Shown here: piece after piece, positions 1 to 64,000 of the stretch
Layout: each line of letters starts with the position of its first letter
How positions within the stretch are numbered: position 1 is the first letter of the stretch
From: Porphyrobacter sp. IPPAS B-1204
GTDB lineage: Bacteria > Pseudomonadota > Alphaproteobacteria > Sphingomonadales > Sphingomonadaceae
Direction of reading: 5' to 3'
Assembly: GCA_003724185.1 (NCBI GenBank)
Contig: RHGM01000003.1
Coordinates: 62,001-126,000 of the forward strand
Length of the DNA stretch: 64,000 nucleotides
Notes under the pieces: model-generated
Seen by the model: the letters and a program-made list of their open reading frames with translations, nothing else
What the model was told of the DNA's origin: nothing
Databases searched by the model: none
Position numbers and translations under genes: made by a program

Positions 1-3000
1 GAGCAGCCTTGGGGCATATCCGGCACCGCCCGACGCCTCATCGAACAGATAGATGGAGGGCACCCGGCGCCCCAACTGACCGTCCCTAGCAGCAACTGAG
101 ATTCCAAGTTCGCGCGGCTCAATACCTAGCCAACGCGCGAGGCTTTCGCGCAGCGCGGCCCCCGCTGCCCAGGCAGCACCATCGCTTTCAAGTCCTGGCA
201 ACTGGATCTCGACTACATCGGTCAGCAGTTGATGCCCTAGGGCCAAGGGGCGCGTAATCGCGTAGCCTTGGTCGTTACCCGGACAGCGATCGATGGCCTT
301 CCGGTCGCGCGGCGTCAGCGGCCAGTGATCCTTGAGCGCATCGGTGCCCGCTTCCCCCGCTCGTCCACACTCCAAGCAGATCTCGTAGCCCTTATCGTTT
401 GGCCCGCGCGAATGGTGGTAGATGTATCCATCGTGCGATGCGCGAATGCGTCCCGTTTCCGGCTGCAACAACGGCTGCCAAAAGACGTCCCCGACGCTGA
501 CTTTTGGTGACTTGGGTTCGATGTAAACAGCTTGATCGGTGTCAGCATGGGGCTGTGCGTTCCAGTCGACCCTAAAGCCAGCCGGCTCAAGGAACTGCTC
601 GGTCTTGACGTTCGGATCCCCGCAATGGCCGCAGCGTTCGGGCATCTTGTGATCGGAGCTGGCGCCGCCACATTGATCGCACCACCAGGCCCAACGCAAG
701 TTCTGAGGCTCGCGCTGGCCGCTATCGATCGGGCTCAACCAATTGAGGGATACGCCAGCCGACTTCCAAACAAGTCCATCGACCACAACCTCAGCGCCCG
801 GTGCATATTCTCGGATGGCAATGTCGGCGTTGCGGGTCGGGCATTCGTATCGCCGATTCCTCGTGCCTTCCTCGTCTGAGCGGTGGCGCTCTTGCGCCTT
901 TTGGGTCTCTGCGCACAGCGTATCGAAAGGCACAACGGCTGTGGGGAATCCACTTCCCGGGATCAACGAGCGATTTGCCAGCTCCTTCAGCAGGTATTCC
1001 TTGCACAGGCGCCGCGCTTGGAATTCGATCGCTTTCTTTGCAGGGCCATCGAGCGCATCGACATCGTCCTTCAATCGCTGCCAAGTCTGCCGAAAGCTTG
1101 CCGCGTCTTCCGCGAAGCTGACCGCTGTGTGCTCCCGGACCTCGCTGTCGAATGCGAGGCCCGTACCTTGCAATAGACGTTGAAGACCAGCTTCCGTCTT
1201 CTGTGCAGTGCTCGGCAGGCGAACCCATTCACAAAAAGCGTCCACAGGAGCCAGGCCCTCGAACGGTTGAAGATCGGCCCTGCATCCAAAGAAGTCGCCC
1301 GTCTTGGTGCGGGCGAACTCACCATCCACCTCTCGAAACCACTCCGCGAGCAAATAGGCATTCGCGTGACGCTGAGCGATTCGGTCCGAATCCATAGACA
1401 CCCGCGGTGAAGCAAGCTTGCGGGCTAGGTAGCTGGCCGGATCGGCGAAGGTTTCCAGATCGAGCGGGGTGTTGCGCGCAATTGTCAGGCTTGTCGAAAA
1501 GCCTTGGCCTCGTCTGCCCGCTCGACCGGCACGCTGATTGTAGTTAGCAATCGAGGGAGGAACATTGGTCATCATGACCGCCTCGATTGAGCCAATGTCG
1601 ACGCCCATCTCCATCGTCGTCGAACAAGCGAGGAGGTTGATATCGCCTTGCTTGAACTGTTCTTCGAAATCCCGCAGCCGGTGTGGAGGTTGCTGCGCGC
1701 TATGTTCTTCGGCGCGAAGATAAGGGGTCGCGAGCGCGGCCTGGTCGTGCCAGTTCATCCAGATGCCGCGCTCGCGCAGCTGCGATACCTCATCGCTTGT
1801 ATCAAGCCACGTTGCTATTCTTTGGCGCTCTTCCCCCGAGAATGGCCTCGTCGCGGGAAGGCGCGGGAACTCCACTTCGCTGACAGGCAGGCTTGCGAAA
1901 ACCTTCCCTGCGCTGACCAGATTAGCCGACCTACCAAAAACCAGTCGCGGCAAAACACGGCGGGTAAGCGGGCACAGCCAGGCCTTGGTCACCGCCTCGA
2001 CTTCGGCAGTCTTTTCGAGACGCAGGCTGTACGTTCCGCCAACTCCCGACAATAGCGGCTCAAGCTGACCCCATGCCACTCGCATGAGCTGGTTGATCTC
2101 GTGACAATCCCGTTGCGAGGAGAGATCCAGATTTAGGGCAGCGGCGAGCAGGAGAATGGAATCGGGCTGCCGCCCCTTCAAATTGACCGTTGGCCAAGAG
2201 ATGTCGCGCTTTACACCCGGTGGTTGATCGGGGCCGATCACATTGCGTGGGCGAGCGCGCCCTGGCATCCAGCGAGCATCGCCGTCGTCAACCTCAAGGG
2301 CGAACTGGCCGCGCAGGTAATCAACCATGTAATAGAGAAAATCGCGCCAATCCTGAATCGTGTAGCCCTTCTGGGCCACGACTTCGGGCAGCTTTTCCTG
2401 ACCAATTCTCTCGATGCTTGGGAAGCGGAGCCGCGCAAGTCCGAGCGTCTCCATTGCGTTAGCATTTCGCGGTCGGCGAGCGAGTTCGCGCAAAAGCATA
2501 AAGCGGGCGAGCGCCTCACGATTGTCATGAAAGCGCTCACTGCGATCCAGATCCCAGACTTTGGCCATCATCCCAATGGCGGGCTCCGCGGCGAGTGCTG
2601 AAACGAGGTCCTTCCACGGTACTCCTGCGGAGCCTCCACCACAGAGCTCAACGTCGATCTTTGCGATGTCGTCCTTGAAGGCTGGCATATCGGCCACAAG
2701 ACTCGCTAAAGCTGCCCTTTTACCGAGCAGCTCCTCTCTTCGTTCTGGGGTTATGTCATTGCCGTGGGCCGCCTTCTGGACCGCATGGTAGATGAAGCCG
2801 CGAACAAATCCGCGCTCGCCGTTGGTTTCGATGTTGGCGGCGAACCGGGCGGTGCCTTGTCGGCTGTCAGAGAAGCTGATCAGCTGACGGCCTTCAAAAG
2901 GCAGCGCATGTTCTGCCTCCTGCGGTGAGACGCCCTCCAACAGAATTGGCGCTGCATTCTGGGTCAGGAACGGGGTGCCAAAGCGGAAAGGCAGCATTGC

Positions 3001-4689
3001 AGGCCGCCCGTGGCGCTTGTTGCTGAGACAGGCAGGACAGCGCCCTTCGTTCAACTGCGTAATAGAAAACCGGCTCTCGCTGTCGTTCAATTCCCCGGTG
3101 GTGACTTCAAATCCGACAGGTGTCCCCTGTGCCTGCGCGTTGATAGTGATCAGACGCGAATGAGCGATGCCATCTGCTGGCCGCTCTTCTTCGTCGTCGT
3201 CCTCATGATCGCGATCGCGGTAACTGTTTTCGCGAAATTCGTCGGTGTCCTTGTCGCTCTGTCGCGGCACAATCCGGTCCCCGAGGTCGTCGGCAGGGAG
3301 AAAGGGCTCGCCACAATCGGGACAGCTCTGGATCTCGAACACAAGTGATTGGCAGTGAGGGCAATTGTCCCTCTGATCGAAAAGGATGGGACCGAATGGC
3401 CAGTCCTTTGGACGTGTGCCCCCCGTGCAGTCCTGGTTGATGCAAGTCCAAAGACCAGGAATGGCGCGCGTGAAGCTGTGCGCGCGCATTGGCAAAATTG
3501 GCCTCATTTCTTGGGCATTGTGCGCAGACAGGTCGAGAAGGATCTTTTCGGCGGACGCTGTCATGGAAGACAGCATGTTAATCGTCTGCGGCTTTTGCTC
3601 GAGCATCTCAGCCACCGCGCTGGCTGCCGGATCGTCCGACGCAGTCAGTACCTTCGAAAGATCGACCGGTTGCTGCTTACCGATCACCACATGTGTGCGA
3701 TCGAGGGGAACGCCGGCGATATCGGATAAGAAGCGCTGCAGCGAATCGACCGCCTCCGCGTCATCGGCCGACCCAATCGTTGCTGACGTCGCCACAAAGC
3801 GCACTTGATCGGGCGTCACATCAAACGCGTTCATGACGCGGCGCAGCAACAGTGAGAGCTCCGCAGCCGCAGAACCGATGTAGCTATGCGCTTCGTCGAT
3901 CACGATCCAGCGCAGCTTGCCGCGAGAGGCTTCGAGTATTGGACGATCCTCCCGCCGGATCGTCATGTATTCAAGCATCGTCTGGTTCGTGACGAGGATT
4001 GGTGGCGGGTTCGCGCGAAGGGTTTCGCGGTAGAGAACCTGATGCGGGATTTCGTGCTCGGCCTTGTCGCGGCTTGATTTCCGCGCCGTCCCCATCAGGC
4101 CATTGTAGAGAGCGAAGCGTACATCGCCCTTAAGCGGTTTCGTCCAGGCCGTGAGGCGCTTTTCCTGGCTCGCGATGAGCGCGTTGAGCGGATACAGCAG
4201 GAGCGCCCTCACACCGATCAGCTGGCTCTCTGCTTCAGATGCGCGGATCAAATCATCGAGCAGCGGAACGAGGAAGCACTCCGTCTTGCCAGAACCTGTT
4301 CCGCTGGAAACCAAAACGGATTGAGGGTCCAGACTGCCGAGCAGCTCCCAGGTTCTCAGCTGGTGGGCGTAGGCAGGGTAATCGAACCGCAACGCACTCT
4401 CGGGCGTTTGCGTGATTGCCTCAATCGTTCGGGGATGGAGCAGCTGGGTTAGTTCGGCAGGGCGTTTGCCTGATGAAACATAGCCGGGTGCCGCCTGAAA
4501 AAGCTGTTCTGACAGCAGGGCTCCGTTGGAAAGATCAGTGCCCGCGAGATTGTGCCGAAGGAAGGCATTAAGGCCCTCATGCCTAATGCCAGCCCGAGAC
4601 ACGACCGCCTCTGCTAGACCAGCCTGCAATCGCCGATGGACATCCATCGGCGACAGACGAGTAGGCTGGGAGACATGATCAGCGGTCAT
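1..4689 (-). CDS. druE: Druantia-type DEAD/DEAH helicase with DUF1998 domain, DruE-like (partial, C-terminus off window)
   Basis: This frame is open from ATG at 4689 to the window edge (1563 codons) and is missing from the ORF track only because its stop is outside. Motifs stay in one frame throughout. Walker A GTGSGKT is near residue 130, DEAH is near 265, helicase motif VI QRAGRAGRRGQ is near 1052, and several CxxC zinc-binding pairs follow (for example CLEC near 1438). A DUF1998 signature, LFDEASGGAGYA, is near 1550. The start overlaps the end of the upstream druH-like gene by 11 bases, so the two are translationally linked. DruE proteins are very large helicases of about 2000 residues and are required for Druantia anti-phage defence. 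An alternative is an unrelated MrfA-like helicase, but the partner gene and the Zorya neighbours favour Druantia type III. Confidence 0.75.
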   Translation of the reverse strand, partial: MTADHVSQPTRLSPMDVHRRLQAGLAEAVVSRAGIRHEGLNAFLRHNLAGTDLSNGALLSEQLFQAAPGYVSSGKRPAELTQLLHPRTIEAITQTPESALRFDYPAYAHQLRTWELLGSLDPQSVLVSSGTGSGKTECFLVPLLDDLIRASEAESQLIGVRALLLYPLNALIASQEKRLTAWTKPLKGDVRFALYNGLMGTARKSSRDKAEHEIPHQVLYRETLRANPPPILVTNQTMLEYMTIRREDRPILEASRGKLRWIVIDEAHSYIGSAAAELSLLLRRVMNAFDVTPDQVRFVATSATIGSADDAEAVDSLQRFLSDIAGVPLDRTHVVIGKQQPVDLSKVLTASDDPAASAVAEMLEQKPQTINMLSSMTASAEKILLDLSAHNAQEMRPILPMRAHSFTRAIPGLWTCINQDCTGGTRPKDWPFGPILFDQRDNCPHCQSLVFEIQSCPDCGEPFLPADDLGDRIVPRQSDKDTDEFRENSYRDRDHEDDDEEERPADGIAHSRLITINAQAQGTPVGFEVTTGELNDSESRFSITQLNEGRCPACLSNKRHGRPAMLPFRFGTPFLTQNAAPILLEGVSPQEAEHALPFEGRQLISFSDSRQGTARFAANIETNGERGFVRGFIYHAVQKAAHGNDITPERREELLGKRAALASLVADMPAFKDDIAKIDVELCGGGSAGVPWKDLVSALAAEPAIGMMAKVWDLDRSERFHDNREALARFMLLRELARRPRNANAMETLGLARLRFPSIERIGQEKLPEVVAQKGYTIQDWRDFLYYMVDYLRGQFALEVDDGDARWMPGRARPRNVIGPDQPPGVKRDISWPTVNLKGRQPDSILLLAAALNLDLSSQRDCHEINQLMRVAWGQLEPLLSGVGGTYSLRLEKTAEVEAVTKAWLCPLTRRVLPRLVFGRSANLVSAGKVFASLPVSEVEFPRLPATRPFSGEERQRIATWLDTSDEVSQLRERGIWMNWHDQAALATPYLRAEEHSAQQPPHRLRDFEEQFKQGDINLLACSTTMEMGVDIGSIEAVMMTNVPPSIANYNQRAGRAGRRGQGFSTSLTIARNTPLDLETFADPASYLARKLASPRVSMDSDRIAQRHANAYLLAEWFREVDGEFARTKTGDFFGCRADLQPFEGLAPVDAFCEWVRLPSTAQKTEAGLQRLLQGTGLAFDSEVREHTAVSFAEDAASFRQTWQRLKDDVDALDGPAKKAIEFQARRLCKEYLLKELANRSLIPGSGFPTAVVPFDTLCAETQKAQERHRSDEEGTRNRRYECPTRNADIAIREYAPGAEVVVDGLVWKSAGVSLNWLSPIDSGQREPQNLRWAWWCDQCGGASSDHKMPERCGHCGDPNVKTEQFLEPAGFRVDWNAQPHADTDQAVYIEPKSPKVSVGDVFWQPLLQPETGRIRASHDGYIYHHSRGPNDKGYEICLECGRAGEAGTDALKDHWPLTPRDRKAIDRCPGNDQGYAITRPLALGHQLLTDVVEIQLPGLESDGAAWAAGAALRESLARWLGIEPRELGISVAARDGQLGRRVPSIYLFDEASGGAGYAPRLL

Positions 4690-7600
4690 TCTTGAGCTCC
4701 GTGAGTGCGTAGCCATAGGCTTTTGCAAAGTATGCGGGATGACGTCGTTCGACGTCTTTCACCGTGAGAGTTTGAACCTTGTCGAGCGAGATGCGACCCA
4801 TTGCCGCCAGGGCTGCGGCAAATGGCGCGTCAAGAACCCGCATCAGGGATTCGAGGAAATTCTCCTGCGGAAGCAGGTCGCGAAAGACGGGGCGGAAAGG
4901 GTTGAAGCCAGCCGTGTCTGTGCTGATGCCCTCGCTGGTGTTTCCGGTGAAGTGACCGCGCACCTCCTCCCAGCTCGCCGGCGAAAACGTGCGACAAATG
5001 AGCGGTGCCAACTGCGGTGCACGCGCGGCAATTTCATTCTGTCGTTCTGTGATCTGCGTTATCGCCCATTGAGGGTCATCCAGCCGGCTCACAAGAAATT
5101 GCCCCTGAGCCTGGAACGCAGCATCCCATGCTTCGTGGGGCAGAAGGACCCAGCTTGAGCAAAGACCGTCGAACACTTCAAGAATGGTCGACAGGTGCTG
5201 CTCCTCACATCGATACAGTAGCAATGGGGCTAGTGCCCCGGCTTCCTCCAACTTACCGAATATTTCGAAAGTTTGAGGAGGTAGACCATTGAGCGACAAG
5301 GCTAGTTTCAAGACCGCCTGTATCGTTTGCTTGGCCTCAGTTGTGGTGGGATCGTGGGCAATTTCGCTGGCGAGTGCATTCAGATCCTCTCGAGCCAGAT
5401 CGAGCGGTTGAGCCATAGCACGTCCGAGCCGATGCTGCGGAATTGCATCGTCCGGGTCACCTGCGATAAACTTGGGTCGGGTAAGAACGCGAGAACCCTC
5501 ACGAAGGTAGACCAGCCAATCGCCCTTTAGGCGCGGCAAATGAATTACTTGCCCGCCAAGTCCGCTCAGCAGACCATCATACGGACCGAATTCGAGTTCT
5601 TTCTCCGGCGCCCCAAGGGCGCGCCCGCAGACTTTAGCATCTTGCCCGACTATCGCTGTTCTTGGCCGTAAACCGCCATTTGGCTCCCACTCGAGGGCAT
5701 TCCCAAACTCGGTCACATACCAGTAGTCGTTGCTCCCGTGGAAATTGAGTCGGACCTGAGCGTCTATGCCAAGCGGGCGCATAAGGGCTGCGATATCAGT
5801 TCTCAGCGCCGACAGCCCTAGTTCACCGTCGATCCGCCAACTTGCCTCTAACGCCGCACCGCTATGCTGGCGGACGTCTGCTAAGAGCGTCGACGTCGTA
5901 GGCACGCGCGCGACCGTGTCACGTAGATCTGCAAGTCCAAGGACCGCATCGCGAGGGAGAAGATCTCCGGCCCATGTTGTGATCCACTCCTTTGATCTAA
6001 CCGGGACTGTTAATTCGAAGGCGGGATCGAGCCCGAAAGCCAATCGCAAAATCAGCAAAGCTCGGCGCGGTGGGTCAGTTTTGATCCGCCAGCAGTGCCT
6101 CGAGCTAGGGATTTCTCCGGCGAGCGACGCCTCGCCGTCCCAACCATTCAGTTCAATCTCGGCAAAGTTCCCGTTGTTCTTCTGAGCTAGCTCAAAGCCA
6201 ACTGGCAGCACTAAGGCTGTCAGCCGATCGCGCACATGGCCTGTTGAGCTGTCGAGCCACGCAAATTCACACAAGCCTGGTCCAGCCGTGTCCAGATCGT
6301 CTAACCAGTCACGGCCACCTGCAATCCGCCAACGCACTTCGCCGCGAGCAGCGACGCGGCTTGAAACGCCCTCTGACACCATCGCATAAAGCGGGTGCCT
6401 GTACAGCGGCTCGCCATTTGGCGTTTGCAGACCGGAAACAGCATTGGCGATGACCGAGAGCCGATCCTTGCGATCGGCACTCTGGCCGGTGCGGATCAGG
6501 AAGCGGTCCCCATTTCTTTTTTGAGCGATTATGGCGCCTGCGCACTGATAGACGCAGCGCCCTTGTGCGAAGGTGAAGTCTTCGATCTCGATCTCTGTCG
6601 CCTCGTCCTTTCCTCGCAAAGACCAATCCTGAGGAGCATCTATGAAAACACGTTCCGCCCTGTAGCCGCCGGAGCCTTGACCAATAAGAGCAAAGCTCGC
6701 GTTTTGCCCTTCGGCACCACGTCGTTCGAACACACGAAGCCCATCGCCCACCGACTTACCGCCCGGCAGCACAAAGCTGCGAGTGAGTCGATCGCCGCGC
6801 GAATGAAATTCAGCTGTCACCGGAAGTTCGAAAGGGAACGCGATTGCACCTTCGCTCCGCATTGGCCTGACAATCCAATGGTTGCGGTCCTCGTGCTCGA
6901 GGTAGGCAAGCCTGCCGGATACTCTGTCAGCCAAGCCATCAGCCGGTTGGAGAAAAATGCGGCTGTAAGCGTCTGGTGATAGGATCTCATCTTTATCGTC
7001 CCATCGCCCATCCAAATGAAAGTCTAGGCATTCACGCCATCCATCTTCGTGTCGCGTCATCAAGCGCGTAATGCGAATGCTGCCGCTGCCAGAGAGCTTT
7101 TTCGCTTCCAGCAGCGTATCGATGAGTGCCGCCGCTGCTCCATCGAGTGTCATTGGCAGCACATCGCGCCAGTCCTCGTCGGCCTGGTCCAGACGCGCCG
7201 AGTAGGGGCGGTCGTCTGCAGGCACTTCCTTGTCAGCGAAGGCCCGCAACTCTACGATCTTGAGCGCCAGCTCGCCGCAGATCGCGTACATCTCTTGGCT
7301 GCGCCAGATTGGCGGGAGCAGGTATTCGTTTCGTTCGCATGTGACGACCGCACTACCGATGTCTTGCTCGTCAGAGCCCAGAAGCTCGCCGACAACCCGC
7401 TCGAGAAACTTCCTGGGCCAGCCAGCTCCACTTGCAATAGCGGCAGCAGGGAAACCGCCTTGACGAGCGAGATTAGCAAGGCGCTGATTGCTCTCGTCTG
7501 AAGCCCTGATTAGTGGAGCGATTTCCCAAAGAGCAAAGCCGCGGTCAGCAATGCGTGTCCATTCCGACCAGCTGAGATCCACTTTCAAGGCTGCGCCAAT

Positions 7601-7999
7601 GTCGTCCCACTTAGGCTTCCCGCCCTGATAAGAACGGCGAAACCAGTCCGCAGCCCAGAGAACAAATGCAGGAGCAAGCGCCGGATGTTGCACTTCGGAT
7701 TGCAAGCTCGACGACAACTTCTTCTCAATGCGCTCGAATGTTCCGGGCGCTAGCTTATATCGGTAGAGGGGCACGCTGCTCGGCCTCGGCAGGCCCAGAG
7801 CTTCGCTAGTTTTGCCAAGTGGGTGAGGACCCGCTTCGGCAGCTTTTGCGAGCTGGATCGCTCTGATCATCAGAATTTGCGGGCCACCCGCTTGGTGAAT
7901 CTCGGCGGCAATCTTGCGTAACTGAACGGAGTTTTTGCGCGCGGCTTCGATCTCGGCTTTGTAATCGCGTTCCTGGATCAACGAATTGCCCCCGCACAT
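4679..7999 (-). CDS. druH: Druantia type III DruH-like large protein of unknown fold
   Basis: An 1106-residue soluble protein with no signal peptide, no membrane segment and no catalytic motif that I can recognise. It lies directly upstream of the DUF1998 helicase and overlaps it by 11 bases, the two-gene layout described for Druantia type III (DruH plus DruE). The assignment rests on size and context, not on a recognised domain. The ATG at 7999 has no good ribosome-binding site. A TTG at 7981, just after a GGGGG stretch, is an equally plausible start giving 1100 residues. The gene starts 81 bases after zorD stops and is on the same strand, so it may belong to the same transcript. Confidence 0.6.
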   Translation of the reverse strand: MCGGNSLIQERDYKAEIEAARKNSVQLRKIAAEIHQAGGPQILMIRAIQLAKAAEAGPHPLGKTSEALGLPRPSSVPLYRYKLAPGTFERIEKKLSSSLQSEVQHPALAPAFVLWAADWFRRSYQGGKPKWDDIGAALKVDLSWSEWTRIADRGFALWEIAPLIRASDESNQRLANLARQGGFPAAAIASGAGWPRKFLERVVGELLGSDEQDIGSAVVTCERNEYLLPPIWRSQEMYAICGELALKIVELRAFADKEVPADDRPYSARLDQADEDWRDVLPMTLDGAAAALIDTLLEAKKLSGSGSIRITRLMTRHEDGWRECLDFHLDGRWDDKDEILSPDAYSRIFLQPADGLADRVSGRLAYLEHEDRNHWIVRPMRSEGAIAFPFELPVTAEFHSRGDRLTRSFVLPGGKSVGDGLRVFERRGAEGQNASFALIGQGSGGYRAERVFIDAPQDWSLRGKDEATEIEIEDFTFAQGRCVYQCAGAIIAQKRNGDRFLIRTGQSADRKDRLSVIANAVSGLQTPNGEPLYRHPLYAMVSEGVSSRVAARGEVRWRIAGGRDWLDDLDTAGPGLCEFAWLDSSTGHVRDRLTALVLPVGFELAQKNNGNFAEIELNGWDGEASLAGEIPSSRHCWRIKTDPPRRALLILRLAFGLDPAFELTVPVRSKEWITTWAGDLLPRDAVLGLADLRDTVARVPTTSTLLADVRQHSGAALEASWRIDGELGLSALRTDIAALMRPLGIDAQVRLNFHGSNDYWYVTEFGNALEWEPNGGLRPRTAIVGQDAKVCGRALGAPEKELEFGPYDGLLSGLGGQVIHLPRLKGDWLVYLREGSRVLTRPKFIAGDPDDAIPQHRLGRAMAQPLDLAREDLNALASEIAHDPTTTEAKQTIQAVLKLALSLNGLPPQTFEIFGKLEEAGALAPLLLYRCEEQHLSTILEVFDGLCSSWVLLPHEAWDAAFQAQGQFLVSRLDDPQWAITQITERQNEIAARAPQLAPLICRTFSPASWEEVRGHFTGNTSEGISTDTAGFNPFRPVFRDLLPQENFLESLMRVLDAPFAAALAAMGRISLDKVQTLTVKDVERRHPAYFAKAYGYALTELKNDR

Positions 8000-8080
8000 T
8001 CAGCGCTAACTGATGTCATTTACTCACTGTTTGCCGACTGATGACGCTTAAAGCTTTAGATTCAATGATAGAAGCCAGGT

Positions 8081-11000
8081 TCACGAGTTTACAGCGTAGG
8101 AGCGCGGCTGAGCATCATCGTAGAAAGCGTTGACCACGCACGACCACCTGGCGTTCATGATGCCATCGATCCCTCGCCCCAAATCCCAGATCACGCAGCC
8201 TCCGCTGGAGAGATGTGCCTTGACGTAGCGGTCGTGCAGATCACCTGCCGAACGGCGTGACTTTTGCACCAGGCGCAACGACACGGAAGCCATCACCCGT
8301 TCCCAGCGTTGCTCAAGGTCCTTTCGCTGATCGTTCGTGCCTTCGGGTTCTCGGGTTTGAACCGAATCCGCATCAAATGTCACGATATGGACAGATGTGA
8401 TTTCTGAGGCGAGCTGACTAAAGCGGCCTACGAAATTGATAAGGCGCCCGCGCGCTTGGCCATCGGCGCAGCAATACGGATCCTGGATTTCCAGCAGCGT
8501 GATATGCGCGTCACGGGCATATTGCTCAAAGATGGTCCAGTCTCGCTGACCATACTGCTCGAAGACCACTCGCTGGACGTAGGAGGCTCGCGCTTCTGCG
8601 GCTTCGATAGGAGATCGCACCGAGAGGATCGGGCGACCAACCGCCGGTCGGTCCATCCTTGCTGGCGAGAACCCCTCAGCCTCTTCGTCGGGTGGTGCGT
8701 CTTGACTAGCAACCGACGCTGGAGTTGCTGCCTCTGTGGGCGCGATCGGCAGAGCCTCGGCTGCCGATAAGTTGAGCCTTTCGGGCTTGATCTGCGCCTC
8801 GGAGGGAGCGGGGCTCTCACTGGAGTAAACGATCCCCTCCCCTGAGGGTGGGGAAGCCTTCTCGGCAGCAGTTGCAGAATGCGACTGATATTCAGCTCGC
8901 CTCCCGTCAAGCACGTCGGCAAGCAAGTCCTCGACATCTCGCTCGCTCTCGGGCGGCATGAGCAGGCCGCGGCTCAATGACCGCTTACGTTCCATCAGGG
9001 CATCGAGGCGCTGGTCGAAGCTCGACGGACCGATCGCCTCATCCGGATGAATGGCCATCGGGATGTGTATCGTGACCGGACGAGTCTGACCGATCCTGTA
9101 GGCGCGGTCAGTTGCTTGATCTTCCACCGCCGGATTCCACCAGCGTGAGAGGTGGATTACGTTATTGGCGGCGGTGATTGTGAGGCCAACACCGCCTGCT
9201 TTGGGGGACAGGATGAGAACATCGAAGGGAGACGGTGAGGTCTGAAATGCGTTCACCATCTCTTGCCGCTTGTGCCCGGCTACCTTGCCGCTGATGCACA
9301 TCGGCCTGTGGGGCAAGTCAAAGTGCTCCTGGATGGCCATGGCCAAGAAGGCCTGCATTTCCAGATCTTCGCAAAACAGCAGGACTTTTTCGCCGCGCTC
9401 TTTGATTTCAGCCAGAATCTCGAAGGTCTTGGTCAGGCGCGCGGACTGGGCGACATAGGCACTAATGTCGGTGACGCCCCGAGGCGCCAACGGATGGAGT
9501 GATGTCCCGCGCAACATGTGCAGTACTTTGAGCATCGCGCCTGGCTCGCCGCTTTCACGCAGCGCGCGAGCTCTTGCGAGCACGAGGTCATAGGCCTGAG
9601 CTTGGGCAGGCGGCATTTCGACCGCGTATCTGCGCGCGGTCTTTTCCGGCAGGCCGGTGAGGATTTCGTCCTTCATGCGCCTGAGCATGAAGGGAGGGAG
9701 CTCGTCGCCGCGCTCGACTAACCGCCGCTGAAGGTCTTCAAGGCGTCCCAGATCGTTGGCGGGATAGCTGCTTTCGAACTCCCGGCTTGAGCCGAGGAAG
9801 CCCGGATATACGGTGTCTGCGATCGACCAGAGATCCTGAAGCCGGTTCTCGACAGGTGTCCCGGTCATTGCAATTTGCAGGCGGCCATTAAGCGCTTTGG
9901 CTGCCCGAGTCATCTGACTGGCCGGGTTCTTGAGCTTCTGAATTTCGTCGTACACGATCGCGTCAAACGGAATGCGTGCGAAGCTCATGTGATAGTCGCG
10001 CATCGTCTCGTAGGTCGTGAGAACGATTCCTGCGTCTTCCCACGCGCTGGAATCCAGGCGGGATGTGCCGCCGCGGATATCGCTTCCAGCCTCCAGTCGA
10101 TAGCTGCGTAAATTTGTGCCGAACGCTTCGATCACGGGCCCGATGAGGCCGGCTTCCACGTGTTGTGCCAGTTCAGCCTGCCAGTTCCTCAGCAGTCCTG
10201 TCGGCGCAACGATTAGGACGGGTTTGGGGTGCGCCGAGTTGGATCGCAACCACAGCAGGAACATGAGTGCCTGGAATGTCTTGCCCAGTCCCATATCATC
10301 GGCGAGCAAGACGCCCGGCAACCGGCGTTCCCATGCTTCGGTCAACCAGGCAAACGCTTCGCACTGATGAGGCTTGGGCTCGGACTTCAGTCCTTTTGGA
10401 ATGGTTGGAACCCGAAATGGCTCTTGAGCGATTTGCGGCCGAGGCAATCTCGCATAATCGAGCTGCTCGAAGTTCTCCCCGACCTGGAGAAAGTAGGTTT
10501 CGACCGGTTCACGATCAGTTTCAGATTGGGATCGGCCACTTGTTTCTGCGGCAATCTCCCGCTCCAGATCGGCAATTCCGCGCGTTGCCTGGAGTGTTGC
10601 TGTGGTAGCGGGAATGCTCTCGTCGCGCCATGCGACGGTTTCATTCCCCGATTCGATGGCGGTTTCGATGTCGCCAACCAGTATTTCGGCGTCACCGGGA
10701 GCCAGTGCGATGTGCCGGGCATTGGGTGGATCACCGATCCGCAGGCCAAAGCTCTCAGGCAGCCAGCTGTTGGGCTTCGGCTTAATCCAGGGCAGGACTG
10801 GCTTTTGCCAGACCTCGATCCCGCTGACCCGCTCCGAGAACTGCTGCGTTTCTATGAACAGGCGGTCGGCCGCTTCGTCATCGCCGGTAGCATCGAGCTT
10901 CAGTTCTTCGCGCAAGACCCGCTGAGGTGAGCGCAGGAACTCCCGCTTTTCCTGCGAGCTTCCGGCCTGTTTTTTACGGACGACATCGAGCGCCTTACCC

Positions 11001-11839
11001 AGCAATGGGTCGAGGAAAAGTAGCGTTCCGTCTGAAAGGAGATAACTGCGCCGTCCTCCTTCCTGGCTCCGAAATCTGAGTTGGAAGTGCGCGTTGTCCT
11101 GGGGGGTCAGCAATGACGCTTCACGCTCATCAACGAGGTCGCCCTCGGAGGACTCCCCCACGTGTCGCGAGAAGAGCACGGGATCGAAGTCGAAGCGACC
11201 GTGATCGGTCTTCGCGTTCAACGAGAAGTTGGCAGCATAGGCTATGCGAATGCGTTCCAGAAAACCGTCGGCTTCGATCCCTGCGCCCAGTTTATCGCCA
11301 AGCAGTGCGCGGAGCTCTGCAAAGGCTGCTCTTCGCTCGTCGGGCTCAATTGCTAACTTTACGCCTTGTGCGGCTTGGAACACGGAAAACACTGGCTCAG
11401 GCACGCGGCTAACCCGCCCGCCTTCTCGGATACGAGCGCCAACGACATCGGCACGAACAGGCGCGCCGCCGCGACGGACCCACTTCGGATTGACTGTAAT
11501 GGTACCTTCTGCGAGCGATCCGCTCGAATTCAGCTGAAGGGTCAGCGGCGTGGCGGGTGGGAAGCCGAGCGCAAAGGCATCGGACTCGTCCAATTGTGCA
11601 GCGATATGAGGGGGAAGGACTATCTCTCCAGCCTCTTCGAGAATTTGTCCGTCTTGATCGAACGAGCGCGCGAGCGCCAACGCGGCCTGACCAGCCTCTG
11701 GAGCAAATCTCGGCCAATCGGCGACCGGCACAGCTTCGCTCGATGCTCGCTTGAAAAGCCCACCCGGCAGATCGCGCAAGAGCGTAATGGCCTCGCGGCC
11801 GTCGCTCTGCTGGGTCGCGATGAATTTGGTGCTTACCAT
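8081..11839 (-). CDS. zorD: Zorya type I ZorD, SNF2-family helicase with extra C-terminal MIT_C/PLD-like domain
   Basis: The ORF track begins at 11932, but the ATG at 11839 fits better: it overlaps the zorC stop by 7 bases and gives 1252 residues. The SNF2 ATPase shows Walker A DDMGLGKT, a DEIQ box (VYDEIQKLKNP) and the C-terminal helicase motif DQATDRAYRIGQT. ZorD is the effector helicase/nuclease proposed to act on phage DNA after the ZorAB motor senses envelope perturbation. The last 180 or so residues, after an acidic and proline-rich linker, contain EIQDPYC and LHDRYVKA...GRGIDGI, which resemble the phospholipase-D-like MIT_C domain. Described ZorD proteins are about 1080 residues, so this region is an addition. 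The helicase call is firm. The C-terminal domain is a pattern-based inference. Confidence 0.88.
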   Translation of the reverse strand: MVSTKFIATQQSDGREAITLLRDLPGGLFKRASSEAVPVADWPRFAPEAGQAALALARSFDQDGQILEEAGEIVLPPHIAAQLDESDAFALGFPPATPLTLQLNSSGSLAEGTITVNPKWVRRGGAPVRADVVGARIREGGRVSRVPEPVFSVFQAAQGVKLAIEPDERRAAFAELRALLGDKLGAGIEADGFLERIRIAYAANFSLNAKTDHGRFDFDPVLFSRHVGESSEGDLVDEREASLLTPQDNAHFQLRFRSQEGGRRSYLLSDGTLLFLDPLLGKALDVVRKKQAGSSQEKREFLRSPQRVLREELKLDATGDDEAADRLFIETQQFSERVSGIEVWQKPVLPWIKPKPNSWLPESFGLRIGDPPNARHIALAPGDAEILVGDIETAIESGNETVAWRDESIPATTATLQATRGIADLEREIAAETSGRSQSETDREPVETYFLQVGENFEQLDYARLPRPQIAQEPFRVPTIPKGLKSEPKPHQCEAFAWLTEAWERRLPGVLLADDMGLGKTFQALMFLLWLRSNSAHPKPVLIVAPTGLLRNWQAELAQHVEAGLIGPVIEAFGTNLRSYRLEAGSDIRGGTSRLDSSAWEDAGIVLTTYETMRDYHMSFARIPFDAIVYDEIQKLKNPASQMTRAAKALNGRLQIAMTGTPVENRLQDLWSIADTVYPGFLGSSREFESSYPANDLGRLEDLQRRLVERGDELPPFMLRRMKDEILTGLPEKTARRYAVEMPPAQAQAYDLVLARARALRESGEPGAMLKVLHMLRGTSLHPLAPRGVTDISAYVAQSARLTKTFEILAEIKERGEKVLLFCEDLEMQAFLAMAIQEHFDLPHRPMCISGKVAGHKRQEMVNAFQTSPSPFDVLILSPKAGGVGLTITAANNVIHLSRWWNPAVEDQATDRAYRIGQTRPVTIHIPMAIHPDEAIGPSSFDQRLDALMERKRSLSRGLLMPPESERDVEDLLADVLDGRRAEYQSHSATAAEKASPPSGEGIVYSSESPAPSEAQIKPERLNLSAAEALPIAPTEAATPASVASQDAPPDEEAEGFSPARMDRPAVGRPILSVRSPIEAAEARASYVQRVVFEQYGQRDWTIFEQYARDAHITLLEIQDPYCCADGQARGRLINFVGRFSQLASEITSVHIVTFDADSVQTREPEGTNDQRKDLEQRWERVMASVSLRLVQKSRRSAGDLHDRYVKAHLSSGGCVIWDLGRGIDGIMNARWSCVVNAFYDDAQPRSYAVNS

Positions 11840-13239
11840 CGATCGTTCCAATTGCGACCTCGGCCTTTCCCGAATGAGGGATGCAAGATTGACGTCCGAC
11901 GATGGATAATCCCGGCGAACTTTCCTTCCCACCCGGGGCTTGCTGGAACGTGAGCTTCGAATTCGAAGTCGGACCGGCCGGCTGTTGTCCTCAGGGCCAC
12001 GCCGTCGTAGGCTTTGGCGTAGAGCTTCGGTGCTTTCGGATCGCTATCGCTCCAGAACCGGCATGAGCCATTATCGCTCCACTCGGAAATTCTGAGATCG
12101 CCGATCTGCATTATGATCGAGGAAGACGAGGCGGGGCCGCCACTAATTATACCATACTCAGGGCGTTCGCCGCTCTGCCTGATCAGATCCTCGATCTGGT
12201 TGCGGGCCCGAACGCCTAGGGCTGGCCACGCGTCACTAACTAAGCCTGCGTCGACATAGGCCATCCAGAACTTTTCACGTTGCCCCCATTGATCGGGCCG
12301 ATCAGTTGTCTTGGCGATAGCCCGAAAGAATTCGCGCATTGCGACTTCTGTGAGCCAGCGCTTAAAAACCTGTGTGACTGTTAGTGCGCGTTCTTCACCA
12401 ATGCTTTCGGCCAGAGACCGAACAATCCTCTCCCAGCGTGGCCGCTGAAGGCGCGGGTCACCAACCTGGTCGAGCAGAAACCCGGAAATGGCCTTGCGAT
12501 GTCCGGGTTCGGGCTTCTCGTTGATCCAGGGTTCCAGCAAAGCACGCACGACTAGCTCAATCTGCCCTGCGAGCGCCTCTTGGTCAAAGAGCCGCAATAG
12601 GCTCCGCTGTGCCGAAACTGCCTTGTCAGGCGCCAACTCTGCTGTTGCAGTGCAAATTCGGGCGAAGGTTGCCTGGCCGAAGCCGCTCGCCGCCAGATTT
12701 GCTCCCAATCCGACGTCCCGCATCAACTGGAAGATCTCATCGTGATCGCGCGTGAGTAAAGCTTGAGCCACCTTTGCCGGCCCATGTGAGGGAGCAAATA
12801 GGTTCCAGTTTCGGGACCTCTCTCGCCATGCCCACTCGTGCCGCTGGGCAGCACTTGAGGCTGCCCCTGCAAGCTTCTCCATGATGGGCCGGCCGATAGG
12901 AAAATAGGTGAGATAACCATTGATCATGGCTTGATCGGAACTGCGCCGCGGGTCCTTGAGCGCCCGGTCGAGAGCAGATGACCCAAGCGTGTCGAATTCT
13001 GGATCGCACCATGCCCCGCGCAGAACCCGGTTGAGCTTGAAACGCGGAAGCGCCTCTGCACTCTTCTCGGCCGCGCTGCGCAGAAAGGGTCTCAACTCTA
13101 CAACGGGCTCTGCCTCGCCGATGCTTGCATCAAGTTTGGCAAGTTGCCGCTGCAGGTCAGGCTGCGTTACCGGGGGTTTCGCAAGCCCGGCAGAAGCGAG
13201 CGCGTCCATCCGGTCGATTGCTGCTCGCAGAAAGCTCAT
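11833..13239 (-). CDS. zorC: Zorya type I ZorC, EH-signature protein
   Basis: A 468-residue soluble protein between zorB and zorD. It carries a stretch like WGQREKFWMAYVDAG, which fits the EH_signature domain that defines ZorC of type I Zorya. It overlaps zorB by 4 bases upstream and zorD by 7 bases downstream, so all four genes are translationally coupled. ZorC is needed for type I defence, and with ZorD it forms the cytoplasmic effector side that responds to the ZorAB membrane motor. No catalytic residues are evident in the sequence. Identification rests on the domain-like stretch and on its fixed place in the operon. Confidence 0.87.
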   Translation of the reverse strand: MSFLRAAIDRMDALASAGLAKPPVTQPDLQRQLAKLDASIGEAEPVVELRPFLRSAAEKSAEALPRFKLNRVLRGAWCDPEFDTLGSSALDRALKDPRRSSDQAMINGYLTYFPIGRPIMEKLAGAASSAAQRHEWAWRERSRNWNLFAPSHGPAKVAQALLTRDHDEIFQLMRDVGLGANLAASGFGQATFARICTATAELAPDKAVSAQRSLLRLFDQEALAGQIELVVRALLEPWINEKPEPGHRKAISGFLLDQVGDPRLQRPRWERIVRSLAESIGEERALTVTQVFKRWLTEVAMREFFRAIAKTTDRPDQWGQREKFWMAYVDAGLVSDAWPALGVRARNQIEDLIRQSGERPEYGIISGGPASSSSIIMQIGDLRISEWSDNGSCRFWSDSDPKAPKLYAKAYDGVALRTTAGRSDFEFEAHVPASPGWEGKFAGIIHRRTSILHPSFGKGRGRNWNDRW

Positions 13240-13964
13240 GGCTTCTGCCTTAATACGTCTTTGTCCAACCCGGCACTGGGTGTGGTCATTAAAAACCGCA
13301 AATCGATCCGCCGATTACGCTTTTTTGCGGTTTCAGTATCACCTTGTGCGATAGGGCGATCCGGTCCGTAGCCGCTCAGACCCAAGATTGGTGCAGAGCC
13401 CGGCTCTCCAGCTGGCCTGTTGAGGAACTCTCGCAGGGCCGGTTGATTGAGCTGAAGCATGGTGAATGTTGTCTCGGCCCTTCGCACCGAAAGACCATAG
13501 TTGTTCATCCCTCCGTACATTGCGTCGGAATCAGTGTGTCCCTCAACAAAGACGGCGTCGATGAGGTGCTTGGAGCGCTCATCTTTGCAAAGGCTCGACG
13601 TAGTGTAGCAGGGCAGAACCTCTACCATCGCGCTGGCGACTTTGCTGATTGCGGTCTGGCCTAAGTAGTTCAACTCCCACCGGCCTTTGTCGAAGAGCAC
13701 GTCGTCTGGCAGACGCAGCACGCCAGTCTTCGTATCGATTTCCACCTGCAGACCCTTGTCCTTCAAGGACTGCTGAAGGTCGTTGAGAATTTCTGCGCGG
13801 GTTCGGTTTGCGCCCGTCAGCTCCTCAGTCTTCGACTGCAAATTCAGAGCGAAGTAAGCCAGTAGGATGATAAAGATGAGAAGGAGGCCTACCATCATGT
13901 CTGTCATCGACATGAAGTAGCTTTCTCCCTCTTCAGGAGGCCTTCTGCGAACGGTGCCTTCCAT
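13236..13964 (-). CDS. zorB: Zorya ZorB, MotB/OmpA-like peptidoglycan-binding stator subunit
   Basis: A 242-residue protein. A short cytoplasmic N-terminus is followed by one membrane helix (residues about 20-42, MTDMMVGLLLIFIILLAYFA) with an Asp in its first turn, the residue expected for ion flow in MotB-type stators. The C-terminal half is an OmpA-like peptidoglycan-binding domain (VEGHTDSDAMYGG, then GLSVRRAETT). ZorB forms a proton-driven motor with ZorA, anchored in the cell wall. The ATG overlaps the zorA stop in a TAATG arrangement, and the gene overlaps zorC by 4 bases. Confidence 0.92.
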   Translation of the reverse strand: MEGTVRRRPPEEGESYFMSMTDMMVGLLLIFIILLAYFALNLQSKTEELTGANRTRAEILNDLQQSLKDKGLQVEIDTKTGVLRLPDDVLFDKGRWELNYLGQTAISKVASAMVEVLPCYTTSSLCKDERSKHLIDAVFVEGHTDSDAMYGGMNNYGLSVRRAETTFTMLQLNQPALREFLNRPAGEPGSAPILGLSGYGPDRPIAQGDTETAKKRNRRIDLRFLMTTPSAGLDKDVLRQKP

Positions 13965-15889
13965 TATTCAGCTGCTTCCCTGTTCTGGTTCGCAAGAATT
14001 CCGGCTAGCTCCTCAACAGTGTCCCGCAGGTTTGTAAGCGGCTCAAGCGCACCGGCCAGCTGCGCAACTCCCTCGCCAAGGGCACGATCGACTTGGCCAA
14101 CGCGTTCATTAAGGTTCGTCGCGTGGCTGCCTGCCGCATCGGTGATCTTCTCAAGCGCGGCTCCGAGTGATCGATCGACTTCCTCGAATCTGGCTCGATA
14201 CTCAGACCAGGCAGAGGAGGCAGCGGCCGCAGTCTGGTTCAACGATACGGCGAGCTGCCGCATCTCTTCACGGGCACTTTCGGACGACTGCGCATTCTTC
14301 GTGACAACAGCTTCAACCGATTTCACGGCTTCGGCAATTGATACCGCAGACTGGCGGACTGGACCGGCCGCCGCTTCCACATCATTGGCAACAGTTCCGA
14401 ATGCTGTGGCCAGATCGTTCGAGCGAGCGGCGACCTGTTCGATGGCCCTTGCGTGATCGCCGATCGCAGTCTGAGCGGAAGATAGCCGATCAGCTGAAAC
14501 AGAAATTGCACTGCCGGCGTCCTTCATGCTCGTGACTAGCGGCGCGCCTGCTCCGTTAAAGCGTTCCACGAACTCCGCGAAGGACCTTTCCATTGCCTCC
14601 TGGCCAATGCGAGCAGCGTCATTTGCGGCGTTGCTCGATGCTTCGCCAAGTTGAGTGGCCGCCGCAGCCAGGCCTGCCTTCATGTCGTCAAGGGTGGAGC
14701 CAAGGCTGCTGAGGAGCTCATCCATGCGTTGGCGTGCCAGTGCGCTTGCCTGCTCGTTTTCCTCTCGCATGCGGTCGGCAACCACGCCAAAATTCCGGTT
14801 AAGCTCGCCGAACGCAGTGCGCATCTCTTCGGAGGCTTGGGAAAACCGGCGTACCGCCTCCTCAATTTGCCGGTCAGCCTCACCCGTCTGCTTCTCCAGT
14901 CGGTCTGACATCGTAGCCATGGACGCGGTCATCGCCCCGATGGCGTTCGCAAGGCCCGCCATTTCGGCGCCCGCGCTCGATGCGATTGCATCGCGGACGG
15001 CCTCGCCGCCGCCACCGCTGATCTTGTCGATGCCCTGCTGGATAGAACCCAGATGGGTGATCATTGGCGCCATCTGTTTCTCCAGCGCACCATCGAGTGC
15101 AGCCGCCAATTGCTCTGAGAAGGTCCTGAGAGCCGGAGTCTGCTCTTTCAGCTGCTCAAGCTGATCGCTCGCGATGCGCTGCGGTGGCAGATAGGCCATG
15201 CCATGCTCGAGCTTGTCGCAAAGCATGGAAAGACCGTCGTCAATGCGTTTGCCAAAACGATAGTCGTAAGAGCGCAGGACGATCGAAGCCACGATACCGC
15301 CGACCGAGGCCCAAAACTTAGCGCCCGCGACCTTCATGAGTTCATTAAGACGTTCCTGCATGACGTCGACACCGCCGCTGAAGTCGAGGGTCGACAGGGC
15401 TGCAATAATGCCAAGGAAAGTGATCAGCAATCCGACTGCAATAAAGATATTCGCAAACCAGTTTAATCCGCGATGGCGGTCTCCGAGGCTCACAAAGAAA
15501 TGTTCAGGCCTCGCTGAATTTTGCAAAACATCGGCCGACGGATCTACGATCGTCTCCCGATACTCTTCCCAGGTCCTGCGAAGTGGCATCGCCTCGGCGT
15601 GACTTGCATCCATCATCTGTGCATCGATGTCGTGGAAGCGCCTTGCAAAGCCTAGGCGCGCTTCATCGACATCGGTCATGCTGCCGCCAGTCACTTCGTC
15701 CAGCAGTCGGACACGCGCGTCAATCGCTTCCGCCAGCGGTGCGTGATACTTGCTTTGATATCTATACGATATTGCGAAAGCAGTTCCTATCAACACGATT
15801 GCCAGAAACGCAGCCATCGCATCACCGATAAGCGGTATCTCGGTGAAGAAATAAATCAGCCCCTGACCGAGCCATTCTGTAATTTCCAC
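13964..15889 (-). CDS. zorA: Zorya ZorA, MotA/TolQ/ExbB-like motor subunit with long coiled-coil tail
   Basis: Membrane helices lie near the N-terminus (DAMAAFLAIVLIGTAFAISY) and around residues 165-235 (IFIAVGLLITFLGIIAAL and FWASVGGIVASIVLRS), the MotA/ExbB arrangement. About 400 residues of Ala/Glu/Gln-rich coiled coil follow, the long cytoplasmic tail characteristic of ZorA. The ORF track starts at an ATG at 15928 with no ribosome site. I prefer the GTG at 15889, preceded by AAGGGGG about five bases upstream, giving 641 residues. ZorA and ZorB make the membrane motor that is thought to detect phage attack. This is the first gene of the zorABCD operon. Confidence 0.92.
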   Translation of the reverse strand: MEITEWLGQGLIYFFTEIPLIGDAMAAFLAIVLIGTAFAISYRYQSKYHAPLAEAIDARVRLLDEVTGGSMTDVDEARLGFARRFHDIDAQMMDASHAEAMPLRRTWEEYRETIVDPSADVLQNSARPEHFFVSLGDRHRGLNWFANIFIAVGLLITFLGIIAALSTLDFSGGVDVMQERLNELMKVAGAKFWASVGGIVASIVLRSYDYRFGKRIDDGLSMLCDKLEHGMAYLPPQRIASDQLEQLKEQTPALRTFSEQLAAALDGALEKQMAPMITHLGSIQQGIDKISGGGGEAVRDAIASSAGAEMAGLANAIGAMTASMATMSDRLEKQTGEADRQIEEAVRRFSQASEEMRTAFGELNRNFGVVADRMREENEQASALARQRMDELLSSLGSTLDDMKAGLAAAATQLGEASSNAANDAARIGQEAMERSFAEFVERFNGAGAPLVTSMKDAGSAISVSADRLSSAQTAIGDHARAIEQVAARSNDLATAFGTVANDVEAAAGPVRQSAVSIAEAVKSVEAVVTKNAQSSESAREEMRQLAVSLNQTAAAASSAWSEYRARFEEVDRSLGAALEKITDAAGSHATNLNERVGQVDRALGEGVAQLAGALEPLTNLRDTVEELAGILANQNREAAE

Positions 15890-16114
15890 GGAGCCCCCTT
15901 GAACACATCGAGTGATTTGGAGCTCCAAGTAAACGGTGCGCAGGTAAGGCGAGCTTACGAGGTGCGGCCGAGGAAGGAGCTCGAGGTCTCTAGTGGTATC
16001 GAACCGTGCAGCTTACGCCAAGTCACGATGCGACGAGCAACCCTCAAATTCCCAGAATAACTCAATTTTCTCGAAAGGACTCTCCTTGCTGGCAAGCACC
16101 CTTGCGAGGCTCCA

Positions 16115-16327
16115 CTAATCGGTCTTGATGTCTGCAGCTTCCTTTGGATGTGCGATTCCCGCGCCGTCAAGAAAGCTTGTTAACCGATCTTGCGTTCTCT
16201 GCCGCGGACGACGCCCTGCTTTCAGGTCAGCAACAAGTCGTGGGTCGCCAACAGCCATTCGGCCAAAGGTGCTGGGCGAGACCCCGCTCTGCTTAAGATA
16301 GACCTCAATTTGCTCCAGTAGCTCCAT
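16115..16327 (-). CDS. small helix-turn-helix-like DNA-binding protein
   Basis: A 70-residue protein (MELLEQIEVYLKQSGVSPST...) with the look of a short Xre-type helix-turn-helix: a first helix pair, then a stretch ending in LKAGRRPRQRTQDRL. Similar small proteins are common in alphaproteobacteria, and their role is unclear to me. The ATG at 16327 is chosen over a TTG two codons upstream. It is divergent from the S24 repressor gene and shares its control region, and it lies upstream of zorA on the same strand with a gap of about 225 bases. It could influence the defence operon or the element, but nothing in the sequence proves that. Confidence 0.55.
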   Translation of the reverse strand: MELLEQIEVYLKQSGVSPSTFGRMAVGDPRLVADLKAGRRPRQRTQDRLTSFLDGAGIAHPKEAADIKTD

Positions 16328-16370
16328 CGCCAACGACTCGCATTTTGCTTGTGTTCCTGTTATGTTCTTA

Positions 16371-16410
16371 CTAGGAGGTCTTCCTAGAGTCTAGGATCGA
16401 ATTTCCTAGA
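16371..16410. promoter_or_regulatory. paired palindromic operators in divergent promoter region
   Basis: Two inverted repeats with the same half-site: CTAGGA-N5-TCCTAG at 16371-16387 and TCTAGGA-N7-TCCTAGA at 16390-16410. Their centres are 21 bases apart, two helical turns, so dimers would bind on the same face. They sit between the divergent small HTH gene and the S24 repressor gene and are the likely binding sites of that repressor, allowing autoregulation. Confidence 0.75.
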
Positions 16411-16432
16411 TGGATGCGGTAGGAGCGGCAGC

Positions 16433-17077
16433 ATGGACGATGCACGTAGAGCCCTGGACGAATTGATCCAGAAACGAGGCTGCAACTATTCCGAGATCTC
16501 TCGGCTGCTCGGGCGCAACGCAGCCTACATCCAGCAATTTATCAGGCGCGGCAGCCCGAAGCAGCTAGATGAACAGGACCGCGCAGTCCTCGCTCGCTTT
16601 TTCGGCGTGGACGAGAAGGTACTCGGTGCCCCGGCCCGCCGTGCGGGGCCCGTGATCGAACTGGCGCTGGTGCCGATACTCGACGTGGAGGCTTCTGCTG
16701 GACACGGCGCGCTCGCCGAGATGGAATCCAAATCCGCGCAATTCGGGTTCGATGAGAAATGGCTGCGACGCCTAACCTCGAGCAAAGCGTCGAACCTGTC
16801 GATCATCGGGGTCCTCGGGGACTCGATGGAACCGACCTTGCACGACGGCGATGAGGTCATGATTGATCTTGCAGATGGTCAGGCGCGGCTACGCGACGGC
16901 ATCTATGTCCTGCGCATGGACGATATGTTGAGCGTCAAACGCATCGCGATCGAACCGCAGGGCAAACGCGTGTCAGTCCTCAGCGACAATCCCACCTTCC
17001 CTAGTTGGCCCGGCCTTGAAAGGCGCGCGCTTAATATTGTTGGCCGCGTGCTTTGGTTTGGCCGCGCACTGCGCTAA
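16433..17077 (+). CDS. LexA/CI-like repressor, helix-turn-helix plus S24 peptidase domain
   Basis: A 214-residue regulator. The N-terminal 65 residues form an Xre-like helix-turn-helix (YSEISRLLGRNAAYIQQFI). After a linker, the C-terminal half is a LexA-type S24 peptidase with the serine motif GDSMEPTLHDGDEV and the lysine region DMLSVKRIAI. Such proteins cleave themselves in the presence of RecA filaments, relieving repression after DNA damage, as in phage CI and the SetR regulator of SXT elements. It probably binds the paired palindromes directly upstream. Here it could link element excision or transfer, or the neighbouring genes, to the SOS response; that role is inferred. Confidence 0.85.
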   Translation: MDDARRALDELIQKRGCNYSEISRLLGRNAAYIQQFIRRGSPKQLDEQDRAVLARFFGVDEKVLGAPARRAGPVIELALVPILDVEASAGHGALAEMESKSAQFGFDEKWLRRLTSSKASNLSIIGVLGDSMEPTLHDGDEVMIDLADGQARLRDGIYVLRMDDMLSVKRIAIEPQGKRVSVLSDNPTFPSWPGLERRALNIVGRVLWFGRALR

Positions 17078-17089
17078 TGCTGCATTGAA

Positions 17090-17515
17090 ATGCTTACACT
17101 TCTCGCCGCTTCCATGGTTGCCGCCGGGCAAACCTTTACCTGCACACCGACCCATGTCTGGGATGGCGATGGGCCGGTTTGGTGCGAGGAAGGCCCCCGT
17201 CTGCGGATCGCCGGTATTGCCGCCCGCGAAATGGACGGCACCTGCCGCACCAATCAGCCGTGTCCCCAGAGTTCTGCCATCGAAGCGCGCGATGCGCTCG
17301 TGCAAATCCTTGGCGGCGCGCGTGGGACCGCCTCAACCGGACATATCCTTGTGAGCGGCCCCAAACTCACCTGCCGGTCTGAAGGTTCAGCAGGAGGAAA
17401 CCGGACGGCTGCGTGGTGCAACCTTCCGAACGGCGCAGATCTGTCCTGTGCCATGATCCGCACCCGCACGGTTTTGCGCTGGGACCGCTACTGGAAAGGT
17501 CCGGCCTGCCGCTGA
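17090..17515 (+). CDS. exported thermonuclease-like (SNase-fold) protein
   Basis: A 141-residue protein with a short hydrophobic N-terminus (MLTLLAASMVAAGQ) that may be a signal peptide. A body resembling staphylococcal nuclease follows (HVWDGDGPVWC, then LRIAGIAAREMDG), retaining Asp, Arg and Glu at the places expected for catalysis. Six or more cysteines suggest disulfides outside the cytoplasm. It starts 12 bases after the S24 repressor gene and is likely co-transcribed with it. The C-terminal RWDRYWKGPACR matches the end of short thermonuclease-family proteins seen in related bacteria. Activity cannot be judged from sequence alone. Confidence 0.6.
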   Translation: MLTLLAASMVAAGQTFTCTPTHVWDGDGPVWCEEGPRLRIAGIAAREMDGTCRTNQPCPQSSAIEARDALVQILGGARGTASTGHILVSGPKLTCRSEGSAGGNRTAAWCNLPNGADLSCAMIRTRTVLRWDRYWKGPACR

Positions 17516-17542
17516 AGGCCGGCAAGCAGGTACGGCCGAGTT

Positions 17543-20494
17543 TTATAGCCCGATCTCGAATGGCTTGGTGATTGAGCGGTCGAGTTCCGGCGGTTTGCGC
17601 TCGGGAGCAGGCGCCCTCCCCTTGGCCTCGCCGGTGGCTGCCGCGTCGCGCAGAAGGTTCACGGTTTCCAGCGCCGAGCGCTTCATGCCGGGATTGTTTT
17701 CGACAGCAGCCTCAAGCTTGCCGGGATTGTCGACAAACAGGGTCAGACCATCGCGCAGCCGGGTGATGGTCACCAGGAAGGTCTGCTGATTAGCAAGATT
17801 GCGTTCCCGGCTATCCATGACTGCTATGCCGCGATCAGAGGTCAGGCCCTGCGCCATATGAGCATTAAGCGCATAGGCGAGATCGAGGCGCCTGAGCATC
17901 GGATCATTGGCGGCGAGCCGGTGCTCTGCGCCGAGCGAGGTCTTCACCGCGACACCTGTGGCATCGACCGCCACAACGCGCGCCTGATCGGCATTGAGTA
18001 GCCCGCGCTTGTGATCGGTCGCAGTCCAGCGGATCCGGTCGCCATCATGGATTTCAATTTGGCGGCGTTCGAACAGCTGCAACGGATCGCGTTCGCCTTG
18101 GGGGCGGAACTGGCCCGGACGAAAGTCAAATTGGCGCCCGCGCTCGTTCTGCAGTGTCACCCGCTCGCGCGATGGATTGGTTGCAACCACTTCATATTGG
18201 CCCTTTGCGAGGCCCTGCCCCCTCTGCCGGCGATCGACCTCAAGCAGCATGCCGGGTGCATAGCTACGCGCATAGCGCAGTTCCTCGCGGGTCATATTGA
18301 CGCGCGAGAGCACCTCGAGCTGCAATGAACCAGGCCCCAATTCGCCGTTCGCCTTGAGACCCGTTTGAACCGCTTCATTGACTTGTCCACGTAAGGCCCG
18401 GCCCGAGGCGTAGATCGATGTCACCTCGCGCTCTGCCGGAGACAGCGAGAGCCATGCCGCCGCAGCGTCCACCGCGGAATTCTCGCCAGCAGCAACAACG
18501 TCGTCTCCCAAATGGGCGAGCGCCTCGCTGATCTGGCCGCCTTGGGCCGCGCGTTGGGCATTGCGCAGCGCATCGTCTCGCGCGCGCAGATTGGTGTTCA
18601 TCACCGCGGTTTCGATGCCAGCTTGCTGCATGACATCGAAGGGCTTGCCTGCATCGACCGACCCCAACTGCTTGGTGTCGCCAATGCTGGCAAAGCGATC
18701 GAGTTGAAGAAGGTTGGCAAGACGAACCAGCTTCTCCTTGTCGGCGTTCCCGACCATCGATGCCTCATCGAGAAGCACGACGGTCCCGCGCAGCTCTGCC
18801 CGCGCTTCAGCGAGACGTGCACCACCCTCGCCTTTCAGGAGGTCCTGATGTTGTCTGAGGAAGCGGGCGACCGTCATCGAGGGAATGCCGGTTTCGCGCT
18901 CGAGCATCTGTACCAGGGTATTCTGCACGGCGAGACCCAGCACGGCCTTACCCTCCTCGCGCAAAATGTCAGCCACGGGCTTCAGAACCGTGCTTTTGCC
19001 AGCACCGGCAACGCCCTGGATCGCAACAATGCGGTTGTTGGAGCCGAGCAGCAGACGCCCTGCCCCCTCCTGCCCTGGGTTCAATGTCAGGCCGTATTTG
19101 AGCTGCGAAAGCGCCTGCAGTCGGCTCCCGGCAATATCGGCCGGAACGATGGCGGGCGCAGCGCCCCTACCCGCATCGACGCCGGCAATGATGCGCTGCT
19201 CAAGGCCGATCGCATCGCGGGTGGTGAGCAGTTCGCGGTCCGCGCCCTTGCCCTTCTCGAGGTATCCCTGGCGGATAAGTTGGTTGACCCGCCGCTCGAT
19301 ATTGGCAAAGGCCGTGGGCAGTGCGAAGCTGAGCGCAGTTCGATAGATCTCGGCCTTAGTGAAGGCTGCCTCGCGTTCACCCAGATGGCGGATCGCCGAG
19401 GCGACCACATGGATGGCGGCGACCTCTTCGGCGCTGCGGTGACCGATCCGCGAGGGTATCAACGGATCGTCCTTCACAAGGCCGAGGCGCTCGGCAAAGG
19501 CGTAGGCAAGATCTCGCCCCTGCTCGACCACTTTGCGAACCGATGACCCCAGTCCGCTGACATTGCCGAGGTCCTGCGCGCTGCGCGCATTGGCTCTTCC
19601 AATGACCTTCGCCGGATCGAAGCCGAGCTTTTCCGCGGTATCCTTCCACTGCTGTGTGAGGGCAGCGCGGTCCTCGATCCCCTCCTTCTTCGCCCGGGTC
19701 ATGAGGTTCGCGGCATTGCGAGCGGCAAGCCCCGTCCCTTCCATTTTCGCAAGCTGCCCGAGGATTTCAGCGCGGCGCGAACTAAAAGCATCGCGCACCG
19801 CCTTGGGCACGCCGACCGCCTCGAAATTGCCATGCTTCCCGAACTCTCCGACCTCGTAGCCTAGTTTCTCCACGCCGAGCCGGAAGCGTGCCATGGTCAT
19901 GGCGTTGAGGAGAGTGTTGTGCTCCCAGAGCTTGTCATTGCGCAAAGCCCGCCACTTGCCGTCCGGGCCTTTGGTGACATTGGCGATGACCGCATGGAAA
20001 TGCGCATTGGGTTCCTGATTGCGGTTGGTATCGTGCTGGAACAGGGCAACCACAAGGTTGCCGGTTGCGACAACCCGCTCCTTGCCGCGCACATCCATCC
20101 GGGTCTCGGCGAGGTTCTTTTCAGCCCAGGCGAGCGTCTCGCGGACCGCGGCGCCGTAAGCATCGAGGATCCGCGTGTCGCCGCCAACCAGGGCGAGGAG
20201 CGACCAGCTTTTCGGCATGGAAAAGGTGAGATCGGTGCCTGCTCGGTGAACCCGATTATCGCTGCCCACCCGGCCCCCGTCAGGCAGAAATCCCTTCAGG
20301 ACTTCTTCGAAGGTCTTGGCATCGACCGTGCCCGATAGTCCGAGCTCTTCGGCGCCCTTGCCGAACCACGCCCCGGACCGATCGGCATCGGCCCGGGTGT
20401 AGTAATTGTCGGCAGCAAAATAGTTGGCTGCGCCGCCGGCCGTGCGAACGTTGGCTACAGAAAGCACGGGGCTACCTCCGGCCAAGCGGCGCAA
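17543..20494 (-). CDS. MobF-family conjugative relaxase (TrwC-like)
   Basis: A 983-residue relaxase-helicase that nicks the element at oriT and unwinds the transferred strand. The N-terminus has the tyrosine cluster ADNYYTRADADRSG expected of TrwC-type transesterases. The three-histidine metal site is seen in the motif NAHFHAVIANV near residue 165. The second half is an RecD/TraI-like helicase with Walker A GVAGAGKSTVL near residue 500 and Walker B VVLLDEASMV. The length matches TrwC of R388 (966 residues). It lies 10 bases downstream of the coupling-protein gene and so is the last gene of a three-gene relaxosome operon. Confidence 0.93.
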   Translation of the reverse strand: MRRLAGGSPVLSVANVRTAGGAANYFAADNYYTRADADRSGAWFGKGAEELGLSGTVDAKTFEEVLKGFLPDGGRVGSDNRVHRAGTDLTFSMPKSWSLLALVGGDTRILDAYGAAVRETLAWAEKNLAETRMDVRGKERVVATGNLVVALFQHDTNRNQEPNAHFHAVIANVTKGPDGKWRALRNDKLWEHNTLLNAMTMARFRLGVEKLGYEVGEFGKHGNFEAVGVPKAVRDAFSSRRAEILGQLAKMEGTGLAARNAANLMTRAKKEGIEDRAALTQQWKDTAEKLGFDPAKVIGRANARSAQDLGNVSGLGSSVRKVVEQGRDLAYAFAERLGLVKDDPLIPSRIGHRSAEEVAAIHVVASAIRHLGEREAAFTKAEIYRTALSFALPTAFANIERRVNQLIRQGYLEKGKGADRELLTTRDAIGLEQRIIAGVDAGRGAAPAIVPADIAGSRLQALSQLKYGLTLNPGQEGAGRLLLGSNNRIVAIQGVAGAGKSTVLKPVADILREEGKAVLGLAVQNTLVQMLERETGIPSMTVARFLRQHQDLLKGEGGARLAEARAELRGTVVLLDEASMVGNADKEKLVRLANLLQLDRFASIGDTKQLGSVDAGKPFDVMQQAGIETAVMNTNLRARDDALRNAQRAAQGGQISEALAHLGDDVVAAGENSAVDAAAAWLSLSPAEREVTSIYASGRALRGQVNEAVQTGLKANGELGPGSLQLEVLSRVNMTREELRYARSYAPGMLLEVDRRQRGQGLAKGQYEVVATNPSRERVTLQNERGRQFDFRPGQFRPQGERDPLQLFERRQIEIHDGDRIRWTATDHKRGLLNADQARVVAVDATGVAVKTSLGAEHRLAANDPMLRRLDLAYALNAHMAQGLTSDRGIAVMDSRERNLANQQTFLVTITRLRDGLTLFVDNPGKLEAAVENNPGMKRSALETVNLLRDAAATGEAKGRAPAPERKPPELDRSITKPFEIGL

Positions 20495-20504
20495 GTTGCC
20501 ATCG

Positions 20505-22976
20505 TTACAGCTCCAGATCGCCGAAATCCGGACTGGCCCTCGGAGGCTCGCTGCGCTCGGGCAGCCCGTCTTCGATCATCAGCTTTCGAGCATCCGAGGC
20601 CCTTTGCCGGTTTGCCTGTGCGTTACCCTTGTGGGTGTTCGTATCGTTGGGCTTGGGATCGTCAGACTTCGCCTTCAGCTCACCATTCTTTTCAGCGCCA
20701 GCTTCCGACTGATGCCCTCGTAGCGGCGGCTTTTGCGCAATCGCATCATCGCTGGTCTTCCGACCCAATTTGGTCGCTGGGTTGCTAGCGCCTTGGGGCT
20801 TACCTTTACCCTTCGATGCTGCAGCAGCACCGCTCTCCTTGCTTTTCCCTGCAAGCGCTTTGCCCTCCTTGCCGGGACCGGAACGACCGTTTTGGGAGCG
20901 GGTTGGAGCAGTCTTTCCTGCTTTATCAGCGCGAAGGCGAAGCACCTGTTCCGGGTCCACCCGGTGATCGGCCTGCTGCCCACCACGCTGGCCGCGATCG
21001 AACGCCAATTCTCCCTGTTTCCCCGCAGCAGATTTGCGGGCGGTAGATTTGCCAGCACCATCATCGTTCGACGATGGATGGTCTGTCGCCGCATGCGCCG
21101 GAGGGCCTCCCGGTTGCGGTCGCGGCGGCTTGGGAGCTCCACCTTTGGTGGTCGGAGGCGGGCGGTTCGCCCCGCGCCCGATAAAGGCGTCGGCGACCTT
21201 GGACCGATTGACTGGGCGCAGCTTGATGAAGGCTGCAGGAAAGCCTTCCGGGAACTTGATGTAACCATGAAGGCTCTTCAGGTTCATCAGCTGATCGGGC
21301 ATCCGCAGTGGCTTGATCGTCGTGCGCCGGTTGAGACTGACAGCATCGCGGGCATTGTTATACCCGAAGGTGTATCCCTCATCGATATCGACCACTTCCT
21401 CATGGCCGATAAAGTCGCTGCACCAGATTGCGGTGTCCCGCTCGGCGACCGAAAGGATCAGTTTGGTCCGTGCCAGCGATGCAAGGGTCGCCGCCATGTT
21501 CTCGCCGTAGACTTCCTTGAGTTTGGCGTAAGCGTGGATGCCAAGCACAATCGCACCGCCGAAATTGCGCGCCGTCTGCAGCCCCTTTTCGAGGGCCGGA
21601 AGGCGGTGCAATGCGCCAAGCTCGTCAACGAAGAACCAGCATTTGAGATCGCGGGTCCGCTCGGTGGTCATGAGCGTGTTCATGGCCGTGTCGAGCCAAA
21701 GCGTCAGCATCTGCGAGGCGACACTCATGTCGACATAGCGGGAGGAAATGAACAGGATCGAGCCCCTCCCTGCCGGACTTTCCGTAGCCTCTTCGATCCA
21801 TTCACGTACCGAGAACCGCCGACCTTCGGTTGGCAACATCTCGAGCGCCTTGGCGTTCACATTGAACACGGCCCGGATCGATTCTGCCATGCGCGCAGCT
21901 TCGGGCGCTGTGAGCGGATCAGCGATCGTCCCGCGCATCATTTCGTGGACCTCTGACAGGTCGGCGGTCATCAATTCATGGGCGAGCGCAGCATTTGAAC
22001 CCCTGCCTTCGGCCACAAGCTTGACGCAGAACTTCACAAACAGCGCGCGGGCGCCGAGTACCCAGAACTGCGCTTCGCCGCCGCCATCATGCGGCACAAG
22101 AGCATCGGCTGCTGTCCAAAAATCCGCCTCGGTGCGGCATTCATCGAACAGGTTCCATTGGGGGCAGCGCGCATCGAGCGGGTTCAAAATGATGTCGCGG
22201 CGCGCGTCGTAGAACTGCTCGATGAAGGCGCCGGTCAGATCGAAGACCACGCAGTTTTGACCTTTTGCGCGGGCCTCTGCGATCATGTCCGAGATGGCTA
22301 CCGTCTTGCCAGTACCGGTCGTGCCGATGAGCATGGCGTGGCTCTGTTCGAGCCGCCAGGGATAGACAACTCCGGCAAGATGGGCCGGGCAATAGGGAAA
22401 GACCCGCGCCAGTTCCCACGGCAGGCAAAGCCGCCACTTCCAGCCCATGACGGCCGTGCGTTCACGATTGCGCTGCTCGCGGTTATGTTCACGCAGAAGC
22501 CTGACCAGTTCCGCCAAGTCGACAAGCTGCGCGCCGCGCTCGTGCTTGCGTTCTTTGGCCTTGCCGCCGAAGCGTGCGGCGAACCAGTAGAACAGTACAA
22601 AGGCGGGCACGAGAAACAGTGCTGAACGCCACGCGGCGCTGACCAGCAACTCGGTCATATGATCCCATGCACGGACCACTGGAGAAAATGTGCTGAGGAG
22701 GCTGATCGGGAATTCTATCTTGCCGCCAAAGACCGTTTCGAGGGCAACGCGCTTGTCGGGATTGAACTCCATGAAGCCGTAGATCGCAGCATAGACGCGC
22801 ATCCAGATGAGGTAGATCTCATAGTCGGTAAGTGCCGCTGACAGGGTCCACCAGGACGTCGCAGAGATCACCACGGCAGCAATGACCAGCGGGCCCTTTA
22901 GGCCAGCTGCGAACATGAAACCGAAGTGCCCGAGGAGCTGGCTACCGCGTGTGAAGTTGGCAAGGTTACGCTTCAT
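20505..22976 (-). CDS. type IV coupling protein, VirD4/TrwB/TraD family
   Basis: The protein starts at ATG 22976 (MKRNLANFTRG), not at the ORF-track start, which would overlap the upstream gene almost entirely. That gives 823 residues. Two hydrophobic segments near the N-terminus anchor it in the inner membrane. The motor domain has Walker A GTTGTGKTVAIS and a Walker B region ending in CWFFVDELGALH. It links the relaxase-DNA complex to the secretion channel. The last 230 residues are a charged low-complexity tail rich in Lys, Gly, Ala and Pro, unusual in length, which may contact DNA or other relaxosome proteins. The start overlaps the upstream ribbon-helix-helix gene by 11 bases. Confidence 0.9.
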   Translation of the reverse strand: MKRNLANFTRGSQLLGHFGFMFAAGLKGPLVIAAVVISATSWWTLSAALTDYEIYLIWMRVYAAIYGFMEFNPDKRVALETVFGGKIEFPISLLSTFSPVVRAWDHMTELLVSAAWRSALFLVPAFVLFYWFAARFGGKAKERKHERGAQLVDLAELVRLLREHNREQRNRERTAVMGWKWRLCLPWELARVFPYCPAHLAGVVYPWRLEQSHAMLIGTTGTGKTVAISDMIAEARAKGQNCVVFDLTGAFIEQFYDARRDIILNPLDARCPQWNLFDECRTEADFWTAADALVPHDGGGEAQFWVLGARALFVKFCVKLVAEGRGSNAALAHELMTADLSEVHEMMRGTIADPLTAPEAARMAESIRAVFNVNAKALEMLPTEGRRFSVREWIEEATESPAGRGSILFISSRYVDMSVASQMLTLWLDTAMNTLMTTERTRDLKCWFFVDELGALHRLPALEKGLQTARNFGGAIVLGIHAYAKLKEVYGENMAATLASLARTKLILSVAERDTAIWCSDFIGHEEVVDIDEGYTFGYNNARDAVSLNRRTTIKPLRMPDQLMNLKSLHGYIKFPEGFPAAFIKLRPVNRSKVADAFIGRGANRPPPTTKGGAPKPPRPQPGGPPAHAATDHPSSNDDGAGKSTARKSAAGKQGELAFDRGQRGGQQADHRVDPEQVLRLRADKAGKTAPTRSQNGRSGPGKEGKALAGKSKESGAAAASKGKGKPQGASNPATKLGRKTSDDAIAQKPPLRGHQSEAGAEKNGELKAKSDDPKPNDTNTHKGNAQANRQRASDARKLMIEDGLPERSEPPRASPDFGDLEL

Positions 22977-23298
22977 CGCAGCCTCCCTCGTTCGCATTTT
23001 GCGAGAGGCCGAGTTCCTTGCATTTACGGACGTAGGCTTGGTGCGCACGTTCACGCAGATCATGATCGGCATGGCCTGCAAGAAGCGCATCGACGCCAAC
23101 CATCGTGAAGACAGATTGACGGTTCAGACGTTTCACCCAGGCGCTGAGGCCAGCTTTGAGATCATCCTCGTCGCAGGCTTGCTGCAACAGGGATCTGATC
23201 CATTCGCTTACGCTGATATCGCGGCGCTCAGCCGCATTGCGAACCCGATCGGCGAGTTCGATCGAGACATGTACCTGAAGAGATTTTGGCCGTGTCAT
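22966..23298 (-). CDS. ribbon-helix-helix relaxosome accessory protein (TrwA/TraJ-like)
   Basis: The start at ATG 23298 has an AAGGAG seven bases upstream, giving 110 residues. The N-terminal 45 residues (SLQVHVSIELADRVRNAAER..SVSEWIRSLL) fit a ribbon-helix-helix DNA-binding fold, as in TrwA and related oriT-binding proteins. It is the first gene of the operon with the coupling protein and relaxase and faces the AT-rich stretch proposed as oriT. Its probable job is to bind oriT, assist the relaxase and repress its own promoter. Assignment to a named family is not certain. Confidence 0.72.
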   Translation of the reverse strand: MTRPKSLQVHVSIELADRVRNAAERRDISVSEWIRSLLQQACDEDDLKAGLSAWVKRLNRQSVFTMVGVDALLAGHADHDLRERAHQAYVRKCKELGLSQNANEGGCDEA

Positions 23299-23339
23299 GC
23301 ACGGACTCCTTGTGATGAGGAGCCCGGAACGCACTGCGA

Positions 23340-23530
23340 AAGGCTTGTTTCGTCTAAATCAGAAATGAGAACATGTCAAGAACATCGAGATTGGCGGAAT
23401 TCTGCCATTTGTGATGCGGCTCAATCAAAAATGATTGACAAATTCCGGCCTATCCAAATCTGATTGAGAAGCTGCCATCTCGAGAGATGCTGACTAACCA
23501 ATTGTTATTTATAGATTATTATCCACATAG
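23340..23530. other. candidate oriT / relaxosome operator region
   Basis: This AT-rich noncoding block lies immediately upstream of the relaxosome operon. It contains the perfect inverted repeat TCAATC-N6-GATTGA near 23428-23445, an imperfect palindrome GGCGGAATTCTGCC near 23393, and several further AATCAG/AATCTGATT words. An AT-rich patch (TTGTTATTTATAGATTATTATCC) follows. This is what an oriT with binding sites for a ribbon-helix-helix protein and a MobF relaxase looks like, but I cannot place the nick site. Confidence 0.45.
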
Positions 23531-23738
23531 ATGCTGCGACCTGTCGCGTACGGTGTGCCCTTACTTGTTCCCTACTGCGAGGTCGAAACCCGTGATTTGA
23601 CCTGTATCGGATGGAGAGATCTGCCACGTCAGTTCCGGCGGGATCGCGACGCGCAACGCTTGGCAATAGCCGCATGGTCATCGGTCGCTTCGGAGCCTAT
23701 CATCGGGGATAACGGCAACGCAAGACGGGAGCCAGGAC

Positions 23739-23933
23739 ATGGTCGATGTCACATTGAGCGCAAGACCCAAAGGCAATGGCTATCAAGGGACGATCACCTA
23801 TTCTTACGGTGTCTCGATAAGCTAGGCCGAGACCTTTCCGACGATTGCGGAGGCCATTGCGGCAGCGGCGATCAAGATGCTTGAATTGCCAGAACGCATC
23901 GATGAACTCGACCGATCCGAGCTCGACGCGTGA
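23739..23933 (+). pseudogene. small conserved-looking ORF interrupted by an in-frame TAG
   Basis: Reading from ATG 23739 gives MVDVTLSARPKGNGYQGTIT..., an in-frame TAG at codon 29 (23823-23825), then AETFPTIAEAIAAAAIKMLELP... to a TGA at 23931. Both halves look like real protein: the second half is amphipathic and helix-forming. One base change (CAG to TAG) would explain the stop. It was too short and too broken for the ORF track. It is probably a recently inactivated small element gene; its function is unknown. Confidence 0.45.
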
Positions 23934-24032
23934 AACATTGCAAGCGGCACCGCGCTCCCGAATGATTGAGCCTGGGCGTACGAGCAAAAGAATAAGAGGA
24001 AGCCCTGATGGACTTCCTCCTCGCGTCGGCCG

Positions 24033-24269
24033 TCAGAATTCATCGCTGAGCCTGCTTGGTACGGTGTCGATAACCCGGTCCTGCAAGGCTCTGGGCAAGG
24101 CTCCATAATCACCTTCATCAACGGCGATGTACCCTGCCTCATTATCGGTCAGAACATATTGCGTGAAGTAGCTGTGATAGGACCGGGCATGGGCCTGATC
24201 GAGGGCGGCAACAAAGGCTTCCTGATCGGATTTGAACCCCTGAGCGGCAAAGCTGAGTGAAGTGCACAT
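24033..24269 (-). CDS. small conserved mobile-element protein, unknown function
   Basis: The start at ATG 24269 has AGGAGG seven bases upstream, far better than the ORF-track start. It gives 78 residues (MCTSLSFAAQGFKSDQEAF...). It is acidic, has no signal peptide or membrane segment, and is rich in aromatic residues around YHSYFTQYVL. I do not recognise a family. It stands alone between the amber-interrupted ORF and a hairpin-rich leader. The strong ribosome site and normal codon use suggest that it is expressed. Confidence 0.6.
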   Translation of the reverse strand: MCTSLSFAAQGFKSDQEAFVAALDQAHARSYHSYFTQYVLTDNEAGYIAVDEGDYGALPRALQDRVIDTVPSRLSDEF

Positions 24270-24590
24270 GATCTTTCCTCCTGATGTTCGATGCGTCGCA
24301 TCAGGGATCGGCAGGATGTGGGTGACGGGCCGGGTCAGGGACCGCGTAAGCGGCCGCGCAGCGGCGATGGGGGAAACGATTTTTGCCGGGCTTGCCCGGT
24401 AAAAATGGTGGGGCCCCGTCGTCCTTGACGCGGCCCCAAAGCCCGCATCACACTTCAAAAGTCTGCGAGAGAGACCCCCAACGTCAGCCGAAGAAGAACG
24501 CGCTTCGCGGCGAAAACCGCTTTCCTACACCCGCATGAATTGGGATGATCGTACGCGGAGGGGACCGACGGCCTACAAAAGGAATGTCAT
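24270..24590. other. 321-base intergenic leader with two hairpins
   Basis: No gene is seen. It holds TTTTTGCCGGGC-TT-GCCCGGTAAAAA at 24381-24406, a near-perfect hairpin flanked by T and A runs that would work as a terminator in either direction, and a second inverted repeat, GGGGCC...GGCCCC, at about 24412-24440. It separates the 24033 gene from the 24591 gene, which point away from each other, so the hairpins may instead shape their leaders. Confidence 0.5.
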
Positions 24591-24821
24591 ATGGCCAGGT
24601 CCAAATCGAGCGCTCTTGGCGCGCTCAAGAAGCTGCGCGAACAGCGCGATGAACTCGACGCTCAAGAGACCAAGCTGCGCGCTGATGCAGCAGCAGAGCT
24701 GGGCAATGTCTTGCTCGAATGCGGCGGTGAGGTGATAGAACCTGCACAGCTGAGACTGCTGATCCGCGCTGCGCTGGCGACAGGGATTGAGCAATCCCTC
24801 AAGCGGCTCTCCCCCGGCTGA
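24591..24821 (+). CDS. small coiled-coil mobile-element protein (DUF6437-like)
   Basis: A 76-residue protein, MARSKSSALGALKKLREQRDEL..., with a basic N-terminus followed by an amphipathic coiled-coil helix and a C-terminal helix. Small proteins of this look recur next to relaxase operons of sphingomonad elements and resemble the short TraC/TraD-type auxiliary proteins of Ti plasmids. The family name is from memory and is tentative. An AAAAGGA precedes the ATG by nine bases. It could bind DNA or the relaxase. Confidence 0.6.
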   Translation: MARSKSSALGALKKLREQRDELDAQETKLRADAAAELGNVLLECGGEVIEPAQLRLLIRAALATGIEQSLKRLSPG

Positions 24822-24942
24822 CCAGTGCTTTAGCGGCGGGGTGTGGGCTCAATGCCCCTCCCCGCCGCACGAACGCCGGTAAGCACAAGAAAAGGCCCCG
24901 ATGGCGCGTGCCACCGGGGCCTCGTTGCAACCGAGATGACGT

Positions 24943-25332
24943 TCAGTCCTCGTCGATGTCAGGGGCGTCTTCGTTGTTCGAGCTGCGGCCCTTGGTGAGG
25001 AAGTCCACCTTGTCCGCGATGATCTCGCAGCCGTAGCGCTTGGTGCCGCTCTCGTCTTCCCACTGGGTGTAGTGGATGCGGCCTTCGACCGAGACCAGCT
25101 GGCCCTTGGTGCAGTACTTGGCGACATTTTCGCCGAGGCCGTTGAAGCAGGTCACGCGATGGAATTCGCTGTCCTTGGCGGTGTAGCCATTTTCGTCCTT
25201 GTAGGTCTTGCCGTCCTTGCGGGCGGGACGGTCGGTCACAACCGAGATCGAAGTGATGCTGGTTCCACCTTGGGTGGTGCGGGTTTCGGGGTCGCGAGCG
25301 ATGCGGCCAACGAGGATAACGAGATTAGTCAT
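24943..25332 (-). CDS. ssb: single-stranded DNA-binding protein
   Basis: The start is ATG 25332 (MTNLVILVGRIARDPETR) with AGGAG upstream, giving 129 residues; the ORF-track start adds 11 unlikely residues. It is an OB-fold protein with the usual SSB landmarks: the N-terminal NLVILVGRI strand, TQGGTSITSISVVTD, EFHRVTCF and VSVEGRIHYTQWED. The tail is acidic and ends in DAPDIDED. The conserved DxxxxF-type tip that recruits host proteins is missing, as in many plasmid-type SSBs. It coats the transferred strand in the recipient and protects it during replication. Confidence 0.93.
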   Translation of the reverse strand: MTNLVILVGRIARDPETRTTQGGTSITSISVVTDRPARKDGKTYKDENGYTAKDSEFHRVTCFNGLGENVAKYCTKGQLVSVEGRIHYTQWEDESGTKRYGCEIIADKVDFLTKGRSSNNEDAPDIDED

Positions 25333-25910
25333 GGGCTTTCTCCTGATCGAGCATTCCGGGTCCATCCCGGCTGCAAACCCGACTAGGAAGCGCCCATGGC
25401 GAAGCGCACCGAAGGGAAACCTCGATCTGGTTCGGGTGGAGCGGGCAGCCGGGCACGCAGCATGACGTGACCGGCAACTCGGCCGGACCTGATCGGGGTT
25501 GCGCGTCTCGACAGGGGTGCTTCAGGGAAGGTTTGTATCGAAGCCGGGTGGAGCCGGATGCCTTGAACAGGTTTGCCCTGCCCTTGCTGCCGACGACTTT
25601 GGCCTGATTGATTTTTCACCCGAGCCCAACCAGTGGTCTGCATCTTCGCTGTTGGTGATGGCTTTTCCGCCCGGGTATGGGCGCACTTACTGACGCAATT
25701 GCCACGTCAGGAGCGGTATTCTCATCGTGCCAACGGGGCGCCGTCCCGACGATGCCAAAGCAGAAAGAGGGCCTTCGTTCAGGTCATTTCTGCCGTCGTC
25801 AACTCTGCCAAAGGAAGAAGCAAATGCGGCCTGTGCATGCGCATTGGAAGACTATTGACGATAGGCAGGCTCCCACCATCGCAAGCATCAGCGATCAGCA
25901 GACCTGACTA
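25333..25910. other. 578-base intergenic region, no convincing gene
   Basis: I see only shadow ORFs without ribosome sites. The first 100 bases are the ssb leader. The rest is GC-rich with short inverted repeats, but without a clear terminator or promoter. Confidence 0.4.
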
Positions 25911-26069
25911 TCAAGGCCGGTCGGCCTTGTTGTTCGAACGGGCCTTATCCTCATCGTCGGGAGCCGGTTTTTCAGTCGCTGCGTCCTCGCGACTGCGTGA
26001 GGCATGGCCTCCGTGGACAGGAGTAACCGGAATAATAATCGGCGGAATTCCCTCATCCTTCTTGGCCAT
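25911..26069 (-). CDS. small charged hypothetical protein, 52 residues
   Basis: A short frame absent from the ORF track: ATG 26069 with GGAGGG six bases upstream, reading MAKKDEGIPPIIIPVTPVHG and ending in a charged tail (EDKARSNNKADRP) at TGA 25911, followed at once by a second stop. The good ribosome site, sensible composition and lack of rare codons suggest a real small gene. The C-terminal half looks disordered. Function unknown. Confidence 0.5.
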   Translation of the reverse strand: MAKKDEGIPPIIIPVTPVHGGHASRSREDAATEKPAPDDEDKARSNNKADRP

Positions 26070-26299
26070 GGAGCCCTCCATCTTACTTCATTGCGAAACT
26101 CACGCGATGAAGCGCTCACGGACCGTCGGCGTCAAGCGGTTACGGCATGATCTGGCAGAGCGATGTCCCTTTGCGCTGTGGCTTTCAGTCAGATCAATGA
26201 TCAGGTTCTCATGGCATGTAAGGGGGTATTCGATCCCCAATCGACATCCATGTCGCACAGGATTGAGACCTGATGTCCGCTGGCGACATGCTTGACCGC

Positions 26300-27244
26300 T
26301 CACCCGGAAGGGGCCTTGGGCGAAGTGCCCAGCGGGCCACGGCGATCGACAACGGTGATCCGCCGAGCCTTGGCTTCGATGACCAGACGTTCGAGCACGC
26401 CATTGCCGGGAAAAGCGACGACATAGCGCGGATCGAGCGAGAGCATCCGCTCGTTGCGCTTGAAGCCAGCACGGGCGCCCAGTTGCATATCGAGTGAGAA
26501 CGTCACCTGCGGGATGCCGCGGCGTTCCGCCCAGCTCGATGCCAAGCGGTCGACGCCCTTGGTGTCGCCGCCATGGATGAGCACCATGTCGGGAACACGG
26601 TCGCGGACCTTGTCGAGCGTGGACCAGACATTGTTGCCGAAGGTCAGTGCATCATCTTCGGTCGCATGCCGGGTGCGCCCGCCAGCGAAGACGACTGGCG
26701 TTCCTTCGGGCACCGCCGCACGGCGTTTGGCCTCGGCACGGGCACGCAGGAAATCGCGCCCTTCGACGAGCGCAGAAGTCATCATGGCGCTGTGATTGAA
26801 GCGCGAGCTGGAGACTGGCTTCCATGAGGAACCGAACTCGTTGAGGTAAAGGGCGGCTGCAACTTCGCGCATCTCTTCGAGCGCCAGCATCGCGCCTTCG
26901 GCGCATTGCGCCCGCTCAACCTGGGTCTCAAGGTCATGGGTGTGGACCTCGGAGCCATCGGCCGTCGCAATCAGCGCGCGGACCTCGTCGGTCGCCCGGT
27001 CAAGGGCAGTGGATTTGCGGGTCGCAGCGCGGTGAAAGATGTTGACGAAGGCCCAGCCAAGATCCTCGGCATCGGCTTCAAGAGCAGTGCCGGAGACCAT
27101 AGCGAAGAGATCGGACCAGACCGCTTCGAGGGTTTGGACGACCGCGTCGCGGACCGGGAAATCGCTTTTCGATATGGGGGCAGGACCGATGGAAAAGCCG
27201 GCAAGATCGAGCCCGGCGAGTTGGTCGGCGAATGATGTGTGCAT
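26300..27244 (-). CDS. DUF2493 / SLOG-superfamily protein
   Basis: A 314-residue protein. The first 190 residues are mostly helical. The C-terminal 120 residues match the DUF2493 (YspA/cpYpsA-like) Rossmann domain of the SLOG superfamily: PVVFAGGRTRHATEDD, LIHGGDTKGVDRLASSWAERRG and AFPGNGVLERLVIEAK. SLOG domains bind nucleotide-derived ligands or act on nucleotides, and DUF2493 proteins are frequent on alphaproteobacterial plasmids and ICEs. AGGAGG lies upstream of ATG 27244. No partner gene is fused or overlapping, so its ligand cannot be predicted. Confidence 0.82.
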   Translation of the reverse strand: MHTSFADQLAGLDLAGFSIGPAPISKSDFPVRDAVVQTLEAVWSDLFAMVSGTALEADAEDLGWAFVNIFHRAATRKSTALDRATDEVRALIATADGSEVHTHDLETQVERAQCAEGAMLALEEMREVAAALYLNEFGSSWKPVSSSRFNHSAMMTSALVEGRDFLRARAEAKRRAAVPEGTPVVFAGGRTRHATEDDALTFGNNVWSTLDKVRDRVPDMVLIHGGDTKGVDRLASSWAERRGIPQVTFSLDMQLGARAGFKRNERMLSLDPRYVVAFPGNGVLERLVIEAKARRITVVDRRGPLGTSPKAPSG

Positions 27245-27351
27245 GAGAATGTCCTCCTGACTGGCATGGAAACCGACGCACCCGTTGATGGCTGCGCCAG
27301 CGAGAGCCCGTCAGGGCCAGCTTCAGGTAGGATTGCGCACCCGTCAGGGGG

Positions 27352-27430
27352 AACCCGGCTTGGCGGGCTGGCGCGGGCAGGCCTTGAGCCTGAAGGGCGA
27401 AGGCCAACACGGGCCCGCCCAAGCCGGGTT
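27352..27430. other. large nested hairpin upstream of the DUF2493 gene
   Basis: AACCCGGCTTGGCGGGC at 27352-27367 pairs with GCCCGCCCAAGCCGGGTT at 27413-27430, with a single bulge. Inside the loop a second stem is formed by GGCCTT (27380) and AAGGCC (27400). The rest of the 301-base gap (27245-27545) holds no gene. The element would sit in the transcribed leader of the DUF2493 gene. It could be a structured RNA or a protein-binding or recombination site. Confidence 0.5.
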
Positions 27431-27545
27431 GCGCAAGGCTGGCGGCTGGCCCAGGGCCTCTCTCGCATCGCGCCAGACCATGACCGGTCGGCAAAGTTCA
27501 GTCAGGGATGACAACCCAGCGCTGCGCCTCACCAACTCGCAGACC

Positions 27546-27968
27546 TCAAGCTGCGCGCTTGGTGTAGACCCCCTCACCGTTCGACATGTGCCCGAGGCAG
27601 TCATAGTCGCCAAACATGGCATCGAAGCGGGATGCGATCTGGGACAGCCAGCGTTGTGCCCGCGGTGACCGGGCCGTGCGCCAATGGGCGTCCCAATAGT
27701 CCCCGTCATCGCGTTCGGCGATCCAGACAGCCACCAGCCCTCCGTAGACCGATACACCGAAATCCGCATAGGCATTGCGCATAAGGGTCCGGTCTTCCCG
27801 ACCACGCCATCCGTCATGCGGGATCAGTGAAGGGAAGGCTTTGGCCGCCCTCTCGCGCAAGTCCTCGCACAGCCATTCGTACTCGAATTCCCAGTCGTCT
27901 TCGGCTTCGACCTCGAGCACTGTGAATGCAACGATTGCGCCGCTGGGATAGCTGACCGATCGGCCCAT
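27546..27968 (-). CDS. conserved mobile-element protein, unknown function
   Basis: A 140-residue acidic, tryptophan-rich soluble protein (MGRSVSYPSGAIVAFTVLEVEAEDDWEFEYEW...). It starts 11 bases after the ardC stop with GAGGGAGGG as ribosome site, so it is co-transcribed with ardC. No catalytic motif is evident. The position next to an antirestriction gene and the high acidity (many Asp and Glu) would suit a DNA mimic or an entry-phase protein, but this is speculative. I do not recognise the family by name. Confidence 0.68.
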   Translation of the reverse strand: MGRSVSYPSGAIVAFTVLEVEAEDDWEFEYEWLCEDLRERAAKAFPSLIPHDGWRGREDRTLMRNAYADFGVSVYGGLVAVWIAERDDGDYWDAHWRTARSPRAQRWLSQIASRFDAMFGDYDCLGHMSNGEGVYTKRAA

Positions 27969-27979
27969 GACACCCTCCC

Positions 27980-28921
27980 TCAGGCCGCAAGCGCAGCGTC
28001 GTCTGACGCGTCGCCAAATTGCTCGGGAATGATCTTCCCGCCGAGCTTCAGCAGCAGGCTCGAAGCTTCCTCGGCCTTGGCGGCAGCGGTCAGGATCGCG
28101 CGTTCATCGCCTTTCAGTAGCCTGAGCCAATGTTCGATATAGCTCGCGTGGTTGTCGAGATGGGTGACCGGCAGCCCCAGCTCGGCGCCCAGCATGGCGC
28201 TGGAGAGTTCGGCGACCAGTTCCTCGGCGGCATAGGCAGCCGTACCGAAACGGTTCTTGAGATCACGTCCCAGACGGCTGGCATGGCCGGTCCAGTGCGA
28301 CAGTTCGTGGGCAAGTGTGGCGTAATAGTGATCGAAACCATTGAACAGGCTCGCCGGCGGCATCGTGACGCGATCCGCAGTCGGCTCGTAATATGCCTCG
28401 CAACCCTGATGGCGCAGGTTGACGGGGATGGCGGCGAAGAAGGCGTCGAGCTCGGCCTCGCGCCCTTCCGGCTCGACCAGTTCCAGCGTTGCGGCCGGAT
28501 GGAAGCGCTCGGGGAGACCTTCCACCTGATCGGCGTTGAAGACCGGATAGGCCTTGAGCACTCTGCGCGCTTCGTCGGTCTTTTCGCCGGTATCGGGCGC
28601 TTCAACCTCCTTGGTGTAGCTCTTGTAGAAGATTGCAATGGTCGACTTCTCGCCCTTGCGGACCTGCGCGCCGAGCGATTTTGCCTGATTGTAGGTCATC
28701 CAGAACGGCGAGGCGTAGCCGCACATGTCGGCGACCATCCACAACCAAAATACGTTCATTCCGCGGTACGGAATCCCGCAGGCCCGCAAGGGCCGGGAGA
28801 CCGGGACACCGCGCCATGGCTTGATCCACGGCTTCGTGCCTGCTTCCAGACGGGCGATGATTTCCTGGGTGATGCGGGTGGCGGGCGACAAGCCGCCGCC
28901 CTGCCCCTTGCGATAGGCCAT
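27980..28921 (-). CDS. ardC: ArdC-like antirestriction protein
   Basis: A 313-residue protein. The N-terminal half is the ssDNA-binding ArdC domain (ITQEIIARLEAGTKPWIKPW, then GIPYRGMNVFWLW and MTYNQAKSLGAQVRKGEK). The C-terminal half is a zincin-like metallopeptidase domain with the HELSHWTGH motif. ArdC proteins on conjugative plasmids protect single-stranded incoming DNA from restriction in the new host. AGGAG precedes the ATG. It sits downstream of parB, separated by a terminator, and leads a two-gene operon. Confidence 0.88.
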   Translation of the reverse strand: MAYRKGQGGGLSPATRITQEIIARLEAGTKPWIKPWRGVPVSRPLRACGIPYRGMNVFWLWMVADMCGYASPFWMTYNQAKSLGAQVRKGEKSTIAIFYKSYTKEVEAPDTGEKTDEARRVLKAYPVFNADQVEGLPERFHPAATLELVEPEGREAELDAFFAAIPVNLRHQGCEAYYEPTADRVTMPPASLFNGFDHYYATLAHELSHWTGHASRLGRDLKNRFGTAAYAAEELVAELSSAMLGAELGLPVTHLDNHASYIEHWLRLLKGDERAILTAAAKAEEASSLLLKLGGKIIPEQFGDASDDAALAA

Positions 28922-29016
28922 GATTGTTCTCCTGGTTCAGGCATCCGGACAGTCGGCGACGGGTTCGCCGGTCAGTGCCACAGGTTCCCGAGCCCCCTCT
29001 GCTCTGCTTCCAAAAG

Positions 29017-29054
29017 AGAAGCGGCCCTCCGGCATAAGCCGAAGGACCGCTTCT
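29017..29054 (-). terminator. intrinsic terminator downstream of parB
   Basis: AGAAGCGGCCCTCCGGC-ATAA-GCCGAAGGACCGCTTCT forms a 17-bp stem with G-U compatible mismatches. On the minus strand it is followed by CTTTTGG. It ends the parB transcript before ardC. Confidence 0.75.
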
Positions 29055-29088
29055 CGAGTTGCGAGTGACCTAGCCTGTCAGGAGGAGG

Positions 29089-31077
29089 TCAGGCGGCCAG
29101 CTCGCGGGGAGACTGATGTTCGTCGTCACCGCCCTGCTCCGCTCCAGGAGGGTCGATCTCAGCTTCGCCAGCATCCGGCGCAGCGGAGGCGAAGCGCATG
29201 ACCTCAGGCAGCCAGGCCAAGGCTTTCTCGCGAACCTCGACCTCGGTGATGTAGGTACCAGCAAAGACGCGTTCAGCGCTCATCGCGAGGTCGCCCTTTT
29301 TGACCGCGGCAAAGCGGGAGGAGAGCTCGAGACCGCCGACATCTGTCAGCGCATTGAGGATAACCTGCTTCGACACCCGGTCGAAGTAGTTGGCCGCCGT
29401 TGGCCGCCACCACTGCGCCATGTCTATACCGATCAGGCTGCCGAGGTGATCCTGAAACGGCAGCTGGCGCTCGCCGGACATATTGAGGCTCGCCTCGAGC
29501 GACCGGGCCACGACATAACCCAGCCAGGCCGCGCGGCTGTCATCGGGCAGCGCCCGAAACAGGTCGAAGCGGGACATTGCATCCTCACCGCCGCGCCAGC
29601 GTTCGTCGAGACCGGACCTGAGCTCGGCAAGCGCGCTGCTTGCAGGTGCATCTTTGGCTTCGAATCCGATGATCGGGCCTGCCGGAACAGGCGCGCGCAG
29701 CGTGGTCGAAGGGCGTGCCCGCCAGTCGTGGGTATCGGCATCAGCAAGCGTGAAGACCATGATGTCGAGCGCGAGCCCGGGGTCGGATGCTATGTGCAAT
29801 GCCAGAACATCGCGGCGCTGCATGGCAAGCTCGTCGACCAGGCGCTTGGACAAAGTGGTCCGGCGCTTGTCCGACCCTTCACCGCCGGGAACAAGTTCGA
29901 TCCCGTTTTCAGCTTCGGCGGGATCGGCCTGACGCTCGCCGTAGAACACCGGCTGGAGAACCGGCGTACCATCGCGCGAGAGCACCAGCACCATTCCTGC
30001 CTCGGCCTTGAGCTCGGGCGCGATGACGGGCGGTCGGGCGCGGATTTCCTGGCATTCACGTTCGATCGCTTCAATGGCCGCTTCGGCCGCCGTCACGGCT
30101 TCCTCGGCACTGTCCTCATCCTCGAGGATCGCCGCATGCGCGTCATAGGAAGCATCGAGCTCGTCGAGCCTCGCCACCTCGGCCTCGGACAAAGGCGCCG
30201 GTTCGGCGGGAAGCCGGACGAGCCCTTCGACCAGATCGTGGCTGGCATAGGGATCGAGCGTCGGCTTGACCCAGGCAAGACCCTGCTCGGCGGCGAGAAC
30301 TTTGGACTGCTCCTCCATCTTTGCCACCGCGAGGCTTTCGAGCAGCGCGACATCAACCCAGGACTCGCTGTCGTTGTCATCGAACAGTTCGCGCTCGATC
30401 CGGCCGCCCGCGGCAATGTAGGCGTCGCGACCAACGAGACGGGCGCGCGGATCGCTGCCCCGTACTGTCCCGGACAGGACCATACGCCGGACACTATCGG
30501 GGTTGGGCGCATAGTAGCCCGAGGACACCTGCTCGAACACGCGGGTCTGGATGTCCCGATCCGAGGTAGCGCCGAAGGCTTTCGCAATATCGAGGGTGAT
30601 CTCTCCGGCGGCGAGCGCCTCGAACACGACGGGCGCAAGCGTCGCAAGACGCAGCCGGCCCTCGACGAAGCGGACGGTCAGACCGAAGCGGCGGGCAACA
30701 TCTTCGACGGTCGCACCTCCGGACACGAGCGCAGCGAAGGCCTGGGCTTCGTCGGCAGGGTTCATGGCGAGGCGATGGAAGTTCTCCGCAAGGCTGGTCT
30801 CGACGGCGGCTTCCGCGCTGTCCTCGAGCACGAGGCACGTGACCTCTTGATCACGGGCGAGGAGCTTTTCTTCGGCGAGCGCGAGCATCGCGCGACGGCG
30901 GCGTTCGCCGGCTTCGACCTCGAACTTGCCCTTCGCGGCGGGCCGGACGATGAGGTTCTGCAGCAGGCCGCGGGCTGCAATGCTGGCCTTCAGCTCAGCA
31001 TCTGCTGCCGGATCGCTGTGACGGCGGACATTGCGGGGCGACTGAACGAGCTTGTTCAACGGGATCGACTTGATCAT
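29089..31077 (-). CDS. ParB/Spo0J-family partition-like protein
   Basis: The start is ATG 31077 (MIKSIPLNKLVQSPRNVRRH) with AGGAG upstream, giving 662 residues. The N-terminal ParB domain has SIAARGLLQNLIVRP and the CTP-binding motif GERRRRA, followed by a helix-turn-helix (VEDVARRFGLTVRFVEGRL). The remaining 400 residues are an acidic helical extension, about twice the size of chromosomal ParB. No parA is beside it, so it may regulate or organise DNA rather than partition it. Such long ParB-like proteins accompany the strawberry-notch and ArdC genes on many alphaproteobacterial elements. Confidence 0.85.
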   Translation of the reverse strand: MIKSIPLNKLVQSPRNVRRHSDPAADAELKASIAARGLLQNLIVRPAAKGKFEVEAGERRRRAMLALAEEKLLARDQEVTCLVLEDSAEAAVETSLAENFHRLAMNPADEAQAFAALVSGGATVEDVARRFGLTVRFVEGRLRLATLAPVVFEALAAGEITLDIAKAFGATSDRDIQTRVFEQVSSGYYAPNPDSVRRMVLSGTVRGSDPRARLVGRDAYIAAGGRIERELFDDNDSESWVDVALLESLAVAKMEEQSKVLAAEQGLAWVKPTLDPYASHDLVEGLVRLPAEPAPLSEAEVARLDELDASYDAHAAILEDEDSAEEAVTAAEAAIEAIERECQEIRARPPVIAPELKAEAGMVLVLSRDGTPVLQPVFYGERQADPAEAENGIELVPGGEGSDKRRTTLSKRLVDELAMQRRDVLALHIASDPGLALDIMVFTLADADTHDWRARPSTTLRAPVPAGPIIGFEAKDAPASSALAELRSGLDERWRGGEDAMSRFDLFRALPDDSRAAWLGYVVARSLEASLNMSGERQLPFQDHLGSLIGIDMAQWWRPTAANYFDRVSKQVILNALTDVGGLELSSRFAAVKKGDLAMSAERVFAGTYITEVEVREKALAWLPEVMRFASAAPDAGEAEIDPPGAEQGGDDEHQSPRELAA

Positions 31078-31487
31078 GGGATACACTCCTGATTTTGAGC
31101 CCGGCACGCCGACTATCGACGCCCAAATGGCTCAATCAGGGCAAAGGCCACTCCCCTCTTGGCCGATTGCTGTGAGTTTCGCAGCCCGGTCGTCAATCAA
31201 GGATGACGATTGTTGGGACAAAACTGCCATTCCGGCGGGACGCGTCGAACGGCAGCTTTCGCCAAAAACCGTCAATTTGTGTTTCCTTCGCGGCGCCCGC
31301 ATCCCTGAGTTTTGTTGGAAGGCTGGTTTGGGCTTTCCACTTGAAGACAGCACTCAATCACTCGATTGGGATCATTGATGCCATAGCGCAGAGCCGGTTG
31401 GCGCCATGTCGAACCCATTTTCTCTGGGCGTTAATAATTGCCAGACTTGAGACCGAACCCAGACCCCTTGGCCGCCGATTGGGAAGG
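31078..31487. other. 410-base intergenic region
   Basis: It holds the parB leader and the 3' flank of the next gene. No gene with a ribosome site is seen. Composition changes here from GC-rich element backbone to the more AT-rich cargo patch, so this may be one edge of an insertion. Confidence 0.4.
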
Positions 31488-31901
31488 TCATTTTCTGAGG
31501 TTGCAGTAGGCATAGGTGCCGCCAGCACCGACTGCGACAATCGTGCCGCCGATGATCACTGCTGGAGCGCTTGCAATGCCAAGTGCTACAGCGCCCATGC
31601 TGCCCAGTGTGCCTGCAATGTAACCGGTGCCTCCTGCACCGACTGATGTCAGGATAACTGCCCCGCTTGAATGCGCGACGGCAGCAAAACCCGCAGCATT
31701 AGCTGCTGCTCCGGCGGTTGCCGCAGTTGTGGCTGCGCCAGCGACCAGAGCAGTTTTCGATTTGGTCAAATGCTTGCAAACACCTTTGGGTTGCGACTTC
31801 GCCTCATTAACAACCGTCTGCGTTCCCGCCAAAGCAGGTGTTGCCGCAAATGGTGCGGCGATTGCCAGTGCCAACGCGATCATTTTCGTTGCCGATTTCA
31901 T
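31488..31901 (-). CDS. exported glycine/alanine-rich (glycine-zipper-like) small protein
   Basis: A 137-residue protein with a clear signal peptide (MKSATKMIALALAIAAPFAATPALA, cleavage after AxA) and AAGGAG before the ATG. The mature part has a short charged stretch and then about 80 residues of Gly/Ala-rich hydrophobic sequence (GAGGTGYIAGTLGSMGAVAL, VIIGGTIVAVGAGG) like glycine-zipper membrane helices. It probably inserts in a membrane. It is divergent from the CARF gene and starts the lower-GC cargo region. Function unknown. Confidence 0.65.
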   Translation of the reverse strand: MKSATKMIALALAIAAPFAATPALAGTQTVVNEAKSQPKGVCKHLTKSKTALVAGAATTAATAGAAANAAGFAAVAHSSGAVILTSVGAGGTGYIAGTLGSMGAVALGIASAPAVIIGGTIVAVGAGGTYAYCNLRK

Positions 31902-32083
31902 TGACTTTCTCCTTCAAATCCCGCCGGACCATCCGACAAACAGAGACATAGGCGCCAACAGGCCGTCAGAGTTCAGGCGCAGATTTGCGCCTTGCTCGCC
32001 TCGACCGCGGGAAAGCTTGCCAAACACTCAAATTGTGGTGCAAAAACAGAAATGAAGAACATTCATCTGGGAGAGGCGCAACA

Positions 32084-33307
32084 ATGCCAACCCGCAACCT
32101 TCCTTCCGGTGAGAAGGTCTTGCTCTTAACGTTGGGATCAACTCCCCAGGTTGTTACCGAAACGATTTATGCCCTAGCAAAGGGCGAGCCTGCGTGGATC
32201 CCAGATCGCATTATTTTGGCAACCACTGACTATGGGCAAAGGCTCTTCAATGAAGGCCGGCCGGCAGGCGACCGAAACCCCATCGCCCCGCTTTTGGGTT
32301 CTGACGGAATGCTTGCGCGGATGATAGCTGCTTGCAATTTTCCCATTTCACTTGACCAGGTCGAGGTGGTCGTGCCGCGCTGCCAAAACGGCGTCCCAAT
32401 CATCGATATTCGCGATGCTGAGGAGACCCTGGCTTTTGCCGAGGCACTCCTCGCGATCGTATCTGAAGTCACTTCAGATCCCGCCAGTCAATTGCATGTC
32501 TCGCTGGCTGGAGGCCGCAAGACAATGAGCTTTGTTGCTGGCCAAGTCTTATCAATCCTGGGGCGCCAGCATGATCACCTGTCTCACGTGCTGATCGAGC
32601 CACGTGAACTGGAATGGCAAGACAGTTTCTGGTGGCCGGATGACAGTTCTGCTGGCAGCGATGGTGCAAAGATCAATTTGTGTATCGTGCCTTATTTGCG
32701 GGCGCGAGCATGGCTCGACCCCGCACAGGTTGTGCAGGTCAGTCCCGGTTATTCGAAGGCTGTGGAGATCGCTAACCAATCGTTGGGCCATGTTCCAGTG
32801 ACACTTGACCTTGTTGCAGGACACCTTGAGGTGTGCGGCGTCCAGATTGAATTGGGCGCGCAGCAATTGGCAACCTTGGCGCTGATTTTCATCGCCACCA
32901 AACGTGGTTTGCCACTCACAACCACAACGGATTGGCGGTCCGATGACCGCAAGGCTAGGGCTTTCAAATTGGGCGAAGACATTGATGGGGCCAACCAGTT
33001 GTGGGGCTTTTTCTATCATTGCTGCATCCTCGGCCAAATTTATGAGGGCGGCCCGGTGGTGCATTTTGGACCATTCGATTCAGCGCTGACGCGCTATCTT
33101 GACGATTTCTCATACAATGACCGGGTTGCATCGCCGTTGTCGCGGATGCGGCAGGAACTAAGCGAGGAATTGCCGCCAGCGTTGGCAGAAAAGATTATCA
33201 CGCCGCGTGGCCTAGCTACGCTAATCGAACCGGCGGACATTACCATTCTTGGCCCGGCAGATCTTGCAGACCACGAGATGTGGCCGATTGAGCTTGATCA
33301 CTGCTAG
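32084..33307 (+). CDS. CARF-domain protein of the CRISPR-associated ring nuclease / Csm6-like (TIGR02584, NE0113) family
   Basis: The start is ATG 32084 (MPTRNLPSGEKVLLLTLGST) after GGGAGAGG, giving 407 residues. The N-terminal half is a CARF domain with the family signatures LLTLGSTPQVVTETIYAL and HVSLAGGRKTMS. CARF domains bind cyclic oligoadenylates made by type III CRISPR complexes, and ring-nuclease members degrade them. The C-terminal half has a winged-helix-like part and no HEPN RNase motif (RxxxxH) that I can see. No cas genes and no CRISPR array occur in the window, so it is an orphan. It may blunt a host's type III CRISPR signalling during element entry, or serve as a sensor for the neighbouring genes. 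Confidence 0.82.
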   Translation: MPTRNLPSGEKVLLLTLGSTPQVVTETIYALAKGEPAWIPDRIILATTDYGQRLFNEGRPAGDRNPIAPLLGSDGMLARMIAACNFPISLDQVEVVVPRCQNGVPIIDIRDAEETLAFAEALLAIVSEVTSDPASQLHVSLAGGRKTMSFVAGQVLSILGRQHDHLSHVLIEPRELEWQDSFWWPDDSSAGSDGAKINLCIVPYLRARAWLDPAQVVQVSPGYSKAVEIANQSLGHVPVTLDLVAGHLEVCGVQIELGAQQLATLALIFIATKRGLPLTTTTDWRSDDRKARAFKLGEDIDGANQLWGFFYHCCILGQIYEGGPVVHFGPFDSALTRYLDDFSYNDRVASPLSRMRQELSEELPPALAEKIITPRGLATLIEPADITILGPADLADHEMWPIELDHC

Positions 33308-33355
33308 CAGCAAATCAGCGGCTCAATTTTTAGAGCAATTTGAACTGCAAGACGG

Positions 33356-33661
33356 CTATTGCCTTGGCCTACCCGTTTGAACTGATGGCAGATCATACCG
33401 GGTGTTGCCATTGCGATCCACGATGCGCCTCCTTCCGTTCTGATCGACTTTCACTGAGGGCAAGTCGTAGCGCGTGTTGCCATTGCGATCGACGACACGG
33501 GCTCGTCCATTTTGCTCGATCCGCACCGAAGGGAGATCATATCGCGTGTTGCCATTCTGATCGACGACACGGGCGCGCACCTCGCCTTGGCGTGATTGAG
33601 CCTCAGCCTCGGTATGGACGCCCAGCAGTCCCAAAGTAAGGATGGCAATCAGGATCTTCAT
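33356..33661 (-). CDS. secreted protein of three 24-residue tandem repeats
   Basis: A 101-residue protein with signal peptide (MKILIAILTLGLLGVHTEAEA) and GGAG before the ATG. The mature part is almost entirely three copies of R-x-R-V-V-D-x-N-G-N-T-R-Y-D-L-P-S-V plus a six-residue linker ending in QNG. Each unit looks like a beta-hairpin. It is encoded opposite to its neighbours, between the CARF gene and the large membrane protein gene. I do not recognise a family. It may bind a cell-surface or envelope component. Confidence 0.72.
   Translation of the reverse strand: MKILIAILTLGLLGVHTEAEAQSRQGEVRARVVDQNGNTRYDLPSVRIEQNGRARVVDRNGNTRYDLPSVKVDQNGRRRIVDRNGNTRYDLPSVQTGRPRQ
33395..33600. repeat. 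in-frame tandem repeat, 72-base period, three copies
   Basis: The word GTGTTGCCATT recurs at 33402, 33474 and 33546, exactly 72 bases apart. The period is 24 codons and the repeats lie wholly inside the secreted-protein gene, so they arose by in-frame duplication. Confidence 0.85.
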
Positions 33662-34067
33662 GACATTTCTCCACTCGTGACGTTATCTTCGGATCAACCT
33701 GAACCGGCACAAAATCACGTCACCCCAATGATGCGCCACCCATCATCAGACCTGCATCTCGAAAATCACAGCGATAACCTGACCCAAAAATCTACCGCGA
33801 CGATGACGTAGTTCTCTGGCCAGCAACTGCTTGCTAGCAAAGACTCAATCACATGCTGGGTTCTACTCGCTTCGCCGATAAATCGCTGGCGGCGCAAATT
33901 TGCGTCATCATCAAAGGTGCCAAATTCTGCCTAAACCCAGTCTATCCCGATGTTTCGGATGTCAGGGTCAGTTGAAGCCAGGATCGGCGATATCCGCCCT
34001 ACCAAGGGATAATCGATTTGGCGCTGGGCCGGATCTAGAAAATGGTCGACGTGGAGGGGCCGGAAGG
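33662..34067. other. 406-base intergenic region
   Basis: It contains the divergent promoter area for the repeat-protein gene and the membrane-protein gene. I see no further gene, terminator or clear operator. Confidence 0.4.
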
Positions 34068-35879
34068 ATGTCTCAGAACCCGAATCGCGGTGAAAAGACC
34101 GCAGAACGGCGTCCCTTGCAGGGGCGTTTCTGGCAATATTCCTTGTTCACATCGCTTTGGCTTGCGGGCCTGTTTTGGGTTGCTGCAGCAAGCCTCGAGA
34201 TGGGCTCCACGCACCTGTTATTTTGGTCGGCACTCCTCGCGATGCCGTTTACCCTACTGATCGCTCAGCGATCCCATGTGCGGCGCTCGGACTTTCTGCG
34301 GCACTGGCGGCAGGGTTCGTGGTGGCACAAGTTTTGGTCTGGTGCATCATTGCGACCGGCGATGGGCTGGCTGATCGCCTCATTCTTGACCTTTGGCCTG
34401 CTTGTGCACCTTGCAATTGAGCCAGCACTGCGGTGGCCGATTATCTGGGTTGCGATTCTGCTGCCACTTTCAGTTTGGTTTGCTGACAAAACGATGCGCC
34501 GCAGCCTGAAGGCGCCATGGTTCAGTTTTGCACCAGTCGGCTTTGGTGTCGCAATCGCTGCCGCGCTGGTTTTTACAGGTCATGCATTCTTTGGCGCGCA
34601 GGTTTCAGAAATACCGGCAAGCCTCGCAGCCGCTAGGGCCAAGTTTCCGTGCTACGAAGGCGACAGCGCGCTTTTGGATGTGATTTTCGAATTCACCACA
34701 CTCACCGCCGCCTTTCTAAAATATGGCTTCGCATTGGCAGAGGCGGCTTACCCGGATTGGCGATGGTCCTTGCGCGGTGGCGTGCTGTTCACTGAAATTG
34801 GGCTCCTGCTTGTTGTTGCCTGCTCGCTTTCCTCGTTTCTTTTGCCCCCTTGCGAACTGCGTCTTGGACTCAAGCCAGTCGGCGAGAACCCCAGCACACC
34901 ACAAGACGCCTCGCGTAGGCTCGTTGTCCAACAAGTTGGCCTTTTTGCAGTTGCGGGCCTTACTGGGAAATGGGTCATTGGCGGCGCCGAGACCTTTGCC
35001 GATAGACAGAAAGTGTCGCTGTTGTTGCGCTCTGGAACCATTGCGGTGGAGCAAATTGATAGCGGCTACTATGCTGCAGGCACGATAGCTGAACTCGAGC
35101 TATTCGAGAGGCGAGCCCAAGCACTTGTGAACAAAGCGGTCGATGTCGCCGACAAGGAGATTGCGGCGGCATTCAAGACAGCGCGTGGCCGCGTGGATGC
35201 CTACCTAGACTGGCATTTCAGCCTCAAAGCGGAAGCCGGTCGGATGATCGGATTCGGCACGATCGCTCAGGGTCTTCAAAGCAAGTTGGGAATAAGAGAC
35301 CTGTCTCAAAGCACTGAAGTCGCCATGGCACGCCTTGATGGTGCGACCAACGCGCTCAAGATGATCGATGATCTCATAAGCGATATTCTCAAAAGCCAAA
35401 AAATTGACAAGGATGCTCAGCGCAGCCGCCATGTCGTGAAAGCCAAGCGTGCAGAGCTTGTCCCAACTTCGCAGGCGTTCTTGGATCAAAACTCGTTCCC
35501 AGTGCGCATGGGAGTGGCTGGCACCGTCGTTGCCGCTGGCGGTCTTTCTGGCGCGCTACTGGGGAGTTACGTGGCACGCCAAGCAACAGTGCGTGGCGGA
35601 GCGGTTATCATTGGCAGTGGGCTGGGATTGGCCCTGCCGATAGTCGGAACCGCGGCCGGCTTACTTTTTGGTCTGGTAGTTGGAACTTTGGCCGATTGGG
35701 TCATGCTGAAATTTAATGAACGTGCTCAGCGCAAAAAAATGCGCCGCGATCTCTTGTCGAAGCTCAATATCGAGGAACGGCGCTTGCGTCAGGCGCTTGC
35801 CACTCTTCGCCGGAAGCCTGCTGAGCCATCCAAGCCACAGATTGAGCCTCGCTGCAAAATTCCGATCGGCAAAGCGTGA
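34068..35879 (+). CDS. large multi-pass membrane protein, unknown function
   Basis: The start is ATG 34068 (MSQNPNRGEKTAERRP) with GGAGGGG upstream, giving 603 residues; the ORF-track start at 33900 has no support. At least six membrane helices fall in the first 270 residues. A soluble helical region of about 200 residues follows, then two glycine-rich hydrophobic hairpins near the C-terminus (GTVVAAGGLSGALLGSYVA and GSGLGLALPIVGTAAGLLFGLVVG) that resemble membrane-inserting or pore-forming segments, and a basic coiled tail. I do not recognise a family. Its place between an orphan CARF gene and an RNase-like gene would fit an abortive-infection effector, but this is inference only. Confidence 0.7.
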   Translation: MSQNPNRGEKTAERRPLQGRFWQYSLFTSLWLAGLFWVAAASLEMGSTHLLFWSALLAMPFTLLIAQRSHVRRSDFLRHWRQGSWWHKFWSGASLRPAMGWLIASFLTFGLLVHLAIEPALRWPIIWVAILLPLSVWFADKTMRRSLKAPWFSFAPVGFGVAIAAALVFTGHAFFGAQVSEIPASLAAARAKFPCYEGDSALLDVIFEFTTLTAAFLKYGFALAEAAYPDWRWSLRGGVLFTEIGLLLVVACSLSSFLLPPCELRLGLKPVGENPSTPQDASRRLVVQQVGLFAVAGLTGKWVIGGAETFADRQKVSLLLRSGTIAVEQIDSGYYAAGTIAELELFERRAQALVNKAVDVADKEIAAAFKTARGRVDAYLDWHFSLKAEAGRMIGFGTIAQGLQSKLGIRDLSQSTEVAMARLDGATNALKMIDDLISDILKSQKIDKDAQRSRHVVKAKRAELVPTSQAFLDQNSFPVRMGVAGTVVAAGGLSGALLGSYVARQATVRGGAVIIGSGLGLALPIVGTAAGLLFGLVVGTLADWVMLKFNERAQRKKMRRDLLSKLNIEERRLRQALATLRRKPAEPSKPQIEPRCKIPIGKA

Positions 35880-36049
35880 CAACCCGAGCGGGCGTGTGTC
35901 AGACATTCAGCGCGCTAACCACACTACCATTGTTGTGGTGTATTCCTGACCGCCAAGGGGCTGTTCTTTTCATCCTTCCTCGCGCAACTCGCAAATAAAC
36001 TCCTCTTTCGCAAAGCTTATTCCGTTACGCAGGTAATTCAGGATTGATC

Positions 36050-37324
36050 ATGGTCAAGGTAAAATCGCAATTGGAGGAGCAGAAGCGTGCAGTTGCTTCT
36101 CTGGACGCCGAGCGGTCCAAGTTAGAGCGCCAGGTTGAGGAAATTGAGCGCGCCGTCCAAGAATATCGCTCTTTTGATCCTGACATATCTCGAGAGGAGA
36201 TGGCGCGCCTAGAGCGAGTGAACAGCGCTGTTGTCAGCAAAATGGCAACAGCAGCGAGCACTGCTCAGTCGATAAAAATGCAGCTTCAAGAGGTGAAATC
36301 GAAAACAGTTAGCCTGTTTCATCCATTCGAATATTTCAAGCCGGAACAGAAGTCTGCGAGAAAGCAGGTTGCTGAACTACAGGCAGGCCTAGAGGCTGTC
36401 TCATCCGCGCTTCGGGCACTAGCGGCCGAACGGGATGAGACGAACGCGCTTATATCGAAGCAGGCCGAACGGCTTGCCGCGTTCTCAGAATTTGATGAGT
36501 CGGACCAAATGACAGAGTTGGAGAGGATCAAATTCAACGCTGAAAAAATTTCGGACGCCATAAATTGCAAGAAGGATGTAATCGCAAAGATTGAGCGAAA
36601 ATTTGGTCCGCTTCTTAATCAACTTACCCACCTTATCGACGAAGCTACCAGTTTACGGAAGGCCATTGCGCAAGCGAAGGGTTTCGAGGCGGATTTACAC
36701 GACGCAGCGAACGGATCCGAAAGACGTCTGATCCATCAGGAGTGCGAGGAGCTTTTCGGGACTGGCAGCCCTAGCAGGGTGGCAAACGAGAAAGCAGGCA
36801 AGCTGCGTTCAGTTGAGCGGAACCTAACCAAGCTAGAGGATCGGATCGAAAGAGAGTTCGCTAAGCACGACAGAGTCGTGGAGCGGATCCTCATAGACGG
36901 AAGCAATCTCTGCTATGATAATGGTGTTTTCATAAGGTTCCACGCTCTTAGCCACCTGACCGATGAACTGGTGAAACGCTTCGAGGTGATGGTCGTTTTC
37001 GACGCCTCGATCCGGAGCCGGATGAAACTAGACGACGATCGGATCACAAGCGTGTTCGACCATCGTATCAAGGTCAAAGTTCTTGCGACAAAGCAAACAG
37101 CCGACGAATTGCTTCTGAAAATTGCAGAAGGCAAACCCGGCACCTATATTTTGAGTAACGATCGCTTCGCCGACTTCCCAGAATACGAGGTGGTAAAGGC
37201 CAATCGTATTTTGCGCTTCGAGATCGCAGATCAGAGGATCTTCGTTTCAGATCTCGACCTCGAGGTCCCGATGGCATCCGGTAATAGCCGCTTAGGACCC
37301 GCTCTTGGCGGAATTGGGACGTAG
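36050..37324 (+). CDS. coiled-coil protein with C-terminal NYN/PIN-like (Zc3h12a-type) RNase domain
   Basis: The start is ATG 36050; the ORF-track start is a TTG two codons upstream. It is 424 residues. The first 270 residues are nearly all coiled coil (KSQLEEQKRAVASLDAERSK...). From about 275 the sequence fits a NYN/PIN nuclease: RILIDGSNLCYDNG with the first acidic residue, EVMVVFDASIRSR, then KQTADELLLKIAE and TYILSNDRFADF with further acidic residues. Such domains cut RNA using a cluster of Asp. The gene has lower GC and more AT-ending codons than the backbone, a sign of transfer. A long sensor-like coiled coil joined to an RNase is a common toxin or defence-effector design. Confidence 0.75.
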   Translation: MVKVKSQLEEQKRAVASLDAERSKLERQVEEIERAVQEYRSFDPDISREEMARLERVNSAVVSKMATAASTAQSIKMQLQEVKSKTVSLFHPFEYFKPEQKSARKQVAELQAGLEAVSSALRALAAERDETNALISKQAERLAAFSEFDESDQMTELERIKFNAEKISDAINCKKDVIAKIERKFGPLLNQLTHLIDEATSLRKAIAQAKGFEADLHDAANGSERRLIHQECEELFGTGSPSRVANEKAGKLRSVERNLTKLEDRIEREFAKHDRVVERILIDGSNLCYDNGVFIRFHALSHLTDELVKRFEVMVVFDASIRSRMKLDDDRITSVFDHRIKVKVLATKQTADELLLKIAEGKPGTYILSNDRFADFPEYEVVKANRILRFEIADQRIFVSDLDLEVPMASGNSRLGPALGGIGT

Positions 37325-37527
37325 CGCCCGTTCCCTCCGGAGTTCTTATCGATCGAGGAAGAAGCAGATCGCCCGGATTCGATTTTCGGTGAGGGTAGGT
37401 TTTGCGGCGACGGTCAGCTTCGGAGCGCTCCATCGTCCGCTCCTATCAGGAGCAGACATTCTTTTTGACCAATGTAAACGACCGGCCCTGGGTCGAGAGC
37501 TGCCAATCTTCGGCACGTAATCGGCAC

Positions 37528-38259
37528 TCAGCCAATGCTCGGCAAATCTACAACTCGGAAAACAGACCCGGATCCGCTATCGCGGACAAGGTCAACGCGC
37601 TGGCCGTCCCAGTGGTAGTCGAGGTGTCTCCCCTGTAGGGAATTTGACGCGCAGTCCGGGTAGAAGAGCGCAACGCATTCCCCACCCGGATGCCGGACGC
37701 TCGGGTAGGCAACCCCATCCGATCCTGCACGCCTAAGGTGCCGCGCGAGCGCTTGAGACGCGGCATAGCTATCGGGATCGAGCGGCGAATCCGTCGCACC
37801 CGCCAGAGCTCTGAGATCATGCAGGTCTGCATCGACCGACATGATGATTTCGCGGAACTGCGATGTCCATCCCGGCGCTTCCTGCGTTCGCGCCATGAAA
37901 CGGGCATGATGGTGGATTGTCTCGAAAAGCGAGGTTTCGAACCGATCCCCGACGTAGAGAACACCGTAACTGCCATCGGTAAAGCGGCTTGGCCGGTCGG
38001 TGCTGACGTGGGTGAATGGCGCCATGAGGTAGGAGGCGCCGTTGCCGGCGACGCGCCGACCCTCTGGAACGAGGTCAAGATTGCCAATCGTCGTCATGAT
38101 GCGGGGATTGGTCTTCTGCTCTGCCGAAATCAGCAGCGGCCAGTCGGCTGGATCGGCGATGTCCTCGAACAGATCAATCGGCGGAAAGGCACTCCGGATG
38201 ATCCGAACAGCGCCCTTCCACTCAACTCTAGAAACGGGGATATCCGCCGCTTCGCTCAC
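37528..38259 (-). CDS. res: RES-domain toxin (NAD+ phosphorylase type)
   Basis: The ORF track begins far upstream inside the antitoxin gene. The true start is probably GTG 38259, overlapping the antitoxin stop in a GTGA arrangement, giving 243 residues. It fits the RES family: an early Arg-containing strand, RPSRFTDGSYGVLYVGDRFETSLFETIHHHARF with the conserved R, Y/E and E positions, and a later Ser in a YPSVRHPGG stretch. RES toxins break down NAD+ and stop growth, and are held in check by the Xre-type partner. The overlap means that toxin translation depends on antitoxin translation. Confidence 0.9.
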   Translation of the reverse strand: MSEAADIPVSRVEWKGAVRIIRSAFPPIDLFEDIADPADWPLLISAEQKTNPRIMTTIGNLDLVPEGRRVAGNGASYLMAPFTHVSTDRPSRFTDGSYGVLYVGDRFETSLFETIHHHARFMARTQEAPGWTSQFREIIMSVDADLHDLRALAGATDSPLDPDSYAASQALARHLRRAGSDGVAYPSVRHPGGECVALFYPDCASNSLQGRHLDYHWDGQRVDLVRDSGSGSVFRVVDLPSIG

Positions 38260-38669
38260 CAGCCACCGCGCTCGGCGTCGAGGTAGCGACGCACCCGCAT
38301 AATGTCGGTCAGCTCGCCTCCCAGCATCACGTCGAGCGCACTGTGTCCGCCGAACGCATCGTTGGCGGCCTTGGTCCAGGCATAGCCGCGGGTCGCCTCC
38401 GAGAAGATGATCCGAAGCGCCTTGTGAATGCCCATGAGGTTGGAAAGACGCGCACGCCCATCGCGCGATACGCGCCCAGGGCCTTCCGCCTTCCATCGCC
38501 GATAGGAGCGCACCGGCATGTCGAGCAGCGTTGCCGCCTGCTCGTCGGTCAGATCCCACTTGCCGAATAGATTGAGGACTGCCCGGAACATGGCAGCGGC
38601 CTCATCCTGGGTAATCGGATCGGGACGGAAAGCGGTTACGGCAGTATCAACGGGTTGCAGAGCCAGCAT
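38256..38669 (-). CDS. xre: Xre/MbcA/ParS-type antitoxin of RES toxin
   Basis: The start is ATG 38669 (MLALQPVDTAVTAFRPD), giving 137 residues; the ORF-track start would run through the operator and is unlikely. The middle has a helix-turn-helix (LTDEQAATLLDMPVRSYRRWKAEG). The C-terminal half is the DUF2384 toxin-binding domain (ALRIIFSEATRGYAWTKAANDAFGGHSALDVMLGGELTDIMRVRRYLD). It neutralises the RES toxin and represses its own promoter through the palindrome just upstream. The pair likely stabilises the element in its host. Confidence 0.9.
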   Translation of the reverse strand: MLALQPVDTAVTAFRPDPITQDEAAAMFRAVLNLFGKWDLTDEQAATLLDMPVRSYRRWKAEGPGRVSRDGRARLSNLMGIHKALRIIFSEATRGYAWTKAANDAFGGHSALDVMLGGELTDIMRVRRYLDAERGGW

Positions 38670-38678
38670 GGCAGTTCT

Positions 38679-38725
38679 CCATATGGCAGTATATACGCCC
38701 AATAATGCCATTTGGCAATTGGCTA
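38679..38725 (-). promoter_or_regulatory. promoter and palindromic operator of the RES-Xre module
   Basis: On the minus strand there is a -35-like TTGCCA, a 17-base spacer and a -10-like TATATA ahead of the antitoxin ATG. The perfect palindrome TGCCATTTGGCA (38706-38717) covers the -35. Further TGGCA words occur at the start region. This is the expected autoregulatory site. Confidence 0.65.
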
Positions 38726-41700
38726 TATAGGGGATGTCAGTCTGGCAATTACGCTCGCTGCGCCTTCGATCGGAACAAACAGCCGGGTCTGGTAGCGGAT
38801 GATTTCCGTGAAGCACCCTTGGGCCTTGTACCAGTCAAGGCGCGCTACGCTCCAACCGGTCAGCTCAATTCGCTGTGAGCCGTTGACCAGCCTGCGTTTG
38901 ACCATGAGCTTTTCGCGGCCCCCGAATTCCATGGCCCGGCCCGTCGCCAGAACGGTCCGCACGATCTCGTCGGCGGAGAGTGTTTGCTCGCGCTCGAGGC
39001 CCAGCGCCCGGCACAGTTCGGGCACGCAGTGGACAGGAACCTCCCGGCCGAGGAGCGAGCGGCCATCCGCCGCCGAGATACGGCTCACCCTCACGAAATC
39101 AGACGGGAGCTTGTCCCAGACGGGAAGCAGGAGGCCCGTCGCAAGATACAGACGCTCGCGCTTGTGGCTGGTCTGCGCTTCGTCGACCTCGGCTGCCCAG
39201 GCTTCGCGGAAAGCGCTGATGGCAATATCCTCCCAGCTGCTATCAGCCAACTGATCTTCGGTGATGTGACTGCGCCCCAGCGGACGCAGCAATTCGAAGC
39301 GGGTCACGCGCGTACCGTCATCGGCAAGAATGCTGCGAGCGGGCACCAGCAAGGCAACCCGCCCTGAACGGGCGTTCCGAAGCGGCTGCTGCCGCTGCCC
39401 GTTGAGACCGTGAAGCTCCTCGAGCCGCTTCAGCGTGAGCGGCTTCAGCGCCCTGGCGATTTCCAGTTCGAGCAGATGGGTGGTCGCGCCCGAGGCCGGA
39501 TCGGTGCGCAGCAGCGTGTCCGACAAGACAGTGAAGTCCTCGACCGCGATGGTCTCGAGGCCAAGATCGAGTGTCCCAGCCTGCCGGGCGGCATCGATAC
39601 GCGCCTCCACGAGCCCCATGAACTCGTCGAAGATCGCGTTCTGCAAAGCGATAGGCAGCGCCAGGATGCGATTGAGCCAGCGCTGGATCGAAGGCAGGTC
39701 ATCGACCATTGATCCATCGGGCGCTTCGATCCGGAGGCTCGTCAGCTCCTGAAAGCGCCCAAGGCTGACCGCCTCGAGCTTGCCGCTGAACAACAGGCCG
39801 AACCACCGATGGAGCGCTTCTTTGGCGTAGATGCTCTCCAAATTGTCGGCCGGATCGAAAAGGTTTTGACCGCCGGTCTGGCGCTGCCCGCGCGTCAGAG
39901 CGCCAAGGCTGTCGAGCCGCCGCGCGATCGTCGAGATGAACCGGCGTTCGCCGCGCACATCGGTGGTCACCGGTCTGAACAGCGGCGCCGACGCCTGATT
40001 GGTGCGATTGGTTCGCCCGAGCCCCTGGATTGCGGCGTCAGCCCGCCAGCCCGGCTCAAGCAGGAAGTGGACGCGGCGGGCCTGGTTCTTCGCGGCTAGA
40101 TCGGCGTGATAGCTACGCCCGGTTCCACCGGCATCGGAGAACACCAGAATGCGCTTGGTGCCGTCCATGAAGGCCAGGGTTTCAGCTATATTGGCGCGTG
40201 GCGAACGGGATTGCAGCTTCTGGCGACCATCCCGGCCGACGATAAGCCGACGCGTGCGACCAGTCACCTCTGCAACCTGGTCAACGCCGAAGCGCTCAAT
40301 GATGGCATCGAGCGCGGTAGCAATCGGCGGCAAAGCGCAGAGCTGCTCGATCATCCGGTCGCGCGCGGCGAGTGCCGATCGGGACAGTACTGGCGCGCCG
40401 AGCTCGTCGCTCATCGGCTCGGAGCGGGGATTGCCGTTTTCGTCGGTGAAGACGGCCATCAAGCGAACAGGAAAGCTCGTGGCGAGATAGTCGATCACAT
40501 ATTCCCGCGGGGACAGGTCGATCTCGAGAGCTTCGCGCTCCTCGTCAGACAGGTCGGCAAGCCTACGGTTGAGCATGGCTTCGGCGGTCGAGACCAGCTG
40601 GACGACCACAGCGTGACCATCTGCAATCGTCGTATCGATCGCGGGCAGCAGGCTGGGAAGCTTCATCGACAGAAGCAGCTGCGCAAAGAAGCGCTGCTTC
40701 GTTCCCTCGAAGATCGACAGCGCCGCCGACTTGGCACCGGAGTTGAGCGTCCCGCCGGTTTCGCTGTCGACGATCCGCGTGGCCTCCAGCGCTTCGCGCA
40801 GGTTGGCGTGGATGATCGCCCAAGCCTCGGCATAGGCATCGTAGACCGCGATCTGGTCCTCAGTCAGGCAATGCTCGAGAATCTCGTATTCGACACCCGC
40901 GAAGGAAAGTGCGCGCGCGGTGTAGAGGCCGAGCGATTTGAGATCCCGCGCGACCAGTTCCATCGCGGCGATGCCGCCGTCGCGAATGTCGGCAACGAAG
41001 GTTTCGCGATTGGCGAAGGCGGTCTCCGGACCCCAGAGCCCGAGGCGCGTGGCGTAGGCGAGATTGTTGACGTCGGACGCACCAGTTGCCGAAGCGTAGA
41101 GCACCCTTGCCCGGGGGAGGAGGTTTTGCAGGCGCACCCCGGCAATGCCTTGCTCCGATCCTTTGACCTTGCCGCGAGAGCCTTCGCCACCAGCAGCGTT
41201 GGCCATGGCATGTGCTTCGTCGAACACGATCACTCCTTCGAAATCTTCGCCGGCCCAGGCGAGTATCTGGTCAAGGCGCGTTGCGTCGTTTCGACCCGAA
41301 CGCAGGGTCGGATAGGTGACGAAGAGAATGCCGTCGCGCATTGCGATTGGTGTGCCCAGCTTCCAGGATGCCAGCGGCTGGATGTCGATCGGGAGGCCGC
41401 CAAGGGCGGCCCAGTCGCGCCGCGCGTCTTCGAGCAGCGCCTCGTTCTTCGAAATCCAGATATGGCGGCGGTCCCCGCGCACCCAGCGATCAAGAATGAC
41501 GCTCGCAACCTGGCGACCCTTCCCGGCACCTGTTCCATCCCCGAGGAAATAGCCTTGGCGGTAGGTCTGGCCTTCTGCCGAGGCCTTGAGCGAACAGCCC
41601 TTGTCCTCGGGTTCGAACCGGCCGGGTAAATCGCGCGCATGGGCGCTTGCAGCATAGATCAGGGTCTCCGCCTGAGCAGCCGACAGCAGTCCCTTGGTAA

Positions 41701-42964
41701 TCAGCCCGTCGGGCAGTTGCGGTACAGCATCGGGAATTGGTGCAGCGATCGACCCCATAGCGACGGACTCAACGAGAGGCGTGGGATGCCCGGCAGCGCC
41801 ATCGATCACGATCCTGCTCGGGCGATAGGGCAGATAGTGGCCGACCTGAGGGGCGAGCGGCGCAGGGGCTTCGAGCGACTGGTAGGTGAGCGCCCCAATC
41901 GCGGAGGCTGCAGGAGTGATCCTTGCTGGTATAGGTAGCGGCAAGCGCGGCGCGGCCACCAGACGAAATGGAGCACGAGCCGGAAGGCTAGATTTCTCGG
42001 GAGCGGCCTCCAGGCTGGCGCGAGCCGGTAAAGCATCGACAAGATCGGCCAGCTGGCGGAACTCGTTCGTGCGAATAGCGACGGGCTCATTGGCGCCTTC
42101 CACCTTGTCGAGAACCAGAAGCCGCGTGGTGATCCCGGTGCCGTGCTTGACGAACGCACGTTCGACCGCAGCATTGAGCCGCAGGGAGATCGGTCCCTTT
42201 AGCGCTGCAAGGAACCTGCCGCAGTCGAACCATTCAGGCATGATCGCGACAAGTCGACCACCGGAGGCAAGCCGGTTCCAGGCCGATCGCAGATGCCTTG
42301 CCCCGGTGCGGCCATCGTGCCCCCGCTCGATTCCGTGAGAATAGGGCGGGTTCATCAGCACGGCGCTCGGGATGACGGCTACATCGAGCAGCTCATCGAT
42401 CAATTCGGCGTCGTGTCCGGTCACACGGGCAGCCGGGAATTGGGCGCTCAGGCAATCGCGACGCAGCGGCGAAATCTCGTTGAGGGCAAGGCGCGTGCCG
42501 GCTTTGGCAGCCCAGACCGCGAGCATTCCCGTCCCGGCCGACGGTTCCAACACAAGCTCGCCGGTTGCCAGCGCGCAGGCGCGGGCAGCGAGCCAGGCAA
42601 AGTGCGGCGGCGTTGCGAACTGCTGCCATTCGATCTGCTCGTCGCTGCGGTTGGTCTGGGTCGGAAGTCGGGCATCGAGGGAGCAGAAGAACTGTTCCGT
42701 CTCGTCGATCGGGCTCGAGAGCTGGATCTGATCCGAGGCTTTCAGGTATTGAATCTGTGCCAGCTCAAGAGCTGCGTGAGCGTCACGAACGGACCAACGC
42801 CCGAGAGCATCGCTGCCACCGAAGTGCTCAGTCATGATACGCGTCACGTGGCCGCGTGACAGCGCGCGGCCTGCAGCAAGCTCAGAAGCCATGGCTTGAG
42901 CCGCCATCACAACGACAGGCGGTGATGGTTCATCGAATGCAAAGGCGAGGGAAGAATTGGACAT
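38723..42964 (-). CDS. N6-adenine-type methyltransferase fused to strawberry-notch-type DEAD/DEAH helicase
   Basis: A 1413-residue protein. A methyltransferase domain (residues about 110-290) has the SAM motif LEPSAGTGMLAVW and the catalytic NPPYSHG. A helicase domain follows with Walker A LGDGTGAGKGRQ near 475 and the DEAH box VIVFDEAHAM. The C-terminal helicase lobe contains LFRPVTTDVRGERRF and GLGRTNRTNQA, as in the strawberry-notch family. AGGAGG precedes the ATG. These giant proteins are widespread on alphaproteobacterial plasmids and ICEs. A role in protecting or remodelling incoming DNA is likely but not proven. Confidence 0.9.
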   Translation of the reverse strand: MSNSSLAFAFDEPSPPVVVMAAQAMASELAAGRALSRGHVTRIMTEHFGGSDALGRWSVRDAHAALELAQIQYLKASDQIQLSSPIDETEQFFCSLDARLPTQTNRSDEQIEWQQFATPPHFAWLAARACALATGELVLEPSAGTGMLAVWAAKAGTRLALNEISPLRRDCLSAQFPAARVTGHDAELIDELLDVAVIPSAVLMNPPYSHGIERGHDGRTGARHLRSAWNRLASGGRLVAIMPEWFDCGRFLAALKGPISLRLNAAVERAFVKHGTGITTRLLVLDKVEGANEPVAIRTNEFRQLADLVDALPARASLEAAPEKSSLPARAPFRLVAAPRLPLPIPARITPAASAIGALTYQSLEAPAPLAPQVGHYLPYRPSRIVIDGAAGHPTPLVESVAMGSIAAPIPDAVPQLPDGLITKGLLSAAQAETLIYAASAHARDLPGRFEPEDKGCSLKASAEGQTYRQGYFLGDGTGAGKGRQVASVILDRWVRGDRRHIWISKNEALLEDARRDWAALGGLPIDIQPLASWKLGTPIAMRDGILFVTYPTLRSGRNDATRLDQILAWAGEDFEGVIVFDEAHAMANAAGGEGSRGKVKGSEQGIAGVRLQNLLPRARVLYASATGASDVNNLAYATRLGLWGPETAFANRETFVADIRDGGIAAMELVARDLKSLGLYTARALSFAGVEYEILEHCLTEDQIAVYDAYAEAWAIIHANLREALEATRIVDSETGGTLNSGAKSAALSIFEGTKQRFFAQLLLSMKLPSLLPAIDTTIADGHAVVVQLVSTAEAMLNRRLADLSDEEREALEIDLSPREYVIDYLATSFPVRLMAVFTDENGNPRSEPMSDELGAPVLSRSALAARDRMIEQLCALPPIATALDAIIERFGVDQVAEVTGRTRRLIVGRDGRQKLQSRSPRANIAETLAFMDGTKRILVFSDAGGTGRSYHADLAAKNQARRVHFLLEPGWRADAAIQGLGRTNRTNQASAPLFRPVTTDVRGERRFISTIARRLDSLGALTRGQRQTGGQNLFDPADNLESIYAKEALHRWFGLLFSGKLEAVSLGRFQELTSLRIEAPDGSMVDDLPSIQRWLNRILALPIALQNAIFDEFMGLVEARIDAARQAGTLDLGLETIAVEDFTVLSDTLLRTDPASGATTHLLELEIARALKPLTLKRLEELHGLNGQRQQPLRNARSGRVALLVPARSILADDGTRVTRFELLRPLGRSHITEDQLADSSWEDIAISAFREAWAAEVDEAQTSHKRERLYLATGLLLPVWDKLPSDFVRVSRISAADGRSLLGREVPVHCVPELCRALGLEREQTLSADEIVRTVLATGRAMEFGGREKLMVKRRLVNGSQRIELTGWSVARLDWYKAQGCFTEIIRYQTRLFVPIEGAASVIARLTSPI

Positions 42965-43005
42965 GGTGAACCTCCTGATGAGGTCCTGCGGCGGGCAGGC
43001 CTCAA

Positions 43006-43935
43006 TCAGTCGAAGGCCCCCTCCCCTCTGCCCGATGGATCAGGTTTTCGTGCAAGCCCGGAATTCAGCTCATCGTTCCAGTCGAAACCGGGTGAGGCTG
43101 GCGCTCGTGAATGGATGACACGATTGGGCGCAGCGTAGGCCTTCAGCGCTCGCTGCTCCGCAAGAGCGCCTCCGGCGTCATTGTCGATAAACAAGTGGAG
43201 CTCACGCACGCTCTCCGGGATCGCAACAAGACCGAACCGCTCGTTCCCAAGCGTTGCCCAGCAAGGGATCCCAAACAGCTGCATTGCGGAAAGTGCGCTC
43301 TCGATACCTTCGGCGAGCCCCAGGCGCCCCCGCACCGGCCGGGCCAGTCTGACTGCACCACAGCCAAGGCTGCCCAGCGCGCGCTTGGGCCGCTCGAAAA
43401 AGGCTAGCTTGCCGCTCGGCAGGTCGAGAAATGTTCTGTGTATTGCGATTATGCCAATGTCAGTCGTGACCGCCGCCAACATCGCAGGGAGAAATTGGAC
43501 AGCTCCGCGCGGCCCAAGCGGCGTACGTTCCAGGTAACGGAACTGGTCCGATGCGTGCTGGAGACCGCGCTGTGCAAGGTATCGTTCGGCAGGGCTGTTG
43601 GAGATCGCCGTCGCAGAGTGCCACAAACGTCGTGCATTGGAACTAAAGTCTTTTTTTACCTGCGGATCAGCGGCCACCGCGCCAGAGCCATCGAACAGGT
43701 CACGGCTGCGAACACCCTGGCGGTCCAGTGCCGCGATGACCTCCTCGTTCGAGCATCCCGCAAAGCAATGAAACAGGATCGCTTTCCGACCCAGTGTCAC
43801 GCTCAACGAAGGAGTTCGGTCGTCGTGTGCGGGGCAGCAGCACATGCCTTTGCCATGACGCCATGTTCCGTTGAGGCGTTCGACAATCGTGCGGGCGCGG
43901 CGTTCGAGATGATGAGTATTCTTTAGCTGGGGCAT
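43006..43935 (-). CDS. CHC2-zinc-finger/Toprim primase-like protein
   Basis: The start is ATG 43935 (MPQLKNTHHLERRARTIVER) with GGAG upstream, giving 309 residues. The N-terminus has the zinc-binding pattern CPAHDDRTPSLSV...FHCFAGC typical of DnaG/TraC-like CHC2 fingers. The C-terminal half is a Toprim domain with the acidic motifs LAEGIESALSAM and LHLFIDNDAGG. It probably primes synthesis on the single strand after transfer. It is 41 bases upstream of the strawberry-notch gene on the same strand and divergent from the transglycosylase. Confidence 0.87.
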   Translation of the reverse strand: MPQLKNTHHLERRARTIVERLNGTWRHGKGMCCCPAHDDRTPSLSVTLGRKAILFHCFAGCSNEEVIAALDRQGVRSRDLFDGSGAVAADPQVKKDFSSNARRLWHSATAISNSPAERYLAQRGLQHASDQFRYLERTPLGPRGAVQFLPAMLAAVTTDIGIIAIHRTFLDLPSGKLAFFERPKRALGSLGCGAVRLARPVRGRLGLAEGIESALSAMQLFGIPCWATLGNERFGLVAIPESVRELHLFIDNDAGGALAEQRALKAYAAPNRVIHSRAPASPGFDWNDELNSGLARKPDPSGRGEGAFD

Positions 43936-44059
43936 CGACCTACTCCGATAGAGGTGCCTTCCCCGTGCAGCCTCCGCTCTGCACCAGCGCCAAACCATTT
44001 TCCTACGCTCTATGTTCTTTATATGTTCTCCCTCGATTCGGCTACAGAAAGATCGAAAA

Positions 44060-44716
44060 ATGACGAAAAGAGCTCTACTGTTGAGTGGCATTGCCATCGC
44101 ATCAGCCATGCCTGCCAATGCTCAGGAATTGCCGGTGCCAGCATTGGTTGACGTCCCCGCCAGCTATTCCGACGGCATCAGAATTGCCGAAGCATCAAAC
44201 GGCTTCCAGCTTGTGGAGCATGGGCTCTGGCAATCCGTGCAGGCCGCCCCAGCACCGAGCGTAACCGTGGCAGACAATGGCTGGGTCAACCCGCCATCTG
44301 AATCCGAGCGAAAGGAGAAGGCTGGCCGATCCGGGTTTCGACGGGCGAGCTACCTGCCCCACATATATGCGGCAGAAGCCAAGTACTCTTTGCCCACTGG
44401 CCTGCTCGACGCACTCGTTTGGACAGAGTCCCGCTACAATCCGCTCGCAGTCAGCCCAGCAGGCGCGGCTGGCCTCGGTCAGCTGATGCCAGCAACGGCA
44501 AAAGAACTCGGTGTCTCCAATCGATTTGACCCCATGGCCAATATCTTCGGCGCGGCGCGGTATCTGAGGCAGATGCTTGACAGGTTCGGAGTGGTTCACC
44601 TCGCTTTGGCGGCCTATAATGCCGGCCCAGGTGCAGTCGAACGCGCGGGCGGTATACCTCGGAATGGCGAGACGCCCAGATATGTCCGCGATGTGCTTCG
44701 CCATTGGCGTTCTTAG
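44060..44716 (+). CDS. exported lytic transglycosylase (VirB1-like)
   Basis: The start is ATG 44060 ([21 protein letters not shown], a clear signal peptide), giving 218 residues. The C-terminal domain is a family 1 lytic transglycosylase with the catalytic glutamate in [10 protein letters not shown], the motif [13 protein letters not shown] and the [11 protein letters not shown] signature. In conjugation it opens the peptidoglycan for the secretion channel. It is the only channel-related gene in the window, which suggests that the remaining VirB genes are elsewhere on the element. Confidence 0.9.
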
Positions 44717-44955
44717 CGATCGCTCCGAATTGCAGAGCGCACTTCATGATGAACGTTCGCCTTTCATCCAAGTTGTCACGCGTCAGCTAAGGTAAGCAGT
44801 TCTCACCCGGCCTTACGTGCCCATGCTTGCCGGACGGTCATGACTGAGGGAATTGCAGCATCGAAAAGTAAATTCGATGCTCGTAAGCATCCCCGTGACA
44901 GGCAAATCTGAACTATGGCCCTTTCAGCCATTTTCCGGGCTAGCTGTACCCACCC

Positions 44956-46167
44956 TCATTCCGGCGGCGCAGTCTTGCCTGCATCAGCTGCCACGCCATT
45001 GCAGTAGCGCCCCCACGCTTCCATCAACTTCACCCGCATGCCCGGCTGGTCCGGCGTGCCGAGATAGGTTGTGCGGCGATAGGCGGCCTGCACCGCGTCG
45101 GGCGTCTTGTGCGCCAGCGCCGCTTCGACCACGGCATCGGGGAAGCCTTCGTTGGCGGCCCAATCGGTGAACGTGGAGCGGAAGCCGTGGACGTGGTAGG
45201 GTTCGCACATATCGCGCATCACCTTGAGCAGCGTCATGTTGGACATCGCCTTGCCAGTCATGCCGGGGAAGACCACCTCGGCTCCTTCAAGGCGCATCGC
45301 ATCCGCCTTCGCGAGTACCGCCAGAGCCGCGTCCGAGAGCGGCACCATTTGCGCCCTGTTGCGTTTCATATGTTCAGCTGGGATCGTCCAGAGGCGTTGC
45401 TCCAGATCGAATTCATCCCATGTCGCAAGCCGCACCTCCTGCGAGCGAACGCCCGTGAGAATGAGAAGGTCGAGCGCCAGACGCGTGTAGGTTGGCTTGC
45501 GCCGCAAGGCGATCATGAAACCGGGTATGGCGACATAAGGCATGGCCTTGCGGTTGTCCGCCTGCTTCACCTGTCGCGGAAGGCCCCTGCCCGCCTTCAG
45601 GCTGCCGTTGCCCGATGGGGCCTCGCGCGAGCGCCAGCCCTTGGCATGGGAATAATCGAGCACGGTGCAAATCCGGTTGCGCACCTGACGGGCGGTTTCC
45701 GGGATTTCCTGCCAGATCGGCGTCAGCACGGTGATGATATCGGCGCTGGTGATGCTGCCAGTCGGCTTGTCACCCAGTTTCGGGAAGGCGTAGTTTTCCA
45801 GAGTGGCGAGCCACTGGCGCGCATAGACCGTGCTTTTCCAGCCCGCCTCGTTCTCGGAGTGATACTGGATCGCGGCTGAGCGGAACGTCACTTTGGCGGC
45901 TGCATCGTCTTTCTTCTCCGCCAGAACATCGCGCTGATCGACCTTGATCGCTCGGCGCAGTTCGGCGGCTTTGTGACGCGCGTCCGCCAGGGTCAGGAGC
46001 TTGGCGCTGCCGATTCCGATGTCCCGTCGCTTGCCATCCTGCTGGACGCGAAGATTCCAGTAAGCACCGCCGCGCTTGTCCACTTTGAGAAACAGCCCGT
46101 CCCCGTCCTGATAGGTGCCGGGATTCGCCAAGGCTGCCTTGACCGCAACTGCTGTGAGTTTGACCAT
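44956..46167 (-). CDS. int: tyrosine-type site-specific integrase (P4-like, DUF4102 arm domain)
   Basis: A 403-residue recombinase. The N-terminal arm-binding domain (NPGTYQDGDGLFLKVDKRG...WNLRVQQDGKRRDIGIG) is the DUF4102 type found in integrases that use tRNA genes. The catalytic domain shows the Arg in LTGVRSQEVR, HGFRSTFTDWA with His and Arg, and a C-terminal AHKTPDAVQAAYRRTTY with the Tyr. It integrates and, with a directionality factor not seen here, excises the element. Arm-type repeats lie directly upstream of its start, and the tRNA-Tyr target is 200 bases away. Confidence 0.95.
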   Translation of the reverse strand: MVKLTAVAVKAALANPGTYQDGDGLFLKVDKRGGAYWNLRVQQDGKRRDIGIGSAKLLTLADARHKAAELRRAIKVDQRDVLAEKKDDAAAKVTFRSAAIQYHSENEAGWKSTVYARQWLATLENYAFPKLGDKPTGSITSADIITVLTPIWQEIPETARQVRNRICTVLDYSHAKGWRSREAPSGNGSLKAGRGLPRQVKQADNRKAMPYVAIPGFMIALRRKPTYTRLALDLLILTGVRSQEVRLATWDEFDLEQRLWTIPAEHMKRNRAQMVPLSDAALAVLAKADAMRLEGAEVVFPGMTGKAMSNMTLLKVMRDMCEPYHVHGFRSTFTDWAANEGFPDAVVEAALAHKTPDAVQAAYRRTTYLGTPDQPGMRVKLMEAWGRYCNGVAADAGKTAPPE

Positions 46168-46171
46168 AATC

Positions 46172-46250
46172 TACCCCCACATTCTTTACCCCCACACCGG
46201 GGTAGTCGAAGTGTGGGGGTAACCCACTTTACCCCCACATTACCCCCACA
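46172..46250. repeat. five arm-type integrase binding sites (TACCCCCACA)
   Basis: The 10-mer TACCCCCACA occurs at 46172, 46187, 46230 and 46241, and its complement TGTGGGGGTA at 46212-46221. Five exact copies in 79 bases between the integrase start and the tRNA is what the arm sites of an attachment region look like. Being next to the start codon, they could also let integrase repress its own gene. Confidence 0.85.
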
Positions 46251-46364
46251 CTAGGCTCCGGCTGCATGCAAATTGGAGCGGCTTTTTGCGGATGAGTAAG
46301 GGCAAAATACCCTAGGAAATCCTGGATTTCTATGGGGTTTTGCGGAAGCCTGCGGATAAGGGGT

Positions 46365-46450
46365 TGGTGGACAGGGCTGGATTCGAACCAGCGTACGCTT
46401 GCGCGGGCAGATTTACAGTCTGCTGCCTTTAACCACTCGGCCACCTGTCC
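46365..46450 (-). tRNA. tRNA-Tyr (anticodon GTA), integration target
   Basis: A class II tRNA of 86 bases: 5' GGACAGG pairs with CCTGTCC near the 3' end, the anticodon loop reads CTGTAAA, there is a long variable arm, and CCA is encoded. The 3' end faces the element, so the attachment core should lie in the T-arm/acceptor half. The gene is intact, restored by the element's copy of its 3' end if a duplication occurred. Confidence 0.95.
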
Positions 46451-46623
46451 ACACAGTCCCCTGCCATGAGGGGGGCGATCCTGAGCGTCTGACGCCCTGA
46501 AATTGCGCGAGTCCGTTGCCGGGCCCGCCGCCGAGAGGCGCCCCTTTGGCGAAGCACTGCTTGCCTGTCAATGCCCCTGCTGGCAGGGGGCGCCTTTGGT
46601 AAAAGCGTCAGGCGGGACACAAG

Positions 46624-47415
46624 ATGAGCAAAGGTGAAAAGAAGCGCGCCCTCAGGGGCCGCGCAGGGCGCATGAAGGGCGGGCGCGGTTCGGGCCGGGC
46701 CAGCAGCGGACAGGTGCGCCTGTGGGGCCGCCACGCGGTGGAAGCGGCGCTCAAGAACCCGGAACGCCAGCACCGCAAGCTGTGGGCCACGCCCGAGGGG
46801 CTGGAAAGCCTTGACGGCGAATTGCCCGAAGGCTTCCCGGTCGAGCACGCGCAGGCCGCCGATCTGGCCCGCCTTGTCGCCAAGGACGCGCCGCATCAGG
46901 GGCTGGTGCTGGAATGCGCGCCGCTGGAAGATGTGTTCCTCGATGAAGTCGCTCTGGGCGAAGCAGGACACCCGATCGTGGTGCTCGATCAGGTGACCGA
47001 TCCGCACAATGTCGGCGCGATCCTGCGCTCTGCCGCCGCATTTGGTGCTGCCGCCATCGTAACGCAGGACCGCCACGCCCCGCCCGAAGGCGGCGTGCTA
47101 GCCAAGGCTGCATCCGGCGCGCTGGAGACAGTGCCGTGGGTGCGCGTGGTGAACCTTGCGCGCGCGCTGGAGGAACTGGCCGAGGCCGGATACTGGCGCA
47201 TCGGCATGGCAGGCGAGGCGGAAGCGGTGCTTGCCGATATCATGCCCACCGGACCGCTGGTGATCGTGCTGGGCGCAGAAGGCGAAGGCCTGCGCCAAAA
47301 CATCGCCAATCACTGCGACGTTCTGGCGAAACTGCCGATTGCCTCGGCGATCGAAAGCCTCAATGTCTCCAACGCCGCAGCGATTGCGCTTTATGCGGTG
47401 GCAACACGGGGCTAA
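46624..47415 (+). CDS. rlmB: 23S rRNA 2'-O-ribose methyltransferase, RlmB/TrmH family
   Basis: A 263-residue SPOUT methyltransferase. The N-terminus is basic (KGEKKRALRGRAGRMKGGRG), then a short substrate-binding domain beginning VRLWGRHAVEAAL, then the knotted catalytic domain with VVLDQVTDPHNVGAILRSAAAFG, PLVIVLGAEGEGLR and the C-terminal SLNVSNAAAIALYAV. It methylates G2251 in the peptidyl-transferase loop. It is the first chromosomal gene after tRNA-Tyr. No strong ribosome site is seen before the ATG. Confidence 0.92.
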   Translation: MSKGEKKRALRGRAGRMKGGRGSGRASSGQVRLWGRHAVEAALKNPERQHRKLWATPEGLESLDGELPEGFPVEHAQAADLARLVAKDAPHQGLVLECAPLEDVFLDEVALGEAGHPIVVLDQVTDPHNVGAILRSAAAFGAAAIVTQDRHAPPEGGVLAKAASGALETVPWVRVVNLARALEELAEAGYWRIGMAGEAEAVLADIMPTGPLVIVLGAEGEGLRQNIANHCDVLAKLPIASAIESLNVSNAAAIALYAVATRG

Positions 47416-47466
47416 AAGGGGCCTAGGGACAGGCTGGGCGCACGGCGCCTGCAAGGGGGTATTGCC

Positions 47467-48354
47467 ATGACCATGTTTTCACCGATCCGCCTGCGCGCTG
47501 CTGCGCTTTTGGCGGGCTTTGCGCTCGCGCTGTCGGGCTGTTTCATGTCGCCGGGCAAGTTCACGTCCGAATTCGCGATCACCGGGCCGGACAGCTTCAC
47601 CTTCACCTATGAAGGCGAGATCTTCTTTCTCGGCCTCAGCAAGCTGGCGCAGATGGACGCAGAGCAGGCGGAGTTCACCCCTCCCGAGTGCTACGACCAG
47701 GAAACGTACGAAACTCTGGAATGCACCAAGGAGGAGCTCGCCGAGGCGCGCGCCAACTGGGAAGCTGGCGCCGCTGACCGCGCGGCAGAGGCCAAGAAAA
47801 AGGCCGAGCAGATGGCCACGATGATGGGCGGCATCGACCCGTCCGACCCCAAGGCTGCCGAGGAACTCGTCAAGCTGCTCAAGCGCCAGAAGGGCTGGGA
47901 GCGCGTCGTCCACAAGGGCGACGGGGTGTTCGATGTCAGCTACCGCGTGAGTGGCACCATGGGGCATGATTTCCTGTTCCCGATGATTGAGGGCTTTCCG
48001 CCCACCAATCCCTTCGTTCAGGCGTTCATCCGTCAGGGCGGACAAGTGCGCATCAACGCGCCGGGCTTTGCCACCCAAAATCCGGATCAGACCGGCATGG
48101 GAGCAATCATGGGCATGGGCTCGCTTGCGGGGCTGGCTGCAATGGGCGCCGCAGAGGGCGGGCAGGACAAGGCCATGCCGGGCGTTCCGGTGATCGACGG
48201 CACCTTCACGGTCCGCTCCATCGGCGGCATGCGCGTGCTCGCCAACAACACCGATGAAGGCCCCGAGGCCACCACCACGGGCGAGGCGCTGACGTGGCGC
48301 ATTTCCAGCCGAACCACTCAGGCTCCCACCGCTCTGATCGCACTCGCGCCCTGA
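47467..48354 (+). CDS. putative lipoprotein
   Basis: A 295-residue protein with a lipoprotein signal (LLAGFALALSGC) and AAGGGGG before the ATG; an alternative start is two codons later. The mature part begins with a beta-rich domain (FAITGPDSFTFTYEGEIFFLG), then a helical stretch with Ala/Glu/Lys repeats and several Cys, then a beta-rich C-terminal half. It seems to be an outer-membrane or periplasmic lipoprotein of unknown function that I cannot assign to a family. It is followed by a strong bidirectional terminator. Confidence 0.75.
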   Translation: MTMFSPIRLRAAALLAGFALALSGCFMSPGKFTSEFAITGPDSFTFTYEGEIFFLGLSKLAQMDAEQAEFTPPECYDQETYETLECTKEELAEARANWEAGAADRAAEAKKKAEQMATMMGGIDPSDPKAAEELVKLLKRQKGWERVVHKGDGVFDVSYRVSGTMGHDFLFPMIEGFPPTNPFVQAFIRQGGQVRINAPGFATQNPDQTGMGAIMGMGSLAGLAAMGAAEGGQDKAMPGVPVIDGTFTVRSIGGMRVLANNTDEGPEATTTGEALTWRISSRTTQAPTALIALAP

Positions 48355-48387
48355 GGCGCGGAACGGAAGGCACGCCCAGAGCCAAAG

Positions 48388-48423
48388 AAAAACCCCGCCA
48401 GCCTTGTGGCTGCCGGGGTTTTT
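48388..48423. terminator. bidirectional intrinsic terminator
   Basis: AAAAACCCCGCCAGCC-TTGT-GGCTGCCGGGGTTTTT forms a 16-bp stem with one mismatch, with A and T runs at both ends. It serves the converging lipoprotein and HU genes. Confidence 0.93.
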
Positions 48424-48464
48424 GCGGGCCTAAACCGGCCCCGCCAAAGATGCTTGGCGATTGC

Positions 48465-48737
48465 TTAGTTGACCGCGTCCTTCAGACCCTTGCCCGCCTT
48501 GAACTTGGGCTGGTTGGATGCCTTGATCTTCATCGGCTCACCGGTGCGGGGGTTGCGGCCTGTGGAGGCCTTGCGCTTGGCAACCGAAAAGGTGCCAAAG
48601 CCCACCAGGCGCACTTCGTCGCCGCCCGAAAGCGCTTTGGTAATCGCGTCAAAAACGCTTTCGACAGCGTTCGAGGCATCATTCTTGGAAAGACCGCTCG
48701 CGGTCGCAACTTCGCTGATCAGGTCGTTCTTGTTCAT
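48465..48737 (-). CDS. hup: HU-family DNA-binding protein
   Basis: The start is ATG 48737 (MNKNDLISEVATASGLSKND), giving 90 residues, the normal HU length; the ORF-track start is inside the promoter. It shows the HU signature GFGTFSVAKRKASTGRNPRTGEPM and the DNA-intercalating Arg-Asn-Pro tip. It bends and compacts DNA in the nucleoid and assists recombination, including integrase reactions. GGGGG precedes the start. Beyond lon, as in many bacteria, on the same strand. Confidence 0.95.
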   Translation of the reverse strand: MNKNDLISEVATASGLSKNDASNAVESVFDAITKALSGGDEVRLVGFGTFSVAKRKASTGRNPRTGEPMKIKASNQPKFKAGKGLKDAVN

Positions 48738-48978
48738 ATGGGAACCCCCTCGCTTCAGGATATCGATGTTCGTCGTGAATCGCGCATATAAGAAACGGCC
48801 AGACTGAGACTTTTTTTGATAAGCTGTCAAAGGCAAATAGGCCGGACGCAAGCATCCAGCGAAAAGCCAAAGCAGTTGAAGTGCCTAACCTGTGTTGGGC
48901 ACTGGTTTGTCCAGTGAAACCGTCTCCGAAAATAGCGACCCTGCCGCGAATCACGGCAAGTGGCGCCCTTCTAGCGGC

Positions 48979-51387
48979 TCAATGCGCGGTTGGCACCTCT
49001 GAGCTTGCAGGCCCCGTGCCCGCAGCAGGAGCACCCGGCTGGCTGGCGAGATCGTCCGCCTCGGTCCACTCGATAGCCGTCAGCGGTTCCACCAGCGCGC
49101 GGGCCAACACCTCGTCGACATGGGCTACGGGCACGATTTCCAGCCCTGCCTTCGCGTTGGCCGGAATCTCGGCCAGATCCTTGACGTTCTCCTCGGGGAT
49201 GAGGACAGTCTTGATGCCTCCACGAAGGGCGGCCAGCAGCTTTTCCTTGAGCCCGCCGATCGCCAGCACCCGCCCGCGCAGCGTGACCTCGCCGGTCATC
49301 GCCACATCAGGGCGCACGGCGATGCCCGTAAGGGTCGACACGATCGACGTGACCATCCCGATACCCGCACTTGGCCCATCCTTGGGCACAGCGCCTTCGG
49401 GCAGGTGGATGTGGATGTTCTTGCGGTTGATCAGGCTCGGCTTGATGCCATAGGCCGGGGCCCGCGCCTTGACGAAGCTGAAAGCCGCCGAGACGCTTTC
49501 ATTCATCACCTGACCCAGCTTGCCGGTGGTTTTCACCTCGCCCTTGCCCGGCGTGGTGACGCTTTCGATGGTGAGCAATTCGCCCCCCACCGATGTCCAC
49601 GCAAGACCGGTAACCGCACCAACCTGCGCCTCTTCCTCGGACACGCCGTGCTTGAACTTGCGCACGCCGGAATAGTCGCCCAGATTTTCGGGCGTGATGG
49701 TGACGCTGGTCGCCTTCTTTTCGAGGATCTGGCGCAAGGATTTGCGCGCCAGCTTGGCGATTTCGCGCTCCAGCGTGCGCACCCCGGCTTCGCGGGTGTA
49801 ATAGCGGATCAGATCGCGCAGGGCATCTTCCTCAAGCGTGAATTCGCCCTTTTTCAGCCCGTGCGCCTTCACCTGCTTTTCGACCAGATGGCGCTGCGCG
49901 ATTTCGACCTTCTCATCCTCGGTGTAGCCTTCCAGCCGGATGATCTCCATCCGGTCAAGCAGCGGCTGCGGCAGGTTGAGACTGTTCGCGGTGCACACGA
50001 ACATGATGTCGGAAAGATCGAGGTCGAGCTCCAGATAGTGGTCCTGGAACTTGCTGTTCTGTTCGGGGTCAAGCACCTCAAGCAGCGCCGAGGCCGGATC
50101 GCCGCGGAAGTCCTGGCCGAGCTTGTCGATCTCGTCGAGCAGGAACAGCGGGTTCGATGTGCCGGCCTTCTTAAGGTTGGCAACGATCTTGCCCGGCATC
50201 GAACCGATGTATGTCCGCCGATGTCCGCGGATCTCCGCTTCGTCCCGCACCCCGCCCAGAGACTGGCGCACGAATTCGCGGCCCGTCGCCTTGGCAATCG
50301 ATTTGCCGAGGCTGGTCTTGCCCACACCCGGCGGGCCGACGAGGCACAGGATCGGCCCCTTCAGCTTGTTCGTACGCGCCTGCACCGCGAGATATTCGAC
50401 GATGCGATCCTTGACCTTTTCAAGCGCATAGTGATCGGCATCAAGCACGGCCTGCGCCTGCGCAATATCGCGCTTCAACTTCGACTTCTTGCCCCACGGC
50501 AGGCCGAGCAGCACATCGAGATAGTTACGGATCACCGTCGCCTCGGCGCTCATCGGCTGCATGGAACGCAGCTTTTTCAGCTCCGCCAGCGCCTTGGCCT
50601 TGGCTTCCTTGGAAAGCTTGGCCTTTTCGATCTTTTCGGTGAGTTCGGCGATTTCATTGCCGTCGCCATCATCACCGCCGCCCAGCTCAGACTGGATCGC
50701 CTTCAGCTGCTCGTTGAGATAATATTCGCGCTGGGTCTTTTCCATCTGGCGCTTCACGCGCCCACGGATGCGACGTTCGACCTGCAAGACCGAAAGCTCG
50801 CCTTCCATGAAGGCCATGACCAGTTCCAACCGCTTCAGCGGGTTCGTTTCGGTCAGCAGACTCTGCTTGTCCGACACCTTGGCGCTGATCGCGGCGGCGA
50901 TGGTGTCAGCCAGCTGGCCGGCATCATCGACATCGGAAAGATCGACGCCGGCATCCTCGCCCATCTTCTTGTTGAGCTTCACATATTCGCCGAACTGCTC
51001 GGTCACCTGCCGCATCAGCGCGGTGACTTCACTGCCAGCGACAGTTTCAGGCTCGATCACGTGAACCTCGGCCAGCAGGTGGGTGCCGACATTCTCCAGC
51101 GCGGAAAGCCGCGCGCGGGTCTTGCCTTCGACCAGCACCCGCACGGTGCCATCCGGCAGCTTGAGCAGCTGCAGCACCTGCGCGACCACGCCGACATCAT
51201 ACAGGTCATCGCCCTCGGGATCGTCACAGCCCGGATCAAGCTGGGCGAGCAGGACGATGTCCTTGGACGCTTCCATCGCCGCTTCCAGCGCCGCCACCGA
51301 CTTGTCGCGGCCGACAAACAGGGGGACGACCATGCCGGGGAAAACGACGATGTCACGCAGGGGGAGGAGGGGGTAAGTCTGGGTCAT
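48979..51387 (-). CDS. lon: ATP-dependent Lon protease
   Basis: An 802-residue protein, full length. The N-terminal substrate-binding domain begins [20 protein letters not shown]. The AAA+ module has Walker [16 protein letters not shown]. The C-terminal protease has the catalytic Ser in [10 protein letters not shown] and a Lys about 40 residues later. Lon degrades misfolded and regulatory proteins, including antitoxins, so it could control the nearby RES-Xre module. It lies directly upstream of hup, a widespread gene order. Confidence 0.97.
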
Positions 51388-51469
51388 GTTGGAGATATGG
51401 GAAGCGGTGCGGCGGGCCGCAATGGGGAATACGGGCTAGGTTGTGGACGGTAATCGTTCCCGCTTGAAA

Positions 51470-51838
51470 TCAGACCGATGCGGAATCCGGCGGTGCGTCG
51501 TCCTTTGAAAGCCGGAAGAAGACGAGCGATGAAAACCCGGTGGAAATCGCCACCGTCTTCCAAACGCCGACGTCGACCAATCCGGAACATATTGCCGTAA
51601 CGACCACTGGACCAATCAGGACAAAGGCAAGGCGATGCCTCAACACATCTGGCGCGTACACGACTGCGGCGCCTAGCAGCGGCAAGAAGACCGGCAGCGA
51701 CGCAATCACCGCGACCACGAACAGCATTATCGCGTCACCGGGATCAGGATCGCTGCTCATCAAGGTGAGTGCGATAACGGTGGCCAGCAGTCCTGCCCCA
51801 TGCGCCACAACCATCTTGAGGGCGAAGTCGCCCCGCAC
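51470..51838 (-). CDS. small integral membrane protein, unknown function
   Basis: A 122-residue protein with four hydrophobic segments (for example AAVIASLPVFLPLLGAAVVYA-like stretches and VVVTAICSGLVDVGV) and a polar C-terminus. I cannot assign a family. It ends 82 bases before lon and begins 7 bases after ybaB stops, both on the same strand, so it may be the last gene of the dnaX-ybaB transcript. Its composition is less GC-rich than its neighbours. Confidence 0.65.
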   Translation of the reverse strand: MRGDFALKMVVAHGAGLLATVIALTLMSSDPDPGDAIMLFVVAVIASLPVFLPLLGAAVVYAPDVLRHRLAFVLIGPVVVTAICSGLVDVGVWKTVAISTGFSSLVFFRLSKDDAPPDSASV

Positions 51839-51845
51839 CCTGCCC

Positions 51846-52187
51846 TCACCCCAGGCCGGGCAGGTTGAACCCCGGCGGAAGGCCCATCGAGCCCTGCATT
51901 TCGCGCATCTGCTGTTCCGACACCCGGTCCGCCCGGTCGCGCGCGTCGTTGAAGGCGGCGGTGACGAGGTCTTCGAGGATCTGCTTGTCGTCCGGCACCA
52001 TCAGGCTGTCATCAATGGCCACACCAAGGATGCGGCCCTTGGCGCTGGCGCGGACCTTCACCAGCCCGCCGCCGGCGGTGCCTTCGACCTCGATCGAGTC
52101 GAGCTTCACCTGCATCTCGTTCATCTGCTTCTGGATGGTCTCGGCGGCTTGCTGCGCGGCGGCCATCATTTCTTCCATCGATTTCAT
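51846..52187 (-). CDS. ybaB: YbaB/EbfC nucleoid-associated protein
   Basis: The start is ATG 52187 (MKSMEEMMAAAQQAAETIQKQ), giving 113 residues; the ORF-track start reads into the intergenic region. It has the family pattern: N-terminal helix, QVKLDSIEVEGTAGGGLVKV sheet, then the C-terminal helix with LEDLVTAAFNDARDRADRVSEQQM. It is a dimeric DNA-binding protein. The dnaX-ybaB pair is one of the most conserved bacterial gene orders, supporting the call. Confidence 0.94.
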   Translation of the reverse strand: MKSMEEMMAAAQQAAETIQKQMNEMQVKLDSIEVEGTAGGGLVKVRASAKGRILGVAIDDSLMVPDDKQILEDLVTAAFNDARDRADRVSEQQMREMQGSMGLPPGFNLPGLG

Positions 52188-52212
52188 CGGGGGTACTCCA
52201 TCACTTGCGGTA

Positions 52213-54012
52213 TCAATTCCAAGGGGGTGAGCCAGCACCAGCGGCGGCTTTGGCAGCGGGTATCAGTTCGGCATCGGGGAAGGCTTCAAACGCCGCCTTG
52301 ACCAGCGGATCGGCGCGGATGCGCGCATCCTCGGCAGCGGCGGCGGCCTCGGCCAGTTCACGCAGGGATGGCTGCGCCTCACCCGCGCCGCGTTCAATCA
52401 GCCAGCGCTTGCCGGTCAGTTTGAACAGCGCCTCGCGGATATCGGGCGAAGGGTCATCGGGAAAGTTGTCCGCTTGCTGATAGACGAGGCATTCAGGGCC
52501 AAGCTCGATCACCCGCACACGGTCGCGCATCATCTGGGCCACGCGCAACTGGCCCGCGGCATCGACCGCATCGACCAGAGCCGCCCAATCCTGCACGGGC
52601 GAGGCGGCAACAGGTGCAGGCGTAACGGGGGCAGCGCCCTCTATTGCCGGGGCCGCAGCATAGCCGCCCGCGGCCAGCTCCTCGATCCGCCGTGCCAGCT
52701 TGCCGGGATCAGGCATTTGCGCGGCGTGGAGCATGCGCAGCAGCGCCATCTGGAGCGACACCAGCGGATCGGGCGCGGTGCGCACCTCGTCATGGCCTTT
52801 CAGCAGCAATTGCCACAGCCGGTGCAGTTCCCCCGCCCCCATCCGCCCTGCAAAATCGGCGAGCGCGGCGCGCTCTTCCTCGGTCGGGGCATCGGGATCG
52901 CCGCCGGAAACCTGCGCGAGAGTGACGCGGTGGGTCAGATCCATCAGCGACCGAATAAGCGCAAGCGGCTCCACGCCGAGCGCATATTGTTCGTCAACAG
53001 CCGCGAGCAAGGCCTTGGCATCACCTGACAAAAGATGTCCGAGAACCCGCCGCTGCGCGCTCTTGTCCGCCAGCCCAAGCATATCGCGCACCCGCGCACC
53101 GGTCACCTTGCCCTCGCCATCCAGGTCAGCATGGGCGATGGCTTGATCGAGGATCGACAGCCCATCGCGCACCGATCCTTCGGCCGCGTTGGCGATGATC
53201 GACAGCGCCTCTCCCTCCGCATCCACCCCTTCCAAGCGGCAGACCTTGGCGAAATGTTCGGCCAGCATCGGCGCAGGGATGCGACGCAGGTCGAAGCGCT
53301 GGGTCCGGCTCAGCACCGTGACCGGCAGCTTGTCGACCTCGGTTGTGGCGAACAGGAACTTCACATGCGGCGGCGGCTCCTCAAGTGTCTTCAGCAAGGC
53401 ATTGAAAGCATTGCGCGACAGCATGTGAACTTCGTCGATGATGTAGATCTTGTAGCGCGCCGACACGGCAGCATAGCGCACCTGCTCGATGATCTCGCGC
53501 ACGTCGTCCACACCGGTGTTCGAGGCAGCGTCCATCTCGATCACGTCAATGTGGCGGCCTTCCGCGATGGCGGTGCAGGCCTCGCACACGCCGCAGGGAT
53601 CGATGGTGGGGCCGCCCTGCCCGTCCGGCCCTATGCAATTCAATGCCTTGGCAATCAGGCGTGCGGTCGAGGTCTTGCCGACACCGCGCACGCCGGTCAT
53701 CAGGAAGGCATGGGCCAGCCTGTCACGGGCGATGGCATTGGCGAGCGTGCGCACCATCGCCTCCTGCCCGATCAACTCGGAGAAGGTCTGGGGGCGATAT
53801 TTGCGCGCCAGAACACGGTAAGGCTGGGCCGCGGCAACCGGCGGCGAGACCGGGTCTGGCGCGGGCGAGGCAGGGGCTGGCACAGCTAAGGCCGGGGCTG
53901 GCACCACCGGCGCAGGGTCTCCGAACAAGGCACTTTGCCCGGCCGCCTCAAGCTCGGCAGCGCTGGGGCCGGTGTCGGCATCCTCGGGAAGTTCGGGATC
54001 GGAATCGCTCAT
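52213..54012 (-). CDS. dnaX: DNA polymerase III gamma/tau subunit
   Basis: A 599-residue protein. After a Pro/Ala-rich N-terminal extension of about 65 residues, the clamp-loader AAA+ domain shows Walker A GVRGVGKTSTARL, the zinc module DPCGVCEACTAI, the sensor LFATTEVDKLPVTVLSRTQ and SRNAFNALLKTLEEPPP. The C-terminal tau-like region binds other holoenzyme parts. The N-terminal extension is unusual next to enterobacterial DnaX but common in sphingomonads. Immediately upstream is the SRP RNA gene. Confidence 0.96.
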   Translation of the reverse strand: MSDSDPELPEDADTGPSAAELEAAGQSALFGDPAPVVPAPALAVPAPASPAPDPVSPPVAAAQPYRVLARKYRPQTFSELIGQEAMVRTLANAIARDRLAHAFLMTGVRGVGKTSTARLIAKALNCIGPDGQGGPTIDPCGVCEACTAIAEGRHIDVIEMDAASNTGVDDVREIIEQVRYAAVSARYKIYIIDEVHMLSRNAFNALLKTLEEPPPHVKFLFATTEVDKLPVTVLSRTQRFDLRRIPAPMLAEHFAKVCRLEGVDAEGEALSIIANAAEGSVRDGLSILDQAIAHADLDGEGKVTGARVRDMLGLADKSAQRRVLGHLLSGDAKALLAAVDEQYALGVEPLALIRSLMDLTHRVTLAQVSGGDPDAPTEEERAALADFAGRMGAGELHRLWQLLLKGHDEVRTAPDPLVSLQMALLRMLHAAQMPDPGKLARRIEELAAGGYAAAPAIEGAAPVTPAPVAASPVQDWAALVDAVDAAGQLRVAQMMRDRVRVIELGPECLVYQQADNFPDDPSPDIREALFKLTGKRWLIERGAGEAQPSLRELAEAAAAAEDARIRADPLVKAAFEAFPDAELIPAAKAAAGAGSPPWN

Positions 54013-54065
54013 GGACGCAAGCTAGGCGCTTGGGCGCGGTTTGTCATTTGCGATCACGGGAAAAA

Positions 54066-54151
54066 GGAGCCGGGCGACCCGCCGCAATCCACCTGAGCTG
54101 CTTCCTTCCGGACCTGACTCGGTGAGCAGACGCAAACGTCCACCCGACTCC
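54066..54151 (-). ncRNA. ffs: signal recognition particle RNA (4.5S-type)
   Basis: The minus strand contains the invariant SRP tetraloop region GTCAGGTCCGGAAGGAAGCAG, followed by CTCAGGTGG, and the ends GGAGTCGGG and CCCGGCTCC pair to close the hairpin. The ends are approximate by a few bases. It is next to dnaX, as in many alphaproteobacteria. Confidence 0.93.
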
Positions 54152-54291
54152 CAGAAGAGCATATGGCGCGCCCGGGAGCAAAAATCAACTCAGCGAAAAA
54201 TCGGCCCGCAGGGCCGCAAGGGCGACCGCCCGCCGCGGCTCATGCCGCGAAGCCAAGGCGGGCGGATGCCCGCCGCCCGGCGCTTGAGGGC

Positions 54292-54570
54292 TTAACGGAA
54301 GTTATCCGCGTAGGCCTGAAGCTTCAGCCGCTTGGGCGGGGTCGCGTGAACGCGTGCGGGGATGCCGTATTTCTCGGCATAGGCCTTGGCCGCGTCCTTC
54401 GAAGGAAAGGTCAGCTGCACCTGCGACTGGGTGTCACCCGATCCGGTCCAGCCCATCAGCGGATCGGCAAAACGCGCCTCGGACTGTTCGAATTCCAGCA
54501 CCCACTCGTCGGTGTGCGCCTTGCCCGATTGCATCGCGTGCTTGGTCTTCTGATAAATTCTCGCGGGCAT
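54292..54570 (-). CDS. complex I accessory subunit (NDUFS4-like, ETC_C1 family)
   Basis: A 92-residue protein: MPARIYQKTKHAMQSGKAHTDEWVLEFEQSE, then MGWTGSGDTQSQVQLTFPSKDAAKAYAEKYGI. This is the family of the mitochondrial NDUFS4 (18 kDa) subunit, found in alphaproteobacterial respiratory complex I. It helps to stabilise the NADH module. It stands alone downstream of hrpB on the same strand. Confident from length and motif order. Confidence 0.88.
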   Translation of the reverse strand: MPARIYQKTKHAMQSGKAHTDEWVLEFEQSEARFADPLMGWTGSGDTQSQVQLTFPSKDAAKAYAEKYGIPARVHATPPKRLKLQAYADNFR

Positions 54571-54680
54571 TTTCTCTTGCGATCCTCGCTCATGCTGGCT
54601 TCGCCAGCGTCGCTGCGGGCGGGCAGTCGCCCTTGCGGGCTGCTTTGCACCCCGAATTCTGCTGGCGCGATAGCGTGATT

Positions 54681-57110
54681 CTAGCCACGATTAAACGCAT
54701 TTTTGGTCTTCATGCTGGGCTTTTCCAGCCACGGCTGATCGGGCCAGCGGTGCTTGGGATAGCGGCCCTTCATGTCCTTGACCACATCGCGCCAGCTCCC
54801 CCGCCAGAAGCCGGGCAGATCGCGGGTCGATTGCACTGGACGCCCGCCGGGGCTGGTCAGCTTCAGCAGCAGCGGGGTGTTGCCGATCATCGGCTGCTCG
54901 TCCAGCCCGAACACTCCCTGCACCCGCACTTCAACGCTGGGCGCGTCATCGCCCGCATAGTCGATGGCGTGGCGGGTGTCGGCAGGCGAGGTGAAATGGG
55001 TAGGCGCGGCGCGGTCGAGCGCCTGCCGCGCATTCCAGTCGAGCAGGCCGAGCGCGGCTTCGGCAAAGCGGTGCGGCGGCAGATCGAGATCACGCCGCCC
55101 GGCCACCAGCGGCGCGAGCCATTCGCCCGCTCTTTCGCGCAAGGCATCGGGTGAAAGCGCCGCCATCCCGGCAAAGCGCGCGCGGGCGAGGAAGCCTGCG
55201 GGAAGCAACTCCCCCAACCTCTCCAGAGCCTTCTCCACAAGGATATCCACAAGCAGGGCCGGGTCGGGCGCAGGCTCTGGCACGCTCGCCAGGACGATCG
55301 CGCCAAGCCGCCGCTCACGCCGGGCCTCCACACGGTCTTTGTCATTATTCCAGCGGGTTGTGACGCGTTCTGCAAGCTCTCTGGCAAACAGGGCGGCGAT
55401 GCGTTCCGGTGCGAGTTCTGCCCCCGCCGTGATCCGCGCACCCTTGGCCTGCCCCTGCGCATCGCCGATCACGATCCATTCCGCCCGTGCCAGCGGCGAG
55501 GCCGGATCAAGCTGGTAGCCGCGCCCGCCTGCGCTGATCCATTGCTCGCCCGACGCATCACGGCGGCGGGCGACGAAATCGGAGCGGGCGAGCGCGAGGG
55601 CTTCGGCGGCATCTGTGGCGGGGCTAGTGCCGATGGCAGTGGCAAGCTTGACCGCCTGCCGCGCCCAGCCTTGCGCAATCCGCGCCGCCGCTGCGGCCCT
55701 TGGTGCGCGATCCCCGCGCCAGCGGCTGAGGCGCTGCATCAGGTCTTCCCCGCGCCCGCCAAGCCCGCGTTCCTGCAACAGCATCACCAGCCGCGCTGCA
55801 TCCTCGCCGCAGCCCGCTTGCGCGCCGTGGAGGACAGCGGCGGCCTGGTCTGGGGGCATCGGCAGGCTGGCAATGGCCTCACCGAGCGGCGTGATCCTCC
55901 CCGCCCCGTCAAGCGCGCCCAAAGCATCGAGCGCACTGCGCGCCGCTGCAATCGAAGCTTCGGGCGGCGGATCGAGCCACGGTAATGCCTGCGGATTGCC
56001 CGTCCCCCACTTGGCCAGCCGCAGCAGCAACGGGGCGAGATCGGCTTGCAGGATTTCGGCAGGCGTGAATTCCGGGCGGCCCGCGTGCCCCCCTTCCTCC
56101 CACAATCGGTAAGCCACCCCCGGCCCCTGCCGCGCCGCACGCCCGGCGCGCTGCGCTGCCGAGGCTTGGCTGGCGCGGCGGGTAACGAGGTGTGTGGTGC
56201 CTGCCGCCCGGTCAAACTCCGCAAGGCGCGCGAGGCCGGAGTCGACCACCACGCTCACCCCGTCCAGGGTCAGCGAGGTTTCGGCAGTCGCTGTGGCAAG
56301 AACTATCCGCCGGCGGCCATCAGGATCGCGGCGGATTGCGGCGCGCTGGGCAGCCGGTTCGATCTGGCCGTGCAAGGCATGGATCGGAACATGTGCAAGG
56401 CGCGGCTCCAGCCGTTCGCGCACCCGCTCGATCTCGCGCACGCCGGGCAGAAAGGCGAGGATATCGCCCGTCTCTTCGCGCCATGCGGTGAGCACGGCGC
56501 TGGCCATCCGGTCTTCGATGGCTTGCGAAGCATCCCCGCCAAGCCATTTGATTGCCAGCGGAAAGCTGCGCCCTTCGCTTTCGATGATCACCGCGTCCTC
56601 GCCCAGCAGCCGGGCAAAGCGTGCGCCGTCGATGGTCGCGGACATCACCAGAACGCGCAAATCCTCGCGCAGAACGCTGCGGGTCTCCAGCGCCAACGCC
56701 AACCCCAGATCGCTGTCGAGCGCACGTTCATGCGCCTCGTCAAACAGCAATGCGGATACGCCGGGAAGCTCCGGATCGTCGACCAGCCGGTTCACGAGAA
56801 GGGCCTCGGTTACCACGAGGATGCGGGTCTTTGCCGATACCTTGCTGTCGAGCCGCGTCATGTAGCCGACCGTCTCGCCCGGCTTTTCCCCGAGCATTTC
56901 GGCCATCCGTTCCGCCGCAGCGCGGGCGGCGACGCGGCGTGGAGATGTCAGGATGATCTGGCCGGTGCACCACGGCTCGCCCAGCAGATCGGGCGCGACC
57001 GCGGTGGTCTTGCCCGCCCCCGGCGGCGCGATCAGCACGCCCGCGCCTTGCTCCGCGAGTGCGGCGCGGATTTCCGGCAGGACAGCGTGGATGGGAAGGT
57101 CGAGGCTCAC
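54681..57110 (-). CDS. hrpB: ATP-dependent helicase HrpB
   Basis: The start is GTG 57110 (reading VSLDLPIHAVLPEIRAAL), chosen because the ORF-track extension runs back into the polyprenyl synthase gene. It is 809 residues, the usual HrpB length. Walker A is APPGAGKTTAVAPDLL, the DEAH box is LLFDEAHERALDSDL, and motif VI is in QRAGRAARQGPGVAYRLW. The C-terminal HrpB domain ends with a conserved stretch like RDLPGFWRGSWRDVVKDMKGRYPKHRWP. It is a DEAH-box RNA helicase-like protein of uncertain physiological role. It begins 19 bases after the polyprenyl synthase gene. Confidence 0.92.
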   Translation of the reverse strand: MSLDLPIHAVLPEIRAALAEQGAGVLIAPPGAGKTTAVAPDLLGEPWCTGQIILTSPRRVAARAAAERMAEMLGEKPGETVGYMTRLDSKVSAKTRILVVTEALLVNRLVDDPELPGVSALLFDEAHERALDSDLGLALALETRSVLREDLRVLVMSATIDGARFARLLGEDAVIIESEGRSFPLAIKWLGGDASQAIEDRMASAVLTAWREETGDILAFLPGVREIERVRERLEPRLAHVPIHALHGQIEPAAQRAAIRRDPDGRRRIVLATATAETSLTLDGVSVVVDSGLARLAEFDRAAGTTHLVTRRASQASAAQRAGRAARQGPGVAYRLWEEGGHAGRPEFTPAEILQADLAPLLLRLAKWGTGNPQALPWLDPPPEASIAAARSALDALGALDGAGRITPLGEAIASLPMPPDQAAAVLHGAQAGCGEDAARLVMLLQERGLGGRGEDLMQRLSRWRGDRAPRAAAAARIAQGWARQAVKLATAIGTSPATDAAEALALARSDFVARRRDASGEQWISAGGRGYQLDPASPLARAEWIVIGDAQGQAKGARITAGAELAPERIAALFARELAERVTTRWNNDKDRVEARRERRLGAIVLASVPEPAPDPALLVDILVEKALERLGELLPAGFLARARFAGMAALSPDALRERAGEWLAPLVAGRRDLDLPPHRFAEAALGLLDWNARQALDRAAPTHFTSPADTRHAIDYAGDDAPSVEVRVQGVFGLDEQPMIGNTPLLLKLTSPGGRPVQSTRDLPGFWRGSWRDVVKDMKGRYPKHRWPDQPWLEKPSMKTKNAFNRG

Positions 57111-57129
57111 GCCCCGCCCGATAGCCTGC

Positions 57130-58140
57130 TCAATGCCCGCGCGCGACCGCGAATTGCGCCGCTTCGGCCATCGCCTGACGAGCCTTGCCATCGGGGAAGA
57201 TCGAGATCGCGTCGATGGCGCGGTGGGCGAAGTGGCGCGCGCGTTCACGCGTGTCTTCGAGCGCATTGTGCTTGCCGATCAGGGCAATTGCGTGGGCAAG
57301 ATCGGCATCGGACGAACGATGCCCGATGATCGCGTCCTTCCAGAACTTGCGTTCTTCCTCGTTACCGCGGGCATAGGCGAGGATCACCGGCAGGGTCATC
57401 TTGCCCTCGCGGAAATCGTCGCCCTGGTCCTTGCCCATTTCGGCAGCGTCGGAATCGTAGTCGATCGCATCGTCGACCAGCTGGAATGCCACGCCAAGGT
57501 TGCGGCCATAGGCCTCCAAAGCGCGCTCCTGCTCCTCCGAACATTCGGCCACCACCGCGCTGATCTGGCTGGCGGCGGCGAACAGGGCTGCTGTTTTGGC
57601 ACCGATGATGTGGAGGTATTGTTCTTCGCTGGTGTTGATCTGGCGCTGGGCGGACAGCTGCGAAACCTCGCCTTCCGCGATCACGGCACTGGCGCGTGAC
57701 AGGATCGAGAGGACGCGCAAGGACCCGTCCTCGGTCATCAGTTCAAATGCGCGGCTGAAGAGGAAATCGCCGACCAGCACGGTCGCCGGATTGCCGAAGA
57801 TGATGTTGGCCGCAGCCTTGCCGCGCCGCAGCTCGCTGCCGTCCACCACATCATCATGCAGCAGCGTTGCCGTATGGATAAATTCGACTGCGGCGGCGAG
57901 CTTGTGGTGGCGGGTGCCCTTGTAGCCCACCAGCTCTGCACCAGCGAGCGTCAGCATCGGCCGCAGCCGCTTGCCCCCGCCCGAAATCAGATGTCCGGCC
58001 AGGCGCGGGATCAGCGGGATCTCGCTCTGCATCCGGTCAAGGATCACGGCGTTGACCGAGTTCATACCCGCCGCTGTCAGGGACAACATGGGATCGAGTG
58101 TCGGTGCCTTGCGCGGCAGGGGAATGATATCGGCACTCAT
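57130..58140 (-). CDS. ispB: all-trans polyprenyl diphosphate synthase (ubiquinone side chain)
   Basis: A 336-residue trans-prenyltransferase with both Asp-rich motifs: LLHDDVVDGSELRRG (FARM) and QLVDDAIDYDSD (SARM), and GGGKRLRPML near residue 60. It elongates isopentenyl diphosphate to the side chain of ubiquinone; in sphingomonads this should be decaprenyl (Q10). It is upstream of hrpB and divergent from the chorismate mutase gene. Confidence 0.93.
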   Translation of the reverse strand: MSADIIPLPRKAPTLDPMLSLTAAGMNSVNAVILDRMQSEIPLIPRLAGHLISGGGKRLRPMLTLAGAELVGYKGTRHHKLAAAVEFIHTATLLHDDVVDGSELRRGKAAANIIFGNPATVLVGDFLFSRAFELMTEDGSLRVLSILSRASAVIAEGEVSQLSAQRQINTSEEQYLHIIGAKTAALFAAASQISAVVAECSEEQERALEAYGRNLGVAFQLVDDAIDYDSDAAEMGKDQGDDFREGKMTLPVILAYARGNEEERKFWKDAIIGHRSSDADLAHAIALIGKHNALEDTRERARHFAHRAIDAISIFPDGKARQAMAEAAQFAVARGH

Positions 58141-58209
58141 GCTGATTGCGGCTCTAGGGCGGCCCCAGCGTGCTTGGCAAGCGCAGAATTGCTGCTAGTT
58201 TCGCCAGAC

Positions 58210-58518
58210 ATGTCCGACAAAACGCAAATCTCAGCCGAGCCCGATCCGGTTCTGGCCGCCTTTCGCAAGAGCATCGACAACATCGATGCGGCGCTGATCC
58301 ACATGCTGGCTGAACGATTCCGGATCACGCAGGCGGTTGGCGAATACAAGGCGAAGGTGACGCTCCCTCCCGCCGATCCTGACCGTGAAGCACGGCAGAT
58401 CGCGCGTCTGCGCAAGCTGTCGGAGGACGCCGACCTTGATCCCGAATTTTCCGAGAAATTCCTGCGCTTCATCATCGACGAAGTGATCCGCCACCACGAA
58501 CGTGCGGCAGCCGGTTAG
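58210..58518 (+). CDS. AroQ-type chorismate mutase
   Basis: The start is ATG 58210 (MSDKTQISAEPDPVLAAFRKSIDNID), giving 102 residues; the ORF-track start lies inside the divergent ispB gene. It has the AroQ pattern: first helix DNIDAALIHMLAERFRITQAVGEYKA with Arg and Lys of the active site, then REARQIARLRKLSEDADLDPEF and a third helix. It converts chorismate to prephenate for Phe and Tyr synthesis. It is a stand-alone enzyme whose stop overlaps the next gene's end tail to tail. Confidence 0.92.
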   Translation: MSDKTQISAEPDPVLAAFRKSIDNIDAALIHMLAERFRITQAVGEYKAKVTLPPADPDREARQIARLRKLSEDADLDPEFSEKFLRFIIDEVIRHHERAAAG

Positions 58519-58901
58519 GGCTTGCTGCCAGCATCGGTGGCGGTCGGCAAGACCGGTTCGGGCGGAGGCGCGGGAGCGCGGGGCTGGGGCTGATCACGAA
58601 GCGCTTCGATCAGTTCCGACCGTTCCCGGAGGATGCGCCGCTGGTTGCGGGTCAGCCGGATGATCTCCCCATTGCCGAGCGATACGTTGCGACCCCGTCC
58701 GGGGTAGATCAACGGCGCACCAAGGCAGGTTGCATCGCGCCCGAATTCGACATCGCATTGCGGACCGATCCCGGTGCGATCCGTGGCCAGCCCGGAATAG
58801 GGATTGTTGAAGACCGTCCGTTCCACCGGGCGTCCATCGCTGGTCGCACAGCCGCCGAGCAGGATTGCGGCAAGGATCATGCTGGAACGGGCTGTGATCA
58901 C
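58515..58901 (-). CDS. small putative lipoprotein
   Basis: The start is GTG 58901 (reading VITARSSMILAAILLGGC), giving 128 residues with a lipobox LLGGC; an ATG at 58880 is possible but leaves only ten residues before the Cys. The mature part has QCDVEFGRDATCLGAP with two Cys, a polar region and a Pro-rich tail. It is likely to be attached to the outer membrane. The family is not recognised. It converges with chorismate mutase, overlapping it by four bases. Confidence 0.68.
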   Translation of the reverse strand: MITARSSMILAAILLGGCATSDGRPVERTVFNNPYSGLATDRTGIGPQCDVEFGRDATCLGAPLIYPGRGRNVSLGNGEIIRLTRNQRRILRERSELIEALRDQPQPRAPAPPPEPVLPTATDAGSKP

Positions 58902-58976
58902 GCTGACGCGGCTCCGACATTGCTGAGCCTTCACAATGGCCTGCGCGCAGTGAACCGCCACTGAACCAGAAAAAAG

Positions 58977-59011
58977 GGGTGCAGGCCGTTCCACCAGACC
59001 GGCCTGCACCC
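58977..59011 (-). terminator. intrinsic terminator
   Basis: GGGTGCAGGCC...GGCCTGCACCC forms an 11-bp stem. On the minus strand it is followed by CTTTTTT, ending transcripts from the 59086 gene. Confidence 0.88.
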
Positions 59012-59085
59012 ACGTGATGCGCGCTCCATCGGGGTGGCAGGGCGGCGGGGCCGCGTGTCCTGCCGAAGCGGCGCAAACCTGTCTC

Positions 59086-59643
59086 TTACCCCCGCGGACG
59101 GCGCATGCGCGGCGGGCGGCTGACGCCCTCGGCGCGGGTGCGGGTGACGCTGCGGTTGACCTGACCATCGCTGCGCGAAGTCGCCCGGTTGCGGGAGGCG
59201 AGGGTTTCGCCATCGCTGTTGGTGACCGATTGGCTGGCCTGCGAATTGCCCTGCCCATCCCGGCTGCGGCTGCCCGCGAGGCCATAGGTTTCCCCGCCGC
59301 GGCCGGTGGCGGTGCCGGTGAAGCTGGAACCATTCTCGGTCCGGGTACGCTCGCCCTCAAGGCTGCGGGTGCGGCCTTGCGGGCCAGTCTGGACGACACC
59401 GATGGTCGATCCGGTTTCCTTACGCTGACGCACTGCGCTGCTTGATGCGGTGTTGCCGGTGTTGCGGTTGGTCACTTCCCGATCACGGGTGGCGGTGCCG
59501 GTGTCGCGGTTGACCGTGGTGGTCGTGGCCGCGCTGGCGTTGGGGCCTTCGTAGGTGCGGGTGCGGGTCTGATCCTGCGCGGTGGCGGGAACTGCCAGAA
59601 CCAGCGCGGTCATGGCGGCGAGCATCAGGGGGGATTTGGTCAT
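59086..59643 (-). CDS. exported Thr/Arg/Ser-rich repeat-like protein
   Basis: The start is ATG 59643 (MTKSPLMLAAMTALVLAVPATAQ) with GGAGG upstream, giving 185 residues and a clear signal peptide. The mature part is low complexity, rich in Thr, Arg, Ser, Gly and Asn (for example TTTTVNRDTGTATRDREVTN), with no Cys. It probably is unstructured or beta-solenoid-like in the envelope. I do not know its role. It lies downstream of the sigma/anti-sigma pair on the same strand. Confidence 0.68.
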   Translation of the reverse strand: MTKSPLMLAAMTALVLAVPATAQDQTRTRTYEGPNASAATTTTVNRDTGTATRDREVTNRNTGNTASSSAVRQRKETGSTIGVVQTGPQGRTRSLEGERTRTENGSSFTGTATGRGGETYGLAGSRSRDGQGNSQASQSVTNSDGETLASRNRATSRSDGQVNRSVTRTRAEGVSRPPRMRRPRG

Positions 59644-59762
59644 GGCGATATTCCTCCTTGCAATCATGGGCTTGCGAGGCCGCTCCAGCAGCGGGGCTTG
59701 GCTGGTGGCGACATGAGGAAAACGCCTGAGCGGGAATTACCCTTCGCGGCGCACGCGATTTT

Positions 59763-60704
59763 TCATTCCGCCGGTGACTGATCGCCCGCCGGGTCGCTGG
59801 CAGGCGCGGGCGGCACCACGGCTGGCACCTCGGCAGCACGGCCGGCGCGATATTGCTCAATCAGGGCGCGGCGTTCCTCGGGCGGCAGCCGGCGCAGCGC
59901 CTCACGCCGCTGGGCGGGAGACATGCGCCGCAGCCGCTCGATCCGCTCACCCCGTTCCAGCGCCCTGGCGTCATCGCGCAAGGGGCGCAGAATATCTTCG
60001 CTGGTCAGCGCTTCACCGCTTTCGACCTTGCGCTGCATTTCGTCCCGCCGTGCCGCGATACGTTCATCGGCGAGCTGCTGGCGGCGGGCCTGTGCGGCTT
60101 CGACCTTGTCGCGGAAGGCGGCTTCCTGTTCGGCGGTCGGAAGCGGCAGGCCAGCGGCGCGGCGGCGTTCGAGCGCGCTGTCGATGCGCTGGTCAGCCAG
60201 CGCGCGGCGGGCCGCAAACCGGCCTTCGCGCACTTCGTCGATCCGGCGGAAGGCCTCGGCGAGTTCTTCGGGCGTGTCGATCGGGCCGGTGATTTGCACC
60301 GGCGCCAAAGCGGCAGGCGCGTCAGACTTGGGCTTGGCTGCTGCCATCACCGGCGCGGTTGCCGCAGCGGCGGCGGGCTGCGAACCGGTGAGGCGCGCCC
60401 AGACCTTTTCAGCCGAGGGCACGGGAATATCGAACTGCTGAAGCAAGCCGGTCGCCGCCGCCGCGCTGGCGAGCGCGCCGAAGCTGACAACGCCGATGGC
60501 GATCCCCCGCCCCAGCCGCCAGCCGCGCCCATTGCTTGCCCTCCGCCGAAGCGGCGGCAGCGGCGCAGCAGCCCCTTCCGCAGCCGCCAGCACACGGTCG
60601 GCAAAGCCTGCGGACAGGCCCGGCACAGCGTAACCGTCCAGCGCCCGCGCCAGCGGACTGCCGGGGGTGATGGGATCGCCCTGCTTGGCTTCATTCACGC
60701 TCAT
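59763..60704 (-). CDS. membrane-anchored anti-sigma-like protein with DUF3106-type helical C-terminus
   Basis: A 313-residue protein: short cytoplasmic part (residues 1-55, with DGYAVPGLSAGFADRVL), one membrane helix (GIAIGVVSFGALASAAAATGL), then a long periplasmic helical region rich in Arg, Glu and Ala (AQRREALRRLPPEERRALIEQYRAG), the pattern of DUF3106-type or metal-sensing CpxP-like domains. The ATG overlaps the sigma gene's stop (ATGA), so it is very probably the membrane partner that controls that ECF sigma factor. Confidence 0.72.
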   Translation of the reverse strand: MSVNEAKQGDPITPGSPLARALDGYAVPGLSAGFADRVLAAAEGAAAPLPPLRRRASNGRGWRLGRGIAIGVVSFGALASAAAATGLLQQFDIPVPSAEKVWARLTGSQPAAAAATAPVMAAAKPKSDAPAALAPVQITGPIDTPEELAEAFRRIDEVREGRFAARRALADQRIDSALERRRAAGLPLPTAEQEAAFRDKVEAAQARRQQLADERIAARRDEMQRKVESGEALTSEDILRPLRDDARALERGERIERLRRMSPAQRREALRRLPPEERRALIEQYRAGRAAEVPAVVPPAPASDPAGDQSPAE

Positions 60705-61318
60705 CGCGCGTCTCCTTCGCCCGCAAAGGCCTGCCGCAGCGCCGTGCGGGCGCGATGCAGCAGGCTTTCAAAGGCCTTGATGTTCATGTCCATGGCGGCG
60801 GCCGCTTCGGCATTGGGCAGTTCCTCGTAATAGGTCAGCACGATCGCGGCACGCTGGCGGTCTGGCAGGGCCAGCACCAGTGCGCGGGCCTGCGCATCGC
60901 GCTCTCCCGCTTCGATCAGCGCATCGGCGAGCGGGGCCTCGTCTGCATCGTCCGGCACCTCTCCCGGCGAAAGCCGCCGCGTCCGGCGAAGGCGATCAAT
61001 CGCGAGATTGACCACCACCCTTTGCAGCCAGCCGCCCAGCCGCAGCGTGCCTGCCGCCTGACTGCCGACCGGATGGCGCGCAGAAATGGTCGGCGCCTGA
61101 TCCCACAATCGCAGGCAGGCTTCCTGCACGATATCCTCCGCCTCGTGCGCGTCACCGGTCATGCGGTAGGCGACCCGGTGGAGCGCGCCGCCGTGCTGCG
61201 TGATCATCTCGCGCAGCGCTGCGGGATCGCGGGCCGCCAGCCGCGCTGCCCACGCCGCATCATCGCCCGGGCCGGCGACACGCTGAGCTTGTGCAGATCG
61301 ATCACCGCTGGCGGTCAT
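60701..61318 (-). CDS. ECF-type RNA polymerase sigma factor
   Basis: The start is ATG 61318 (MTASGDRSAQAQRV); another ATG 16 codons upstream is possible. It is about 205 residues. Region 2 is recognisable as YRMTGDAHEAEDIVQEACLRLWDQ and region 4 as LPDRQRAAIVLTYYEELPNAEAAAAMDMNIKAFESLLHRARTAL. It directs RNA polymerase to a stress regulon and is coupled to the membrane protein encoded immediately downstream, overlapping by four bases. Its target promoters cannot be told from the window. Confidence 0.88.
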   Translation of the reverse strand: MTASGDRSAQAQRVAGPGDDAAWAARLAARDPAALREMITQHGGALHRVAYRMTGDAHEAEDIVQEACLRLWDQAPTISARHPVGSQAAGTLRLGGWLQRVVVNLAIDRLRRTRRLSPGEVPDDADEAPLADALIEAGERDAQARALVLALPDRQRAAIVLTYYEELPNAEAAAAMDMNIKAFESLLHRARTALRQAFAGEGDAR

Positions 61319-61398
61319 AGTGTATGTCGCAAATGGCCCCGTTTGCGTGTGGTTGTGCCGCTTCAACGCGGGATAAGCGCAAACCCTTCGCGGCCCGG

Positions 61399-62856
61399 TT
61401 AATCAGCGCGCGGCAGACGCAGTTCCACCAGCAGCCCGCCCAGATCCTCGCTCTCGGAAAGGGTCACGCTGCCGCCGTAGATCTCCGCCACATCGCGCAC
61501 GATCGCAAGTCCGAGGCCTGTGCCTGGCTTGTCGGTGTCCAGCCGTACACCGCGATCGAAGATGCGGATGCGCTCGGCCTCGGGGATGCCGGTGCCGTCA
61601 TCCTCGACCCAGATGAGGCACATTTTGGGGTCACGCGGGGCACAGCTGTCGTCAGGGTCGATGGTGACGAACACGCTGCCGCCGCCATACTTCGCCGCGT
61701 TCTCGATCAGGTTGCCGAGCAATTCGTCAAGGTCCTGCCGTTCGAGCGCCACGGTCGCGGCCTTGTCCCCTGCGATATCCAGCCGGCCTTCGGGATAGAG
61801 CCGCTCGACCGCACGGCGCACAGCTTCCGCGCTGGCCATGACATTGGTGCGCGCATGGCCAACAGCGCGGCGGCCCACAGCGCGGGCGCGGGCGAGGTGA
61901 TGGTCGACATGGCGCTGCATCGTGCGGGTTTCGCGCATCACCGCCTCGCCCAGATCGGGCGCGCGGGCGGTGGCAGCATTGGTCAGCACGGTCAGCGGGG
62001 TCTTCAACGCATGGGCCAGATTGCCCGCATGACGCCGCGCTTCCTCGGCCTGCTTTTCGGAATGTTCGAGCAAGCCGTTCAGCTCCTCGACCAGCGGCTG
62101 CACTTCGAGCGGCAGGGGTTCAGTGATGCGGTTTGCCCCGGTGGTGCGCAGGTTCTGGATCGCCGCCCGCACGCGCCGCAGTGGCGAAAGGCCGTAACGG
62201 ATTTGCAGCAGCGCCATCACCAGCAGGCCAAGGCCCAGCACGGCAAAGCTCCAGATCAGGATCAGCCGCACCCGCCCGATCTGGGCGTCCATCTGCTCGG
62301 TCGCGCTGGCAACCGCGAAGGTCCAGCGCGTCTCGCTGCCCGGCAGGATCACCGTGCGTTCGGCCAGCCGCAGCGGTTCGCCTGCAAATTGTGCGGAGTT
62401 GTAGAAGTGCACATCGCTGTCGAAATGGTCGCCATTGGCCTCGACCCCTTGCAGCTTCAAGGTGCGGTCCCACAGGCTGCGTGATGGCCAGGGCTCGTAA
62501 TTGCCGCCGCTGATCTGCCAGTAAAGGCCGCTGCCGGGCTCAAGGAAGCGCTGGTCGCCCAGGGTGCGGTAAAAATAGACCTCGCCGCTGGCATCGATTT
62601 CGGCGGACGCGATCATCGCGGTGAGAATGTAATCGAGCTGTTCGTCGAAATTGGCTTCGACCTGTGTGGTCAGCGTGCGTTCGAGCGCGATGCCGCCGCC
62701 CAGCAACAGAACGAAGATCCACCCGGCCGCAATCAACCCCATGCGCCGCGCAAGGCTGGCGCGCTGCTGGGGTGCCGCAGCCGCGCTCACATCATCCGGC
62801 GCGCCCGCAGGCACGGCCGCTGGCGCATCGCCGCCAGTCGCCGCCGCCTCAGGCAC
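61399..62856 (-). CDS. sensor histidine kinase (PhoQ-like)
   Basis: The ORF reaches 62910, inside the response regulator gene. A GTG at 62856, just after that gene's stop, is a likelier start (485 residues), and an ATG at 62742 is another choice. Two membrane helices (GLIAAGWIFVLLLGGGIALE and LIWSFAVLGLGLLVMALL) enclose a periplasmic sensor of 150 residues. Then a HAMP-like region, the H-box HAGNLAHALKTPLTVL, N-box NLIENAAKYGG and G-boxes DDGTGIPEAE and GTGLGLAI. It phosphorylates the regulator encoded just upstream. Confidence 0.9.
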   Translation of the reverse strand: MPEAAATGGDAPAAVPAGAPDDVSAAAAPQQRASLARRMGLIAAGWIFVLLLGGGIALERTLTTQVEANFDEQLDYILTAMIASAEIDASGEVYFYRTLGDQRFLEPGSGLYWQISGGNYEPWPSRSLWDRTLKLQGVEANGDHFDSDVHFYNSAQFAGEPLRLAERTVILPGSETRWTFAVASATEQMDAQIGRVRLILIWSFAVLGLGLLVMALLQIRYGLSPLRRVRAAIQNLRTTGANRITEPLPLEVQPLVEELNGLLEHSEKQAEEARRHAGNLAHALKTPLTVLTNAATARAPDLGEAVMRETRTMQRHVDHHLARARAVGRRAVGHARTNVMASAEAVRRAVERLYPEGRLDIAGDKAATVALERQDLDELLGNLIENAAKYGGGSVFVTIDPDDSCAPRDPKMCLIWVEDDGTGIPEAERIRIFDRGVRLDTDKPGTGLGLAIVRDVAEIYGGSVTLSESEDLGGLLVELRLPRAD

Positions 62857-62860
62857 ACCC

Positions 62861-63538
62861 TTAGGCGCGGGGCTGATCGGCGGGGTCGTCGAGGCTGTAA
62901 CCGAGGCCACGGATGGTCGTTATCACGTCTGCGCCAAGCTTCTTGCGGATGCGGGTGACGAAGACTTCGATGGTGTTGGAATCGCGATCGAAATCCTGAT
63001 CGTAGATATGCTCGATCAATTCGGTGCGGCTGACCACCTTGCCCTTGTGGTGCATCAGGTAGCTCAGCAGCTTGTATTCCTGCGCGGTCAGCTTGACCGG
63101 CTCACCCGCCAGCGTCACGCGGCCAGACCGCGTGTCCAGCCGCACATCGCCTGCCGTCAGTTCGGACGATGTGTTGCCCGAAGCACGGCGGATCAGCGCG
63201 CGCAGGCGGGCAATCAGTTCTTCGGTCTGGAACGGCTTGGCGAGGTAATCATCCGCGCCCGCATCCAGCCCGGCAACCTTGTCAGACCATGAATCGCGTG
63301 CGGTGAGCACCAGCACCGGGAAGGTCCGCCCTTCGCGCCGCCACATGCCGAGCACAGTCAGCCCGTCAATCTCGGGCAGGCCAAGATCGAGCACCACCGC
63401 GTCATAATCCTCGGTCGAGCCCATGAAGTGCCCGTCCTCGCCATCGGCCGACAGATCGACGGCATAGCCCTGCCCTTCAAGTGTCGACTTGAGCTGTGCG
63501 CCAAGGGTCGGTTCGTCTTCGACGATCAGAATGCGCAT
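62861..63538 (-). CDS. OmpR/PhoB-family response regulator
   Basis: A 225-residue regulator: receiver domain with DEPTLG acidic pair, the phosphorylated Asp in DAVVLDLGLPEIDG and a Lys in DDYLAKPFQTEEL, followed by a winged-helix domain (LTAQEYKLLSYLMHHKGKVVSRTELIEHIYDQDFDRDSNTIEVFVTRIRKKLG). It binds DNA on phosphorylation. It is the first gene of the operon with the kinase, 122 bases from the PepSY gene, which it may regulate. Confidence 0.94.
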   Translation of the reverse strand: MRILIVEDEPTLGAQLKSTLEGQGYAVDLSADGEDGHFMGSTEDYDAVVLDLGLPEIDGLTVLGMWRREGRTFPVLVLTARDSWSDKVAGLDAGADDYLAKPFQTEELIARLRALIRRASGNTSSELTAGDVRLDTRSGRVTLAGEPVKLTAQEYKLLSYLMHHKGKVVSRTELIEHIYDQDFDRDSNTIEVFVTRIRKKLGADVITTIRGLGYSLDDPADQPRA

Positions 63539-63661
63539 GTTCCACCATTTCCAAGCGTTGTGTTGCCGGAGGTCGTGCGCTTTTGGCTGTCACGCGTCAA
63601 GCAAGCGCCGTGCGCCCTCCCCGCCGCTTTCCCCCGATGAAAGTGCATACCGGCCCGTCCG

Positions 63662-63970
63662 TCAGCGCGAACGGCCGATGATCCGCCCGGTGCGGGCATC
63701 AACATCGACATGGGTAACGCGGCCATCCTTGATGAACTTGAGACGGTAGGCCCGCGCGCTCGAATCATAGGCAAAGCCGAGATATTCAGCGCCCTTCATC
63801 TGCGGCAGGATCTTCGCCTCGATCTCGCCGGACCGCATGATGTTGCCGGCCTGTGCCTCTCGGCGCGCCTCGCCCTGATCACCGCGCGCCTGGTCCTGCG
63901 CCGCCGCAGGCGCGGCGGTGAGGACACATGCGGCAAGCGGGCCAAGCAGCAGGGGGGCAAGGTGTCTCAT
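63662..63970 (-). CDS. exported PepSY-domain protein
   Basis: A 102-residue protein with signal peptide (MRHLAPLLLGPLAACVLTAAPAAA). The C-terminal half has the PepSY pattern YLGFAYDSSARAYRLKFIKDGRVTHVDVDARTGRIIG. PepSY proteins are often encoded beside PhoPQ-type systems and may inhibit proteases or influence the kinase. It is 123 bases upstream of the response regulator gene on the same strand. Confidence 0.87.
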   Translation of the reverse strand: MRHLAPLLLGPLAACVLTAAPAAAQDQARGDQGEARREAQAGNIMRSGEIEAKILPQMKGAEYLGFAYDSSARAYRLKFIKDGRVTHVDVDARTGRIIGRSR

Positions 63971-64000
63971 AACAGGATCATGCCTAGTGCTGTTCCATTG

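What the first reader, a model, noticed from the sequence alone, without database searches (positions are those of the whole stretch)
8081..8700. ZorD carries an extra MIT_C/phospholipase-D-like C-terminal domain
The last ~180 residues contain EIQDPYC and LHDRYVKA...GRGIDGI, close to the MIT_C signature (DPY, HDR, GRGLD). Described ZorD proteins are about 170 residues shorter. A fused domain suggests an additional binding or catalytic activity (a PLD-like fold can bind or cut nucleic acid or phosphodiesters).
Basis: partly seen in the sequence, partly recalled or inferred. Interest (0 to 1): 0.7.

Follow-up and report, generated by a model that had tools for sequence, protein, structure and literature searches.

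The report
ZorD with a fused PLD-like domain
An anti-phage DNA motor protein (ZorD of a type I Zorya system) carries an extra, strongly conserved tail domain with the same fold as human MITD1 and phospholipase-D-type nucleases, in the slot where many other ZorD proteins carry a DNA-cutting Mrr domain, so it is most likely an exchanged DNA-processing tool rather than decoration.

Summary
Confirmed and extended. The ORF at 8081-11932(-) is ZorD of a complete type I Zorya operon (zorA-B-C-D), with Druantia III (DruH, DruE) directly downstream. Residues ~1100-1283 (8081-8635) form a separate domain behind a fast-evolving linker. The domain is under the same purifying selection as the helicase (dN/dS 0.056 vs 0.054; linker 0.48). 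Pfam MIT_C gives no hit. But the AlphaFold2 model's best match among 350,542 PDB chains is MITD1, the solved MIT_C protein (E 3.6e-6), followed by Tdp1 and phospholipase D. DPY and HDR are invariant and GRG nearly so, down to ~25% identity. E. coli/Klebsiella-type ZorDs lack the region; many other ZorDs have an Mrr nuclease there instead. On a ZorD tree the PLD-type tail arose once (support 100). The same domain ends a DruE-like helicase beside a BREX operon. The neighbouring DruE's terminal PLD domain, called active in the literature, models to the same topology with identical motif spacing. Reading: a divergent single-motif (HxR) PLD/MIT_C-like module, swapped for Mrr and probably a DNA phosphodiesterase. 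Fold and swap are shown; catalysis is inferred (K->R, HKD aspartate not conserved), so a binding-only role remains open. New variant of a known kind.

The parts
8081..11839 (-). zorD, SNF2-family helicase of type I Zorya, 1252 aa from ATG at 11839 (ORF open to GTG 11932)
   Evidence: PADLOC ZorD1 PDLC00634 1878.8 bits over residues 32-1271; SNF2-rel_dom 164 bits, Helicase_C 52 bits
9089..10369 (-). SNF2/helicase core (residues 522-948 of the 1283-codon ORF)
   Evidence: Pfam PF00176 and PF00271
8636..8953 (-). low-complexity, fast-evolving linker between helicase and C-terminal domain (about residues 994-1099)
   Evidence: alignment; dN/dS 0.48 against 0.05 on both sides
8081..8635 (-). MIT_C/PLD-like C-terminal domain, residues 1100-1283
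   Evidence: 12 close and 2 distant homologues; AF2 model H-E-H-E-H-E-E-E-E; Foldseek top hit MITD1 E 3.6e-6, then Tdp1 and PLD
8474..8482 (-). DPY motif at the end of strand 1 of the domain
   Evidence: invariant in all ZorD tails and in the DruE-like L069
8228..8236 (-). HDR (HxR) motif at the start of strand 4, equivalent to the HxK of PLD enzymes; preceded by a basic patch KSRR
   Evidence: invariant; position in model
8165..8179 (-). GRGID motif after strand 5
   Evidence: GRG nearly invariant, last D not conserved
11833..13239 (-). zorC (EH_Signature)
   Evidence: PADLOC ZorC1 755 bits, Pfam EH_Signature 134 bits
13236..13964 (-). zorB (MotB-like)
   Evidence: PADLOC ZorB1 271 bits
13964..15928 (-). 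zorA (MotA-like with long tail)
   Evidence: PADLOC ZorA1 1162 bits
4679..7999 (-). druH (YjiT/STY4851 family), Druantia III sensor gene, 81 bases behind zorD
   Evidence: PADLOC DruH3 2078 bits; NCBIfam NF038336 above cut-off
1..4728 (-). druE (YprA-like helicase), runs out of the window; its C-terminal PLD domain lies in the flanking DNA (L019)
   Evidence: tblastn to DruE of L012, 86% identity; ORF

Best explanation
The C-terminus of this ZorD is a separate, functional domain of phospholipase-D fold, closest in structure to the MIT_C domain of MITD1/BrxL and carrying one HxR motif (HDR) in place of HxK. It occupies the slot in which other type I ZorD proteins carry an Mrr endonuclease or nothing. 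Proposed working: ZorAB senses membrane perturbation during phage DNA injection and recruits ZorC and ZorD. The ZorD helicase engages and translocates on the incoming phage DNA. The tail domain, on a flexible linker, attacks the DNA backbone with its histidine as nucleophile and the arginine holding the phosphate. Two tails are probably needed to complete one active site, as in single-motif PLD nucleases. Shown here: domain identity and fold, conservation, one origin, exchange with Mrr, same fold in DruE and BrxL. Inferred: DNA as substrate, cleavage, dimeric active site. Taken from literature on other Zorya systems: activation by ZorAB.
For: Fold: Foldseek MITD1 E 3.6e-6, Tdp1 and PLD next. 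HDR lies at the start of strand 4 and GRG after strand 5. DPY and HDR invariant, GRG nearly so, in homologues down to 22-30% identity. Purifying selection equal to the helicase. Slot exchange with Mrr_cat, 38-75 bits; one origin on the ZorD tree with support 100; zorC-like genes beside the exchanged types. PADLOC's ZorD1 profile positions 1046-1204 match the C-terminus of a DruE-like helicase (E 1e-5) and hhalign agrees (probability 83, E 1e-6). DruE's terminal PLD domain, described as active with nuclease shown for DruE (PMC13192584), models to the same topology, also hits MITD1 first, and has identical motif spacings of 82 and 19 residues. BrxL's C-terminal domain of this type is proposed to be an HKD-type DNase with K->R (PMC12839542). 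A basic patch (KSRR, RRPRRNR, RRRKR) directly precedes HDR in all ZorD tails.
Against: K->R in the HxK motif, no conserved aspartate 7 residues after H (H/R/K/Q/E/A there) and no GSxN. MITD1 carries the same HDR..GRGLD residues, yet its reported activity is membrane binding. AF2 confidence is low (mean pLDDT 58.8; TM to MITD1 0.48, rmsd 7.7). E. coli/Klebsiella-type ZorD lacks any tail domain, and type I Zorya is reported to degrade phage DNA without it. No activity data exist for this protein.
Confidence: 0.6

Rival explanations
1. The domain is a catalytically dead PLD/MIT_C fold that binds DNA ends or bridges ZorD protomers (or ZorC/ZorA), i.e. a targeting and assembly module rather than a nuclease.
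For: HxR instead of HxK and loss of the HKD aspartate; MITD1 keeps the same residues and is known for binding, not catalysis; DruE has an inactive PLD beside the active one, and its C-terminal region mediates oligomerisation (PMC13192584).
Against: H and R are absolutely conserved across ZorD clades and the DruE-like protein. The slot is held by a nuclease in sister ZorDs. The same K->R form is proposed to be active in BrxL.
Confidence: 0.25
2. The domain partners the adjacent Druantia III system: it couples Zorya I to DruE/DruH in the way that the extra nuclease-like tail of Druantia-associated ZorE is proposed to do for Zorya II.
For: Druantia III lies directly behind zorD in the window and in 11 of 12 sphingomonad relatives. 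PMC13192584 reports an extra C-terminal nuclease-like region in 90% of Druantia-associated ZorE proteins.
Against: The two distant carriers (L017, L018) and L015 have the domain without Druantia, so the tail predates the pairing. The association among close relatives may be inherited from one ancestor. The same preprint saw no stable Zorya-Druantia contacts.
Confidence: 0.08
3. The domain tethers ZorD to the inner membrane next to ZorAB, as the MITD1 PLD fold binds membranes.
For: Closest solved fold is MITD1, whose PLD fold is reported to bind membranes (Hadders 2012, cited in PMC9477494). Zorya acts at the membrane.
Against: Mrr occupies the same slot elsewhere. The domain as a whole is not basic (23 K+R, 24 D+E). 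Relatives in BrxL and DruE are on DNA-acting proteins.
Confidence: 0.05

Closest known systems
MIT_C domain (PF16565) of MITD1 and of BREX BrxL
   Same: PLD half-fold, DPY...HxR...xRGL signature in order; best structural match; a BrxL with a true MIT_C (137-141 bits) lies just beyond druE in the same genome.
   Different: No Pfam MIT_C hit at all; the D of GRGLD is not conserved; fused to an SNF2 helicase of Zorya rather than to a MIT domain or BrxL ATPase.
C-terminal PLD domain (PLDa) of Druantia III DruE
   Same: Same secondary-structure order, both hit MITD1 first, identical spacing of DxY-HxR-xxG; both end a defence helicase.
   Different: No detectable sequence-profile similarity (hhalign E 0.77); DRY/HGR/QG in place of DPY/HDR/GRG; DruE has two PLD domains.
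ZorD with C-terminal Mrr nuclease
   Same: Same protein, same slot behind the helicase, same operon.
   Different: Unrelated nuclease fold (Mrr_cat) versus PLD/MIT_C-like.
E. coli ZorD (PDB 8qy7)
   Same: SNF2 core, 311 bits over residues 360-993.
   Different: 1080 aa; Klebsiella ZorD of the same type ends about 22 residues after the helicase; no tail domain.

Membership tests
Type I Zorya ZorD | SNF2 helicase core matching ZorD profiles | tested here: met
   PADLOC ZorD1 1878.8 bits
Type I Zorya ZorD | operon zorA-zorB-zorC-zorD | tested here: met
   ZorA1, ZorB1, ZorC1 over 11833-15928
Type I Zorya ZorD | NCBIfam equivalog NF041790 cut-off 1500 bits (E. coli-type ZorD) | tested here: not met
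   372 bits: not the E. coli equivalog, but a ZorD subfamily with its own PADLOC model
Pfam MIT_C (PF16565) | score of at least 25 bits | tested here: not met
   no hit with E up to 10
Pfam MIT_C (PF16565) | PLD-like fold of the MITD1 C-terminus | tested here: met
   Foldseek rank 1, E 3.6e-6, probability 1.00, on a low-confidence model
Pfam MIT_C (PF16565) | DPY ... HDR ... GRGLD signature | tested here: met
   DPY and HDR invariant; GRG nearly so; final D not conserved
PLD superfamily nuclease (HKD) | HxK(x)4D(x)6GSxN motif | tested here: not met
   HxR, no conserved D at +7, GRG in place of GS
PLD superfamily nuclease (HKD) | PLD fold | tested here: met
   Tdp1 and Streptomyces PLD among the next best PDB matches, E 0.008-0.1
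PLD superfamily nuclease (HKD) | phosphodiesterase activity, two motifs per active site (dimer) | not testable with these tools
   needs biochemistry or a complex structure
Mrr nuclease tail of ZorD | Mrr_cat domain | tested here: not met
   no Mrr_cat in the window protein while other ZorDs score 38-75 bits

The most novel reading that the evidence does not exclude
ZorD is a modular chassis whose C-terminal effector is exchanged between unrelated nuclease folds, and the tail here founds a PLD/MIT_C-like HxR DNase family shared by Zorya (ZorD), Druantia (DruE) and BREX (BrxL), with the ZorD form kept together with Druantia III in sphingomonads so that the two systems act on the same phage DNA.
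Probability: 0.35. Interest if true: 0.7.

Novelty: new variant of a known kind. Interest (0 to 1): 0.55.

Why it matters
I found no held paper that describes this domain on ZorD, and PADLOC labels the subfamily 'Mrr-like nuclease', which is wrong for its C-terminus. If the domain cuts DNA, Zorya joins BREX (BrxL) and Druantia (DruE) in using the same MIT_C/PLD-type DNase, and swapping of nuclease modules on a conserved phage-DNA motor becomes directly testable by mutating one histidine. It also parallels the extra nuclease-like tail reported on Druantia-associated ZorE.

Tried and rejected
Pfam, NCBIfam and PDB sequence searches with the domain alone gave nothing usable; the NCBIfam VPA1262 hit (E 0.12) was not pursued. 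tblastn of the domain, and of its L017 and L051 relatives, against plasmids: no match. Viral contigs: no relative. Profile-profile comparison of the ZorD tail with BrxL MIT_C was weak (probability 3.4, E 0.013, though motifs aligned in register) and failed with other settings; profile depth is too low, so the case rests on the fold. ZorD tail against the DruE tail by hhalign: no signal. The weak PF16565 hits around 20 bits in other proteins were set aside as unrelated without further study. A first script for DruE tails used a bad pattern and found nothing. The idea that the region is a frameshifted or spurious extension was rejected (purifying selection; 12 close homologues).

Full report
WHAT IS THERE. 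The ORF at 8081-11932(-) is a type I ZorD: PADLOC ZorD1 model PDLC00634 scores 1878.8 bits over residues 32-1271, so the start is probably the ATG at 11839 (1252 aa). SNF2 and Helicase_C domains lie at residues 522-948. ZorC, ZorB and ZorA lie upstream on the same strand, DruH directly downstream, then DruE running out of the window.

ADDED DOMAIN OR JUST TAIL? Twelve sphingomonad loci carry the same tail at 73-80% identity, and two other Alphaproteobacteria at about 30%, all in Zorya operons. Across these, the region after the helicase splits into a variable linker and a conserved domain from residue 1100. dN/dS is 0.054 for the helicase, 0.48 for the linker and 0.056 for the tail domain; synonymous sites are saturated, but raw pN/pS gives the same picture (0.15, 0.76, 0.15). 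DPY and HDR are invariant and GRG is nearly invariant.

FOLD. Pfam MIT_C does not hit. The AF2 model (12 sequences, mean pLDDT 58.8, pTM 0.60) gives helix-strand-helix-strand-helix and four strands. Foldseek against 350,542 PDB chains ranks MITD1 (2ymb_D) first with E 3.6e-6, the only match below 0.001; yeast Tdp1 and Streptomyces PLD follow. A profile of BrxL and MITD1 MIT_C domains scores the window domain 12.1 bits, which none of 2000 shuffles reaches; the distant members L017/L018 score only about 1 bit. So the MIT_C/PLD reading rests on fold plus motif order, not on a family threshold.

THE SLOT IS EXCHANGED. Other type I ZorDs either stop 19-24 residues after the helicase (Azospirillum L055, Klebsiella L058, Polymorphobacter L059, Pseudomonas L062) or carry Mrr_cat there (38-75 bits). 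On a tree of 40 ZorDs built without the tails, the PLD type is one clade (11 rows, support 100, one change), while Mrr and no-tail types are scattered. ZorC-like genes sit beside members of all types. In 399 Pseudomonadota species, 3 have this tail, so it is rare.

SAME FOLD IN NEIGHBOURS AND ELSEWHERE. A DruE-like 2084-aa helicase beside a BREX operon (L069) ends in the same domain: PADLOC's ZorD1 profile positions 1046-1204 match its residues 1885-2054 at E 1e-5, and hhalign gives probability 83, E 1e-6. DruE of the Druantia III neighbours ends in a domain that models to the same order of elements (pLDDT 70.6), also hits MITD1 first, and has the same motif spacings as the window domain (82 and 19 residues). 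The window's own genome has a BREX operon next to druE whose BrxL has a true MIT_C. Three adjacent defence systems thus each have a protein ending in this fold.

LITERATURE. DruE carries an inactive and an active PLD domain and cuts DNA; Druantia-associated ZorE proteins carry an extra C-terminal nuclease-like region in 90% of cases (PMC13192584; preprint). BrxL C-termini of this type are called HKD-endoDNases with K->R, proposed to stay active, in 1030 of 2913 type-1 BREX taxa (PMC12839542). That the paper's HKD domain is the same as Pfam MIT_C is my inference; both are C-terminal on BrxL and show H-x-R. ZorD has been described as helicase plus Mrr-like nuclease (PMC11890865). Type I Zorya is reported to degrade phage DNA through ZorC and ZorD after ZorAB activation (reviews). 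I found no held paper that describes a PLD or MIT_C tail on ZorD; the primary Zorya structure paper was not held. MITD1's PLD fold is reported to bind membranes (Hadders 2012, cited in PMC9477494). That Tdp1 lacks the HKD aspartate, and that Nuc, BfiI and Zucchini use one motif per chain as dimers, is my own knowledge.

FUNCTION. For catalysis: slot shared with a nuclease, invariant H and R, a basic patch before HDR, relatives called active. Against: K->R, no conserved D or GSxN, and MITD1 shows that this signature is compatible with binding only. I put catalysis at about 0.6 and a binding or assembly role at about 0.25. Coupling to Druantia is possible, but the domain is older than that pairing: L015, L017 and L018 have it without Druantia.

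Noticed in passing
window 1-7999 and 8081-15928; L005-L014, L016: Zorya I directly followed by Druantia III (druH, druE) in the window and 11 of 12 sphingomonad relatives; in L013 and L014 an extra 284- or 325-aa gene without PADLOC match sits between zorD and druH.
   Followed up: partly
L019 (own genome C8:48000-66000, just before the window): BREX type 1 genes (BrxL confirmed by Pfam; PglX, PglZ and BrxC by appearance) adjoin druE, so BREX, Druantia III and Zorya I form one defence island; BrxL bears a true MIT_C.
   Followed up: partly
window 17543-46450: TrwC relaxase, TrwB coupling protein, ArdC-like antirestriction protein, ParB, and a tyrosine integrase (44956-46167) beside tRNA-Tyr (46365-46450): the defence island probably rides on an integrative conjugative element.
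   Followed up: no
window 31985-33307 (+): CARF-family protein (Cas_NE0113/Csx1-like, 84 bits in Pfam, 182 bits to PADLOC CARF5) next to two large genes of unknown function (33900-37324); no type III CRISPR-Cas was looked for.
   Followed up: no
L017 4181-8183 (-): Next to a PLD-tailed Zorya lies a Hachiman-like pair: a HamB-like helicase (96 bits) and a 290-aa gene without PADLOC match.
   Followed up: no
PADLOC model PDLC00634: The model describes this ZorD subfamily as carrying an 'Mrr-like nuclease', but the C-terminus of its match here is the PLD/MIT_C-like domain.
   Followed up: yes

Follow-up and report, generated by a model that had tools for sequence, protein, structure and literature searches.

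An orphan CARF5-type protein with a winged-helix half in the cargo hotspot of a Porphyrobacter conjugative element

In Porphyrobacter sp. IPPAS B-1204, a known kind of protein is found in an unusual setting. Family profiles place the product of an intact gene in Cas_NE0113/TIGR02584, within the CARF5 clade. It is encoded alone on a conjugative element (ICE) whose host genome lacks type III CRISPR genes. The region described here, called the window, is the whole 64,000-nucleotide stretch of contig RHGM01000003.1 from position 62,001 to 126,000. As judged from sequence, the protein may be a type III accessory, now orphaned, that would bind and cleave the cyclic oligoadenylate (cOA) of type III recipients, a reading that is preferred only tentatively. 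Regulation of genes comes close behind in likelihood. The gene and its parts, in window coordinates, are as follows.

31975..31992, gap upstream of the gene: inverted repeat AGGCGCA-GATT-TGCGCCT, a possible operator whose excess over chance is unsupported
32070..32076, plus strand: Shine-Dalgarno-like GGAGAGG, read from the sequence, with the ATG start of the CARF gene 7 bases on
32084..33307, plus strand: orphan CARF-wHTH gene (Cas_NE0113 / TIGR02584 / CARF5), 407 aa plus stop
32084..32653, plus strand: CARF domain, about aa 1-190 (PF09623 at aa 20-180, TIGR02584 at aa 13-189)
32135..32143, plus strand: motif I, G18-S19-T20, counterpart of Sso2081 Gly9-Thr10-Ser11 (PMC10018336)
32513..32521, plus strand: motif II, G144-R145-K146, counterpart of Sso2081 Gly104-Arg105-Lys106 (PMC10018336)
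32783..33238, plus strand: OmpR/PhoB-like winged-helix domain with an insertion, aa 234-385 (hhalign)

Assignment to the CARF/ring-nuclease family had been proposed in a sequence-only reading, and profile searches bear it out. The protein scores 84 bits against Pfam PF09623 (Cas_NE0113; cut-off 23) and 103.5 bits against NCBIfam TIGR02584 ('CRISPR-associated ring nuclease Csm6'; cut-off 80.65), and its top PADLOC model is CARF5--CARF (E 5e-54, aa 11-371). Scores above the curated cut-offs put the family match far from chance. The frame on the plus strand is intact and its N-terminus agrees with those of relatives. An alignment of 75 members shows a full-length layout common to the protein and the family, with both ring-nuclease motifs intact and all family-invariant residues kept. 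The two CARF signatures quoted in the sequence-only reading are exact and include positions that are invariant, or nearly so, in these homologues. In Crn1 (Sso2081) the triplets equivalent to motifs I and II separate cOA-degrading from non-degrading CARF domains; the GRK of motif II is identical in the ICE protein, whereas motif I reads G-T-S in Sso2081 and G-S-T here (PMC10018336). The top PDB matches of the family profile are weak (E 0.011) and fall on the ring-nuclease CARF domains of CARF5 Cad1 (PDB 9ebt, 9c67 and others), which are related and align at the same motifs I and II. Ring-nuclease activity has been demonstrated for Cad1, which cleaves cA4 (PMC12669630), and for Synechocystis SyCsm6 (PMC9676260). 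Cad1 has, however, an adenosine deaminase domain that the ICE protein lacks. A single-sequence PDB search returned designed ankyrin repeats as its sole matches, which were judged spurious.

The C-terminal half, overlooked in the earlier reading, is by profile comparison an OmpR/PhoB-like winged helix that is DNA-binding-like and not a HEPN nuclease. The family C-terminus matches the OmpR-type domains of the same genome at 95.6% probability in hhalign over the whole domain, against 0.2% for the N-terminal half, at most 2.1% for 30 column shuffles and 0.1% for the reversal. The four-member Sphingomonadales subfamily alone gives a lower value of 74%. PDB matches at profile positions 228-309 are OmpR/PhoB-type winged helices, individually weak (E 0.15-1.7) but coherent. 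No HEPN domain was found in the protein or in the families listed for the 75 members, which makes 'Csm6' a misleading name for it.

The host genome (3.55 Mb, 100% complete) contains no RAMP (Cas7-type), Cas10 palm domain or Cas1 anywhere, and a simple repeat scan detected no CRISPR array within the window, in agreement with the original description of the gene as an orphan without cas genes or arrays. A type III locus elsewhere in the same genome, named at the outset as an observation that would speak against the first interpretation, was sought and is absent. The genome encoding the protein therefore offers no type III CRISPR context, a point that bears on the setting and not on membership of the family by sequence. 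The genus is alike in this respect, with RAMPs in none of 37 genomes (the host and 36 others). The host genome also has no SMODS (CBASS) cyclase. Since Cas10, RAMP, Cas1 and the SMODS cyclase are all missing, a ligand must probably come from elsewhere.

The surroundings identify a conjugative element, and the ICE setting and the company of ArdC noted at the start both stand. The relevant features of the window are listed here.

17543-20494: TrwC relaxase
27980..28921, minus strand: ArdC antirestriction protein (PF08401, PF18818)
29089..31107, minus strand: parB, left border of the hotspot, conserved in sibling elements (PF02195, PF17762)
31108..37527: variable cargo hotspot of the ICE family, between parB and RES-xre
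34068-35879, plus strand: membrane protein with 7 hydrophobic stretches, unknown family
36044-37324, plus strand: coiled-coil protein, unknown family
37528..38816, minus strand: RES toxin and Xre antitoxin with overlapping frames, right border of the hotspot (PF08808, PF20432, PF09722)
44956..46167, minus strand: tyrosine integrase, beside tRNA-Tyr
46365-46450: tRNA-Tyr, integration site of the ICE

No exact attachment repeat of at least 16 bases for the far end of the ICE was found in the 60 kb leftward. The helicase family of the ICE is common in the host genus. The element has a considerable defence load, with Druantia III (DruE, DruH) and Zorya I (ZorABCD) at positions 1-15928 of the window and BREX I (BrxA, BrxB, BrxC, PglX, PglZ, BrxL) just to the left of it (L149:4634-17475). 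The CARF gene is on the same side of the relaxase as SSB, ArdC and ParB, and this side we take to be the leading region by analogy with R388-type elements, with oriT placed by inference. Leading regions of plasmids concentrate anti-defence genes (PMC11541004).

The RES-Xre border of the hotspot is kept in close sibling elements. In sibling elements the same slot contains CBASS (SMODS plus SLATT_6; genome G083, L116:11832-13773), Hachiman (HamAB; genome G051, L114:9453-13785) or an MkoB-like (Mokosh-like) gene (genome G062, contig 51, L118:440-1912). The slot thus takes defence as readily as it might counter-defence. Other sibling elements of the genus have larger non-defence cargo between parB and RES-xre, and the CARF gene is absent from all 20 sibling regions fetched. 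Its GC3 of 0.58 is lower than that of the backbone genes for ParB, ArdC, the relaxase and the helicase (0.72-0.77).

Within the hotspot the CARF gene is a solo unit with opposing small ORFs on either side. One small ORF (33356-33661, minus strand) encodes a protein that begins like a signal peptide and contains repeats, each of about 20 aa, of an 'NGNTRYDLPSV' unit. The downstream genes for the membrane and coiled-coil proteins are set apart from the CARF gene by a gap of 760 bases, in which a small ORF runs the opposite way. Both of these are present in the host genome only (246 genomes searched, 0/245 relatives) and are absent from all other CARF-homologue loci. The membrane protein has no homologue in the plasmids searched. 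Homologues of the C-terminal half of the coiled-coil protein occur on Pseudomonas and Acinetobacter plasmids, and on two of the Pseudomonas plasmids no CARF gene is nearby. Neither neighbour contains a recognised effector domain; a PIN/NYN-like look of the coiled-coil protein, noticed by eye, is backed by no Pfam or PDB match. The opposing small ORFs, the gap and the lack of these neighbours at other CARF loci led to rejection of a CARF-effector operon, and the suggestion that the protein senses a signal for adjacent effectors finds no backing in gene position.

Homologues of the CARF protein occur in 2 other genomes among 150 relatives, and these two are also the only RAMP-positive genomes among the 61 relatives searched for RAMPs as well (Fisher p 0.0016 for co-occurrence, uncorrected for phylogeny). 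Cas10 is found in most of 50 homologue-bearing genomes. The three nearest proteins (L010-L012) are from Sphingomonadales and share 41-42% identity over aa 11-405; their genomes all give Cas10 and RAMP matches. L011 has a Card1-like CARF nuclease and a CRISPR array in its neighbourhood, at 2-5 kb, and L012 a Csm6-HEPN protein at 2.2 kb. A quick tree of 85 proteins, made without bootstrap, places the ICE protein together with these three (support 99). This grouping suggests that the CARF gene was recruited from such a neighbourhood, and a Sphingomonadales type III locus is probably its source. Similar-looking coiled-coil proteins of unknown family are encoded near the relatives L010 and L012 (L010:325-1881, L012:1672-2979), the L010 copy without a Pfam match. 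The phage and viral collections contain no homologue of the CARF protein.

Nine gammaproteobacterial homologues form a separate clade (support 100) without adjacent cas genes. RAMPs are absent from 7 of the 9 genomes or plasmid records, the count covering the plasmid record alone for three plasmid members, and in the other two they are on a contig that differs in length from that of the CARF gene. Weak Cas10-palm matches in Vibrio and Acinetobacter genomes were set aside as probable GGDEF cross-matches, since the RAMP search in those genomes was negative. The genes of one Vibrio locus (L041:5216-16537) run zorA-zorB-zorC-CARF-hsdR-hsdM, and 10-15 bases separate the CARF gene from its neighbours. 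A second Vibrio locus (L069:4562-16519) is similar, with the CARF gene beside zor and hsdR genes at wider gaps; both genomes are without RAMPs. HsdM is found upstream of the CARF gene in L055, and a DUF4145/HsdR-N-like protein downstream of it in L081. The Zorya and hsd neighbourhood speaks for regulation or sensing by this clade within defence islands other than CRISPR.

Members of Cas_NE0113/TIGR02584 resemble the ICE protein in sequence, length, CARF motifs and C-terminal winged-helix layout, but they are mostly found in Cas10 genomes, whereas the ICE protein is alone. AcrIII-1 (Crn2) is also borne by mobile elements, ICEs included (PMC7213978), and has the effect proposed for the ICE protein. 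It belongs, however, to the unrelated DUF1874 family, and only PF09623 was matched in the ICE protein in Pfam. Csa3 regulators likewise combine a CARF domain with a C-terminal winged helix, and Csa3a is reported to recognise cA4 (PMC8699464). They are nevertheless a different family, as 1 of 75 members gave a marginal Csa3_N match (E 0.16). Ring nucleases have already been reported on ICEs (AcrIII-1, PMC7213978) and plasmids (Crn4b, PMC12830947). In the literature searched, mostly non-subscription, there is no report of the Cas_NE0113 family as ICE cargo or beside Zorya or restriction genes.

The tentatively preferred mechanism would begin with an intact CARF5 / Cas_NE0113 type III ancillary protein that was parted from any CRISPR locus and is now carried alone in the leading-region hotspot of the conjugative element. 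A CARF dimer would bind the cA4 and/or cA6 that Cas10 produces in a recipient cell, and would cleave it slowly. This could lower the type III alarm during establishment of the element, in the manner of other ring nucleases on ICEs and plasmids. The protein would be idle in its present host because no Cas10 is there. This reading is favoured by the curated family scores, the two motifs and the Cad1 alignment, and also by the co-occurrence of homologues with RAMPs, the presence of Cas10 in most homologue genomes and the missing ligand source in the host. The leading-region-like position, the solo unit and the precedent of AcrIII-1 on ICEs speak for it too. An anti-CRISPR role, as put forward at the outset, is weakened by the genus, in which 37 genomes without type III genes offer no obvious local target, by the pro-defence systems in sibling hotspots and by the winged-helix half, which is needless for a cOA sink. 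The lack of phage or viral homologues also weakens the ring-nuclease reading, and motif presence alone does not prove cleavage. Discussion of anti-CRISPR ring nucleases has so far been mostly on phages. If the ICE protein lowers cOA, it would be a CRISPR off-switch turned cargo, aiding entry of the ICE into type III cells. Intact motifs in a genome without Cas10 or SMODS cyclase make for a clean system.

The winged helix and the gammaproteobacterial clade are better accounted for by a ligand-controlled transcription regulator, with the CARF dimer as sensor of a cyclic nucleotide and the winged helix as the DNA-binding part, on the model of CARF-wHTH Csa3 and WYL regulators. This possibility comes close behind cleavage of cOA. 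Its targets would be defence or transfer genes of the ICE, such as its own promoter, Zorya, BREX or the cargo. The hhalign match of the C-terminal domain to OmpR, far above its shuffles, is consistent with such a role, as are the position between Zorya and hsd genes in the two Vibrio loci and the Zorya I, Druantia III and BREX I systems of the ICE itself. Winged helices sometimes serve dimerisation alone, however, and the Sphingomonadales subfamily matches OmpR less well on its own. The host has no cOA source, no operator above chance was found, and the upstream sequence is no more like the Zorya promoter region than shuffles are. Regulation had been predicted for NE0113 proteins by Makarova 2014 (PMC4012209). 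A CARF regulator would extend the role of these domains beyond Cas10 signalling, into islands with Zorya and restriction genes. A broader version, in which orphan CARF5-wHTH proteins are a recurrent Cas10-independent control in mobile defence islands, is improbable; they would sense a cyclic nucleotide that is not from Cas10 or is made by a co-infecting element, and would control genes of Zorya, restriction or the ICE. On that view the ICE protein and the gammaproteobacterial clade would be two independent recruitments.

Less likely than cleavage or regulation is an idle passenger: a captured type III accessory without present function, carried by hotspot turnover and not yet decayed. The lack of type III systems in host and genus, the varying contents of sibling hotspots, with the gene in none of those fetched, and its low GC3 would all fit. 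There is also a precedent in VC1899 (Can2/DUF1887 family), likewise a CARF protein without a type III system, which, once 'cast adrift', did not keep its cA4 site (PMC7969007). In contrast to VC1899, the ICE protein has intact motifs, and it keeps a full frame and all family-invariant residues at 42% identity to its nearest relatives. Least probable of all is a part in non-CRISPR signalling defence with another cyclic nucleotide, perhaps together with the membrane and coiled-coil proteins. CBASS does occupy the same place in a sibling ICE, and both downstream genes share the strand of the CARF gene and were seen in no other of the 246 genomes searched. Against this are the absence of a SMODS cyclase from the host, the gap and opposing ORF before those genes, their absence from every CARF-homologue locus and the Pseudomonas plasmids that encode coiled-coil homologues away from any CARF gene.

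Further arrangements were noted at other loci. In Acinetobacter towneri (L080:5712-8379), whose genome gave no RAMP match, a second CARF gene (PF09651) comes after the CARF5 gene, and AAA, VWA-like, phosphatase-like and kinase-like genes are close by. Plasmids of Vibrio and Photobacterium have 'csm6' genes with no annotated cas genes in the vicinity. On a Vibrio casei plasmid (L005:7998-11768) an orphan csm6-family gene overlaps one for an ADP-ribosylglycohydrolase, and a metallophosphoesterase gene comes next.
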